This document shows, piece by piece, positions 1-64,000 of a stretch of DNA of 64,000 bases (positions within the stretch are counted from its first letter, which is position 1; each line of letters starts with the position of its first letter). The stretch spans positions 815,547 to 879,546 of the forward strand of contig JAUJYN010000037.1 of the NCBI GenBank assembly GCA_030737835.1, written 5' to 3'. The position numbers and the translations under genes were made by a program. The notes under the pieces are model-generated. The model did no database searches, had not been told where the DNA came from, and worked only from the letters and a program-made list of their open reading frames with translations. This DNA is from Acorus gramineus (lineage: Eukaryota > Streptophyta > Magnoliopsida > Acorales > Acoraceae).

Positions 1-148
1 TTCCTATATTCTCTTGCCTTGTCGCGATCAAAATTGAGGCGTTTCATTACCCAATATGCTTTGTATTCTAATTTGACAGGTAAATGGTAGGCCTTGCCAT
101 AAATAGGGACTTGGTCAATGAAGGGTACATGGAAATGATCCTTAAACT
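1..148 (-). pseudogene. Athila-like integrase C-terminal fragment
   Basis: The complement of this stretch reads through a block containing VPIYGKAYHLPVKLEYKAYW and RLNFDRDKARE. This is the conserved region after the catalytic core of Athila/Tat-type integrases (usual form YGKACHLPVELEHKAYWAIK). It belongs with the protease just to its right and is cut by the window edge. Confidence 0.7.
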
Positions 149-1513
149 CTAACTGGGGTGACTTGACACTTGATGACTCCAGCAGAAATTTAGAAATGGG
201 CAATGATTCACAAATCGAGTGGCCCATTTACTCGTATCCATGATTGGCGCAGAATCTAAAAGTGCATTCGTTTTCCTAATTGGACCTTCTTCATCAAAAT
301 CTTTGATGAATGGGTCTGAATAACTCGACTCTTCCAAAGAGTTGTTGATCATATCATCAATCATGCAGACTTCCTCAAGATCATCTATTTCAGTTGATTG
401 GTTATTACTATGGAAAACATTGAGTAGGATAGTCATGTTTCCAAAGGCTAGAGTCATTATACCATTCCGACATCTAATAACAGCATCTGATGTGGCTAAA
501 AATGGTCTGCCTAGGATCACCGGGATATGGCTGTCTGGGTTTTTCACTGGTTCAGTTTCTAGGACTACAAAATCCACAGGGTAATAGAATTCTTTCACCT
601 TGACAATCACATCCTCCACAATTCCCTTTGGATATTTCATAGTTCTATCTGCTAATGAAAGGGTAATGTCTGTGGGTTTTAACTCCCCCAAACCTAACTC
701 TTTGTACACAAAATAGGGTAGCCGATTCACACTGGCTCTTAAATCTAGGAGGGCTCTTTGGATGACAGTCTCTCCTACTTTGATCACAATTGTTGGGAAA
801 CCAGGGTCCTTGTATTTTGGAGCAATTTGTTGTTGAATGAAGGATGAGGCTTGTGCAGCCATTACAGCATGCCTAGGAACACTGGTTCTCCTTTTCACCG
901 TGGTGAGATCTTTCAGGAATTTTGTATAGGAGGGAATCTGTTTTATGGCATCTAAGAAAGGCATATTGATCTGAACATTCTTGAATACTTCCATATTATC
1001 ATCAAAATGAGAACTTTTCTTGGGTTCTTGCAATCTAAGAGGATAAGGAGCTTTGGGTTTGTAGACATCGACTAGCTTTGGTGCTATTTCCAGGGTTTCA
1101 TTTCCCTTCTCTTGGGTCTTCTGGCCTTCTTCTTGGTCAGCAGTCTTATGCATCACGATTTCTTCACTTTTTTCCTTGGGGAGTTGGACCATCTTGTCCA
1201 CTCGCCTGCCATATGTTAAGGTGGTAATGGCCTAGAATTCATGGGATGAGTTTTCATTAGAGTTGACCCGATATTGCCCTATTGGACCTTGACTCTGTTG
1301 CCTACTAGGATTAGACACTGGCTGACTAGGTAATTTACCCTTCTTCCTATCTCCTAGAGAACTAACTATTTGGCTTAGACAAACTTCAAGTTTTGCAATT
1401 GCTTTGAACGGCGCCAAAAATATAAAACCCTTACTTAGGTAAAAAGTGGTAGCAATGGGTCGAATCCACAGGAAGGCTATTGAAGCAAATGAATAAAAGT
1501 AAAAGATTATCAA
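149..1513 (-). pseudogene. Athila-like gag/aspartic protease fossil
   Basis: This region encodes the end of a gag polyprotein followed by a retropepsin-like protease, which would process the element's own polyprotein. The gag end (about 1230-1400) is Gln/Ser-rich. The open stretch 149-1201 carries a Lys/Glu-rich linker, a helical block around KFLKDLTTVKRRTSVPRHA and then the protease core from DPGFPTIVIKVG to LGRPFLAT. This block order is what Athila-group elements show. It is a fossil. The lineage call rests on motif recognition alone. Confidence 0.75.
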
Positions 1514-2652
1514 TTTTTTGTAAAAAAGTTTAAAAACAAATTATCAATGATTGATTTAAGAAAACTAATTTAAAAGTTAAAGTTGAAACCAATGTATAAA
1601 AATGACCACCAAGGATTGGAAATCCACCCCATGTGTATCGTGATAATTCTTTCTTTTGCATCTAATGAAAACAGAATATTTCAAAAAAAGTTCACTTCTA
1701 CTCGATTTAAAAATAGGGTTTATAAAGCATCAACCGTATCCTATCTAAGTAGAACGACGGAAGAACTGAAAATACCCATAATCAAAAGAAATCTGAGTTG
1801 AAGAAACTATATAAACATGAAGAACAAAATCAGAAAACATCAATACACAAATAAAAGAATCAATCACTCAATCTCATGGGGTGGAATCTTCTCTTTGATG
1901 TAAGGATTTTCTAGCATACCATGGTTGATGAAATTCTAGAATAAAAATAAAAATATTCCATAAAATAGTAATGTACTTTATTGAAAACACAAGAAAATCT
2001 GTCTCTAATACTAAAGAAAAAGAAACAAAAAAAAAAACTAAAACAGAAATGAAAGAACAAAAACTGAAAATAACTTCCTCCTTGGCTGAATACAGAGATT
2101 CCTTCCCCTCTCTCTGGTGTGCCCTTTTTTGAATTAGTTGTAAATGTTGATTTGCTTGAGTTGTTAATGCTGATTTGCAAAATTGTTTGAGATATAATTG
2201 TAAAATCTGTTAGAGATCTTGTTGATTTGTTGGAGATGTCAAAGCTAATTTGATTGAAGATTTTATTGATTTGATGGATCATTTTTAGAAGTTTGGATGA
2301 AGCTTTGAATGCTAATTCTTTTTCCAATTTATAACCTGTTAAATTTAAATACTGTCAAATTTAGATTTCTGAATTTTAAAATATGGCTCCATATGAAAAA
2401 TATGATAATGCATATTAATTGTATAAATATTATCAATTTATGCAAAATATGCTTTGAATATAAACAATTAGAAACTTCTCTAATATACATGTATAAATGA
2501 ATAATTACATAGGGAAGTGTTCCAAAACAACTCTTAAGAACATATAAAAATATGTTCTTTTGAATATCTAACAAATACCTTACGAAAATGATACGTAGTC
2601 CCATCCACAGTCCATAGTGAATTTATTTTTTTATTTTTAAAAAAAATATATA
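1420..2652. other. AT-rich LTR/leader remnant, no gene
   Basis: No coding feature is supported here. The part near 1440-1480 contains the complement of GTGGATTCGACCCATTGC, a block common near the 3' end of Athila-group LTRs, so much of this stretch is probably the relic's 5' LTR. The 1911-2327 reading frame is low complexity (runs of T, A and TTG) and is not considered a gene. At 2603-2652 there are A/T runs ending in (TA)n where element A inserted. Confidence 0.45.
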
Positions 2653-3325
2653 TGTGCGTGTGTGTGGGCGTCAAATTTTTGGACTACCCAAAGCGGTTCG
2701 GGTCATAGGTCCCTTCAGATCCAACCCAGTAAGACGATGGCCCATTCAGCCCGAGCCCGATCAGACTCAACCCGAAAGCCCATACCCGACCGACTACAGC
2801 AGGCCAAGTCAGTACTTATCCAATCACATATTGCCTTGATCTTCTTAGATATGTTGTATTAACTGATAATTATCAACATTCAAATTCAATCAATGCTAGT
2901 ATATATCACCAAATCAAGTCATCATTGATTGTGTCCACAAAATCCCAACTAAATATGGATATATGTGTCAACCCTTAATTGACCAAATCAAGGGAGTATA
3001 TCTCTGGTCTCCTCATTGAAGACTGGGGGTCTCTCGACCATCCGACGGAAAGGGGTCAATCAGAAACCCTAATACCATCCAGATTCCTCTATAAATAGGG
3101 GTAAATTTCTCACTAGAAAAGGTATGCACGATTCCTTTTGAAATTACCATTCCTCAGCCACCTTGACTGACTTGAGCGTCGGAGGGTCTTTCGCAGGTCC
3201 CCACCTCCCTGTTTATATGGCGTTCAAGGTGTGCTTTCCAGTGGACGACGACTGAACGAGGCAGAGGAGAACTGGAGTGGTCAGATCTGTTAACCAGAAC
3301 CTGGTGAGTTAAATTTCTACCTCCA
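2653..3325 (+). repeat. Element A 5' LTR
   Basis: It matches 46124-46781 along its length and ends in ...CTACCTCCA, directly before the primer-binding-like site. The start is uncertain by about 10 bases because a TG-rich run (2653-2668) precedes the shared TGTGGGC. A TATAAATA box lies at 3090-3097. The sequence downstream (GGAGGGTCTTTCGCAGGTCC) is shared with the 3' LTR and with a more diverged LTR at 46.8-47.5 kb. Confidence 0.8.
3090..3097 (+). promoter_or_regulatory. TATA box in element A 5' LTR
   Basis: TATAAATA followed by GGGG; the 3' LTR has the same box at 46546-46553. Its place in the middle-right of the LTR suits an RNA polymerase II start of the element transcript. Confidence 0.6.
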
Positions 3326-3328
3326 GTT

Positions 3329-3345
3329 TGGCGCTGTCTGTGGGA
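3329..3345 (+). other. Element A primer-binding site
   Basis: TGGCGCTGTCTGTGGGA lies four bases after the LTR end. This closely resembles the TGGCGCCGTCTGTGGGAA site typical of Tat-lineage plant Ty3/gypsy elements. The matching tRNA was not checked. Confidence 0.65.
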
Positions 3346-3372
3346 TCCAAACGAAAAGCCTTGCTCGTTGTT

Positions 3373-3629
3373 ATGTCTCCCAAGAAAACTCCTCCGCCAA
3401 CGTCAGTGCCGGCCAGCACGTCAGCAGCTAACCCATCATCCCTTCCTAGCGTGACCGAAGGTGACGAACATAGCCCCGAGGTCATTGCTTCGCAGCGGAT
3501 CTGTGATGAAGCTCTCACCCAAGCAGAGCGTGCTGAGAAGCAGATCGAGGAGTTGATCCGCACGATCAAGGTGGCTTGAGAAGAGAACGAGCATCTCCGG
3601 GCCGAGCAGGATAACGTGAATCCCCTAAG
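3373..3629 (+). pseudogene. Element A gag start fossil
   Basis: An open frame begins 47 bases past the LTR with MSPKKTPPPTSVPASTS, a Ser/Pro/Thr-rich leader, then a helical acidic stretch ending in EKQIEELIRTI. This resembles Tat-lineage gag N-termini. Element B is inserted immediately downstream (target duplication CTAGC). Confidence 0.6.
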
Positions 3630-3800
3630 CTAGCTGTAGATACCCCAATTTTGACCATCCAAAAGAACCAAAATACTTCAAGTAATGCTCAAGAATGACC
3701 ACATTTGGACATCTAGGTAGAAAACTCCCTTAGAAACAAAATCGGAAACCCTAGTCCAAACACTTAGAAAAATCTAGAACCTGGACATGGGCGGCTACCA

Positions 3801-3824
3801 GGCGGCTAGTTGCAACTAGCCGCC
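3801..3824. promoter_or_regulatory. 24-bp perfect GCC-box palindrome
   Basis: The half-site GGCGGCTAGTTG is followed directly by its exact complement. Each arm carries the AGCCGCC/GGCGGCT core bound by plant AP2/ERF factors. The same palindrome recurs at 5203-5226. Confidence 0.6.
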
Positions 3825-4206
3825 CCCCTAACATCCCCACAATGGCATCCAAGGATGCCCTCTCCTCTACACTGAGCCCCTCAACCTCTACCCCATCAAC
3901 TGCACCCTCCGCCGATGCTCCGGCCTCCAAAACTGCCCCTTTGGCCATCGCCGATCGATCCCCACGCCTCCTCTTACGCGAATACCCTATCACACCACTC
4001 CCCGCCTTCGAGACAACCCCCAAAGGCGTGCCCCCGACTGCACCCGCGCCCATCAATGGCGTCTCCACCATTTGGGTCATCTCCTTCGTGACCCTCCTCT
4101 CCAAACCGTCACTCTCCGATGAGCCCGACCCCGAGGCAGCCCCCCTCTGCCCTCGGGAAGACCGGAGGCGCTTTATCATTGAAGTCGTCCTCTTCCCCTT
4201 CGTCAT
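3825..4206 (-). pseudogene. First-exon relic of the antisense extra gene in element B
   Basis: The minus-strand frame starts at 4206 with MTKGKRTTSMIKRLRSS and continues through GVIGYSRKRRRGDR. The first exon of the PMD gene in element C starts MTKGKKMASIMKHLRSS and contains DVIGYTRERRRND, so the two are homologous. Both lie antisense to their element, about 0.8 kb from the 3' LTR. A TTATAA box sits about 190 bases upstream in both copies. It is a fossil and no PMD exon is present here. Confidence 0.7.
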
Positions 4207-5016
4207 CTCCTCGATTTCACAAGAAAAAGGAGTACCCAAATGTTCTTAGGGTTTTGAAATCAAGAAGAAAGGAGTGATCTAGGGCGAAATTAAGCGAATC
4301 AAACCAAGGTTTTTTGATTTCAAATGAAGAAGAAGTATTGGAGGGAGAGGAACCGTTTTGAAAATGTGTGGGAGAGAGAGGGTCTTTTTTTGGTTATAAG
4401 GGACCCAGGACCATTAGCTACCCCTCCCTGCCGGCTAAACACCATTAGCCGCCCCTCGCCAGCTTCTCAAATTCATTTATTTTTGAGTTTTCTAAGCCAA
4501 ACAGCCATGTATTGGTTTATTTCCAAGTCTTATTTGATGAAACACAACTTTTTTGAAGTTTTACCAAATTACCAGTACCATTAAGTTCAAATTTCTTCAG
4601 TTCTGGTTCTTCCAGGAATCTTTGTCTTTCGAATGATCCAATTCCCTAAATCAAACACATTTTATTTACATTCTGTCTGTGATATCCCCTTGATTTGCTT
4701 ATTTACCCAAGCACGGGTACGGTAGGCACAAGGAAACTGACGCGGGGGTGCTCCGTGCACGATGGCTAAGAACCCTGTTCGAGGGTTGGATCACTCGCTT
4801 CCTTACTTTTACTCACTCTCACACCATGATCAGTCTTTAAATGACTATTCTAATCAAAACCTAGCCTTTGATGACCTAAATTAAATCCCTGAATGATATT
4901 GGTCATGTGTCCTAAACTTCTTGAAGGTCGGGCCGGCCAAAATAGGGGTCTCTTTTCTTATCATCGGTCGAAGTCCTTCTTCTTCGCACAAAAGACGCCG
5001 TCCGATGAAAGACAAT
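4207..5016. other. Element B internal spacer
   Basis: This is non-coding element sequence matching 10403-11264 of element C in reverse complement. It holds a candidate antisense promoter (TTATAA on either strand at 4394-4399) and a small cluster of GCC-type motifs at about 4410-4465. No gene is supported; the 4324-4584 frame is not conserved in C. Confidence 0.6.
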
Positions 5017-5170
5017 TGTAATACCCAAATTTTGACCGTCCAAAAGGACAAAAATACTTCAAGTAATGCTTAATAATGACCACATTTGGACATCTAGATA
5101 GAAAACTCCCTTAGAAACCAAAACCGGAACCCTAGTCCAAACTCTTAGAAAAATCTAGGACCAGAACATG

Positions 5171-5226
5171 GGCGGCTACTTGAGAGTAGCCGCCCCATAC
5201 CAGGCGGCTAGTTGCAACTAGCCGCC
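5171..5226. promoter_or_regulatory. Two adjacent GCC-box palindromes in the LTR upstream region
   Basis: At 5171-5194, GGCGGCTACT and its complement flank a 4-base spacer (TGAG). At 5203-5226, GGCGGCTAGTTG and its complement abut. They lie about 300 bases before the TATA box, where an LTR enhancer would be. ERF binding is inferred from the motif only. Confidence 0.55.
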
Positions 5227-5519
5227 CCCCAACCGACCCCAAACCACCTTTCTAGATGGGACATAAAGCAAGCATGATTGCGGTGGATTGTCCCTTTTAG
5301 CCTCCCCATCTTAGCCGGTTCAACCCCAGTAGCCGACCTAGGCCACCGCTTGTCAGAGATGGGACGTTTGGCAGGTCATGATGGGGGCGGCTACTTGAGA
5401 GTAGCCACCCCTCACCTGGACAATGTCAGGCCACAAAGATCTAATGGAAGGTCAAATCAAGCACCTTATTACCCATTTTGATCTATTGTCCAGTGGACAC
5501 TCCCATACACCCTTTTTAC

Positions 5520-5527
5520 TATAAATA
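5520..5527 (+). promoter_or_regulatory. TATA box of C-family LTR
   Basis: TATAAATA followed by a G run. It is conserved at 43770-43777 in the solo copy, and as its complement in the minus-oriented copies (near 10167, 14531 and 38262). Confidence 0.65.
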
Positions 5528-6265
5528 GGGGGGGGTCACCAATCACTTCATATAACACACAATCATATCATCCACAACAATACACATTCCCAAGCCATAT
5601 TCACAAGCCAATACCCCCTCCCCCTACTTGAAACCCTAGAGAGAAAGAGAGAGAGAAGACCCATTTCCAAGCCAAATCTACTCTCCAAAAACCCTCTCCA
5701 AAACCCAGGTTAAACCTAGCTTAACCCCTGCCAAACCCTAACCCATTCCCTACCCAGGTTCTACCCAAATAGAGCCAGATCCCAAGCGGCTACTCAAAAC
5801 CAGCCGCCCCCCACCAGGCGGCTAAACCCCACTAGCCGGCCCTTCCCCTAGCCCACCTGAGTCCCAATTCTCCTTTAGTCAAGTTCCCGAAGCAGAAGAG
5901 GATCCCTGTCTTCACCTCTGTGTACGGCATGCCCGTGTCTCAGAGTGGAGACCACACAAACTCCCCCACGAAGGCGATCAAATCCACCCTCAACTTTTCT
6001 TGCTTTTTGAGAAAAGCAGGTGGCGATCACAACCACCCCTGAATCCTCCTGAGGACCCGTCGGCCGCCTCAGCAAGGAACGAACAACCCCCCCCCCCCAC
6101 CCCTTCCGAGAGACGATCCGACCGAGCCTGCCAAGGCGCGCACCGGATCCGAACCTCTGAAGAACCCCACACACGCAGACCCCGAAGGACCGGAAGTGGG
6201 AGGAAGGCTTTCCGGAGCACAACCAACCCCCAACACCCCTTTCAAAATCCGATACCGACACTAGC

Positions 6266-7142
6266 TACAGAAGAACCAACAAGCGCATCGACCCTCCTGG
6301 AAATGATCATCCGAAGCAACCAGCAGTCTCGTCGAATGCCATCATGCCCTCCCCTAGCCCTCAGGTGGGCTAGGGGAACCCCTTGAAGCAAATCACGTCT
6401 GGTAGGGCAGACAAGACAACATGATGAAAGAAGTCGACCGTCGCATCTTCAACAACCTGAAGCCTCTAACCCTGGCAGATTTAGTCATGCAAATGGCACA
6501 TCTTATAAACAACCCTCCGTTCATAGACTAGATCATCCGCGCACCCAAACCAGATAAGTTCACGCCTCCGAAATTCAAATTGTTCGAGGGAAAATCTGAT
6601 CCCACTTAGAACATTTTTCATTATCAGCAATGCATGTCCCTCAATGCAGGAGATGACGCCTTACTCTGCAAGGTATTTCCCCAAAGTCTCGGAGGGCAGG
6701 CCTTGAATTGGTTCCGTAAGCTGTCGGCGGGATCCATTTCCAACTTCCACGGCCTCTATGAGGCATTCATTAGTCACTATATATGCCATTGCAAGCCCAA
6801 GAAGGTCTTGACAAGCTTCTTCGATATGAAGCAGGAAGAGGGTTAGCGTCTCCAAGACTATCTCACGCGCTTCAGCGTAGAGATGACGCATATCGAATTG
6901 TGCGACCCTCAAACTGCAGCTATGGCGTTTAGGGGAGGACTGATCCCCACTGTACACCTTTACGAGTCCCTCATCCGCAAACCTCCTACCAACATGGCGG
7001 ACGTGCTCTCTCGCGCAGAGGAGTCCATTCGCTTGAAGCACGACATCTCCTTCACCGCTTGGAAAGCAACTACCATCATCACGGTCGGTCCGTCTCAGAA
7101 GGAGACCCATCCCTCCGAGAAGCAGTCCTCCGCGATTTCATG
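6266..7142 (+). pseudogene. Element A gag fossil
   Basis: Retrotransposon gag (capsid-type) sequence. The central block includes PDKFTPPKFKLFEGKSD, then HYQQCMSLNAGDD, LGGQALNWFRKLSAGSI and FDMKQEEG, followed by a block with FRGGLIPTVHLYESL and ADVLSRAEE. This order is typical of Tat-lineage Retrotrans_gag domains, which form the particle shell. It continues element A's own gag on the far side of element B. It is a fossil. Confidence 0.85.
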
Positions 7143-7660
7143 AAAGGACGATGACAAGTCTGGTGGTTCTCATCCTCAGAATGGAAAAGACTTCGTAATA
7201 ACTCCCATCACCGTGTCAATACGACAGCTTTGGCGCAGTAATAAGGACAAGGGGTATTTCAAAGCTCTTTTTTTGATACGGACCTCGGTCGAGAATGGTG
7301 ACCAAACCCGCTAGTGCGAATTCCATAACGAGGTAGGCCACATCACCGAGGAATGTAGGAGCCTCCGCGGGCAGGTCGAGAACTTGATCCGAGACGAAAG
7401 CCTCGCACACTACGTAGCACGGCAGCCTAATCCAGCCAAACCAGACGGCGACGGAAGGACGGACGCCCCCAAGCTAGGGGAGCCCCCGACTAGGATCGTT
7501 GCGATCATCCATGGGCGACCCATCCTGGGCGAGGTGGAACCAAATTTGAGAGGTTACCCGGGGTCACGAAAGCGAGCAATCATAGAATCGGCCCCTAAAT
7601 GAGAGGTCGCCATCAATTCAATCCACATTGGGACCGACGATCTTGAATAGGTATCATTGC
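7143..7660 (+). pseudogene. Element A gag-protease linker fossil
   Basis: Decayed coding sequence between gag and protease. A zinc-knuckle-like stretch (CEFHNEVGHITEECRSLRGQ-like, about 7312-7375) and a block with IHGRPILG are recognisable. Nothing else is certain. Confidence 0.45.
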
Positions 7661-8010
7661 CGCATGGTGACACCCTGGTTATTACTATATACATCTGCAA
7701 TTGCCAGGTGTAGAGGGTTATAATCAACGGAGGTAGCAGCGTGGACATCTTGTTCTTAGACGCTTACAGTCGCATGGGGCTGGATGTGGAAGACATCAGG
7801 CGTTCCAACCCGCCATTGATAGGATTCGATGGGAGGAGGGTGAGTCCAGTCAGTGTGATAACCCTTCCGATGATGGCAGCCAACCGTACCCTGAACGTCA
7901 AGTTCATCGTCATCGACTCCCCCTCAGCATACAACGCCATCATGGGTCGCGAGTGGATCCATCAAATGGAGGGAGTTCCGTCCACTTTACATCAGGTCAT
8001 GTCTCACTAA
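7661..8010 (+). pseudogene. Element A aspartic protease fossil
   Basis: A retropepsin-like domain. The frame around 7715-7760 gives INGGSSVDILFLDAYSRMGL and continues to VKFIVIDSPSAYNAIMGREW, which are the two boxes that frame the protease in Tat-lineage pol. It sits between gag and reverse transcriptase as expected. Confidence 0.8.
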
Positions 8011-8146
8011 GGACGGGCGTTCCACCATTGACATCCGTGGAGATAACGTGGTGGCTCGAAAGTGCTATGCCCTAGCGACCCGGGTGTCGAACTACCCATC
8101 ACAGAGACAGCCATCCCCAGATTCATAGCAATCAATTGACCGGCCA

Positions 8147-9140
8147 TTGAAGGGGGCTCAAGCGTTAATCGAGTCCGAATCTGAGCCACCCACTCTTGAG
8201 CCAGTCAGCGTCGTCCCCCTGGATGCAGACGATCCCGAGAAAACCATCCAGGTGGCGAGTATCCTCCCCGACGAAGAAAAGAAAACTATCATCTCATTTT
8301 TGCAGGATAACCAGGATGTGTTCGCCTGGTTTGACAACGACATGCCTGGAATTGATCTCGCCATCGCAGTCCATGAGTTGAACATGCGCCCCGACGCAAT
8401 CCTGGTGAAACAAAAGCAACGGCGGTTCACACCCGAACGGAACAAGGTGATCTCCAATGAGATAGACCGGCTCCTCGTAACCGGGCTTACCCGAGAGGTC
8501 CACTACCCCAATTGGATTCCAACGTCATCTTGGCGGAAAAGAAAGGATGAAATGGCGTGTGTGCATTGACTTCGTCAACCTCAACAAAGCATGCCCCAAA
8601 GATGACTACCCGCTCCCAAAGATAGATCAGCTCGTAGACGCTACGACGGGTTATGAGCGTCTGTCCTTCCTAAATGGATACTCAGGATATAACCAAATCC
8701 CCATCCACTCTTGCGACCAGGAGAAAACAGCTTTTATCTTGCAAAGTGGGCTATACTGCTACAGGGTAATGCTGTTCGGACTAAAAAACGCGGGTGCCAC
8801 CTTCCAGCGCTTGGTCAACAAAGTGTTCAATCACCTACTCGGCTGAAGGATAGAAGTCTATATCAATGATATGGTTGTCAAAAGCCAAATCCGCACCGAA
8901 CATTTGCAGCACCTCTCTGAAGGCTTTAACGCCTTACGGAGGCACCGCATGAAGCTTAACCCCGCAAAGTGCTCATTCGGCGTTTCATCTGGACATTTCC
9001 TAAGGCACATCGTACACAGACAAGGCTTCGAGGCTAACCCCACCAAAATTCAAGAGCTGCGCAATTCCGGCATCCCTACGACTGTTCGTGACGTCTAGGT
9101 GATCACCAGCCGAATATCAGCCTTATCTCGATTTATTTCC
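8147..9140 (+). pseudogene. Element A reverse transcriptase fossil
   Basis: Several RT boxes are readable: the N-terminal MPGIDLAIAVHELN, the fingers box RVCIDFVNLNKACPKDDYPL, the FLNGYSGYNQIPI box, FGLKNAGATFQRLVN, and the thumb-side block LNPAKCSFGV. This is a Ty3/gypsy RT that copied the element RNA. It is a fossil. An RNase H start may follow near 9100, and I recognise no integrase in element A. Confidence 0.9.
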
Positions 9141-9439
9141 CTTCTTTAGGATCGATGTCGACCATTTTTTCAGGCAATCAAGGTTAAGCAAGGCGAAGTC
9201 CGGTCCGACGAACAACGGACGGTGTTTCTGTTTATTATCCAAATGCTCCATTACGTCTTGTAAGCCAGGCTAATTGTGTCGAGGTTATGTCGGCTAAAAT
9301 CGCTCCTACCCCACGCGCTTTCAATTATGTGAATTAATAACAAATGACTGCTCGATTCTACGTGCGCAAAAGAGGGTGCGGGATACATGCAAACTATCCT
9401 CCCCATCTATAGTACGGAAGGGATTGCTGTAGTGCCACT
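9141..9439 (+). other. Element A pol remnant up to the element C insertion
   Basis: The first bases recall the RT-RNase H connection (ITSRISALSRFIS), after which nothing is recognisable. It ends at the CCACT copy of the target duplication of element C (9435-9439). Confidence 0.4.
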
Positions 9440-10402
9440 TGTCGGTATCGAATTTCCAGAAAACGAAAAAAAGGGGCCCTCTCTTCCTTCCTCTTCGGTC
9501 CTCCGGTGGTCTGTGTGTGTGGGGGGTTCTTCGGATCCAGAGAGCTGCGCCTTTTCAGACTCGGTCGGGTCGTCTCTCGGAAGGGGTGATGGGTTGGTTG
9601 TCCGTTCCTGGCTGAGGTGGCCGACGGGTCCTCAGGAGGATTCAGGGGTTATTGTGATCACCACCTGCTTTTCTCAAAAAGCAGAAAAAGTTGGGGCGAA
9701 TTTGATCACTTTCGTGGGGGAGTTTGTGGGGTCTCCGCTCTGAGACACGGATATGGCGTACACAGAGGTGAAGATAGGGATCCTTTTCTGCTTCGGGGAA
9801 CCTGACTAGAGGAGAATTGGGACTTGAGGTGGGCTAGGGAAGGGCCGGCTAGTTGGATTTAGCCGCCTGGTGGGGGGCGGCTAGTTGTAGGTAGCCGCCT
9901 GGTGTCTGGTTCAATTTGGGCAGAACCTGGGTAGGGTTTGGGTTTGGTTTTGGCAGAGGTTAAACCGGGTTTAGCCTGGGTTTTGGAGAGTGGATTTGGA
10001 GAGTGGTTTGGTGTAGGAAATGGGTTTCTCTCTCACTTTTATCTCTAGGGTTTGAAGTAGTGGTATAGGCTTGATGGTTGGGAATGTGGGTGGTTGGGGG
10101 TTATTGATGGGTATTGATTGCTATTGATTCCTATTGCTTGTTATTCATTGTTGGATATGAATTGGTTGCCCCCCTATTTATATTAAAAAAGGGGTATGGG
10201 AATGTTCACTGGACAATATATCAAAATGGGTAATAAGGTGCCTGATTTGCCCTCCGATTAGATCTTTGTTTTTCAAAACTGTCCAGGTGAGGGGCAGCTA
10301 GTTGTGTTTAGCTGCGTAGGGAGGGGCGGCTACTCTTAGGTAACCACCCCCATCAAAACCTGCCAAACGTCCCATCGGACGGTCAAAATTAGGGTATCCA
10401 CA
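9440..10402 (-). repeat. Element C 3' LTR
   Basis: It reads TGTCGGTATC at the left to GTATCCACA at the right, the complement of the family's TGTAGATACC...CCGACA. It is colinear with 37573-38802. GCC-type motifs occur at about 9840-9900 and 10290-10330. The frames at 9387-9805 are LTR artefacts. Confidence 0.85.
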
Positions 10403-11264
10403 ATTGTCCCTCATCGGACGGAGTCTTTGTGTGAAACAGAAAGACATCGATCGATGATAAGGAAAGAGACCCTTATTTTGGCCAGCCCAACCTTCAAGAG
10501 GTTTAGGACACATGACCTTTCAGGGAGGTAATTTAGGTCATCAGAGGTCGGGTTTTGACTAGAATGGTTATTATCTAAGGAGTGATCCAGGTGGGAGAGT
10601 GAGTAAAAGTAAGGAAGCGAGTGATCCAACCCTCGGACGGGGTTCTTAGCCATCGTGCACGGAGCAGCCTGGTGTCAGTTTCCTTGTGCCTACCGTACCC
10701 GTGCTTGGGTAGCTCAGTAAATCAAGGGGATATCGCAGACAGAAAGTAAAATAAAGTGTGTTTGATTTGGTGAGTTGGATCATTTGAAAGACAAAGATTT
10801 TGGAAAAGAACCAGAACTATAGAAATTTGAACTGAACGGTACCAGAAATTGTGATAAAACATCAAGAAAGTTGTGTTTGATCAAGTAAAACTTGGAAATA
10901 AACCAATACATGGCAGTTTGTTTTCAGAAAACTTGGAAATAAGTGTTTTTGAGAAGCTGGCAGGGGGTGGTTAGTTGGATTTATCTAGCAGGGAGGGACG
11001 GCTAGTGGTGTTTAGCCGTCGGATAGGGGGCGGCTAGACGCGACTAGCCACCGCCCGTCCGGGCCCCTTATAACCGAAAAAGGGACCCTCTCTCCTCCCA
11101 CCTTTTTTCAAAACGGTTGCCCTTCCCTCTCTTTTTCTTCTTCTCCATTTGAAACCGAAAAACCTTGATTTCCTTGACTTTGATTTGCCCTAGATCACTC
11201 CTTTCTTCTTGATTTCGAAGCCCTAGATTCCCTTGAGTTTTCTTTTCTTGCGAAATAGGAGGAG
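10403..11264 (+). promoter_or_regulatory. Upstream region and candidate promoter of the antisense PMD gene
   Basis: This spacer lies between the 3' LTR and the first PMD exon and is also conserved in element B (4207-5016). A TTATAA box (11068-11073) lies about 190 bases before the ATG, and the B copy has the same spacing. Just upstream (10960-11060) is a cluster of GGCGGCT-type motifs. The role is inferred from position and conservation between the two copies; no transcript evidence is available. Confidence 0.5.
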
Positions 11265-11948
11265 ATGACAAAGGGGAAGAAGATGGCCTCGATAATGAAG
11301 CATCTCCGGTCATCCTGAGAGCAGAGGGGGGCTGTCGCGGGGAGCTCATCGGAGATTGACGGGGCGGAGAGGAGGGTCGTGGAGGAGACGACAGGTGCGC
11401 CAGAGGTGCTATCGGGTGGTGCCGGTGCAGGTTTGGTCGGGGATGTGCCTTCGGGGGCTGTCCCGAGAGTTTCTACAGTTCCTAGGGGTGATGTGATCGG
11501 GTATACGCGTGAGAGGAGGCGCAATGATCGACTGGTGGTAGGCGGAAAGCGTTGGTTTGGAGGCCAGAGGATCGGCCAAGGGTGTAGCCGAGGAGGTAGG
11601 GGGTTAGGGGGCTGTCATTAGCGAGGAGACGGCCCGCATCTTTGGTGAGGTATTTGGTGTGAGGACGAGGGTGGCCTTGGTGATGGTGAGGCTAGTATAG
11701 CAGGTGAGGAAGAGGCGAGGAGAGTCTTGGGTGACTATGAGGTGCTGACGTCCGGTGCGGTGGGCACGGAGGTGGGTGGGGGCATTGGGTTTGAGGCCAA
11801 GGAGGGCATGGGTGCTGAGGGTATTTGCGCGGAGGAGGCCGAGTAGGCCGTGGTGGAGGAGGAGGGGGACGATGATGAGGGGGATGACGACGGGATGGAT
11901 GATCCCGACGAGGCTGAGGCGGGGACTCCCGGGGCCACACGAGCCGTG
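11265..11948 (+). pseudogene. Antisense extra gene of element C: first exon
   Basis: It starts MTKGKKMASIMKHLRSS and continues as a Gly/Val/Glu/Asp-rich, low-complexity stretch that becomes strongly acidic near the end. A donor-like GTATGC follows. It is homologous to the element B relic at 3825-4206. The Pro/His-rich minus-strand frames over 11692-11940 are its shadow. Its function is unknown. As part of a retroelement fossil, its integrity is not described. Confidence 0.55.
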
Positions 11949-12569
11949 GTATGCCTCTATTTCCCTCTACCTATTACCTTGTTCTAAATGTATATGTTTT
12001 AGTGGTATGCATGAAGTGTGTAAGAAGTATATATATATGCGTCTTTTAAATAGGCATGCTTGTTTGTGTATGAAAAAATGATCACGGTGGGAGTGTTATA
12101 AGCATGCTATTTCATAGTCTATAGAATGTTTTAATATGTTTGCATAGTGGGTTTGCCTGTATAGGTATGGTGTTGTTCTAGTACAAGAGATGGTGGTGGG
12201 TTTGCATATGCATGAGTATGTGAGTTTTTAGGGGAGTGAAAATTTTTGAAATAGATATGCTTTGATGTGATAAGGGCATAGAAAGGCAAGTGAGCATGTG
12301 TTGATGATCATAGTGGGAGTTTTATAAGCATGCTTTATGGGGATGAATAGGTTTATAAAAATGCGTTTGTGTTGTTTTAAGCAGGGTAAATTTTGATTTG
12401 CAGATAGACCACGATGAGAGTGTTAAGGGAAAAAGGAAGTGTATTTATGTTTCATGCTTGCATATGTATATTTAATCCTCTAAGCATGGTTTAGAAATGA
12501 AAATTTTGTTTTAGGATTCTCACCTTTCAGACGTCTTCGGACTAACCCCTCTTCTTCTGTTTCTTTCAG

Positions 12570-13286
12570 CGGACAAACCGTATTCGAGCCCTCTGGCATG
12601 AGACGAAGAGGTGGTATGATGCCCTGAGGCCAGAGGAGAGGAACCTAGTGGATGAAGCAGGCTTTCGCTCCTTTTTTCTGATCGAGCTCTTTCACGTCCA
12701 TCATCCTTACCTGGAGGCATTTGCGGAGAGATGGGATTCGGAGAGCTGCACCTTCATTCTCCCAACGGGTGCGGTGATGCCGACATTGGAGAACGTTCAG
12801 CGGATCACGGGCCTCCCAGTCTTGGGTGAGGCGGTGATAGTGGCTACCAGTCCGGACTACAAGGCGCTCTTCCAGGAGTTGATCGGGGATTGGGAGTATG
12901 TGGAGCGTGAGAGGTCACTGAACTGGATCCCCCTTGGACAGCTTTCGAGACAGTATGGCCTTTCCTTCACACGGCGTCAGAAGAGTGAAGCTGTAACTAG
13001 CTTTGAGAGGAGACGGCTGATTATTGAGGGGAGAGAGGTGGCCACGTGCCCACAGAGGGCACAGAGGGAGTTGATGGTGTTCTTCCTCTATTTCTTTGGC
13101 TGGGTCCACTTCTTGACGACCTTTGACAAAGTCTCCTCTCACTCTCTACTACTGATGAGGAACCTAGAGGCCATGGGACGCTTTGCCTGGGGAGCGGCCA
13201 TGCTGGCTCATCTTTTCGTGGAGCTGTCGAAGAAGGTGAAGAGAGCCGGGGGTAAGAATCTCGGTGGTTTCACAGCATTTTTGGAG
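12570..13286 (+). pseudogene. Antisense extra gene of element C: plant mobile domain (PMD) exon
   Basis: It opens after a polypyrimidine-AG acceptor (TTCTGTTTCTTTCAG) and reads about 239 residues: a helical start (KRWYDALRPEERNLVDEAGF), then AFAERWDSESCTFILPTG and MPTLENVQRITGLPVLGEAV. These are the signature of the plant mobile domain (PF10536, MAIN/MAIL-type and transposon-borne relatives). Later come SFERRRLI, FFLYFFGWVHFL and GAAMLAHLFVELS, also usual for the family. PMD proteins act in silencing and genome stability in Arabidopsis (MAIN, MAIL1), and many copies ride on transposons. A donor follows at 13287. The call is firm on motifs; the role here is unknown. Confidence 0.85.
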
Positions 13287-13366
13287 GTATAATTAGCGAA
13301 GATAGAAATGATTTGATTTAAGTTCATTAACTTCACCTGACTTTGGTTTTGACTTTCTTTCTACAG

Positions 13367-13522
13367 ATTTTTGGGTATGAGCACTTCGCCATCACTCGCC
13401 CGACCTAGATAATCTTCGACTGTGCCCTCCCTTGGGCCATGAGATGGGCGCCTGCGGGGTCTTCTCGCCTGCGCCGCCTCGCTCAGTTTCGGGAGGCGTT
13501 CCGTGCCTTGAAGGAAGAAGAG
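13367..13522 (+). pseudogene. Antisense extra gene of element C: exon-like block 3
   Basis: It lies between an AG acceptor (TTTCTTTCTACAG) and a GT donor (GAAGAGGTATTT). Residues include IFGYEHFAITRP and RLRRLAQFREAFRALKEEE, matching the part of PMD proteins where a Trp-rich block follows the core domain. Intron-like gaps on either side are 80 and about 72 bases. Confidence 0.6.
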
Positions 13523-13594
13523 GTATTTTATTTGAATTTTTTAGTTTGTACTGGATTTTTATTTGTCTAAGCTCTCTTCTCATGTCTGTTGTAG

Positions 13595-13821
13595 ATGACT
13601 TGGAGGTCCTATGCTGAGGAGGAAGTCCCCGAGGAGTTATCGCGTGACATCTGGATGATCTTCTTCAATGAGGTGATCTTTCACGCGATCAGCTGGGTCG
13701 TCCGCCAGCTTGGGTACCATCAGTGGGTGTCGGATCCTCTGCCGAAGCGTCCTCCGATCCCGGTGGCCGAAATTCCTTGGGATACGAACCTGCCGAGGAA
13801 CTATGCAGTATACGTGTGGGG
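13595..13821 (+). pseudogene. Antisense extra gene of element C: exon-like block 4
   Basis: It follows a TTGTAG acceptor. It reads MTWRSYAEEEVPEELSRDIW, then HAISWVVRQLGYHQ and PPIPVAEIP, resembling the C-terminal part of PMD regions (R-Q-G-x-Q block). A solo LTR of the same retroelement family begins directly after it at 13822. Confidence 0.6.
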
Positions 13822-15047
13822 TGTCGGTATCGGATTTCGGAAGGAGAAAGGAAAGGAAAGGGGCCCTCTCTTCTTTCCTCCTCGGTGGTCCTCCGGTGGT
13901 CTTGGTGCGTGTGTGTTCTTCAGAGGCTCGGACCCGGACAGCTGCGCCTTGGCGGGCTTGGTCGGATCGTCTCTCGGAAGGGGTGGGCGGTTTGGTAGTT
14001 CGTTCCTGGCTGAGGCGGCCGACGGGTCCTCAGGAGGATTCATGGGTGGTTGTGATCGCCACCTGCTTTTCTAAAAAAAAGCAGGAAAGGTTGGGGCGCA
14101 TTTGATCGCCTTCATGGGGAGTTTGTGGGGTCTCTGCTCTGAGACACGCATATGCTGTACACAAAGGTGAAGACAGGGATACTCTTCTACTTCGGGAACC
14201 TAACTGAAGGAGAATTGGGACTCAGGTGTGCTAGGGGAAGGGCCGGCTAGTTGTACTTAGCCGCCTGGTGGGGGGCGGCTGGTTGTGGGTAGCCGCCTGG
14301 TGTCTAGTTCAATTTGGGCAGAACCTGGGTAGGGTTTGGGTTTGGTTTTGGCAGTGGCTAAACCGGGTTTAGCCTGGGTTTTGGAGAGTGGTTTGGGTGT
14401 AGGAAATGGGTTTCTTTCTCACTTTTCTCTCAAGGGTTTGAAGTGGTGGTGTTGGGAATGTGGGTGGTTGGGGGTTATTGATGGGTATTGATTATGGAAT
14501 TGATTCCTATTGATATGAATTGGTTGCCCCCTATTTATAGTAAAAAAGGGGTATGGGAATGTCCACTGGACAATAGATCAAAATGGGTAATAAGGTGCTT
14601 GATTTGACCTCCCATTAGATCTTTGTTCTCTGACAAATGTCCAGATGAGGGGCAGCTAATGGTGTTTAGCGTCCCCGTGAGGGGCAACTACTCTCAAGTA
14701 GCCGCTCCCATCATAACCTGCCATACGTCCCATCTCTAACAAGCGGTGGCTTGGGTCGGTTACTAAGGATGAACCGGCTAAGATGTGGCGACTAGAAGGG
14801 ACAATCTGCCGCAATCATGCTTGCTTTATGTCCCATCCAGGAAGGCGGTTTGGGGTCGGTTTGGGGGGCGGCTACTCTCAAGTAGCCGCCCATGTTCAGG
14901 CTCTTAGATTTTTCTAAGTGTTGGACTTAGGGTTTTCGGTCTCGTTTTCTGAGGGAGTTTTCTATTAGATGTCCAAATGTGGTTGTTTTCCAATATTACT
15001 TGAAGTAAATTTCTTTTCTTTGGACTGTCAAAATTAGGGTATCTACA
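13822..15047 (-). mobile_element. C-family solo LTR inside the PMD gene
   Basis: This 1226-bp LTR runs TGTCGGTATCGG...GTATCTACA. The flanks are TGGGG (13817-13821) and CGGGG (15048-15052), a 5-bp duplication with one difference. It matches 37573-38802 and 43252-44496 and carries the same GCC-box motifs. No internal region is present, so recombination between two LTRs of a full insertion is the likely origin. Confidence 0.85.
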
Positions 15048-15052
15048 CGGGG

Positions 15053-15182
15053 ATTGGTCAAGAAGTGGACTTTGGTCGAGCGTCGCCCTGAGGTGGTTGA
15101 TAGCGAGGAGTACATGGCCTGGTTCCGCCAGGAATATGTCAACATCCTCGGGACTATGGAGGAGGAGATCCCAGACGCCTAT
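15053..15182 (+). pseudogene. Antisense extra gene of element C: exon-like block 5
   Basis: It resumes immediately after the solo LTR with LVKKWTLVERRPEVVDSEEY and AWFRQEYVNILG, and ends at a GTAAGA donor. It is acidic and helical. The next acceptor is TTTTGTAG at 15255. Confidence 0.55.
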
Positions 15183-15255
15183 GTAAGAAAAGATCCTTTT
15201 TCTTTTCCCTCCTTGCTTCTTCTCTTTGTGTTCTAAATGATGTCTTCTTTTGTAG

Positions 15256-16230
15256 GTTGAACTGAATGAGTTGGAGAAGAAGCTCAAGACCGCCAACTAG
15301 CATCTCCAAGCACGGGCCGGGCAAGTAGAAGGGTTGTGGGGTTAGAGGCAATGCTTGCAGGGCCAGGTTCGGGTCCTTGAGGCCCAGGTGGATGCTCTGT
15401 CAAGAGCAAGACCTGATGGCGCTTCTTCCTCCTCTGCTCCTCTGTTCAGTGCCTCCGATCGAGAGCTCGAGTTGATGAATGAGCTAGGCATGGTCCATAG
15501 CGAGCTCCTGGCTACTCAGATGGAGCTTGATCAGGCGAGGGAGAGGGCTGCGAGGGCCAAGGATGAGGTGGACCTATTGTGGTCCGAGAGAGCCTTGAAA
15601 GAGGAGGAGATGGACCAGCTGTGGTCCCGTGTCATACGGAGGGAGGAGGAGTCTTCCATTCTAGGCCGTGAGCGGGACTCCCTCCAGGCCAGAGTGTTGG
15701 AGTTGGAGGCGTCGGCTGGCGTGCCTGGTGGATTGATGAGAGACCTGGTTCGTTCCCTTCAGGCGGCCGGGGACAGGGATCGGGAGGCTCTCAGGATTTT
15801 GGAGGTGAGGGCACGGGAGTTGGAAGAGAGGTTGAGGGCAGCCGAGGACCGATCCAGGAGCATGGAGGGTTGTCTTCACCAGAGGCTGGAGAGAAGAGAT
15901 CGGGACATGCAGCAAGTCCACCTCTGGGAGGCCACCATGAGGGGGAAGCTGGTTGGCGGAGGGTCTATGACGGAGGCGGACCTCGACCTTCTTCCTCTCG
16001 AGCCTAACCATTCGATCTCTGCCTCCCTAGCCACCAGAGCTTCTTTGAGCAGAGCTTCTCGCCCATCAGCGACTCAGAGCTATGGGAGATATGCGAGGGC
16101 TGCTTCTTCGGTGAGGGAGACTCCTGGTGCTCAAGACACTCCAGAGGTCCAATCTTCTCCTCAGCTACTGCCTCCAGCAGAGCCAGGACGCTCCTCCTAC
16201 TCAGCCTTCCGGGTACGATGACGCTCTGAG
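15256..16230 (+). pseudogene. Antisense extra gene of element C: coiled-coil C-terminal exon
   Basis: The block is dominated by heptad-like Leu/Glu/Arg repeats (for example VRVLEAQVDALSRARP, ERDSLQARVLELEASAG and LEERLRAAEDRSRSMEG) over about 220 residues. A Ser/Pro-rich tail follows with LPLEPNHSISASLATRASL. A long coiled coil after the PMD is common in transposon-borne PMD proteins and suggests self-association. The exon may end at a GTACAA donor after CTCTGAG. The opposite-strand frames (15661-16011, 16004-16288) are shadows. Confidence 0.6.
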
Positions 16231-18420
16231 GTACAATCTTTTGTGTCTTTGTTTTGGTAGAAGAAATACATATGTGCAAGGAATTCATGCTTGTCTTCTT
16301 TTCTTTTGGCTTTAGGTGATCGTTTTCATGATAGGCAGCTCAAGACATCTGAATCAAGGCTTCTTTGGTGGACCTCTACCTTTTTTACTTGTTTTATTTT
16401 TAGAAAACACTCTTTTGGTTTATTTTAGGCTTGTTTTTCTGTTTATGGACAAACTATACCTTTCTTTTTGTGTATGGATGGGTGATTTCTAATTGGTTTG
16501 AAAGGGTGTTTATTGGTTTTAATTTGGTTTGTGTATGTGTGTGGTGATTGGTTTGGTTTAAGGTTTGGGGGTGGATGTATGGTTTAGTATGTGATTTTGG
16601 TTTCTGCTATTGTTTGATTCATTTTTATACAGGTTTTATAAATGTATATGTATATGAAATGCGTGTATGCAGGTTTTGGGAAGAAATATTCCTAATGGGT
16701 TTCAAAGGTTTGAAGAGTTGATTAAAAACTGGACTGACAGTGCAGGTGGGGCTACAGGTGAGGGGCGGCTAGTTGTCTTTAGCCGCCTTATGACTGGTAG
16801 ATTTTACCTGTAGGGCGGCGGCTAATTGGTTTCAGCCATTTGATGGCAGGCAGCTAGTCGAGGATAGTCTCCCCTGGCCTGGGACAATCTTCTGATTCTG
16901 CCATCTGTTTGCTGCTGCTGAAAGTCCTTGTGAGTGCTTGTTTAACCTTCAAGACCTGTAAAAACATTCTTTCCATGGACCAAGTGTTAAATCTGTCCAG
17001 ATTGCGCCCCTGCACTAACTTTTGAGTCCTTCTTGTTCAAATTGTCAAGGGCTACAACCCATCTAAGGTAGTAAAGTAAAGAAAAAAGTGCAAGAGACCA
17101 TGCTTGGCATAAAAAAAGGGAGGGAGCCTAGATGGCTCTGAGTGTGATTTTGTGAGAATAAAAGAGACTCTCAGGTGTGTATGAGAGTGGGGCAATTTTT
17201 CTTTCTCAAATGTGTGTGGAAGGGTATGAAATGGAAGTAATAGGAGCAATTTTCTTTTGGTATGGGAGTTAGTTGTGGTATTTTGAGAAAATTGAATGCC
17301 TAAATGTTTGGAAAAAGAAAATGCAACTTCATGCATAAGTGTAAAAGACATAAGGGAGCATTTTATTTCTTCAAAGGATCTTTTATGTAAGAGGGCAGCG
17401 TTTCCAATTTCCTAAAGTAAAAGACACCATCAAGTCCTTGAAGAGGGGCCCTTGTGGTCACTTATGTCCAAACCAGAATTGTATTTGAAAGGTGTTGGGT
17501 TTTAGGTGTCAATTCCTCAAGTTCATGGTTCTCAAATGCTTGATCATATTATTCTACACATGCTGGGAAATCCATGAATGCACCAAGATTTAAGTCAAGC
17601 AAGCTATTGTAAAAAAAGTGAACTCATGTGAGTGTGTGCTATTGTAAAAAAAGAAAAGGTTTATCTTTGGTTGAGATTTCGCCTTTCCGAGTAGACATGG
17701 TTCAACTCCAACTCCATAGCAAGAAAAAAGGGTGGGGTAAGAGTAATATCTTCCTTTGAGGAAATATTTTAGAATTGTCCCAGTCTGGCATATGTCTTTA
17801 CTTCCTAGGTCCCTCTGGCTTTCTTCTTTTTACCACTTCTTTATTTGGGTGGAGAGTACAGTCCGCTGGGCGTATACCCGTATTTCGAGTGGAGAGTACA
17901 ATCCGTTTGCTTGGATGTGTACTAGTATAGCCTTTTGTTCAGCATATACTGTGCGTAAAGGCGTTCATGCCTGCTAAAGTAGAGAGTTTAACCCGTTGTC
18001 TGGGTGTTGTTTTGATCTTTGGCCTCTCATTGCCTTTCTTTTGTTTTGTTTTGAGGGGGGGGGGGGGGCTTTTCTATTTTTCACCCCTGTTCTTTTCTGC
18101 TTCCCCTCTAGAAGTGTTTATATAGTGCCAGAGCCAGTTTTGGGACATATGTCAGGTCTGGGTAATCCCTCATTTTGTCTTTGGGTTGATACGAGTGGGG
18201 GGAAAATAAGGGGAGATGCTTTGGGTTTATAAAATTGTCCCAGTCTACAGGGTAGGCAATTTCTCCTTTTATCAGATAAACCAGTTCCTAAGTCATACTG
18301 GTGTGATGGAGGTGGCATGAGTGGTGAATATATGAGTTCAAATAAAATACAAGTTATCTTTGAGAGTCTTACAATTCTATCATCAGGTTTAAACACTGGA
18401 AATCACAGGAAGGAAGAATA
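16231..18420. other. Element C spacer between the PMD gene and pol
   Basis: No gene is seen. It holds the likely last intron or 3' end of the PMD gene, two GCC-type motif clusters (16755-16790 and 16815-16860), a T/G-rich tract, loose repeats of GTGGAGAGTACARTCCG near 17850-17990 and a G run (18055-18068). None of the short reading frames is supported. Confidence 0.55.
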
Positions 18421-18973
18421 ATATTTCTCAAGTATTGAGAGTTTCTATGCATGGAATTTCTTTAGATAAAGTGCATTCCACGAACCTGAGACTTCGACTC
18501 CTTCAGCGTCCACCAAGCGGTAGGCATTCCCGGAATAGGCATGGGTGATCACATAGGGTCCCTCCCATGTGGGTTGCAGCTTGCCTTTGGGGTGGGGCTG
18601 CCTTGATGGCATGATTTGCTTAAGTACAAGCTCCCCAATTTTATTTTTTCTCTATTACTTTCTTTTCAAATGCCCTTGCCACCCTCCTCTGGTAGACTTG
18701 GGCATGGTCCGCGGCTCTCAGCTTCTTTTCGTCCAATAGCTCGAGGCATAGCAGGAGCGCCTCTCTTCTCTCTTTGATCTACAAGTCTTCTTCTAATACT
18801 ATTCTTAAGGATGGGATAAGAATTTCATAAGGTACTATCGCTTCTACCCTGAATGTGAGTGAATACGGGGTCTGGCAGGTCCGGTAAGCCCAGAGGGCAT
18901 CGATTACCTTGTCTAGCCAGTCAGTGACTTTATGGGTTTCTACTATCTTTTTTATGATTCTGAGCAAGGTTTT
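18421..18973 (-). pseudogene. Element C integrase C-terminal fossil
   Basis: The minus strand reads WLDKVIDALWAYRTCQTPYS, FRVEAIVPYEI and, further on, LDEKKLRAADHAQVYQRRVA. These are the conserved end of the integrase core and the C-terminal domain of Tat-lineage elements. It is separated from the rest of integrase by the solo LTR 18974-21159. Confidence 0.85.
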
Positions 18974-21159
18974 TGTCACGCCCTAGGGCGGCCGTCCCCG
19001 AGACGCAGCAATATATATAGTATCAGCTATCAAGTACAAGAGGTCAACAATGACTCCAATAAATAACAAACAAAATGGCAAAGCAATGATAACTGATAAC
19101 TCAACTTAAAAGCGGAAGCATAAAAATATCACTAAGTCTGTAAACCAAAAATATCATTACAGACTTGAATATACAATCAATGTCCTGTGAGAGCCAAGTC
19201 TATTCCAAATAAAATACAACCTGTGCCACATGCATGACTTACAATACATAAAATGACTCTAGGACTGCTGATAACCTCGCACTCACCACCCGCCGGAAGA
19301 ACGCTCCACGCACATAAGACCACGCCATAGGGAAGCTCCCGCTCCACGCCCAACACTGCCCCTGAAAAGAAACAGTATGCGACGGGTGTGCTACAAGCTC
19401 AATGAGTGGCTGGAAACCAATAACCATTACAACAATTCAATGTTAAGGCAATTTCCTTTCAAGGAAAAAACATGGGAACGGACGAACAACGAATGGGTCA
19501 CACGGCGATGTGTCTTCACCTCATCCTCACCCTCACCCTTTAGAGGTGACATAGGACTTTTGGAAGAGACTTAGACTGCTCTACACATTACATAAATACA
19601 TGCCCATACTAGAGGGGCGCATGCAATACAGTCATTCATACATGGATACAATACATGCAATATAAGCCTAGCATGCAAGATATCTAACATATTATAGTTT
19701 AAGCATTGCCATACTACTTATCTACACAAGTAGTATAGCTAGGATGCCCCATCGATGCGCAACGCACGACTACGCGCGTCGAGCGCATCTCGAGGGGGGG
19801 GGGGATTGGATCAAACCACTCACCGCAACCCAGATCGCCGCGCGTCCGGTCTACGAGATCTGCAAAACACAACCAATGATCCACAATTAAATATGGAACC
19901 TCCTATCACACATGTAAGCCTACTTCATGAAGACCCTAACTCATGATACTTCCATATTATCACACAAGACACATGCAAACAACTCCTTGACACACAACCG
20001 AGCAAAACTGCCAAACCTGCTGCAACCAGCCCTACTAATTTGATCTCCACAGCACCCAATACACTTCCAAAAATTATGAAATAAATCATGCACATTCTCT
20101 GATATGCTGGGATCATAATACATGAAGACATTAGAACCTAATTGTTCTTGTACAAGCCCTAAACAAATTATTTCTAGAAGCAGGTCAATTCCTACACGAA
20201 TCTGGACAGGCCATGCAAAACTGGTTCTAACTTGCACACCATATATCATAATGACCCCAAATTTCATATATAACAACAAGACACATAGATGATCATATTA
20301 TATGAAGACACAATCCTAAACATGTGCTTATAAATACTAGATTCACTGAGATCTTTAAAAAACAAAGTGCTGCCTTACCAAAACAAGGGGAGGGAAATGG
20401 GGAGATGCGGGGTTCTCGACACACCCTCGACCACCTCAACCACCACCACCACCACCACCTCATCAGCATCTCCTCAAGCCCTCTTTTGCTGAAAAACAGG
20501 GGGGGGGGAGACATGAGAGGGAGCTTGAGAGAAGAGAATCAACAACAACAACAACTACTTGCACAAACACACATACCTTGCTCTTCCTCCTTCACCTTCT
20601 CCTTCTTTTGCTTCTTCCTCCTTCTCCACACACAAAGAGAGGAAAAAGAGACCAAGAGAGGGAGAGAAAGAGAGATCCACGAATTGGGAGAGAGGGGGAG
20701 AGAGAGAGAGGGCAAAAAGGTCATTTTCATGCCCAAATAGTGTCTAGGGGTGACCATAAGGGGGGTGATGAGGTTAGGGTTAGGCTCACCCACTCAAATG
20801 CCAAAAGACCAATGGTTTCTTCATCACTAAGCAAGGTGGGGGTAAGGTTACCAAAGGTCACCACATCCTCAAAATATCTCACACTATTCGACCAACCAGG
20901 AACTCTCAAAACCCGGATACGGTTCGGAACTGCATATTTTTCAAAACGTTATCGGAATTCGATAAAAAATTTATGGGTAGTACTAAACGGTACCAGGACC
21001 CATAATATGCAGTTAGATTTCCAATCAAAGTATTCCAACTCCCGCAGGAAGCTAAAAGCCAAAATTTTAGCGACTCCGATCGAAAAAGAAAAAGGCCCTG
21101 AATGACCCAGATGTGACCAAGGCTTAACCGAAATGGCTCCAAATGACACAGGCATAACA
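18974..21159 (-). mobile_element. Chromovirus (Tekay/Del-type) solo LTR inside element C integrase
   Basis: A 2186-bp LTR reads TGTCACGCCC at the left to GGCATAACA at the right, the complement of TGTTATGCC...GGGCGTGACA. Flanks are GTTTT (18969-18973) and ATTTT (21160-21164). It matches both LTRs of element D but is shorter. It holds (CCA)n, CAA-rich and G-run simple repeats, and the conserved LTR block at 19384-19409. Confidence 0.85.
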
Positions 21160-21746
21160 ATTTTGTTGGTGGCCTCTGCTTGCCCATTTCCCTGGGGGTA
21201 ATATGGTGTGGAGTGGTGAAGCTCTATTTGGTGTTTATCACACAGTTCCCAGAATTCTTGGGAAATGAATTGTGGGCCATTATCAGTTATGATCATTCTG
21301 GGGGTGCCGAACTATACAAGAATATGGGTACGAACGAAACGGGCCAAGGTGGAACTTTTGATCAGTACATAGGACTCAGCTTCGGCCCATTTGGTAAAAT
21401 ATTCTGTGGCAGTGCCGAACCGTGCAAGAATATGGGTACGAAAGAAATGGGCCAGGGTGGAACTTTTGATCAGTACATAGGACTGTCTCGGAATGGTCCT
21501 ACTACATCTAATGCCCACATAGAAAATGGCCATGGTGAAGTCATGGGGTGTAAGGAAGATGTTGGTGCATGTATTTTGTTGGCATGAGTCCGACATTGGA
21601 CACAGAGTCGAACATATTTGTTGCAATCCCCTTTGAGTGTGGGCCAGTAATAGCCCATTAGTACCTTTTTTGCTAGCATCTGAGGTTGACATGACCTCCA
21701 CAGACTCTTGAGTGAGCTTATTCCATGATGGTGTATGCTTCCTCAT
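21160..21746 (-). pseudogene. Element C integrase N-terminal and core fossil
   Basis: The complement shows YYWPTLKGDCNKYVRLCVQC (zinc-binding region), WALDVVGP (first catalytic-type box) and ITDNGPQFISQEF with HHSTPYYPQGNGQAEATNK (second and third boxes). Integrase inserts the cDNA into the host chromosome. It is a fossil. Confidence 0.85.
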
Positions 21747-22618
21747 CGTCTAGGCATCTGAGTAACTCCCCATTGAAGGATGCTTGAAAGAGTATTCCCC
21801 CTCGGAGGCAGTATTTGATTGCCGTCTGTAGCGTATTCTGGAAACGAACCGTCTTCGAGGTAGTTTTTGATATCAAAGTACCATGGATTTCCATCATCCA
21901 TATCCTCTAGATCAAGGGCTAGGATTTTTGTGGTACTAGTGATTCCTTCTGTCTGGTTTTGTTGATTTAGAAGGTTTTCAGTTTTATAATCTCGAAGTTC
22001 GGTGGCAGGTGTTTCTAGCCTTTGGATAGTGACCGTTTTGGATTTCTTGGATATGGGGAAGGAAAGTGATGAAGCTAATGAGGCTAGACAGTCTGCAAGA
22101 ATATTGCCAGTTCTAGGTATAAAGATGTGGGTGACCTTACAAAACTGTTTCAATATGATCATAGCTAGCTCCCTATATGGTTTTAATTTTGGGTCCCTAG
22201 TCTGACACTTATTCAAGGTCTGGCAAATTACTAAAAGTGAGTCTCCAATAATGTCTAGCTCTTTGACCCCTAGAGCTAGAGCTGTCTTCAAACCTGCTAT
22301 CAGAGCTTCATATTCGGCAATATTGTTGGTGGCGTTGAATGTGAGTTGAAACGCCCGTGGGATAATGACGCCTTCGGGGGAGATTAGTGCTATTCCTATC
22401 CCTCTCCCTTGTTGATTAATTGCTCCGTCGAAGTACAGTGTCCATGTCTTCCTATCTTTTTCTTCGATGAGCGCAAATATTTCTTCGTCTGGGAAGTCGG
22501 TCTTTACTGGTTCATAATCAGGGAGAGGGAGCTGAGCGAGATGGTCAGCAATGGCTTGACCTTTAACGGACTTCTGAGTGGCGTAAGTGATGTCAAACTC
22601 ATTTAACTGGACTTGCCA
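21743..22618 (-). pseudogene. Element C second (archaeal-type) RNase H fossil
   Basis: The complement shows an INQQGRGIGIALISPEG-type block, then FNATNNIAEYEALIAGLK, VKELDIIGDSLLVICQTL and VTHIFIPRTGNILADCLASL. This second RNase H between the first one and integrase is a hallmark of the Tat/Ogre branch of plant Ty3/gypsy elements. Confidence 0.8.
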
Positions 22619-24300
22619 TCAGGCCAAGCGACCAGTTAATACAACTTTCTCGAATAGGAACCTTACCGGGTCTATTTTGGCAAAGTATTTGACTTTGTGG
22701 GCGAGAAAATAATGGCGTAGCTTCTGGGAAGCCCATACTAAAGCTAAGCAAGTCTTTTCTATGGGAGGGTAGGTTTGCTCATATTCAATTAATGTCTTAC
22801 TTAGATAGTAAACAGCCTTTTCTTTCCTTCCCGTGTCATCGTGTTGTGCAAGCACAGCACCAATGGCCTCCTCGGTTGCTGCTACATAAAGAAGTAGGGG
22901 TCGTCTGGGTACTAGGGATTGTAGGACTAGGGGATTAAGGAGGTATTTCTTTAAGCTATCAAAGGGCTTTTGGCATTCGCTATCCCAGTTAAACTTAACT
23001 CCTCCTTTTAGTAGCTTATAAAAGGGGTGGCATCGTTCGGCATGTTGTGAGATAAATCTCCTAATGAATTGCAGCCGACCGATGAGTTCTCTTAATTCCT
23101 TTAAGTTCTTGGGTGGGGGCATTTGGGCAATGGCCCTTGCTTTAGTTGGATCAACTTCAATCCCCCTTCTGCTTACCATGAACCCCAAGAGCTTTCTTTG
23201 GGTTCATCTTAAGTTAAAATTCTCTGCATCTTTGTAGTACTTGCTTGAGTATATCTGCATGTCCTATTCGAGTCTTAGATTTAACTAGGATGTCATCTAC
23301 GTAAACCTCTACTAGCTTATGCATCATATCATGAAATATTGAAGTCATCACTCTTTGATACGTTGCACCAGCATTTTTAAGTCTGAAAGGAATTACAACA
23401 TAGTAGTAGGTCCCCCAGGATGTGGTGAAGGATGTTTCTTCCTAGTCATCTTCTGCCAACCAAATCTAGTTGTATCCGAAAAAGCCATCCATAAAAGAGA
23501 GCATTTCATATCCTGATGTATTATTGACAAGGAGATCAATATGTGGAAGTGGGAAATCATCCTTTGGGCACGCTCGACTGAGGTCCCTGAAGTCAATGCA
23601 TACTCGGATCTTGCTGTCTTATTAGCTATCCATTTCGGGTATAAGACTACCTAGATAAATTTAGCTTGGTGGAGTTTGTCCACCTCATCTTTAATTTTTA
23701 AAGCCACCTCCGGATGAAGGCGCCTCAGCTTTTGCTTTACTGGTTTTGTGTTAGGCTCTAAAATTAATCGGTGCTCGACCAAAGAGGTATCGAGCCCGGG
23801 CATGTCTTTGTAAGACCAGGCGAAGACATCAATATACTCACGTAGTATTTTAACTAGACTTTCCTTTTCATCTGGCTTTAGCTCCGCATTAATTAGAATG
23901 ACCTTGGGGTTAGCTTCAGTTCCTAGGTTTAGCTCTTCCACCTTTTGGTCTGCTTCTTCTGTCCTCTCATCAAACCTCTGGAGGCTCTGCTTAAATTCTT
24001 CGGAGATGTCTTCTTCTTCTTTGCTGTCTTCATCGCAGATTTCAAAGACTCCCAAACCATCATCTAAGTTTTCTATATTATCTAGGTCTGGTTCTTCTAT
24101 AACTGTTATAGACTCAAATTTTTCTAGGCCAAAAAGGGTCCCACTATGTCCTTTTATGTGGTTAATGATATGGTCAGGTATCTGACTTCTAGAGGGCTTG
24201 GCTGTCTTAAGTGGGGTACTGGGGCTGGAATGTTTAGTTTGGCTGGCTAGATGCCGCAAGTTATTTAGACGATCAGAGTCAGCACTGAAGGGATGCCATG
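22619..24300 (-). pseudogene. Element C reverse transcriptase/RNase H fossil
   Basis: RT N-terminal boxes (FAWSYKDMPGLDTSLVEHRL, KPVKQKLRRLHPE) lie at 23.65-23.85 kb. Palm sequences lie at about 23.2-23.6 kb. The thumb and RNase H (RGIEVDPTKARAIAQMPPPK, LKELRELIGRLQFIRRFIS, PLLLYVAATEEAIGAVLAQ, KAVYYLSKTL) lie at 22.6-23.2 kb. The order and motifs are standard Ty3/gypsy. An acidic linker (EEEDISEEFKQSL) precedes the RT. Confidence 0.9.
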
Positions 24301-25043
24301 CTGGGGTGAAGTCATCTTTGTCAAATAAGGACCCTAAGGTTTTAGTTTCCTTTTTTTTTTTTTAAAGACAACTAATATTTACAACTTACTGGATTCACTT
24401 AGGTGCTTCAACCGACCTTCCTCCAACAACTGGCGCTCCTTTGTTGCGATGCTTGCGCACTACAAGGGAAGAGCGCTTCGTTAGTTGGAGTATCATTGAC
24501 TGGTGGTGTGTTTAAGGGTTTATCGGGGTGTGGAAACAACCAGTGGAGGGAGCCCGAGAGATAGTCCGGCTCTCCTTCCTGGATAGAGGTTAAGGGACGA
24601 GGATACGTGGTTTGTTCAACTTGTTTTGTGGTTTTTCCTTTTATGAAATGTTCATATAGTCCCCAATTACATTTCCCTTTTAAATCAGTGTGTTTGTTGG
24701 ATGAGCCAAGGCCCTTCTTGCCAAACCAGGCTGGGATTTTGATGGGTTTTAGGATCCCACCTTTTAGCCCTAATGTTTTTCCCGGGATGTGACCCATGGC
24801 TTTCATCATGTGCCAACCTGGGTTTTTAGGCTTAGGGTGATTTATCTTTATAGTACTGGTGAGGGTGTCTTGAGGGTTCAACCAATTGGCTGGGAAGTCT
24901 AGGATGTGAATAGTGGTTTCTTTTGGCTTTAAGTCGATGATCTTTATGGCGATAGTCTCGCTACCGGTAGACCCTGATTTAGGTTCTTTGATTGCGTCCC
25001 CCCGTATTTTGATTATTTGATTTCCCAAGGAGAATTTTAAACA
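24301..25043 (-). pseudogene. Element C pol linker fossil (G-patch-like)
   Basis: The complement encodes a Lys/Pro-rich segment with MMKAMGHIPGKTLGLKGGI and FGKKGLGSS. Similar G-patch-like linkers occur between protease and RT in some Tat/Ogre elements. The family match was not tested. Confidence 0.5.
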
Positions 25044-25544
25044 CTAGTGCAAGGGGGAAGAGACCCCTTTGATTGAGGCTAACCATTTACGTCTTAGGAT
25101 CATGTTATAGTCAGAGTCCATTTCTAAAACATATGCCTCAATAATTGTCTCTAAGGACCCTATTTTTAGTGGGAAGTCTTTAACACCAAGAACTGGGCGA
25201 GCCGTCTTTTCATAGGCGAATATCCGAGTATCTGTTTCCAGGAGCGTGGTGATATGTCCGCCAATGTATTCAAAGGTGTGTAGTGACATGAGGTTTACTC
25301 CTGCACCGGTATCGATCAGTACTTTATCTACAGGATACCCGTCGATATCCACTGTGATGCATAAGGTTGAGGTGTTGATAACTTTATCGCGGACTTCTTC
25401 TTTGGGCCTAAATGTTATCATAGGCCCCAGCCCTGCAGAAGCCAAGGCTACTGGCATGTTTAAGGTGGAGATTTGAGGGTCAACTTGGACTCTTTCTAAA
25501 AACATCCTTAGGGCCTGTTGGTGGTGTTCTGAGGTTTCGATCAA
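25044..25544 (-). pseudogene. Element C aspartic protease fossil
   Basis: A clear retropepsin region: KVLIDTGAGVNLMSLHTF with the hallmark DTGA, then VYLEMDSDYNMILRRKW-type sequence near the end. It is preceded by an alanine-rich link to gag. Confidence 0.85.
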
Positions 25545-25574
25545 CTCTAGGATAGAGATTTTTGCGGGGATTTT

Positions 25575-26916
25575 TCAGAGCTGGTCGAGGATGTCGATCC
25601 TATCCCCGACACTTGCTTCCTCAGTTTCTGTTTCGGGTATGGGACTTCTATAGGTGGGAACAGCATTAAAGATTCTTCCGGCCCTGGTTGTATGATGGTT
25701 CAGGGTATCAACCGTGGTTCGGGGAAATTGGTTTTTTAATAGGCTTAGGTTTTTGTTAACTGGCAGGATGGGGCTAAGCCTAGGGGATGGTCTTATATGA
25801 GAGGGGAGGGACTTTATGGGGCTTGGAAAGTGCTGGAACAATTAGGCCACCCGGAATGATCCTGGGCAGTTCTTCATGGTTTGTGGCCCCTATGGTGTAG
25901 ACGCATTCAAAACTCAGGCTTTCTGGTTCTTCCATGAAGGCCTGCATGGTTGGTTTTGGGTCTTGTGTTTCGGCATTGATTACAGGTTTGGGACGTGTTA
26001 GGGCTTGGTTTTGTTTGGGTAAGGAATTCAAGTGGGTCCCTGGTGGTTTCGTAGTTGGGCTATTTTTGAGTCCCCTAATGGTGGGCCAATCCAGGCGTCT
26101 TTCTTCACCGAGGTCATAAACAATGTCTCTAAATAAAAAGCATTGTTCAATGGTGTGACCATGATGTTGATGGTATGGGCAGTAACGAGTAGTATCGGCA
26201 CCAAGAGGCGAGGGTCTGGCAATGGGCAAAGATATGTTATTGTTCTATACCAAGGCCTTGAAGATGTTTGCTAGGGTTTCCAGAAGCGGTGGATAACAGT
26301 CCCTTCTATTTAACCATCTTGGGCCATAGGATGTTGGAGGGGAGACTTCGTTGTGGGAGCTTTGGGTGGGCTGCCTAGGGGTTAGGTTTTGTGCTCTTGG
26401 GGGAGCGGAATAAGTAGGGGGGGTCATAGCTTGGCCTTGGCTTTGAATTATGGAGCTATGGACTGGAGGACTGCGGGCTATTGTTTTTTGTCTTATCGGA
26501 ACGGCGGCGGGCACTGATTGGGGAATGAAGTTTTGATTGGCTTGCCGAGGCGGCACATATTCGGATGAACCGGGTGTATACTGTCTCAGAGCTGGTCCTT
26601 GATCAGGAACTCGCACTCCATTCTGGTAGAGTGTCAAAACTTGTGTGATCCCCTCTACCGTGGGGGTGTGCGCCTTTCTCAGCGGTTGTCCAACCCTATG
26701 GCTAATAGGTGGGGACTAGGTTTGGACTACTGGGCTGCACAACGGGAAATCATGTTGTGGCGGTCAATGAGAAGCTGGTACGTGGTACAGTCTCTGTACG
26801 AAAGACTCGTACGGAGCTCTGGACTCAGGCTTTGCAACATCATGTCAATTTCTTGACATTCCATTAACTGCAGGCTAGTTTGGTGGATGAGGGTGCGCCA
26901 CCACCTGGACACATAT
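25575..26916 (-). pseudogene. Element C gag (right part) and zinc-knuckle fossil
   Basis: The complement runs from YVSRWWRTLIHQTSLQLMEC and TTYQLLIDRHNM (capsid C-terminal part) through a Pro/Ser/Gln-rich linker. A zinc-knuckle-like block follows, CPYHQHHGHTIEQCFLFRDI (about 26130-26190). This is usual for Tat-lineage gag. The gag start lies on the far side of element D. Confidence 0.8.
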
Positions 26917-29900
26917 TGCCACGCCCCAGGGCGGCCGTCCCCGAGACGTGGCAATAATGAAGTATCAGCTATCAATAATTGAGGTCAACAAAGACTCCAA
27001 CAACAACACACAAGGTGGCAAAGCAAAGATAAATGATAACTGACTGAAAAGCGGAAGCATAAGATATCAACAATGTCTGTAAACCAAAAACATTATTACA
27101 GACTTGAATACATAATCACTGTCCTGTGAGAGCCAAGTCTAGTCCAAATAAAATACAACCTGTGCCACATGCACAATTTACAATACATAAATGACTATAG
27201 GACTGCTGACAGCCTCGCACTCACCACCCGTAGGAAGAACTCTCCACGCCCATAAGACCACGCCACAGGGAAGCTCCAGCTCCACTCCCAACATTGCCCC
27301 TGAAAAGAAACAGTGTGCAAGGGGTGAGCTACAAGCTCAGTGAGTGGCCAAAAATCAATCACCATTACAACAGTTCAATGTTAAGGCAATTTCCTTTCAA
27401 GGAAAACATGGGTAGAAACCCAATGGATAACAAGGTCACGCGGCGGCGAGACCAACCTCACCCTCACCCTCACTCCCGGAGGAAGACTCTTGGGACTTTT
27501 GGGGAGAGACCATACCGTTGGTCGAAGAGACGAGGAATTACTGGTCCACACAACACCACTGGATCACCAACCTCACCCTCACCCTCACTCCCAGAGGGAG
27601 ACTCTTGAGACTCTTAGGGAGAGACTATACTGTTGGTCGAAGAGACCCGGAATTACTGGTCTACGCAACACTTCTACATCATCTACATCGAGATAACTGC
27701 CCAACAATGTCTTTGAACATCGATATGCAACCGGACCCAACAACTATGGGAACGAACGAACAACGAATGGGTCACGTGGCGTCGTAGGACTTTTGGAGAG
27801 ATTAGACTCCTCTACACCCGTGGTCCACCGGTAGCCCTTTCCCCGGGTAGTCTCTACCTAGTATACTCCCACGATCAGTACGCTCCCGAACGCATCGGTA
27901 CTACCTACGGATGGGAGCCCTCTTTCCGGACAGCTTTTTCAACGCCAGAAAGTTCCTACATCGGATCCAATGAAGGGGAGAACGATTTCACGCTCGCAAT
28001 ATCATTCGTTAGCCCTCTCCCGGGTAGCCTCTACCTGGTATACTCCCACGATCAGTACGCTTCCGAACACATCGGTGGTACCTACGGATGGGAGCCCTCT
28101 GTCAGGACAGCTTTAACCCGGCCCGCTTCAACACAGACGACATTGGGAGGAAACACTCCATGTTCGCAAAGCGAACCCAATGGAAAAACAACTGCTCTCG
28201 TTAATCGCCTACTTAATGCCCAAGCTACCGGTTTAACAAAACCGATAAAACAAATGAATTCTCCTGAATTCCATTCAAGTGCATCACACGGACGCAGGGG
28301 CAATTACATTGCTCGCACACTAACTAATGAGGTACATCCCAACGACGGGTCGTACCGACACCTATTTCGGTAGGCCTATTTGGTTTTAACATTTGCGTAT
28401 ATATATAACAGGAGAATCATATCATAGCTATGTGCATGAACCATATGCACGATCATCTAACAATTGATTATAAGGGTAACCCCTAACATGGATTTACATC
28501 ATAAACAACATGCATACAAGGTATGGCCATTAATCATATAAGCACACAAGGCATAACTTAAGCATGCGTTGGATATCACCAACTTAAAAAGGAAGGGTCA
28601 AGTGTGATCTTGCGCACTAACAGGTGCATGCCAATATTCCAAACGAACCTGAGTCGAGTAGGAAATCGCATCTACTTACTCAGTTCGTGCAGAGGGAGAG
28701 GGCGAGAGAGATCATCATCTCATGAAGTTGGTCATAGCTTTGCCCCATTAGCATGGGCGCAACAACTACACCACGCCCTCGAGTCTTATCGCAAGGGAAT
28801 ATTAGGCAGGTGCCCGTTATTAACCCAGACTTAATCATGCTGGATATTCCAATTAATATGGTGGGAGTAGTATTACAATACTACCTAAGGCATGCCCTAT
28901 TCTATACATCCGTACACATTACAGAAATACATGCCCATACTAGAGGGGCGCATGCGATACAATCATTCACACATGGATACAATACATGCAATATAAGCCT
29001 AGCATGCAAGATATCTAACATATTATAGTTTAAGCATGGCCATACTACTTATCTACACAAGTAGTATAGCTAGGATGCTCTATCGATGCGCAACGCATGA
29101 CTACGCGCGTCGAACGCATCTCGAGGGGGGGGATTGGATCAAACCACTCACAGATACCCAATACACTTCCAAAAATTATGAAATAAAACATGCACATTCC
29201 CTGATATTCTGGGATCATAATCCATGAAGACATTAGAACCTAATTTTTCCTCTACAAGCCCGAAATAAATTATTTTCAGAAGCAGGTCAATTCCTATGCG
29301 AATCTGGACAGGCCATGCAAAACAGGTTCTAACTTACACCACAGATATCATAATGACCCCACATTTCATATATAACAACTAGACACATAAATGATCATAT
29401 CATATGAAGACATAACCCTAAAAATATGCCTCTAAATACTAGATTCACTGAAATCTTTAAAATATAGAGTGCTACCTTACCAAAACAAGAGGAGGGAAAT
29501 GGGGAGATGTGGGGTTCTCGACACACCCACGACCACCTCAACCACCACCACCACCACCACCACCTCATCAGCATCTCCTCAAGCCCTTCATGGCAGAAAA
29601 CAGGGGTGCAAAGGGCATGACAAGGGGATAGAGAGAAGAGAAACAACAACAACAACACATACTCACCTTCTTGTGCTTCCTTCTTCGCCTTCTCTTTCAT
29701 TTGCTTCTTCCTCCTCCTTCTCCACACACAAAGAGGGGGAAAAAAAAGAGACCAAGAGAGGAAGAGAAGGTGTTCCACGAAATGGGAGAGAGGGGGAGAG
29801 AGAGAGAGGGCAAAAATGTCATTTTCATGCCCAAATAGTGTCTAGGGGTGACCATAAGGGGGGGTGAGGTTAGGGTTAGGCTCACCCACTCACATACCAA

Positions 29901-30257
29901 AAGACCAAAGGTTTTGTTCACCACTAAGCAACGTGGGGGGTAAGGTTACCAAAGGTCACCACATCCTCAAAATATCTCACACAATTCGGCCAACCAGGAA
30001 CTCTCAAAACCCGGATACGGTTCGGAACTGCATATTTTTCAAAACGTTATCAGAATTTGGTGAAATTTTTATGGGTAGTACGAAACAGTACCAGGACCCA
30101 CAATATACAGTTAAGTTTTCAATCAGAGTACTCCAACTCCCGCAGGTAGCTAAAAGCTAAAATTTTAGCGACTCCGATCGAAAAAGAAAAAGGCCCTGAA
30201 TGACCCAGATGTGACCAAGGCTTAACCGAAATGGCTCCAAATGACACAGGCATAACA
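26917..30257 (-). repeat. Element D 3' LTR (3341 bp)
   Basis: Left end TGCCACGCCCC, right end GGCATAACA. It is colinear with 33056-36439 throughout. It contains CCTCACCCTCACCC arrays (about 27455-27600), a conserved chromovirus block (27321-27347), (ACC)n near 29540 and a T/C-rich end. Reading frames here repeat in the other LTR at the same places and are not genes. Confidence 0.9.
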
Positions 30258-30275
30258 TTCTCCCCCCCTTAGGAA
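30258..30275 (-). other. Element D polypurine tract
   Basis: The complement reads ATTTCCTAAGGGGGGAGAA directly before the LTR start TGTTATGCC. This is where plus-strand DNA synthesis is primed in this family. Confidence 0.75.
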
Positions 30276-30394
30276 ATTTAGTCCTCGAAATTTAAGGAAA
30301 CCCAAAGGGAAGACCGAATATAGCAAGTATCACGCATAGACCTTTTGCTTTCAAGTGGTCTATCCACCAGACTGACGCTACCGACACCTTGTAA

Positions 30395-30811
30395 TCAAAG
30401 AAACGGTCTTAGCGTGGAGCCACTTCTCATGATGGTCCTTGACCTCGATCCACTGCTCCACGAACGATAAATCCAGCTCGAGGATGAGGCGGTCGAATGG
30501 AATGACTGAGCAGGATCGTGGACATAACGCCTCAGCCCTGAGACAAGGACGACGTCGTGGGCATGAGCCAGCTGTGGGGGAAAGGCTAGATGACAAGCCA
30601 CCTCCCCAATCCACTCAATGATGAGAACCGGTCCGATGAAGGGCCGACTCAGCTTGCCCCGAACGTCAAAACGGAGGGTGCCCTTAAACCAGGACACCTT
30701 CTCGAAAATATGATCGCCAAACCCAAAGGTAAGCTCCTGACGACGATGACCTGCGTAGCCCTTCTGTCGGTTCTGGGAGGTGCGGATGCACACATGAACC
30801 AACCTGGCCAC
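30395..30811 (-). pseudogene. Element D integrase C-terminal/chromovirus fossil
   Basis: The complement encodes TSQNRQKGYAGHRRQELTFG, FGDHIFEKVSWFKGTLRF and GKLSRPFIGPVLIIEWIGEV, then PPQLAHAHDVVLVSGLRRYV. This is the GPY/F-type integrase C-terminus just before the chromodomain in Tekay/Del chromoviruses, which steers integration to heterochromatin. It is a fossil. Confidence 0.85.
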
Positions 30812-33038
30812 TGCAAGGTCAAATAAATAACTTGTGGCCCTTCCAACTGGCGCTCCTCAACCGTCCCAACACAAGGGAGGTATAAAACTGCGCCTGTAGA
30901 GTGCCTTTTTCAGGTCCATCTGGATGCTCGAATGGCAGTCGTCTTGCAGGCAAACCCCACCAAATGGGTGATGCCTCTCCAACTACCCCTCAGTCGAGCA
31001 CGCAGGCACTTAGCATGTCCTCCAAGGTCTAAACCATCCTCTTTGCCTGGCTGTCCATCGGCGATGAAACGCTATACTTAAATGGAGGCTCGCGCCAAAG
31101 CCTGCCAAGGCTGCGCCACAACCTCAAAGTAACCCTTGCATCTCAACCGAAAATAGCGCCGACCGGAGTGCCATGAAGACGAACAATCACGAAGGTGGAA
31201 ACCCATGTCAAGGCGTCCAGAGACTCAATCAGTCGGATTTGGGAGGGAAGCGCGGACTTAGTCAATCGGTCAATGATCACCTAGACGGCGTCGCGACCTG
31301 AACGTGACTTTAGCGAGCCCGCAACAATCCCTGATAACCCACACGTCCACTGAGGAATCTCGATGGACTGACGCTTTCCACTAAATGATGATTCTCAAAC
31401 TTTGCTTGAGGGCATGCCAAACTGGGGAAACAAGGTCACCCATATCGCCTTTTCATCATGCCATTAGCAATCTCAACGAAGACTATCTCAAATAGTCCAC
31501 GGAGGACCAATAAAACTTTTGAGATCCACGAAGGCATTCAGCGCATTCGTCAACCCCGACGGCAGTACTTAAAACTCGTAGTGCCTGAAACGGTCACGAA
31601 AGGCCATCTACGGGATGTCCAACTCCCGGATCTCTGACTTGTGGTACCCTTGTGCGAAGATTGATATAACAGAAGACACTTGCAACCAGAGCTGGTCAAA
31701 TAGATCATCAATTCACAGCAAGGGGTACCTGATCAGAGCTTGTCACATAGATCATCAATTCACAGCAAGGGGTACCTGATCTTCAACCCTTACAGGAAGA
31801 TAAGGAAGATCAAAACAACACCTCGAACAATTAAGTCCAGATTCTGCTCCTCGAGCATGGCTGGCGCTCATGATGACACTTACTCGCTTGGTAAGCCGCT
31901 CAACCGCACTTAATCCACAAGACACGCAATAAGGGGTCGTCGAACCTCGACAATGCCTATGCGACGTCATCTATCTGATAGGGTGGTTGAGTCCCATCAC
32001 GAACGCTAGCATCGCGTCTCCTCGTTTACGACCCATGTGGGGGGCAAAACGCGACAGTATCGCGAACTGTGCTTCACATGCCGCCAGAGATAGGTCGCTC
32101 AACTATAACCATTGGAACTTCAGCATCCTGCACTCCATGGGCAGATTCATCACAGGGAGTCCACGCTCTCGACATCATCCAGTAGCACTCTCCCGGTGTG
32201 GCCTCTACCTGGTAGCCTCCCAAGCCCACTATCTTTGCCATATGGGTGCACCAACAAGCATAGTATCTGGGAGCACCTCACAGGGCTCTGGCCTCAACCG
32301 GGCAGCTACAACGCACAATGATATATCGAAGCAACTCTAGATGCCATTATGGAACCCTGACCACTAGCGATCGCCCACCAAGCTGCAATAGGACGCACCC
32401 AATCCCGATCATACGCATCACCACTCGCTACAACACCTTCCAAGTGAGAGGAAATCAATCATCAAATAGATGCTTCAAAGGTATTCCTTGACTGGGAAAA
32501 GAACCCCTTGGGAGGGCACCATGAGGTCCTGATATAGGATATCCCGACAACCAAACAAAGAACACGGAGTACCCTAGCCCGGGTCTCAACGATGACCCCG
32601 CAAGGCCCCTTAATCCTGAGTAGGAAGACTGGAAGAAGACATCACCCCTTAATGAGCAATATGCCACATCCTCAAAACTTGAAACTGGCGCTGCACGCGA
32701 ACTCCATGGTTACCAGCAATACCGATGCACGGGAAAGAAGCTCCATTATCGAGACGCAATCCATACCTTAGAAATTTCAACCAATTCATCACTATCATAC
32801 TACTGGGCTGGAATCTCCTACCCAAGCCTTAATCCCACAACAAGGGATCCAACAACTGACCCTATTCAGTCGACCCAGTCGACAACTTAAGGGTGGGTCC
32901 AGGGGTGGTCACGTCCACGTCCACGGATGCGAGGAGGCATGTCAGCAACCTAAGATAAACTTCTAAAACAAGAGTACTCGGATGACAATCCTACGACTCA
33001 TCATCTATACGACTAGACTTAGGCTCTGACAGGACCAG
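30812..33038 (-). pseudogene. Element D reduced interior (pol/gag remnants)
   Basis: Decayed coding sequence. A gag-like start with MPPRIRGRGRDHPW reads leftward from 32940, matching the basic MPPR..RGRG start usual in Tekay gag. The rest is recognisable only as gapped pol-like sequence and is far shorter than the family's usual 4-5 kb. The plus-strand frames here are not supported. Confidence 0.55.
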
Positions 33039-33050
33039 GCTCTGATACCA
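33039..33050 (-). other. Element D primer-binding site
   Basis: GCTCTGATACCA, the complement of TGGTATCAGAGC, pairs with the 3' end of initiator-Met tRNA. It sits five bases from the 5' LTR edge. Confidence 0.85.
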
Positions 33051-33055
33051 ACTTT

Positions 33056-36000
33056 TGTCACGCCCCAGGGCGGCCATCCCCGAGACGTGGCAATAATGAA
33101 GTATCAGCTATCAATACCTGAGGTCAACAAAGACTCCAACAACAACACACAAGGTGGCAAAGCAAAGATAAATGATAACTGACAGAAAAGCGGAAGCATA
33201 AGATATCAACAATGTCTGTAAACCAAAAACATTATTACAGACTCGAATACACAATCACCGTCCTGTGAGAGCCAAGTCTAGTCCAAATAAAATACAACCT
33301 GTGCCACATGCACGATTTACAATACATAATATGACTCTAGGACTGCTGACAGCCTCGCACTCACCACCCGTCGGAAGAACGCTCCACGCCCATAAGACCA
33401 CGCCACAGGGAAGCTCCAGCTCCACGCCCAACACTGCCCCTGAAAAGAAACAATATGCAAGGGGTGAGCTACAAGCTCAGTGAGTGGCTGGAAACCAATC
33501 ACCATTACAACAGTTCAATGTTAAGGCAATTTCCTTTCAAGGAAAACATGGGTAGAAACCCAATGGATAACAAGGTCACGCGGCGGCGCGACCAACCTCA
33601 CCCTCACCCTCACTCCCGGAGGAAGACTCTTGGGACTTTTGGGGAGAGACCATACTGTTGGTTGAAGAGACGCGGAATTACTGGTCCACACAACACTACT
33701 GGATCACCAACCTCACCCTCACCCTCACTCCCAGAGGGAGACTCTTGGGACTCTTGGGGAGAGACCATACCGTTGATCGAAGAAACCCGGAATTACTGGT
33801 CTACACAACACTTCTACATCATCTACATTGAGATAACTGCCCAACGATGTCTTTAAACATCGATACGCAACCCAACAACTATGGGAACGGACGAACAACA
33901 AATGGGTCACGCGGCGACGTGTCTTCACCTCATCCTCACCCTCACCCTTTAGAGGTGACATAGGACTTTTGGACAGATTAGACTCCTCTACACCCTTGGT
34001 CCACCGGTAGCCCTTTCCCCGGGTAGTCTCTACCTGGTATACTCCCACGATCAGTACGCTCCCGAACGCATCGGTAGTACCTACGGATGGGAGCCCTCTG
34101 TCAGGACAGCTTTTTCAACGCCGGGAAGTTCCTACATCGGATCTAACGAAGGGAAGAACGATTTCACGCTCGCAATATCATTCGTTAGCCCTCTCCCGGG
34201 TAGCCTCTACCTGGTACACTCCCACGATCAGTACGCTTCCGAACACATCGGTGGTACCTACGGATGGGAGCCCTCTGTCAGGACAGCTTTAACCCGGCCC
34301 GCTTCAACACGGACGACATTGGGAGGAAACACTCCATGTTCGCAAAGCGAACCCAATGGAAAAACAACTACTCTCGTTAATCGCCTACTTAATGCCCAAG
34401 CTACCGGTTTAACAAAACCGATACAACAAATGAATTCTCCTGAATTCCATTCAAGTGCATCACACGGACGCAGGGGCAATTACATCGCTCGCACACTAAT
34501 TAATGAGGTACATCCCAATGACGGGTCGTACCCACGCCTATTTCAGATAGGCCGATTTAGTTTTAACATGTGCATATGTATATAATAGGAGAATCATATC
34601 ATACCTATGTGCATGAACCATATGCACGATCATCTAACAATTGATTATAAGGGTAACCCCTAACATGGATTTACATCATAAACAACATGCATACAAGGTA
34701 TGGCCATTAATCATATAAGCACACAAGGCATAACTTAAGCATGCGTTGGATATCACCAACTTAAAAAGGAAGGGTCAAGCGCGATCTCGCGCACTAACAG
34801 GTGCATGCCAATATTCCAAACGAACCTGAGTCGAGTAGGAAATCGCATCTACTTACTCAGTTCGTGTAGAGGGAGAGGGCGAGAGAGATCATCATCTCAT
34901 GAAGTTGGTCATAGCTTTGTCCCATTAGCATGGGCGCAACAACTACACCACGCCCTCGAGTCTTATTGCAAGGGAATATTAGGCAGGTGCCCGTTATTAA
35001 CCCAGACTTAATCATGCTGGATATTCCAATTAATATGGTGGGAGTAGTATTACAATACTACCTAAGGCATGCCCTATTCTATACATCCGTACACATTACA
35101 GAAATACATGCCCATACTAGAGGGGCGCATGCGATACAATCATTCACACATGGATACAATACATGCAATATAAGCTTAGCATGCAAGATATCTAACATAT
35201 TATAGTTTAAGCATGGTCATACTACTTATCTACACAAGTAGTATAGCTACGATGCCCCATCGATGCGCGACGCACGACTACGCGCGTCGAGCGCATCTCG
35301 AGGGGGGGGGGGATTGGATCAAACCACTCATAGATACCCAATACACTTCCTCAAACTATGAAATAAATCATGCACATTCTCTGGTATGCTGGGATCATAA
35401 TCCATGAAGACATTAGAATCTAATTTTTCCTCTACAAGACCGAAATAAATTATTTTCAGAAGCAGGTCAATTCCTATGCCAATCTGGACAGGCCATACAA
35501 AATAGGTTCTAACTTACACCACAGATATCATAATGACCCCAAATTTCATATATAACAACTAGACACATAGATGATCATATCATATGCAGCCATAATCCTA
35601 AAAATGTGCTTCTAAATACTAGATTCACTGAGATCTTTAAATTACAGTGTGCTGCCTTACCAAAACAGGGGGAGGGAAATGGGGAGATGCGGGGTTTTCG
35701 ACACACCCACGACCACCTCAACCACCACCACCACTACCACCACCTCATCAGCATCTCCTCAAGCCCTTCATGGCAGAAAACAGGGGTGCAAAGGGCATGA
35801 GAAGGGGATAGAGAGAAGAGAAACAACAACAACAACAACACATACTCACTTTCTTGTGCTTCCTTCTTCACCTTCTCTTTCATTTGCTCCTTCCTCCTCC
35901 TTCTCCACACACAAAGAGGGAAAAAAAAAAAGAGACCAAGAGAGGAAGAGAAGGTGTTCCACGAAATGGGAGAGAGGGGAGAGAGAGAGGGCAAAAATGT

Positions 36001-36439
36001 CATTTTCATTCCCAAATATTTTCTAGGTGTGACCATAAGAGGGTGGTGAGGTTAGGGTTAGGCTCACCCACTCACATACCAAAAGACCAAAGGTTTCATC
36101 ACCACTAAGCAAGGTGGGGGGGTAAGGTTACCAAAGGTCACCATATCCTCAAAATATCTCACACTATTCGACCAACCAGGAACTCTCAAAACCCGGATAC
36201 GGTTCGGAACTGCATATTTTTCAAAACGTTATCGGAATTTGATGAAATTTTTATGGGTAGTACAAAATAGTACCAGGACCCATAATAAGCAATTAGATTG
36301 TTAATCAGAGTACTCCAACTCCCGCAGGTAGCTAAAAGCCAAAATTTTAGCGACTCTGATCGAAAAAGAAAAAGGCCCTGAATGACCCAGATGTGACCAA
36401 GGCTTAACCGAAATGGCTCCAAATGACACAGGCATAACA
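33056..36439 (-). repeat. Element D 5' LTR (3384 bp)
   Basis: TGTCACGCCCCAGGGCGGCC at the left to GGCATAACA at the right. It is colinear with the 3' LTR. The conserved chromovirus block lies at 33461-33487. Confidence 0.9.
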
Positions 36440-37120
36440 AAACTTCTAACTTACAGCCAAGAAGTTTGACAAATGAATAATAGGGAGGGTGGAGAACCAT
36501 TGTAGTGTTTCTCCTTCCAATGATTTTTGGAAGAGGAATACTAGCAGAGGTTGGTTATCTAGAAACGGTTGGGCATCTAGATAAAAGGCGGTCAAATGAA
36601 CGTCTGGGTCTCCACGACCGTTGTACCAATGAAATTTTGGGATTTTAAATCTCTCCGATAGGTGGACTGACGGGATCTGTCCTAGGTTCTGCAGAGACAT
36701 GTGTTTGGGGGCCGAAGGGCTAGTCTCAGAGAGGATTTTCTGGATGGTTTCATCCAACGTCTCTCTCCTGGGAGGACTGTTTAGTGGTCCCAGGTTGGAG
36801 GTGGCCTGGTAATGGCTTAGGGAAGAAACGGTTGGAAATATTGGATTCGCGGGGGAAGGCGGGGTAAAGGAAAAGAGGCTTGGACTCGGATTTACCGAGA
36901 AGCCGGGTGTTGGTGGTGTATTGGGGGTAAGGCAAGCCTTGGGGGTCTTAACAGCAGTTTTCTGCTTCAAGGTCTTGGCCTGGTGATAGTCGGTGAGGTC
37001 ACTGAACATGTCCTCGACCGATTGGTATCCTAGGGTAGCCATCCTCTTTTCTAGGTGGCTGAGGAAATGGGCGGTTTGGTCTCCCTGGTTGTCCTTCTCC
37101 TCTACTATTTTCTCCTAAGT
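36440..37120 (-). pseudogene. Element C gag (left part) fossil
   Basis: The complement reads MATLGYQSVEDMFSDLTDYH, a Pro/Ser-rich linker and RETLDETIQKILSE. The capsid block follows: RFKIPKFHWYNGRGDPDVHL, LFQKSLEGETLQWFSTL. This is a Retrotrans_gag domain. Element D lies immediately to the left in the middle of gag. Confidence 0.85.
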
Positions 37121-37198
37121 GTAGGCCTCCATCGTGTGAATATGGAAAAGCCTAGGTGTGAATGAATGTAGATTCAAAGCAGTAAATAAAGCGATAAA

Positions 37199-37410
37199 GG
37201 GGTGCGCATCTGTGTGCGGCTTAAAGCAGTAAAGGGGTGAGCAGCTGTGTGCGGCTTTAAAGCAGTAAAGGGTGTGCAACTGTGTGCGGTTTAAAGCAGT
37301 AAAAGGGTGCGCAGCTGTGTGCGGCTTAAAGCAGTAAAAGGGGTGCGCAGCTGTGTGTAGCTTAAAGCAGTAAAAGGGGTGCGCAGCTGTGTGCGGCTTA
37401 AAGCAGTAAA
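37199..37410 (-). repeat. Leader tandem repeat of element C (six units of about 36 bp)
   Basis: Six units of 35-36 bases with the core CTGTGTGCGGCTTAAAGCAG lie between the primer-binding site and gag. Their translation (FYCFKPHTAAHP repeated) is an artefact. A tandem leader of this kind could be an expanded structural or packaging element of the RNA; this is inference. Confidence 0.8.
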
Positions 37411-37549
37411 AGATGTTGTACTGCAAAGTAGAGGAGGATCAGACTTGAGGGGTGGGAAATCTTAGCTTTCCTAGAGGGGTGATGGCATTCTAGTCAGGTT
37501 TATGGGAAAGAAGCAGAAGAGGATTACTTTTTGTTGTCTTTCACGAGGG

Positions 37550-37572
37550 AGGTCCCACCATGATCGCCAGGC
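37550..37572 (-). other. Element C primer-binding site region
   Basis: The complement after the LTR end (ACCAACA) is GCCTGGCGATCATGGTGGGA. It resembles TGGCGA...TGGGA sites of Tat/Ogre elements. The tRNA was not identified. Confidence 0.55.
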
Positions 37573-38802
37573 TGTTGGTATCAGATTTCGGGAAAAGGAA
37601 AGAAAGGGGCCCTCTCTTCCTCCTCTCCGGTCCTTCGGTGGTATGTGCGTGTGTGTCTTCGGAGGCTCGGATCCGGAGAGCTGCGCCTTGGCAGACTCGG
37701 TCGGGTCGTCTCTCGGAAGGGGTGATGGGTTGATTGTCTGTTCCTGGCTGAGGCGGCCAACGGGTCTTCAGGAGAATTCATGGGTTGCCACTTGCTTTTC
37801 TCAAAAAGCAAGACAAGTTGGGGCGGATTTGATCGCCTTCATGGGGGAGTTTGTGAGGTCTCCGCTCTGAGACACAGATATGCCATACACAGAGGTGAAG
37901 ACAGGGATCCTTTTCTGCTTCGGGGAACCTGACTAGAGGAGAATTGGGACTTGAGGTGGGCTAGGGAAGGGCCTGCCAGTTTGATTTAGCCGCCTGGTGG
38001 GGGGCGGCTAGTTGTAGGTAGTCACCTGGTGTCTGGTTCAATTTGGGCAGAACTTAGGTAGGGTTTGGGTTTGGTTTTGGCAGAGGTTAAACCGGGTTTA
38101 GCCTGGGTTTTGGAGAGTGGTTTGGTGTAGGAAATGGGTTTGAAGTGGTGGTATAGGCTTGATGGTTGGGAATGTGGGTGGTTGGGGGTTATTGATGGGT
38201 ATTTATTGCTATTGATTCCTATTGCTTGTTATTCATTGTTGGATATGAATTGGTTGCCCCCCTATTTATAGTAAAAAAGGGGTATGGGAATGTCCACTGG
38301 ACAATAGATCAAAATGGGTAATAAGGTGCTTGATTTGACCTCCCATTAGATCTTTGTTTTCTGACAATGTCGAGTTGAGGGGCAACTAGTTGTGTTTAGC
38401 TGCCCAGAGAGGGGCGGCTACTCTCTGGTAACCGCCCCCATCATAACCTTCCAAACGCCCATCTCTGAAAAACAGTGGCTTGGGTCGGTTACTAAGGATG
38501 AACCAGCTAAGATGGGGCGGCTAGAAGGGACAATTCGCCGCAATCAAGCTTGCTTTATGTCCCATCTAGGAAGGCGGTTTGGGGTCGATCAGGGGGGAGA
38601 CTAGTTGGAACTAGCCGCCCTGTATGGGGCGGCTACTCTCAAGTAGCCGCCCTTGTCCAGGCTCTTAGATTTTTCTAAGTGTTGGACTTAGGGTTTTCAG
38701 TTTCTGAGGGAGTTTTCTATTAGATGTCCAAATGTGGTTATTTTCCAATATTACTTGAAGTAAATTTCTTTTCTTTGGACGATCAAAATTAGGGTATCTA
38801 AA
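37573..38802 (-). repeat. Element C 5' LTR (1230 bp)
   Basis: TGTTGGTATC at the left to GTATCTAAA at the right. It matches the other C-family LTRs. GCC-type motifs are at about 37985-38020, 38392-38440, 38510-38530 and 38595-38655. The frames at 37502-37870 are LTR artefacts. Confidence 0.85.
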
Positions 38803-39105
38803 CCACCCCGTTCGGCCACGTCGCACAGGCAACTCAAGCCCAAGGTGGTCTCGTTCTAGTAACCACTTGTTCGGCCATGTCGCGCAAGCAGCTCAAGCCC
38901 AAGGTGGCCCTACTCTCGTAACCGCCCTGCTCGGCCACGTCGCACAAGCGGCTCAAGCCCAAGGTGGCCCTACTCTTATAACCACCCTATTTGGCTATGT
39001 CGTGTAAGCGGCTCAAGCCCACGGTGGTCCGCTTTCATAATGCCCCGATCGGCTACGTCACACGACTGACTCGAGCCCAAGGCGGTATACTCGTCCCACC
39101 ATAGT
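38803..39105 (+). repeat. 60-bp tandem array in element A (five units)
   Basis: Five diverged units of about 60 bases share CGGCCACGTCGCACAAGCGG and CTCAAGCCCAAGGTGG. They lie between pol and the 3' LTR, where Tat-lineage elements often carry tandem arrays that can seed satellites. Element C inserted at the first unit boundary. Confidence 0.8.
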
Positions 39106-39199
39106 GGGTCGCGTCGCGCTAACTGAGCACATCAATGGACATTGTAAACTCCAAGGGAAATTCCGCCCCATATAACACGCTACCAAGGTTCGAATGACC

Positions 39200-40760
39200 C
39201 GTGCACAGTCATATTATCCTGTGAGCACCAACGCAAAGGGGCAATCCACACCCCCAACAGCCTCACTGAGATACGATTCAATGCTGACAAACACAGACGC
39301 TAAGAGCTCGGCTGAAAAAGACATCAAAAATGTAAACACAAGCTGCCAGTGCAGTAAAGTAGATTTTATTGCCAAGTTTGGTACATGCAAAAAATAATTT
39401 ATTACATTTCGCACAGCCCCAACTACCACCCGAACCAACGGGAACCGCGGGGTCGATTACGGCAACGCCAGGGGAACTTCGAATACACGTTAGGAGCAAA
39501 ACCCTCTTCTCGATCGATGACCTCCGGTGGAATCCTCCTCGGGTTCCCCACGGGCAGAAGTGCAGCATTCCTCGCCTCCCGGTACGTGCAGGCCCACGTC
39601 AGGCTAAGTCCGGCTTCAAGGTCGTCCTCGAGAGCCTGGACCTCTCCTTAGAGATCCAATGCGCTTCTGCCATCGCATGGCGGATTGGTGGAGGGAGTCC
39701 CATTCCGCTGACGCCGAAGAAAGTTCTAGGGTGGCCTGAAGAGCCGACTCCTCCCTCTAGCTACCGCCCCGGGAGAGGGTATCCAGCCACCAGCAAGGGC
39801 AAGAGCGAGATCACCCTCCTCGCCACAAGACTTAGAGTCATCATCATCGCTCTCGATAATGAGCCAACACTTCCCTCGGCTATCATCAACTAGAGGTTGG
39901 TGGCCGCTTGCCCGGCTGCTCTCCCCGTGGGTGGGCACGCAGCCCCTCGTGCCACTGTCACACACAGGGGGGAAGAAACGGCGCGCACCCTCGATGGCCA
40001 TCAATTCTCTGGAGTCCAGAACTGTTGTCTCCATCGAGATCAGGTCGAAAAAGGCCTAGTCCCACATCAACGTCTTCACCGCCTCGAGGACAGTATCATT
40101 CAGAAACCACACCCTAGACTCGGACATCCCCACGGTAGGGTCGAGACGCTTTGCGAAAACAGTGACATGCAAAGTTAAAAGAGTGGAAAGGAACGAACGA
40201 CGACAATGAATAAAAGCTCAACGTACTAAGTTCGCCGAAAGAGGTCTGAATAGGGGGGACGCCTGCAACGGGGCATTGCCATGGCCCCCCAACCACTGTG
40301 ACCTCCTCCTTCCATCCTCGGCCCCGGTCTGGGATACCTTGCATGAGGAATTAGTTCTCCCTCATGACGAAGTAGTATCTCTGAGAGCTTCCCGGGCACC
40401 GTGCGAATCGATAAAAGAACATCACCTCACGGATCCCGAGGCCGTAGCCCCGCGTCTCGTTCAGATAGAGGGCGGCGGCCAGAAAAGTGGGGATGAAGGG
40501 GTGAAGTAGGAACTGGACAACCGTCAAGTGGTAAACAGAAAAGAAGGCTGCCCCTGCGTGAAGTCGAGCTCCATCGCGGACATACAACCCGGCCTCGACC
40601 AACTTCACCGTCATCCCCCTCGGCAACAGGAGCCATCTTTGCACCATTTTGACCGAATGACAAAAGAGAGCAGAGAAGATCAAAGACAATGGGCGAGGAC
40701 ACGATGGCAGTCCTCACCGTTTCAGGGTGATTTATAGGATTGGAGATCCATCCCTTCATC
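39200..40760 (-). pseudogene. Element A antisense extra gene remnant (Transposase_28-like)
   Basis: The minus strand from about 40690 reads VVQFLLHPFIPTFLAAALYL, ETRGYGLGIREVMFFYRFAR and YYFVMREN, then QGIPDRGRGWKEEVTVVGG. This pattern (Leu-His-Pro-Phe, a middle LGxxEVxxFY block, then a GWK block) matches the Transposase_28 / putative gypsy-type plant family (PF04195), a known class of extra ORF in Tat elements. A GT donor-like site follows near 40222, and acidic/Gly-rich stretches (IIESDDDDSKSCGEEG) lie further on. It is antisense to element A, between pol and the 3' LTR. The plus-strand frame 39369-39893 is its shadow. It is a fossil and the family call is tentative. Confidence 0.5.
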
Positions 40761-40965
40761 TTCTCCGCGCCATTCCACCAATCAGGGCGCCCATTGATGA
40801 CAGGGCAAAATCATTACCCCACATTAATTGACGAGGCCGCAAGAACGACGTCCCTTCGATCCAGGCAACCTGACGAATCCGCATTGATTACCCTCAGAAC
40901 ACAAGTGAGTTGCCAAATCGAAACAAGTTGTTGAATCCAAGCGTCATCATTTCGACAGGACAGGG
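40761..40965. other. Element A spacer
   Basis: Non-coding sequence upstream of the antisense remnant, ending at the GTTTC target duplication of the next insertion. Nothing is recognised. Confidence 0.5.
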
Positions 40966-40970
40966 GTTTC

Positions 40971-41359
40971 TTTTATGCATGTGTCATTTGGAGCCTTATT
41001 TTTCTATCGAGGTCACTAAAATTTTGGTTTTTAGCTACATGCAGGAGTTGGAGTGCTTTTATTGAAAATCTAACTGCATATTATGGGTCCTTGTACCGTT
41101 TTATACTGCCCATAAAAATTTCATCGAATTCTGGTATCGTTTTGGGAAAATATGCAGTTCTGAATTGTATCCGGGTTTGGTTGATACTAGCTCGGATGGT
41201 GGTGAGAAATTTTGCTCGACTTTGGTTGGCCTTCACCAAGTCTTGATGTTTTGTTTTTTCCTTGGTTGGGTTGACTTGTCAACCCCCCCCCCCCTCCCAC
41301 CAACCCCCTTTATCTTCATTAAAAAGCCCCCCATGTGACTTTTGTCACTCCTCTCTCTC

Positions 41360-41396
<37 letters not shown>

Positions 41397-44300
41397 TCAC
41401 ACTCTCCCTCTCTCATTTTCTCACTATTTCCCTCTCCAAATGGTGTGTTTGGTGGAGCAAATGAAGGAGGGAAGGCATGGAAGTGAAAAGAAAAGGTGGG
41501 AAAGGTGAGTTGGTGTGTGTAAGAGGTTGTTCTCCTCTCTTTCTCCTCCTCTAGTTCTCATACCATCTCTATTGCCCCCTCTCTTTGTGTGTTCAGCCAA
41601 GTAGAAGGTGTGCTGTGAAGAAGTGAAGGAGATGGTGGTGATGGTGGTGAAGTGGTGGTGGTGTGTGTGTGGTGTCATTGTGAGCCCCAACACCTTCCCT
41701 TCTCCTCCCCCTCTCTTGGTAATCTTCTTCCCCTTCTTTTATGCTTGCTAGGATGTTGTGGAGGGCATGCATGTTGGTGTTGTTGGGAGAGTGTTGTTAT
41801 GTGTAATTGCTGCTGCACATGAGATGTTTGTGTTTATGCATGAATGGTGGTGGCTTTGTGTTGTAAGTAAGACAGATTTCTGTCTCCTTAAGATCCTTGT
41901 GGAAGAAGCATTTAGAGGCATATTCTTGGGATTGTGTCATCCTATGCTATGATCCTTCATGTGTCTAGATGCTATATATGAAATATGGTGTCATTTTATT
42001 ATCTGTATTGTAAGTTATAACCTGATTTGCATAGCCTGCCCGGATTAGCGTGGAATTGACCAGTGTCTGGAAATATTTTATTTTGAGCATGTAGCGGCTA
42101 AATCAGATTATGATGTCTTCACAGATTATGATGCCAACATGTCTGAGAATGTGTATGATTTATTTCAGAATTATTGGATGTGTATTTCGTGCTGTAGAGA
42201 TCAAAGTTTAGGGATGGTTGCAGCAGATATACCAGTTTTGCTTGATTGCGTGTCGAAGAGTTATTATGCATGTTGTGGAAACTATTAAGAGTTAGGGTCT
42301 TCATGGAGTAGGCTTATATGTGTGTCAGGAGGTTTCATATTTTAATTGAGAATCATTGGTTGTGTTTTGCAGCTTTCGTTGGCAGAACTCGCGATGAATG
42401 GGTTGTTAGGTGAGTGGTTCGATCCAACCCTTCAGGAAGCGCTCGATGCACGTAGTCGTGCATCGCGCATCCATGGGGCATCTTGGCACCCATATTATGT
42501 TAGATATTGCATGCTAGGCCTATATAGCTCGTACATTGCGTAGAACCCCCTATTCTATCATGTACTTGCCTATGTATTGTATTCATGAATGAATGATCAT
42601 GTTTACATGCACCCTGCTTGTATGGGCAGGTATCTCCTTGTATTTATATGAGTGTATAGAATATTGCATGTCTTAGGTAGTCTTGTAATACTACCCCCCC
42701 TAGATTAGTAATATCTAGCAGGATTGAGCCAGGGTTAATAACCGAGTGCATACTTAATATTTCCTGGTCATAAGACTTGAGTGTGTGGTGTAGTTGTTGC
42801 GCCTATATTGTTGCGGCAAAGCTATGACCTTCTTGAGATGATGAGGCTTCATCTCTCTCTCGCTCTCTCTCTTTGTGCAAACTTAGTAAATAGATGTGGT
42901 TTCTGCTTGACTCAAGTTCGTTTGGGAGTACTGGCATGCGCATGTTGGTGCGCGAGATCGCGCCTGACCCTTCCCTTTTAAGTTGGTGATATCCAATGCA
43001 TGTTAAGTTATACCTTGTGTGCTTTGTATGATTAATGTGCCCTCATTTGCATGTGTAGTTAGGCAATGCCTTGTATGTATGTTGCATGATGTGTTGTTTA
43101 TGCCATATATTCGATGTTAGGGAGAACCCTTATATTTAAGTCATTATGTTATCTTGCATGTGGTTCATGTAAATAACTGCGATAGAATTCTCCTGTTATA
43201 ATTATGCGCATGTTAAAACTATTTGGGCCTATCTGTAATAGATGTGGGTATTGTAGATACCCTAATTTTGACCGTCTAAAGAAAGGAAATTTACTTCAAG
43301 TAACTGGAAACAACCACGTTTGGACATCCAAATAAAAAACTCCCTCGAAAACCGAAACCAGAAACCCTAATCCAACACTTAGAAATATCTAAGAGCCTGG
43401 ACAGGGGCGGCTACTCTCAAGTAGCCTAGCTTCAACTAGCCGCCCCCTGACCGACCCCAAACGGCCTTCCTGGATGGGACATAAAGCAAGCATGATTGCG
43501 GTGGATTGTCCCTTCTAGCCGCCCCATCTCAGCCAGTTCATCCTTAGTAACCGACCCAAGCCATCGCTTGTCAGAGATAGGACATATGACAGGTTATGAT
43601 GGGGGCGGCTACCTGAGAGTAGCCGCCCCTCACTGGGCGGCTAAACACAACTAGTCGCCCCTCACCTAGACACTGTCAGAGGACAAAGATCTAAGGGGAG
43701 GTCAAATCAAGCACCTTATTACCCATTTTGATCTATTGTCCGGTGGACATTCCCATACCCCTTTTTTACTATAAATAGGGGGTCTCTAAGCATTCATATC
43801 CATCATCAATTCCAATCAACACACATTCAGTACCCATCAATAACCCCCCAACCACCCACATTCCCAAACCACACCACCACCTCAAACCCTTGAGAGAAAA
43901 GTGAGAGAGAAATTCATTTCCTACATAAATCCATTCTCCAAAACCCAGGTTAAACCCAGTTTAACCTCTGCCAGAACCAAACCCAAACCCTACCCAGGTT
44001 CTGCCCAAATCAAACCAGACACTAGGTGGCTACCCACAACTAGCCGCCCCCCACCAGGCGGCTAAAACCAATTAGCCGGCCCTTCCCTAGCCCACCTCAA
44101 GTCCCAATTCTCCTTTAGTTAGGTTCCCGAAGCAGAAGAGGATCCTTGTCTTCACCTCTGTGTACGGCATATCCGTGTCTCAGAGCGGAGACCCCACAAA
44201 CTCCCCACGAAGGCAATCAAATCCCCCCTAACTTTTCCTTCTTTTTGAGAAAAGCAGGTGGCGATCACAACAACCCCTGAATCCTCTTGAGGACCCGTCA

Positions 44301-46038
44301 GTCGCCTCAGCCAGGAACGAACAACCAACCCACCACCCCTTCCGAGAGACGATCCGATCGAGTCTGCCAAGGCGCAGCTCTCCGGATCCGAGCCTCCGAA
44401 GAACCCCCACACGCACAACCACTGGAGGAGGAGCCGAGGAGGAAGCCTACCCTTTTCTTTTACTTTTCCCCCTTTCACCGAAATCTGATACCGACAGGTA
44501 TGACCCACTGTCGGGTTGTACCTTATTAGTTAGAGTGCGAGTGATGTAATTGCCACCCTGCATTCGTGAGATGCACTTGATTGGAATTCAGGAAAATTCA
44601 TTGTTGTATCAGTTTTTTTAAATCAGTGGTTATGGCTTTAATCTAGGCCTACCTGTGCTAGATGCGTGTATGAACCGCCTGTTGGGTTATGCCTTTGGCT
44701 TATTTCTACGTGAGAGTAGAGGTAACTCCTCGCGCCCCATTGACGCATATGTGTGGGAGTTCAAGCGTATTCGATATCATTGGTAGGTGATTATCGAAAG
44801 TAGTTGATCTAGGTTGTTCGCATTGTGAGCATGGAATCGTTCTCCCCTTCATCGGATCCGTGTTGAAGTTGCCTGACGTTGAAGCTGTCCTGACATAGGG
44901 CTCCCACCTGTAGGTACTACCGATGCGTTCGACAAATATACTGATCATGGGAGTATACCAGGTACAAGCTACCCGGAAGAGGGCTACCGGATAGCGAAGG
45001 GTGTAGAGCAAAAGGATTTATCCCAAAAGTCCCTAGGGTCACCCCTCCAGGGGGGCTAGGGTGAGGGTGAGTTGAAGTCGCGTAGTCACGTGACTATTTT
45101 ACCTGTCGAGTATACTCCGGGTAAGTTATGCCTAACGCTTTGAGGTATCGTAGTGACATCTCTACCTCGTAGTGGAGGAACTGGTTGTATTATGTTATCC
45201 AATAACACCAGGTGTTATGGTTAATCTTTGTTTTCTCCCTGGGTTTCCAGGAGTTTCCCTTCGAGGGTGAGGGTGAGGTGAAGTCACGTCGCTACATGAC
45301 CCTTTCGTTTGTTCGTCCATTCCCATAGTTGTTGAGTACGGTTATGTATTGATGTTGAAAGACATCGTTGGGCAGTTATCTCCATGTAGATAATCCAGTA
45401 GTGTTGTGTGGACCAGTAATTCCGCGTCTCTTTGACAAACGGTATGGTCTCTCCCCAAGAGTTCTAAGAGTCTCCCTCGGGAGTGAGGGTGACGGCGAGG
45501 TTGGTCGTGCCACCGCGTGACCTTGTAATCCACTGGGTTTCCACCCATGTTTTCCTTGGAAGGAAATTGCCTTAACATTAAATTGTTGTAATGGTGTTTG
45601 GTTTCCAGCCACTCACTGAGCTTGTAGCTCACCCCTCGCGTACTGTTTCTTTTACAGGGGCGGTGTTGGGCATGGAGCTGGAGCTTCCCTGTGGCGTGGT
45701 CTTGCGTGCGTGGAGCGTTCCATCCAGTGATTGGTGAGTGCGAGGCTGTCAGCAGTCCTAGAGTCATGTATTTGTTAATCGTGCGTGTTGCACATGATGT
45801 ATTTGATTGGACTAGACTTGGCTCTCATAGGACAGTGATTGTGTATTCGAGTTTGTAATAATGTTTTGGTTTACAGACTTATTGATATTTTTATGCTTCC
45901 GCTTTTTAGTTAGCGATCACTTATCTTTGCTTTGCCACCTCATATGTTGTATGTTGGAGTTATTGTTGACCTCAGGTATTGATAGCTGATATTATTTATA
46001 TTGCCACGTCTCGGAGACAGCCGCCCTGGGGCGTGACA
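40971..46038 (+). mobile_element. Chromovirus solo LTR inside element A (plus orientation)
   Basis: It starts TTTTATGCATGTG (family start TGTTATGCCTGTG) and ends GGGGCGTGACA, with a perfect GTTTC duplication (40966-40970 and 46039-46043). Without the nested C-family LTR it is about 3.8 kb. The conserved chromovirus block is at 45608-45636 and the LTR end is identical in pattern to element D. It holds a poly-C run and (CT)n near 41280-41395. Confidence 0.88.
43252..44496 (+). mobile_element. C-family solo LTR nested in the chromovirus LTR
   Basis: It runs TGTAGATACCC to GATACCGACA, 1245 bp, with a perfect GGTAT duplication (43247-43251 and 44497-44501). A TATAAATA box is at 43770-43777. I count about eight AGCCGCC/GGCGGCT cores. 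It shows that the C family was still active after this chromovirus LTR was in place. Confidence 0.92.
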
Positions 46039-46106
46039 GTTTCATCAGACATGTGGCACTCCGGAAGTTGTTTTTCTCATTCAATAGGAAGAACTACCTA
46101 TCGAAC

Positions 46107-46119
46107 GAGAAAAAAGGGG
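46107..46119 (+). other. Element A polypurine tract
   Basis: GAGAAAAAAGGGG lies four bases before the shared LTR start TGTGGGC, in the place expected for plus-strand priming. Confidence 0.7.
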
Positions 46120-46123
46120 CATT

Positions 46124-46781
46124 TGTGGGCACCAAATTTTTGGACTACCCAAAGTGGACCGGGTCTTGGGTCCCTACGGATCCAACCCAGTAAGACGATG
46201 GCCCATTCAGCCCAAGCCCGAACGGAGTCAACCCAAAAGCCCATACCCGACCAACTACAGCATGCCAAGTCAGTACTTATCCAATCACATATTACCTTGA
46301 TCTTCTTAGATATACTGCGTTAACTGATAATTATCAGCATTCAAATTCAATCAATGCTAGTATATATCACTAAATCAGTCATTGACTGTGTCCACAAAAT
46401 CCCAATTAAATATGGATACATATGTCAACCCTAATTGACCAAATCAAGGGAGTATATCTTTGGTCTCCTCATTAAAGACTACGGGTCTCTGGACCGTCCG
46501 ATGGGAAGGGGTCAATCAAAAACCCTACTACCATTCAAATTCCTCTATAAATATGAGTAAACTTCTAACAGAAAAGGTATGCATGATTCCTTTGAAACTA
46601 CCATAACTCGGCCACTTCGATTGACTTGAGCATCGGAGGGTCTTTCACAAGCCCCCACCTCCCTATGTCCACCGCGTTCAAGGAGTGCTTTCCGGTGGAC
46701 GACGACTGAACCAGGCGGAGGAGAACGGGAGTGGTCAAATCCGTTAACCCGAACCAGGTGAGTTAAATTTCTACCCCTCCA
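46124..46781 (+). repeat. Element A 3' LTR
   Basis: TGTGGGCACCAAATTTTTGG at the start, CTACCCCTCCA at the end. It is colinear with 2653-3325, with a TATAAATA box at 46546-46553. (AT)n follows directly. Confidence 0.85.
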
Positions 46782-46828
46782 ATATATATATATATATAAA
46801 CACACACGGATTCACTCGATTGAAGCAC

Positions 46829-47468
46829 TGTAGGGGTTAAAATCTAAGCTCATCAACAATGCTCCACGTGCCCACGGCCCAGGACTCGAATGGAGGAGAC
46901 CCACAATCAGGATAGCCCACCAAATGTGGACCTGACCCGTCTACAAATCCAAATCAGTATTTGACATTGAATTATTTGATTAAGGGATTATAAATTATTG
47001 ATTTGCTGAATACCAAAAAGATATATATTAGATTTGGAGCTCTCATTACTTTATTCTCAAATCATAACAATATATATGAGATTTAATCACATCACTAATT
47101 GGTCCACAAAATCCCAACAATATATGAATATTTAATCAGGGATAATCAATGACTGATTCTAAAAAATTCCTAAATATGCATATATTTGATCTCATAAATC
47201 AAGGATCTCCTCTTATCCATCTGAAGAGAAGGATCCACCGTTGATTCTAGGACACCCACTAAACTACTATAAATTGTGCAAAACTCTTTTTTTCAAAACC
47301 TAAATTGTGCAGACTTGAGCACTAGAGGGTCTTTCGTAGGTCACCCCCACCCTATGTCAAACAACGCTCGAGGAGGAGGATTGCCGGCAACCTAGCGGAA
47401 CCCATCGGAAGGAGTAGAGCGGACGGATTGTGTTCTTAAAATCCGGTTCATCATTTTTTGTCCCTCCA
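46829..47468 (+). repeat. Older LTR related to element A
   Basis: It shares blocks with the element A LTR in the same order: TCCACAAAATCCCAAC near 47100, a CTATAAATTG box near 47270, GACTTGAGCAC..GAGGGTCTTTCGTAGGTC near 47315 and a closing CCCTCCA. The flanks AGCAC/AGTTC match only in part, so the ends are tentative. It is probably a solo or truncated copy from an older wave. Confidence 0.55.
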
Positions 47469-48066
47469 AGTTCATACTATTTTATAAAGTAAACTAATAA
47501 GATATACTGGTGTAATTTTTTGCTTTGAAAAAATAAAAATAAAAATAAATATCATACACTGCAATAATACAGTATACACTGCGATAACACAGTGTAAACC
47601 ACCATATCGTAGTGTACAGCGGGCTTGGCTTGGGGACCGTTTTTTAGCTACAAACATGGCAGTAAAATGGACTGGGCACTCAATACCTTAAGGCCAACTC
47701 TGGTAGCGAGTTGAGATTTTTTTTATTTAAGTATATGACAATGTTTTGTATTTTAAAATTCATGAATTTAACTCTCTTTTATCTTTAAAAATTTAATAAG
47801 CTTATTTTAAAATCATTTGTATCTTTAGCTAGTCTTTAATATAATCCAAATATCTTAAATATTAATGTTAGCTTTAAGTAAATGTCTAGTAATATTTAAA
47901 AAGAGGAGATGAGTTATTATAGTATCTTTTTCAATTAATTCTTTCTATATGAGTATTTATATTATCTAGACAATAGATGAAAAAATAATATCAATTCTAA
48001 TATAGTAAGAAAAAATATATTTAATAATCGTAATATTCTCATCTTGTTATATAATGTCATTAATTT
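47469..48066. other. AT-rich intergenic DNA
   Basis: No gene or element is recognised. It has A/T runs and a short repeated ATACACTGCRATAA-type motif (47552-47610). Confidence 0.6.
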
Positions 48067-48872
48067 GGAAAAATTAATTAGGGGTCCTTGTATTCATCTT
48101 CCTATTATTTTTAAGTCCTTGGTTTGTATGGAGATATCTGTAGGTCCTTATTTCCGAATCAATTATTTATAGGCCCAAATTAACAGTTTCCATTTGTACC
48201 GTTTATTCACATACTCAAAATGCCCTTTCAACATTGAAGTATATATACCTGAAACCACCCAAATCATTGTTGGGTTTTCCGTCTCTACTGTTTGAATACA
48301 CTATTAGGTTTATTGATACACTATTAAGTCATCTAGGTATAACTGTAAAACCTAGTTTTCATATTTCTTCCCAATAAGATTAACAGCGAGTCCTTACTTT
48401 ATTGGGGTTTCGTGCTTTTGCCCTACAAAATCATAGACCTTCTTCTCTCCTTTTTTAGCCTTCACCATCAATTTCTTCTCTTCCACCTCCTCAATCTCCT
48501 TCTTCACCTTCTTCATCATCTTCACCTCCTTCAAAAATCCAAATTTTTAACAATGTAACCCTTTCAAAACCCAAAAAAGGAAGAGAATGTGAGAAATCTT
48601 TATGAAGAGGATGACGAATGTGTGAGGGGGGTTTCACCTTATCAGATTTTGGGAGACAGTGAAAACTAGAGTTTTAGAATGTTAAAGAAGGTGTTTGGGA
48701 GAGAGGATGAGAGTGAAATGGTATTTTTGGTACAACAAACACCCCATCTAACATATGTTTAACGAACCTAGAAATAATAGGATTCAGAAATAGGGATCTA
48801 AAGATATCTCCAAAAACATCTGAGACCTAAAAATAATGAGGATGACTAGAAGGACCCCTAATTAATTTTCCC
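48067..48872. mobile_element. Non-autonomous TIR element (about 806 bp)
   Basis: Long imperfect terminal inverted repeats: the left TAATTAGGGGTCCTTGTATT pairs with the complement of the right end (TAATTAGGGGTCCTTCTAGT), and similarity continues for about 90 bases (GGAGATATCTGTAGGTCC against GGAGATATCTTTAGATCC). The interior is non-coding. The flanks are too AT-rich to decide the target duplication, so the superfamily (MULE-like or other) is open. Confidence 0.6.
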
Positions 48873-48944
48873 TTTTTATTTTATATATCACTTTCAAAAG
48901 GAGCTTTTTATAGTTTTATAGGTGGGTAATCGATTCGGACTTTG

Positions 48945-49235
48945 ATGGATTTCTATGAACATTATTTAAGTGATGGACTTTCACAGACTTGTAGACTTTC
49001 ACAGACTTTTACAGACTTTCATAGACTTTTATAGAATTTCATATATGGACTTTCATAAACTTTTGCAGATTTTCACAGATAGACTTTCACAGAGTTTCAT
49101 AGCTTTCACATACTTTTACAGACTTTGATAGACGGACTTTCACATAATTTCATAAACTTTTGGAAACTTTTACAGACTTTTGCGTACTTTCACATATGAA
49201 CTTTCATTGACTCTCATAGACTTTCATATACTTTT
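48945..49235. repeat. Degenerate minisatellite (ACAGACTTTCATAG type)
   Basis: About 20 loose copies of a 12-16 base unit around ACAGACTTT(C/T)(A/C). A related AAAGTCCATAAAAATCCA stretch occurs near 49960-49990, so the two may flank an old non-autonomous transposon. Confidence 0.65.
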
Positions 49236-50087
49236 TTTTTAATTTTTAAAATAATAAATTTAAACACAAGTTCATCCAACATATCGAAACATGAGAATCA
49301 TTTTATGAAAATATGTCATTCAAATATATAATGTCTCTTCTATATATCTCTAAATGTCATTATATAAAAAGTGGTATTTCACGTACTCATTCTAGTATAC
49401 CAAACGTTGTTCAGAACATTTGTTCCTGTCATTCGGGTGCCTGCAAATGTAAAATAAAATTGTTTTAATAAACACCTGCTCGTGTGAGGAATTGTGAGGT
49501 TGAGGGGGAGACGAGTAATGGGAAATTCTTGGATCAACTTTGGGAGCAGAGAATGTGATGCTATGACAGAGAGGCTTCATTGATCCGGGTCTCTGTCTCA
49601 TGAAGAAGGAAGAAGAAGAGGTGGGTTTGGGAAAGGTTTGGCCAGAGTAATTTTGAATTTCTTTTTTTTTTTTTGTTTCACGGTGTAGAAGACGATCACA
49701 ATGCGGATAGCAAAGACGGTGGCAAAAAAAAAAGGGTGATGTGACCGTGGGACCCACATATCCAATCAGAATGGATAACCAGGTATTAGGCTAATCCATG
49801 ATTTATTCCCCTATCCATTCCTATTCCTCTTTATACCCACTTTATACCTCCATCTGAGTTTTGTAAAAGAAAGATAATGCTATAATAAAAGTTTACAAGA
49901 ATCCCACCCATTTGAGTGGGGTTTTAAAATGATTTTTCCATTCATATTTATCTTTCTAAAGTCCATAAAAATCCACAAAAGTCTATTACTTACGAGAATC
50001 TTTATAAATTCTGTTGAAATTGAATAAAAGATAACAATATGTCTATGATAAAAAAAATTTAATCGAATTGTGCTTGTTTTTTATTCA
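49236..50087. other. AT-rich intergenic DNA
   Basis: No supported gene. The minus-strand 121-residue frame at 49392-49757 has poly-Lys/Ser runs over homopolymers and no recognisable domain. Confidence 0.55.
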
Positions 50088-50228
50088 TGAATTAATGTCT
50101 CAGTCGAATAACATTGGACATTTTGTCCATGAATTAATGTCACAATCACTTTTTTCCCACAAATTAATGTCTTAATCGAATAAAGCTTGACCTTTTGTCC
50201 ATAAACTAATGTCTTGATTGAATAACTC
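50088..50228. repeat. Short tandem repeat, about four units of 30-42 bp
   Basis: Units carry CATGAATTAATGTCTCAGTC then GAATAA..TTGGACATTTTGTC, with drift between copies. No coding content. Confidence 0.65.
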
Positions 50229-50342
50229 AGAATTTAAAAATCCATGAACATGGATTTTTTGTCTATGAAAGTCATAATCGACTAGCCCCCCATTATGTAA
50301 CTTGTCCTTAACGTGTGCATACCATCAGCCAACTTGTATTAA

Positions 50343-50574
50343 GGGTGCGTTTGGTTGCGCGATTACGCTGCGATTGTGATTGCAAGAAGCTGCGTTTACA
50401 ATCGTGCAACCAAACAGTTTTACTGTAGCAGTTTCTTATACACAGATTTCAAGTAAATAGTATCCCAAAAGATGTGATTTTAAAAAATTGAGAAAATGAG
50501 CTTCCTGTAAAATCAATTTTGCAATCATAGATTCCTGCAGAATCAATTTTACAATCCCACAATCAAACGCACCC
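50343..50574. mobile_element. Tourist-like (PIF/Harbinger) MITE
   Basis: A 232-bp element with terminal inverted repeats GGGTGCGTTTGGTTG and CAATCAAACGCACCC (one mismatch), flanked by TAA on both sides (50340-50342 and 50575-50577). The 3-bp TWA target and the GGG...TTTGG start are typical of Tourist-like MITEs. The interior is non-coding, with internal inverted matches (GATTTCC/CAATTTTG). Confidence 0.8.
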
Positions 50575-50926
50575 TAAAACTAAATCGTTCAACAAAAGTG
50601 ACTACTTTCCACGTGACATAAATCTCCCAATGAGAAAACTCGATAAAAGCATGCTTTCCTTTTATCAAATTTATGTGCCTTGTAGTGTAACGGTTACGGG
50701 GTAAGACCAACGCCCCACGGTAGGCGAAATGAGGGCACGGTTGTAAACGTCTTTCACACCTGACATCCTCTGTCACCAGTCACCATACAAGTGGAGACTA
50801 GAAATTTAATATTTGTGAATCTGTAATCAAGCCAAGCCAGGTGTCTCGATGAAAAGTTAAACATTATCACAAACCTACAAAAGGGCATCCCGGAAAAAAC
50901 AAAATAGGTTTAAATTTTAATTAAAA

Positions 50927-50961
<35 letters not shown>

Positions 50962-52449
50962 ACATTTATGGGCGTGCCATTCTGTGTTTAGAAAAACAAG
51001 GTCTGGTGTGTTTGTTTGGGTGATTAAAAGGTTTATGATATTTCCATTTATCTTTGCCAATAATGGTTCTCAATCACAGCCCCCCCCCCCCAAGTCTGTC
51101 CTGTAGCAACCATGTGTTGTCCCTGAATGAGAAACTGATCTTGGTTGATCGACCCACCCCATTGAGGGTTAAAATCAGCAGTACGTACACTGTAATTCAG
51201 CATTGGTGGATAGGGTTTTGTGTGTATATATGATTATTATTTTAATCCATCTCTGCTCAGGAATCGAAGAGCAGATTCAATAATACAGTGGGGTTGGTTT
51301 CATGATATATAAACCTAGATTCCTCCACCCTGACGTTTGTGTGTTTGTTTTTGTTGCAAGATCCCCATCAAGCAACCAACAATTTCACCCAGGCCCCGGT
51401 CCACCTAGAGTGAGCGAATTGACTGCCCATGATATAGCCATCGAGTGTGACTTTGTGTGTTCTTTTTTTGGTCACACTGTGTGACTTTCTGTTGATAAAA
51501 GTAAAGCATTGTTACACACTGTTATTATATACAGCATCTGTGTTCAGTTCTATTTCTCAATGAAACGTATCTTTGTTACATGGATTATTTGATTTTTTGT
51601 TTTTTCACAATGAAATCATTGGATTATATATTTTAAAGATATACATATTTATCGTATTCAATGTACTTGAGGGTTGTAAAAATGAATTAATATATAAAAA
51701 GATTGTCAAGTTAAAAACTACTTATCAAACTTGTACATATTTGCATTTGTAATCCACACTGGTTCATTATTGTTTATATACTCTCTACGATTATGTAATT
51801 CTTACTGATCATTTGCTTCTTATCAATTAAAACCATCCAAGAGAGAGGTATATTTATCATTTTAATTTTTGTAAATTAATCATTTTTAATTTTAATTTAG
51901 CATTAACCCAGGAATGGTTAAGTTGTGCCCGCGGCTCCCATAAATGTCTTTAATTGTGGGGGGTATTAACTATGAATGTTTGTAAGACACATCTGCATGC
52001 GTGTAGAGAGTTTTCTTTTTTGAAAAAAATAATAATAATCACACAATTATGATCCAAATTGATCTAGATGAGTATTATAGGATTTTCTATTTAAGCATTT
52101 AAAAATTGATTAAAATTCTGACTCACTGTATCCATATCCAAAGTAACATTGTTTTTTTTTAACAAAGGCAGCCATCTTTTTTATTGATTTGATGGTGTGA
52201 ATACAAGATAACAGCTATTTGTTAATAGTCCTTGATCATCGTTGGGTGACACTAGCTACCATTATCACACCCACTTGTTTTTATCCACATTTGTCCAGGT
52301 GTACCTTTTTGAGTAAAAGTAAAAGGCTTGTCTATTCCCATCAAGAGAATCCTTTAACCCACCATCGACAAAATGAAAAAAATCAGAATGGTGTTTGGCT
52401 ATTTCTATCAATCCAGGCCGACCACAAAAAATCGATGATAAAAGTTCTG
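50575..52449. other. AT-rich intergenic DNA with (TG)n
   Basis: No gene is supported. A (TG)n microsatellite lies at 50930-50958, C runs near 51081, and scattered A/T runs elsewhere. The frames at 51302 and 52219 lack domains. Confidence 0.6.
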
Positions 52450-52720
52450 GGCAACCAAACTTAGTCGAATATAGTTCAACCCTTCCTAACCCCCGTTCGA
52501 CTTAAAAAAATGGGTTGAACCTCTCAGGTCAACCACACTTTGACACAATTGTATATTTTAGTTAACCGAACGTGGTCGAATAGGGTCTAGAACTCTCTAA
52601 CCCTTCTGAACCCCCGTTCGACCCGAAAAATATAATTTACACCTCTCATGTCGATCCAAAGTAGTCGTCATTGTAGGTTTTGGACGACCAAACATAGTCA
52701 AGCATAGTCCAAAACTTTTT
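52450..52720. repeat. Diverged tandem repeat of about 115 bp (two-plus units)
   Basis: Units share TCGAATAKRGTYYARMAC and CCCCCGTTCGAC and start near 52459, 52570 and 52692. No coding content. Confidence 0.55.
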
Positions 52721-53189
52721 GCTGTTCATGTTGATTTGGGGGAGACGACTCTATAATATCAATATCAATTTAATATTATATGTTCTTGACATAACTATAT
52801 CTACCTATTCTTTGTAAACAAATAAATTTTTGGGTTTATCCATCATATTCTACGTTTATTCTTCTATCCAAACAGAAGCTAAGGGACTATGAAAAAAATG
52901 TAAGTGATGTGCTTTCAATTAATTTAGTTTTTTTATAGAAAAATATCTTATTAGACAAATATATATCATTTTTAAGGTTCGTTTGAATTCACGGTTAAGC
53001 GGATTCTTTGTTTGAAAAAAAAACTACCAGTTTAGTCGCCTTATATTATTTTTAAACTTCATTAAGAATAATGATTTATTCTTTATACATTATAATTCAT
53101 ACTTAAAGTAGCATGAAAGATCCAATAAAAATACACCTTATTATAAATCATGTCCAATCAAATTTAGTCGCTCAACATTTACCATTGAC
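52721..53189. other. AT-rich intergenic DNA
   Basis: Nothing is recognised. It ends near the LINE relic where base composition shifts to GC-rich. Confidence 0.55.
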
Positions 53190-53756
53190 CGCAGCGCGGG
53201 TTCACCGCGGTCGAACCGTCGCATGACTCATGTGGCTAAGGGGATCTTTTGGCTCAGCTCCCGGTTCACAGAGTCCATCGCATGGCACCTGGGGGACGGT
53301 CAGAGGATAAGCTTCTGGAATGACGTCTGGGTCAAGGAGATGTCGTTAAGGGAAGGTTTCCTGGCCACTTTCCAAGGAGCGAGCAGAAAGGAGGGGGCGA
53401 TGATAAGTTTTTGGAATCAGGGCACGGATATGTGGGAGGTGCCATGCGGGAGGAACACGACGGGAGCGCAACACTTGGCCATGACAGACCTCATCCGGCA
53501 CATCCAGGGCACTCCACTGTCGAGTGGGAGTGCGGATCGGCAGCGCTGGGTGCCAAATGCCGAGCGGGGGTTCTCGGTCAGTCGAGCATACGACTGGTGG
53601 GCGGGGGACATCCCGGCTCTACCAGCATTAAACGGGAAGGCCACGGTCCTCTGGAAGATGAATGTCCCACTGAAGATCAGTGGTTTCATCTGGCTGGTCC
53701 TTCAGGAACGGTTGCTGATAAGGCATATCGGGCGCAAAGGAGGCCGGATGTACCAG
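53190..53756 (+). pseudogene. L1-type LINE relic, left part (RT C-terminal and zf-RVT)
   Basis: The frame from 53223 encodes IAWHLGDGQRISFWNDVWV, QRWVPNAERGFSVSRAYDWW and VLWKMNVPLKISGFIWLVLQ. These are the hallmarks of the region after the reverse transcriptase in plant L1 LINEs (zf-RVT, PF13966). It is 5'-truncated, as LINE copies often are, beginning where composition shifts near 53190. The last stretch reads best one frame over (AQRRPDVP), which implies a 1-base frameshift near its end. The CACTA transposon splits it at 53756. The continuation is at 62646. Confidence 0.85.
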
Positions 53757-54150
53757 CACTACTATAATTTTTGACATTGATCACGGTTGTTTTGATCACG
53801 CTTTACAAAAAAGCGTGATCGTAATAATTATGATCACAGTTTTTTGAAAACCATGATTGTTATAAAATATACGATCACATTTTTTAGTAAACTGTGATAT
53901 TTGATATCACAAAGATCACGATTTACTTAAAACTATGATCGTTTAATATATATTTGATCATGGTTAATTTAAACCGTGATTGTTTCCTGAATAAAAGATC
54001 TCATTTTATATCAAAACGTGATTGTTTATTAAATAAAAGATCTCATTTTAAATCAAAACGTGATTGTTTCCTAAATAAAAGATTTTTTCCTAAATAAAAG
54101 ATCACGTTTTAAGTGAAAACGTGATCGTTTCTTAAATAAAAAAACCTAAT
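53757..54150. repeat. CACTA left subterminal repeats
   Basis: More than a dozen copies of a 10-14 base motif (GATCACGTTTT, AAACCGTGATC and variants) in both orientations. In En/Spm these are binding sites for the element's own regulatory protein. Confidence 0.85.
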
Positions 54151-54460
54151 GTTGTCCCAAGGGAATCCCATTCGACCCACCTCCTCTACGACCCCACGTC
54201 TTTTGTTGATCCAACCACCTCTGTTGCTTCCCCTCTGCCGCCGCTGACGACTCAGCCGCCGCTTCCCCTCCATCGCCAACGACGACTAACCCACCACCTC
54301 CATTGCCACTGTTGCTTCCCCTCTGCCAACGACGACTCATCGTCCGTTGACGTATCCGCGGCCATTGCCGCCCCTTCCTCCTCCGCAGACGACTGAGCCG
54401 GGTAAGTCTATGCTCTTTCTCCCTCTCCACGGGCCTCGTTGGCTCCAAAGCACACACTCC
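54151..54460. other. CACTA internal, C-rich stretch
   Basis: A CCT/CCG-rich stretch, possibly 5' untranslated DNA of the CACTA gene; GAGCCGGGTAAGTC near 54395 looks like a splice donor. The minus-strand 103-residue frame is low complexity and is not called. Confidence 0.4.
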
Positions 54461-56343
54461 TGTCGGTATGTAAAACTTGGGGGTTCTGCGAACTTGGTCC
54501 TGGTCCGTCTCGCGACTGATCAGATCACCGCCCGTAGAGTCGTTTCTGAGCCGCCCGACTGCTTCTCATAAAAGACGGGGTTTTGTTGTGATCGCCACCT
54601 GCTTTCTCAAAAAGCAGGAAAAGTTGGTGTTGCTGTTGATCGCCTCGCGGGGAAATTGTGCGGGTTCTCCACTCTGAGCTACGTGCATGCCGCACACAGA
54701 GGTGAAAAACATGGAATTCCTTTCTGCTAGACAAAAACTTAAAAAGGGGGCTGCTGACACGTGGGAGGGAATGTAAGTGTGACCACCGTACAGAATTCAA
54801 CTAGGGGGTGTTAGCCGCCTCTAGTTGAAACGTCGAGTATTGGTCAAAAAATAGATATATAGCAAAAGTAAATAAAAGTTGTAAAAAGAAGAAAGTGACC
54901 ACCGTACAGAATTCAACCAGGGGGTGTTAGCCGCCTCTAGTTGAAACGTCGAGTATTGGTCGAAAAGCAGATATATAGCGGAAGTAAATAAAAGTTGTAA
55001 AAAGAAGAAAGTGACCACCGTACAGAATTCAACCAGGGGTTGTTAGCCACCTCTAGTTGAAATGTTGAGTATTGGTTGGAAAGCAGATATATAGCAGAAG
55101 TAAATAAAAGTTGTAAAAAAGAAGAAAGTGACCACCGTACAGAATTCAGCTAGGGGGTGTTAGCCGCCTCTAGTTGAAACGTCAAGTATTGGTTGAAAAG
55201 CAGATATATAGCAGAAGTAAATAAAAGTTGTAAAAAGAAGAAAGTGACCACCGTACAGAATTCAACCAGGGGGTGTTAGCCGCCTCTAGTTGAAACGTCG
55301 AGTATTGGTCGAAAAGCAGATATATGAATAAAGCGGATAAATAAAGCAAGTAATTATAAATATAGAAATAACAGTAAACCGCCGGTTACTTGAACCTAGC
55401 CGTCTGGGTCCGACGGCTGGTTTGGACTAGCCGCCTGGTACCTGGTTCTTGGTTTTCTGGATTTGGGCAGAACCTAGGTAGGGAAGTGTTTTGGCTTTGG
55501 CTAGGGTGGTGGTAGTGAGGATTGAAAGTGGTGTTGGTGGTTTCCTCTTCTAGATTTGGGCAGCACCTAGGTAGGAATTTGGATTTGTTTTGGTTAGGGC
55601 TAGGAGAGGTTTAGGACAATGGTTAGAGGGGGGTTTATGGAGAGTGGAATTTGGTGGGGAAATGGGTTTCCTTCTCTCTCAACTAAGGCTCTCTCCCTCT
55701 CTTTCTCTCTCTTTCTCTCTCACACTTTTGAATTGAATTGGTCCCCCCTCTTTCTCACCACAACCCCCCCCCCTTTTATAGTAGAAAGGGAACATAGGAT
55801 TATCCCTTGGGCAATGGCATGGGTTTGATAAGAGAGTGAGGCTAAGTAACCATCATTGCAAAAAGACGCACTCAATGGTCCATTGGGTAATAGCATGGGT
55901 CGGACAAGAGGGTGAGACTAAGTTACTTCACATCTAAGTAAAGGTGCTTTGTGCTTCCTACATGTCTCCAGGTGAGGGCCGGGTACCCTAATGCAGCCAT
56001 CCGGACAGGGCCGGTTGGTTGTAATTAGCCGCCCAGGAGGTGCGGCTAGTTAAGAGGTATGATGACCTGCCAAACGTCCAATCTCAGACAAGTGATGGCT
56101 TGAGGCGGTTACTAAGGTTGAACCGTCAGAGAAGGGGCGGCTAATTGGAACAAATCGCAGCAATGATCAGCATTGAATGCTACTTTATGTCCCATCTAAG
56201 GGAAGGCGGTTTGGGTTCTATGTGTGGACTTCTAGGGTTCCTTCTGTTTCTTAAAAGATGTTTTCTATTAGATTTCCTAATGTGGTCATTTAAAAATGTT
56301 ACTCGAATCTTTTTTTTGGACGGTCAAAATTGGGGTATCTATA
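54461..56343 (-). mobile_element. Diverged C-family solo LTR with internal tandem array
   Basis: It starts TGTCGGTATG and ends GGTATCTATA, with a perfect ACTCC duplication (54456-54460 and 56344-56348). Shared blocks with C-family LTRs include GTGATCGCCACCTGCTTT, CACACAGAGGTGAA and GACGGTCAAAATTGGGGTAT. It is longer (1883 bp) because of a 116-bp tandem array at 54779-55326. No internal region is present. Confidence 0.85.
54779..55326. repeat. 116-bp tandem array (five units) in the solo LTR
   Basis: Units begin GTGACCACCGTACAGAATTC at 54779, 54895, 55011, 55128 and 55244, giving a period of 116-117. Each has TTAGCCGCCTCTAG (the GCC-box core, lost in one copy) and AAATAAAAGTTG. Units are nearly identical, so the expansion is recent. 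Other C-family LTRs here lack it. Confidence 0.9.
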
Positions 56344-56460
56344 ACTCCAATTGATTTTTTTTTCCAGATTTATTTGATCATCCATTGTTGATTTTGATCT
56401 AGTTTCTTTGGTCATTGTGATTTTTTTATGAAATAATAGATCAATATTGCATTTGGATTG

Positions 56461-59438
56461 TGTTATATATGTGTCACTTTTAGCCTTCTGGTAACCATTG
56501 GAGCATTTTGGCAGTTTTTGAGTTTTTTTGTTTTTCGATCGGAACCGCTAAAATTTTGGACTGTTAACTATCATCCTGAGTTTGAGGACTCCGATTGAAA
56601 ATCTAACTGCATATTATGTGTCCTGGTTCCATTTCAAGCCACTCACGAAAATTTCATCAAATTCCGGTAACGTTTCAGAATTTCGCAGTTCCAGGGCGTA
56701 TCCGGGTTTTGACTAAGCGGGAAGTCATTGGGAGAGTTGACTCGGTCAAAGTGGGCCCATGACTTGGTCAACCCCTTTTGTTTTTTTGTGTGGTTGGGTT
56801 GACCCAAGTCAAAGCTCACTTAAAGCTTCTCTAATCCTCTCTTAACCCTAATTAAACTTAGTTAACCTAATCTAAGTGTGGGGATTATATATAAGTGAAT
56901 CTAAAATATCTCCCCCACTATCCACCGGTGGTCTCGGATTCGAGTTCCCACGAGTATTGCCCCCTCTCTCACCCTCTTTTCTCCTTTGATTTCAGCCCCT
57001 TTGAAGGCTGAAAGAGATCTTGGTGGTGGAGGTCTTTGGGGAGGTGTTTCGGTGCATGAAGAGCTTCCGGTTCTCTTCCTTTCCTTTCCTCTCCTAGGGT
57101 AAGCTTTCTTCCTTCTTTTTCTTGCTTAGATGCATGTTAGGAGGGTGTTTTTGGGTGTGTGGTGGCTGCTGGTGGTGATTGGTGGTGGTTAGTGGCCATT
57201 GGTGGCTGGTGAGTGGTGGTAGGGTGGCTCGGGCAGGATGGTGGGTTGCCTCGGGTAGGCCGGCAGCACAGGCAGTGCAGGCAGGCAAGCTGGTGAGCAG
57301 GGCAGGCAGAGCAGCTGGCAGGGCACGCGCGCGTGCGCGCAGGCGTGCGCTCGGGTGGAGCAGGAGCGTGTTGGGCGCCGTGCGCGCGGGGCGCTGCGCA
57401 GAGGCGCAGTGCGGGCGTGCGCAGGGGACCGCGTGCGGATGCTGCGCTCAGGGGGCCGTGCGGGGGTGTGCGCGCGGAGCGCTGCGCAAAGGCGCAGGCG
57501 TGCTGTGCGCGCGCGGTGAGGCGATGGGGTGCTGGGCGAGCCGGTGGTGCGCGCAGGGTGCGCGCGGGGCGAGGCGATGGGGCGATTAGGCGAGCGGTGG
57601 TGCGCGCGTGGTGCGCGCGGGACGAGGCGTTGGGCGCAGGGCGTGCGGTGTGCGCGCGGGTTGCTACTCAGCGGTGCAGTGGGCGCGCGGTGCACCCGGG
57701 AGGCTCGGCGGCGTGTCCTGGCGTGCGGGTAGGGGCTCGGCAGTGCGCCTGGGCGCGCGGGCTGAGGCGCGGCGGTGCGCCCAGGGCGGGTGGCCGTACG
57801 GATGGTTGCCGGGGGGGGTTTGGGAGTGAGTCGGGGTACTCGGACTCGCGTGCGTACATGCCGTATGTACGCTTGTCCGAGTATTGTGTATTTTTAGTGT
57901 ATTTTTGTGGTATTTGTGTATTTTACGCACCAAGTTGATTACCCTGTCTTGCAGATCTTGACGGACGGTCGCACGACGACCCGGTTATTGGTGAGTGGTA
58001 CAATCCAACCAAGTAGGGAGGCGCTATATGCACTTGGGTGTATACCGTCCTCCCCTGGGGCACTGCAGTTGATATTAACTTATTAATGTGTAATTCATGC
58101 AAGCATGATCAGTGAGTAGAATGCATGCCACCCTAGACTTTGTATGTTAGGGACTTGCACCCTTAGGATATGTGTAAGAGCCGTGCATCCTGTCACCTTG
58201 TTGTCATGGTAGGAAAGCCTCGACCTATGCATGCGTCCTATTAGTTTAATTTATTAAATTAAATGCAAACTTATAATATTTTTAGCATGCCTTGGGGAAT
58301 ATTAAGGGGGCCTTGCGAGGTCAACATTGAGACCCCGGCTAGGGTACTCCGTGTTCCTTGTTTGGTTGTCGGGATGTCCTATATCGGGACCTCAGGTTGC
58401 CCTCCCAAGGTTTCTTTTCCTCATAATTATCTTATATATTCCCCGCATCTTGGTTATGCGCCCTGGAGGAATTCTGAAGAATTCAAGACATTAGAGTTAT
58501 TGAGATGTGTTGTCGGCGGATCCGAGTGGATCATATGCGTATGGATAGGCTGTTCTGTTCCCTTCGTTGGATCCGTGTAGAGACTGCCCCGGCGTTAGAA
58601 AGGCTGTCCCGTGGAGGGCTCCCATCAGTAGGCACCTCCTGATTTGGGAAGGACTGTGCTGAATGTGGGAGTGGCCAAGCGGCCTACGGAGTGGGGAGAG
58701 ACTATCGGTGGACCAAGGGTGACCAACAGCCTAGTCAGTCCCAATATCCTATGTCACCATATTGAGGGGTGAGGGTGAGGGTGTGGTGGGTCGACGATGT
58801 GGCGACCCACTGGATTTGTGTAAGGATGATTATCAGCCTATTAAGTCCGAACATCCTATGTCACCTATTGAGGTGTGAGGGTGAGGGTGTGGTGGTTCGG
58901 CGATGTAACGACCCACAGGATTTGTGTAGTTCCTGCCACTTTGGGGCTTTTAATAAGATTGTGGTTAATATAAACTGTGATGCATGGGTTGTGCTGTTCA
59001 CTGAGCGTGTGGCTCACCCCTCGCATATATTTTTCTCCAGTGATTACTGAGGCGGACTTGAAGGAGGAGCTCCCTGAGAGACTACACCAGTAGCGGAGCA
59101 GCGCCACGTCCCGCGAGTTTTAGAGGCCATCAGCATCCTTTTTTATTGTATGTATATATTTCTGTGCTTGGGCACCCAGTTTGGATTGTATTTGGATGTA
59201 TGTGTATATATTGGCTCTCATAGGACATATGATTATGTATCGAGTCTATAGTATGTTTTTGGATTACAGACTCAGTCTTTTAGCTTCCGCTATCTGTGTA
59301 TATATCATGTCAGCCTTGCTTTTGTCTGTGTTGTCATTTTAGTTGTTGTTTAGAGTATTTTATTGATCTCTTGTATAGACTGCTGATATCATGTATACAC
59401 TTGCCGCGTCCCGGGGACGGCCGCCCTGGGGCGTGACA
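56461..59438 (+). mobile_element. Chromovirus solo LTR inside the CACTA element
   Basis: TGTTATATATGTGTCAC to GGGGCGTGACA, 2978 bp, with a perfect GATTG duplication (56456-56460 and 59439-59443). It shares with element D the start region (CTAACTGCATATTATG), the CCCTCACCC arrays (58765-58890), the conserved block (58996-59023) and the end. It includes a GC-rich block at 57225-57840. Confidence 0.9.
57225..57840. repeat. GC- and CpG-rich low-complexity block
   Basis: About 600 bases of loosely repeated GTGCGCGCGG/GCGCAGGGCG motifs. Overlapping open frames of up to 201 residues on both strands follow from the absence of T/A-rich stops and are not genes. Other chromovirus LTRs in the window lack it. 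Confidence 0.7.
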
Positions 59439-60533
59439 GATTGAGATCTAGGGTTTATGATTTGAGGGGTTTTATTTGATTTCGTGGATTTTAGGATTTG
59501 AATGAAGAAGTATGTCTTTTTGGATCAATTGATTTGTAATTAGAGATGGTATGGATTCTTGACTTGTATACAAATTTTTTTCATAAATACTAAATTCTGA
59601 AAATAAAAATATTTTAGGTAATTAAGTGGAGATTAGATTTAAAGATTATTAAATGAAAACATAAGAACTTAATCTTTAATTGCAATAATAAAACATAAAA
59701 TCTGATATATACAAAATGCAAATTTAATCTTACATCATTAAAAATAAATTATGAAATATACGTTAGCCATAAAATTTTGAAAAAAACATTGTTGGGATTT
59801 TTTGAATCTTCAAATGTAAAACACAAAATGTGAAATGCAAGGACTCAGAATGCAACGGCATGGAATAATGTGAATTTTTTTTTTGAATGTTCTTGCTAAA
59901 TTCTTTTGGAGAAAAAGATGCTCCTGCTAAATTAGAGGTAATGTGACATATTAGTATATTACTGTAAATTGTAGAAAGTAGATCTACAATTAAGTTCAAA
60001 ATAAAAATGCCCTCTCGATGTACCACAAAGGATGCTCGAATGACAGCCTTTTCACAACTTAGCAAAATCTCTAGCACCCCACTGAATGCAAACTGGTCTA
60101 TTTTTCATATGATTTGCACTTAATGGTCAATTGAAGCTCATAAGGCACAAAGGTTAAAGGCAGTCTACTGAATGCATATATTCTTTGGTTCAACAGACTA
60201 ATTGAAAATTCTGGTTCTTTTATATAATATATAATATATAATAATCACATGTTTTCTTAAAGGAAGAAAAAATGATGTATTAGCCTCATGTCAGATAGTA
60301 ACCATATGTAAAATTGTGTGGATGAGATCAAGGTAAAAAAAATAAAATGTAAGAATAATCTTTATATGTAGCCTAGACTTCAAGGATTGGATATAGATAA
60401 GTACTTTAGTGGTCTTGTTGGTGGTGCTAAGACTGAATAATTTTTTTTTTTATAGATTAATTGTTTCATTTTAAATTTCAATATTAAATTCAAGTTGTAG
60501 AGTTTGTCTTAATTTAGGTAGAATTTATTCAAA
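59439..60533. other. CACTA internal AT-rich non-coding stretch
   Basis: Probable intron or 5' untranslated DNA before the Transpos_assoc exon. No supported reading frame. Confidence 0.5.
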
Positions 60534-60809
60534 ATGGATAAATCTTGGATGTTTAAGGATAGAAGATCATCAGAATATTCTGAAAGAGTTGAACAATTTT
60601 TAAATTATGCGATGGTCAATGCGGGTAATCGTAATTCCATACGTTGTCCATGTAGACGATTTTGGAATTTACAATACCATACACCTGTTGATATAAAAGG
60701 CCATTTATTTTTCTATGGTATTGATGACTGTTATCGAACATGGATTTGGCATGGAGAAGCAACGCCAAGTGTGGCATCAAGAATGATATTTCGGCAATCT
60801 GTGATATGA
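60534..60809 (+). CDS. CACTA transposase-associated (Transpos_assoc) exon
   Basis: An open frame of 91 codons starting MDKSWMFKDRRSSEYSERVE, then FLNYAMVNAGNRNSIRCPCR and HLFFYGIDDCYRTWIWHGE. This is the Transpos_assoc domain (PF13963) at the N-terminus of En/Spm-CACTA transposases, with its Cys pair (CPC) and W-x-W-H-G-E end. The ATG follows an AT-rich leader and matches the family's usual MDKSWM start. Downstream, the usual Tnp2 catalytic region (about 400 residues) is absent and Ulp1-like exons follow within 110 bases. This suggests an internally deleted or recombined CACTA gene. Protein function is doubtful. Confidence 0.85.
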   Translation: MDKSWMFKDRRSSEYSERVEQFLNYAMVNAGNRNSIRCPCRRFWNLQYHTPVDIKGHLFFYGIDDCYRTWIWHGEATPSVASRMIFRQSVI

Positions 60810-60918
60810 AGGAGTTGTTTGCTACAAATTTAGTGGTGTATATGAGGTGATGAAAAATTTAAGTAAATTGTGGAGATATATATATTTTATTTGTTCTAAC
60901 AGTTGTTCTCTAATTTTA

Positions 60919-61740
60919 GCTATTTGCATAAGTTCATGGTAGATTCACGTCAACCATTAAGGTATGGATTTGTCAATCCATCCATATTCGCCTCCAACAA
61001 ATATGAGAGCTACAACAACGGTTTCTCAAAGCTTCTGACTCTCATGAAGTATTTTTTGTTCCTCTCAACCCTGGGTAATTTTCCTTATTCTATAAATTAT
61101 TATACTATTTATGAATGTTATATTCATGTGTTATTTCTAATCTCATGTCATAGTTTTTTATAATTTAGGAATCATTGGATCTTGTTGATCATTAATCCAA
61201 AACAACAGATTATTTATTATCTGGACCCATTAAACAATGACATTATAAAGCGGATCAAAATAGTCATAAATTTGTAAGTATTATATTAATTGTTCAATTT
61301 AAGCATTTGATATGTTTTAACAAATTTATGAATTTTATGTTTTCCTTGATTTGAAGGGGGGTGAAATCATATAATACACTCATCGGGGTTTTATCAAAGA
61401 AAAATTCACAATGGATTCAAGTCTCGGTATGACTTATCATATTTTAAATTTTATTTTTAATCATAAATTTGATTTTTTTTTTCATATGTAAAATTTTAGT
61501 GCCCAAAACAAGAGGGGAACATTGAGTGTGGTTATTTTATTATCAAGTATATGAAGGACCTCATCGACTATCAAAACATACCCATTCAACAAAGGGTAAG
61601 ATCAATATTATTCTTGTACACATTGTTTTGATTGTTGTAATAAAATTTATTGACTAATAATATACTTGGCACAAATTAATGGAATATCCACCTATACTGA
61701 AGATGAAATAAATGAACTGCGGCTTGACTAGATCAATGTA
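60919..61740 (+). CDS. Ulp1-like (C48 peptidase) exons in the CACTA element
   Basis: Four or five short exons separated by AT-rich GT-AG introns. Exon 60919-61070: LHKFMVDSRQPLRYGFVNPS. Exon 61169-61274: NHWILLIINPKQQIIYYLDP, with the catalytic-type His (NHW) and Asp (LDP). Exon near 61360-61424: KSYNTLIGVLSKKNSQWIQ. Exon 61500-61594: CPKQEGNIECGYFIIKYMKD, with the catalytic-type Cys (ECG). A short exon near 61680 reads TYTEDEINELRLD before a stop. Order and spacing match plant transposon-borne Ulp1 (PF02902) domains, which resemble SUMO proteases. His, Asp and Cys are all present. Exon limits are by eye and activity is not known. Confidence 0.8.
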
Positions 61741-62280
61741 ATTCAAGAACAAATGTAGTTGATGTATACTTACGTAGTTCCAATTTTTGAGGTATTATTA
61801 TCACTTTTGGACTTTAGCAATATTTTGCTCTTTACTTGATTGTTATTGAATCTCACAAGTCAATTATCTAATTTTTAGAATTTTTATTTTTATGTTATCC
61901 ATGTACTTGCTGCTTTTTACATTACATTATATTGTGATATATGATGCATTTGATTTTTATAATTATGTTTGTCATTTCAGGTAATCTAAAATTTATCTAC
62001 TTTGCGGCTCGATTGGATAATCTCTTTTTGTATGTAGAATTGCGAGGAGAAAGGTCATGGATTGGATTTTTTTTTTTGTGATGGGAGAAGTACAAGTTAC
62101 ACTTATTGTGGTCTCTTTGACTTGTAGTTATTTATAGTACAATTATGAGTGTGAAACAATACTTGTACAAAGTTTAATTCATATCAGAGGAATGAAAGTA
62201 TTTTTAATGAGCATTTCTCTTTTGTTGTGTGAATTGAATTGTAAGAGCAGGTACAATCAATATATGAAATTGTATAATGG
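61741..62280. other. CACTA 3' non-coding stretch
   Basis: AT-rich, with no supported frame. Probably the 3' untranslated region of the Ulp1-like gene. Confidence 0.5.
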
Positions 62281-62645
62281 TTCAGTAAATTGTGATTTTT
62301 TTATAATTTAAGATCACAGATTGTTTATAAAGCGTGATCTTAAATAATGTAAAGATCCTTATAAAGAGTGATAAAAAATAATATAAAGATCACGGTTCTT
62401 CTCAAAACTGTGATCGTTTGGATATGAAATATCACGTTTTATAAAATAAGCGTGATCGATTCCTATATAACCATCACGGTTTCTTCCAAAACTGTGATCA
62501 TTTATCACTTTTGATCACGCTTCCAAACCGTGATTAAAAAAATGATACAAACAATCACGCCCTCGTAGATCACAGTTCACAACCGTGATCAAATGTCTTT
62601 AATCACGGTTTTAAACCGTGATCAATGTTAGAAATTGTAGTAGTG
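62281..62645. repeat. CACTA right subterminal repeats and TIR
   Basis: About fifteen copies of GATCACGGTT/AACCGTGATC variants, ending in TTGTAGTAGTG, the complement of the left end. Confidence 0.85.
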
Positions 62646-62787
62646 CAAACACTTGCGTATTATGCGGCGAGGAGCGCGAGACGGTCATACATCTATTATG
62701 CGAGTGCACCTTTACACGGAGCATTTGGGAAAAGGTGGCTACCGAGACGGGCATCGACATGAACTTTAACTCGGTGGAGGGGTTGTG
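62646..62787 (+). pseudogene. L1-type LINE relic, right part (zinc-binding end)
   Basis: It reads NTCVLCGEERETVIHLLCEC and TFTRSIWEKVATETGI. The C-x2-C...H-x3-C pattern is the end of the zf-RVT zinc-binding motif. It continues the LINE sequence from 53756 on the other side of the CACTA. A chromovirus-type LTR begins at 62788. Confidence 0.85.
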
Positions 62788-64000
62788 TGTAACGCCCCCG
62801 AATCCACGACTCCGTTTTGAAGCGTGAGATTCAGTTACGTTAACTAAATTTCCTCAAATCTCAGAGTTCTATTTTATTTTTTTTATCCAAAGAACATAAG
62901 AAAACATCATCATATTTTATTCATCAATTATCAAAGATAAAATCCAAAACAAGTTCTCAAATACTGGATATACATCAGGAACAACTGAACTCTAAATATC
63001 ACATATTATCATACATTTGGGTCCTCTACATGCCAAACAAAAGGCCAACACCTTCTATACAAAGTCTAGCCTTCTAGTAAACACGATCTCGTCCACAGCT
63101 CTATGAGATCCACAACTTTAAGCCTTTAATCTAAAAGATGGGAAAAAGGAGGGGTGAGCTACCACACGCTCAGTGAATGGGCCTGTAGCGTCCAAATAAT
63201 AAGAATAATAATAACAATAAAAATAATCCCAAAATCTGAATTAACAGATTATGAACATATATATATAATTGTCATAAGTGTAATGATAAAACATAATGCA
63301 TCACTTAGAGGAATAGCCACAATTTCACACTAACTACATGATGCGTATGATGCAACGGACACGCATGCCCATATGGCACGCAGCCAAAAGATGCTCCATC
63401 TAGAGCTTGGTCACGCAGACCGGTGGTCACGCAGACAAGGTCCCAGTGGACTGGGTCACGCAGACCGGTCGTCACGCAGACGATGACACGCAGACAGGTC
63501 GTCACGTAGACAAATGATATGCATGCAAGATCAACTTATCAAACAGTAATTTGCATGCAAGACTAACATAGTCCCAATATAGATTATACGTAAAATAATA
63601 CCTTAAAATCATGGTGTCATGCTCATGTATTCCATAATCAAGATAACAGATATATTTATAAAATAGGCATGATGCAATCATGATATAAATATAAATAGTT
63701 TCAAAATCTATGTAAAGACAAGACCCACTCACCTCTGGTTCAACGATAAGAAACAACTCCAGAAGGTTTAAGGCAACCTAACCAGTCTTGAAACGATAGG
63801 AATCGATCACAAAATGTACAAACAGTACGGGACCTGATAGAGCCCGTACACACAGAAAAATTGAAGGCTCCTCTTGGGGCCGTCCCTTACGAACCCGACG
63901 GTTACTCGGGAAGTCATCCAGAACGTGCCCGACGGCTCTCGACGGAGTCGTCCCGAGGCAAAAGGCATGAAACCCTAATTTTTAATTAAAAATATCCTAA
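62788..64000 (-). mobile_element. Chromovirus-type LTR, cut by the right window edge
   Basis: It starts TGTAACGCCCCCGAATCC, the complement of the GGGGGCGTTACA end seen in Tekay/Del LTRs. The conserved chromovirus block is present at 63151-63180 (GGGGTGAGCTAC...GCTCAGTGAATGG), in the same orientation as in element D. It is a different subfamily from D. The left flank is TTGTG and the other end is outside the window. Confidence 0.7.
63405..63515. repeat. Short tandem array of GGTCACGCAGAC units
   Basis: Six to seven copies of a 12-18 base unit around GTCACGCAGACCGGT inside the right-edge LTR. No spacers, so not a CRISPR; the frame across it is an artefact. Confidence 0.75.

What the first reader, a model, noticed from the sequence alone, without database searches (positions are those of the whole stretch)
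11265..16230. Intron-bearing PMD gene carried antisense inside a Tat-lineage retrotransposon
Seen: a plus-strand gene with GT-AG introns, a PMD exon (12570-13286) and a coiled-coil exon lies inside minus-oriented element C, between pol and the 3' LTR. Known: Tat elements often have extra ORFs in this place, and PMD proteins of the host (MAIN, MAIL1) take part in silencing. Inference: because the gene is antisense, its introns cannot be spliced out of the element's genomic RNA, which explains how a retroelement kept introns. A silencing-related domain carried by an element could affect host control of it.
Basis: partly seen in the sequence, partly recalled or inferred. Interest (0 to 1): 0.75.

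Follow-up and report, generated by a model that had tools for sequence, protein, structure and literature searches.

The report
Backwards intron-bearing gene inside a retrotransposon
A plant jumping element that copies itself through RNA carries, in reverse orientation, a gene with introns whose positions match those of related genes in the same genome; the copy here is dead, but its relatives show that natural selection once preserved the protein.

Summary
A plus-strand gene (11265-16221) with a PMD domain (PF10536, 80.8 bits, cut-off 34.9) lies antisense between pol and the 3' LTR of a minus-strand Tat-type Ty3/gypsy element. It is part of the element: L048 holds the whole order from LTR to integrase, and L046 holds PMD to integrase. 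Introns 2 and 3 are in place in 31 of 31 other copies aligned. Pattern searches of the genome found no spliced copy. Codon-position changes are 54:27:198 on internal branches and 339:295:637 on terminal ones: purifying selection while the family was active, weaker later. New here: the two introns inside the PMD domain share position and phase with PMD genes linked to MULE transposons and with a third class in the same genome, so the gene was probably exchanged as genomic DNA. PMD in Tat elements, and antisense ORFs in Tat elements, are both known. A role against host silencing is untested.

The parts
9440..10402 (-). 3' LTR of the element (about 300 bp internal deletion)
   Evidence: sister of the 37573-38802 LTR, support 0.98, K2P 0.083; self-BLAST
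10403..11264 (+). stretch between 3' LTR and gene start, with TTATAA about 200 bp before the ATG
   Evidence: TTATAA in 8 of 9 rows where the stretch aligns (L017 not alignable, L037 partial); ATG at 11265 in 16 of 17 alignable rows
11265..11948 (+). exon 1, basic N-terminus then low-complexity; stop at 11316 in this copy; no codon-position signal
   Evidence: donor GT in 15 of 17 rows
11949..12569 (+). intron 1 (acceptor AG in 30 of 32 rows)
12570..13286 (+). exon 2, PMD profile positions 1-180 in relatives (3-179 in the window match)
   Evidence: PF10536 80.8 bits; L048, L038
13287..13366 (+). intron 2, phase 0; GT 32 of 32, AG 30 of 32 rows
13367..13522 (+). exon 3 (52 codons; stop at 13406 in this copy)
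13523..13594 (+). intron 3, phase 0; GT 31 of 32, AG 31 of 32 rows
13595..13821 (+). exon 4, first part (PMD profile 240 onward in relatives)
13822..15047 (-). solo LTR of the same family inserted in exon 4, flanked by TGGGG/CGGGG
   Evidence: exon 4 is uninterrupted in 26 of 26 copies that have both its halves
15048..15182 (+). exon 4, second part (starts with the target-site repeat)
15183..15255 (+). intron 4; GT 24 of 26, AG 26 of 26 rows
15256..16221 (+). exon 5, coiled-coil-like; stop at 15298 in this copy
16222..18479 (.). stretch between gene and integrase end, no gene recognised
   Evidence: 43 genome matches listed for 16231-18960
18480..22618 (-). integrase and second RNase H (aRH); integrase interrupted at about 18971-21160
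22619..25544 (-). RNase H, RT and protease, with frame breaks
   Evidence: (RNase H; protease below cut-off), RT read
37573..38802 (-). 5' LTR; primer-site candidate TGGCGATCATGGTGGGACC follows on the minus strand

Best explanation
This is a dead copy of a Tat-type LTR retrotransposon family whose accessory gene is a PMD gene with four introns, placed antisense between pol and the 3' LTR. Shown: the gene is a standing part of the element, its PMD exons were under purifying selection while the family replicated, its introns are kept in the copies examined, and the two introns within the PMD domain share position and phase with other PMD genes of the same genome. Inferred: it is transcribed from a promoter between the 3' LTR and exon 1, spliced by the host, and gives a nuclear PMD/coiled-coil protein that helps the element. 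Because the genomic RNA is made from the other strand, the introns are not spliced out of it and pass on at every cycle. The gene entered the element (or left it) as genomic DNA, not as a processed message.
For: PMD match; exon 4 of relatives matches PMD profile 240-347, best of three E 3.3e-4, below the cut-off. Whole colinear order LTR to integrase in L048, PMD to integrase in L046. Eight further places in the two capped lists where the downstream stretch and pol lie close together, all on opposite strands (read by eye). Introns 2 and 3 in place in 31 of 31 copies; intron 4 in 26 of 26 copies with exon 5 (25 by BLAST, L048 by alignment). Codon-position divergence: exon 2 .093/.076/.228, exon 3 .100/.063/.196, exon 4 .112/.098/.211; kept in exon 2 at sites where no copy has CpG (.069/.042/.185). 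Internal 54:27:198 against terminal 339:295:637 changes, Fisher p 1.5e-10. No spliced copies (against 77, 80). Phase-0 introns: FLQ|IFGYEHF and EEE|MTWRPY in most copies of this family, LLQ|LWSWERL and ESQ|VIWQPY in L049, LLE|VWVYEHL and PDQ|VDWDPY in L053. The Grande antisense ORF is transcribed from its own promoter and its product is nuclear (PMC7264820, part 2 read).
Against: No transcript data. The sampled copies look decayed: exon 2 is in frame and open in 7 of 32 rows. Exon 1 shows no codon signal and exon 5 only a weak one. Terminal branches still have half of their changes at position 3 (637 of 1271), so decay is not fully neutral or mutation is biased. Intron 2 diverges less than exon 2 overall (.097). 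In 2 of 4 pol-linked stretches (L045, L047) only the tail of exon 5 was found. None of six 10-kb stretches chosen by PMD similarity showed pol of this family by DNA; one (L044) gave a weak RNase H protein match, 26% identity. Copies were picked by similarity to exon 2-intron 2-exon 3, which favours intron-bearing copies; the pattern searches answer this in part.
Confidence: 0.83

Rival explanations
1. The PMD gene is an ordinary host or MULE-borne gene that happened to insert in, or be overlapped by, one element copy.
For: PMD matches are common in this genome (163, a lower bound), two of the stretches read carry a MULE transposase upstream, and nested insertions are frequent in the window.
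Against: The same gene lies in the same place and orientation with integrase in L046 and L048, next to the LTR in 4 of 6 further stretches, and in a truncated second copy at 3635-6206.
Confidence: 0.04
2. The PMD gene belongs in sense to a plus-strand element whose 5' LTR is 9440-10402.
For: The LTR begins TG and ends CA on either strand, and a plus-strand pol-like frame lies at 7741-8846.
Against: The primer-site candidate follows the minus-strand LTR end at 37573; pol of the colinear relatives is opposite to the gene; the eight downstream-stretch/pol pairs are all on opposite strands.
Confidence: 0.03
3. The selected product is not the protein but antisense RNA that pairs with the genomic RNA and tunes silencing.
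For: Proposed for antisense ORFs in general (PMC7264820, part 2 read).
Against: Constraint follows codon position and splice sites, which an RNA-only role does not predict.
Confidence: 0.08
4. The PMD protein interferes with the host PMD silencing pathway (MAIL1/MAIN with PP7L), as an anti-silencing factor.
For: Host PMD proteins act in TE silencing in Arabidopsis (PMC5418596 and PMC7156037, passages); purifying selection on the element's PMD.
Against: Only 27-30% identity to the other PMD classes compared; no interaction or expression data; other roles (integration, transcription, RNA export) fit equally.
Confidence: 0.18

Closest known systems
Tat-lineage elements with PMD extra ORFs (PMD in 57% of Ogre elements, Neumann et al. 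2019, PMC6317226; gypsy-encoded PMD-A clades, Ikeda et al. 2017, PMC5418596)
   Same: Ty3/gypsy Tat element with a PMD-coding extra gene
   Different: the passages read do not describe an intron-bearing antisense PMD gene; the Neumann survey took uninterrupted ORFs of 250 codons or more, which a gene split by introns would often escape
Antisense ORFs of Retand, RIRE2 and Grande (gene 23) (PMC11963269, PMC7264820)
   Same: antisense, between pol and 3' LTR, Smc-like stretches in some, own promoter in Grande
   Different: nearly all Retand clusters encode Transposase_28 (PF04195) there; no such match in the pieces scanned here; introns in these genes are not described in the parts read
MULE transposons with PMD genes (Babu 2006 as cited, and Ikeda et al. 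2017, PMC5418596)
   Same: PMD gene on a mobile element; the MULE-linked genes of this genome have the same two intron positions and phases
   Different: DNA transposon, so intron retention needs no special orientation; an extra intron appears between the two shared ones
HTLV-1 HBZ (antisense gene named in PMC11963269; its splicing is recalled, from no call)
   Same: antisense gene of a retroelement
   Different: unrelated protein of an animal virus

Membership tests
PMD (PF10536) | profile score above the curated cut-off | tested here: met
   80.8 bits against 34.9
Tat lineage, Ogre/Retand type | second RNase H (aRH) between RNase H and integrase | tested here: met
   RT_RNaseH 22619-23188, RVT_3 21743-22291, integrase next to it in L048 (H2C2 zinc domain above cut-off; rve core below cut-off)
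LTR retrotransposon | paired LTRs with 5-bp target duplication | tested here: met
   LTR sisters 0.98; CCACT/CCACC, 4 of 5
Ogre | sense intron between protease and RT | tested here: inconclusive
   GTAAGT and TTAG kept in window and 2 of 3 others, the third not alignable
Ogre | primer site for tRNA-Arg | not tested
   no tRNA gene found in the window; no reference tRNA compared
Retand | antisense ORF with Transposase_28 (97% of clusters in PMC11963269) | tested here: not met
   no PF04195 match for the exon 2 to exon 5 pieces scanned; the antisense position itself is met
PMD-A clade of gypsy PMDs | position in a PMD tree with reference sequences | not testable with these tools
   no reference plant proteins held
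Host PMD silencing proteins (MAIN/MAIL1) | role in TE silencing | not testable with these tools
   needs experiment

The most novel reading that the evidence does not exclude
Antisense carriage lets an LTR retrotransposon hold and transmit a full intron-bearing host-type gene indefinitely; the PMD gene has moved between host, MULE and Tat elements as genomic DNA with its ancestral introns, and the element's PMD protein acts on the host PMD silencing pathway.
Probability: 0.15. Interest if true: 0.85.

Novelty: new variant of a known kind. Interest (0 to 1): 0.52.

Why it matters
Retroelements normally lose introns at an RNA cycle, and whether PMD genes were host-first or element-first is called open by Ikeda et al. 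(PMC5418596, discussion passage). Introns shared between an antisense retroelement gene and other PMD genes indicate that the exchange did not pass through spliced RNA, and give a character for polarising it across plants. The codon-position result also gives an antisense accessory gene of a Tat element protein-level evidence of past use.

Tried and rejected
AlphaFold of the PMD exon with 13 sequences gave mean pLDDT 51.6, so no fold search was run. A PDB sequence search gave one chance-level hit (E 0.16). The whole-genome PMD search scored 117 of 1379 candidates, its list was cut, and I did not see the window's own exon in it; it says little about this family. Of five stretches taken from its matches, L049 and L050 were shown by Pfam to carry a MULE transposase upstream; L051 and L052 were not scanned for one; in L053 a MULE frame lies on the other strand. 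Sense-orientation and chance-insertion readings were rejected as told under rivals. Steinbauerova 2011 is not held; what it says on introns is unknown to me. In the paper searches made I saw no description of an intron-bearing antisense PMD gene in an LTR element; most papers were seen only as listings. Read: PMC11963269 parts 1-3 of 5, PMC7264820 parts 1-2 of 3. Passages only: PMC6317226, PMC5418596, PMC7156037, PMC9289625, PMC5408684, PMC6696364.
Full report
What is there. Exon 2 of the plus-strand gene (12570-13286) matches PF10536, Plant mobile domain, at 80.8 bits against a cut-off of 34.9. The gene runs from an ATG at 11265 to 16221. Gag-pol is on the minus strand: protease near 25044-25544, RT near 23651-24259, RNase H 22619-23188, a second RNase H 21743-22291, then integrase. 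The LTRs are 9440-10402 and about 37573-38802. They are each other's closest relatives among the ten LTR sequences compared (support 0.98, K2P 0.083), and the flanking 5-mers are CCACT and CCACC. At a recalled rate of 1.3e-8 per site per year that distance would mean roughly 3 million years; the rate was not tested. On the minus strand the 5' LTR ends in ACCAACA and a TGG-starting primer-site candidate follows.

Exon 4 is split by a solo LTR of the same family (13822-15047) with TGGGG/CGGGG on its sides. In 26 of 26 copies that have both halves of exon 4, the halves adjoin. The window copy also has in-frame stops in exons 1, 3 and 5 (read; exon 3). Its integrase is interrupted by a roughly 2.2-kb repeat at 18971-21160, which is absent from the integrase of the four stretches L045-L048. 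This copy is a fossil.

The arrangement recurs. A DNA search with exon 2-intron 2-exon 3 listed 40 matches, the window included, the others at 83-89% identity (474 first-look candidates, 40 scored). I used the 29 other loci that were handed out, plus L046 and L048 found through pol; 10 listed matches were not fetched. L048 holds LTR, upstream stretch, exons 1-5, downstream stretch, integrase and second RNase H in one colinear order, with the gene opposite to pol; L046 holds exon 2 to second RNase H. L045 and L047 have the downstream stretch and pol but only the tail of exon 5. Of six 10-kb stretches, four have the LTR next to the gene; none showed pol of this family by DNA, and one (L044) gave a weak RNase H protein match on the opposite strand (26%). 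Reading the capped lists, I find eight places besides the window where the downstream stretch and pol lie within about 4 kb, all eight on opposite strands.

The introns are real and kept. Over 32 aligned rows (window and 31 copies), donor 2 is GT in 32, acceptor 2 AG in 30, donor 3 GT in 31 and acceptor 3 AG in 31; acceptor 1 is AG in 30. Donor 1 is GT in 15 of 17 rows that hold it. Over 26 rows, donor 4 is GT in 24 and acceptor 4 AG in 26. For comparison, the commonest dinucleotide reaches 29 of 32 rows at 65% of intron 2 positions and 45% of intron 3 positions, so single sites are only suggestive and the set together is what counts. If genomic RNA were spliced at these introns, processed copies should exist. 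Patterns for joined exons 3|4 and 4|5 gave 0 matches at up to 2 mismatches. The 2|3 pattern gave 43 matches, all with exactly 2 mismatches: 36 begin as the intron's own acceptor does, 4 have an intron donor match just upstream, and the 3 left were fetched and keep the intron. The unspliced donors 2 and 3 gave 104 and 133 matches.

The protein was selected. Mean pairwise divergence at codon positions 1, 2 and 3 is .093/.076/.228 in exon 2 and .100/.063/.196 in exon 3, and .112/.098/.211 in exon 4. In exons 2 and 3, transversions alone and sites where no copy has CpG show the same trend. In exon 5 the signal is weak and in exon 1 absent. On a tree of 31 rows (L046 left out), internal branches carry 54, 27 and 198 changes at the three positions and terminal branches 339, 295 and 637 (Fisher p 1.5e-10). 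Changes on a tree are not independent trials, so the p value is only a guide. This is the pattern of a gene constrained during replication and largely freed after insertion; the remaining position-3 excess on terminal branches may be residual constraint or mutation bias. Against a simple reading: intron 2 diverges less than exon 2 overall (.097), and only 7 of 32 rows keep exon 2 in frame and open.

Shared introns. The PMD domain of the element is cut at profile position 180 and just before 240. Other PMD classes exist in this genome. L049 to L052 and L003 were translated; in L049 and L050 Pfam finds a MULE transposase upstream on the same strand, while L051, L052 and L003 were not scanned for one. 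The first PMD exon ends at profile 180 in L051 and the last begins at 239 in L049, with phase-0 introns at LLQ|LWSWERL and ESQ|VIWQPY (sequence of L049). A third class (L053) has LLE|VWVYEHL and PDQ|VDWDPY, also phase 0. The protein alignment puts the first junction in the same column in all three classes. The junctions of the MULE-linked and L053 genes are read from sequence, not from transcripts. Two introns shared in position and phase among three divergent classes (27-30% identity over exon 2) are best read as inherited. The gene was therefore probably exchanged between element and genome with its introns, as DNA. The direction cannot be told here.

Mechanism. Most likely this is an accessory gene transcribed from the region beside the 3' LTR. 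A TTATAA stands about 200 bp before the ATG and is kept in 8 of 9 rows where the stretch aligns. Splicing by the host would give a PMD/coiled-coil protein with a basic N-terminus. Grande gene 23 is transcribed from its own promoter and its product is nuclear (PMC7264820, part 2 read). What the protein does is inferred only; serving transcription, integration or RNA export is as likely as acting on host PMD silencing.

Known and new. [quoted passage not shown] The combination seen here, an antisense PMD gene with conserved introns under purifying selection that share positions with other PMD genes, I did not find in the searches listed under Tried and rejected. The 2011 survey that reported such ORFs was not available. 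Hence: a new variant of a known kind.

Noticed in passing
window 18971-21160, 26916-30257, 33055-36439: Three copies of another repeat family nested in the element; the last two are 94% identical. Not classified.
   Followed up: no
window 3635-6206 (minus): A second, truncated copy of the same element: LTR, upstream stretch, gene start, then the last 200 bp of an LTR.
   Followed up: partly
window 24411-25028 and about 24290-24370 (minus): Weak G-patch match (E 0.046, below cut-off) and a possible Ogre-like sense intron between protease and RT (GTAAGT...TTAG in the window and 2 of 3 others).
   Followed up: partly
L037: Mosaic copy: intron 1 96% and exon 5 92% identical to the window but exon 2 only 85%, suggesting recombination between copies.
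   Followed up: no
window about 18718-18733: Similarity of many of the 43 listed downstream-stretch matches stops here, inside integrase; perhaps pol-deleted, non-autonomous derivatives, which may explain more first-look candidates for it than for pol (818 against 187).
   Followed up: no
window 54767-55441: Tandem array of a 116-bp unit, near fragments of the same LTR family.
   Followed up: no
L053:7439-9865: 809-aa frame with MULE transposase domains on the strand opposite to a third class of PMD gene; whether the two belong together is unknown.
   Followed up: partly
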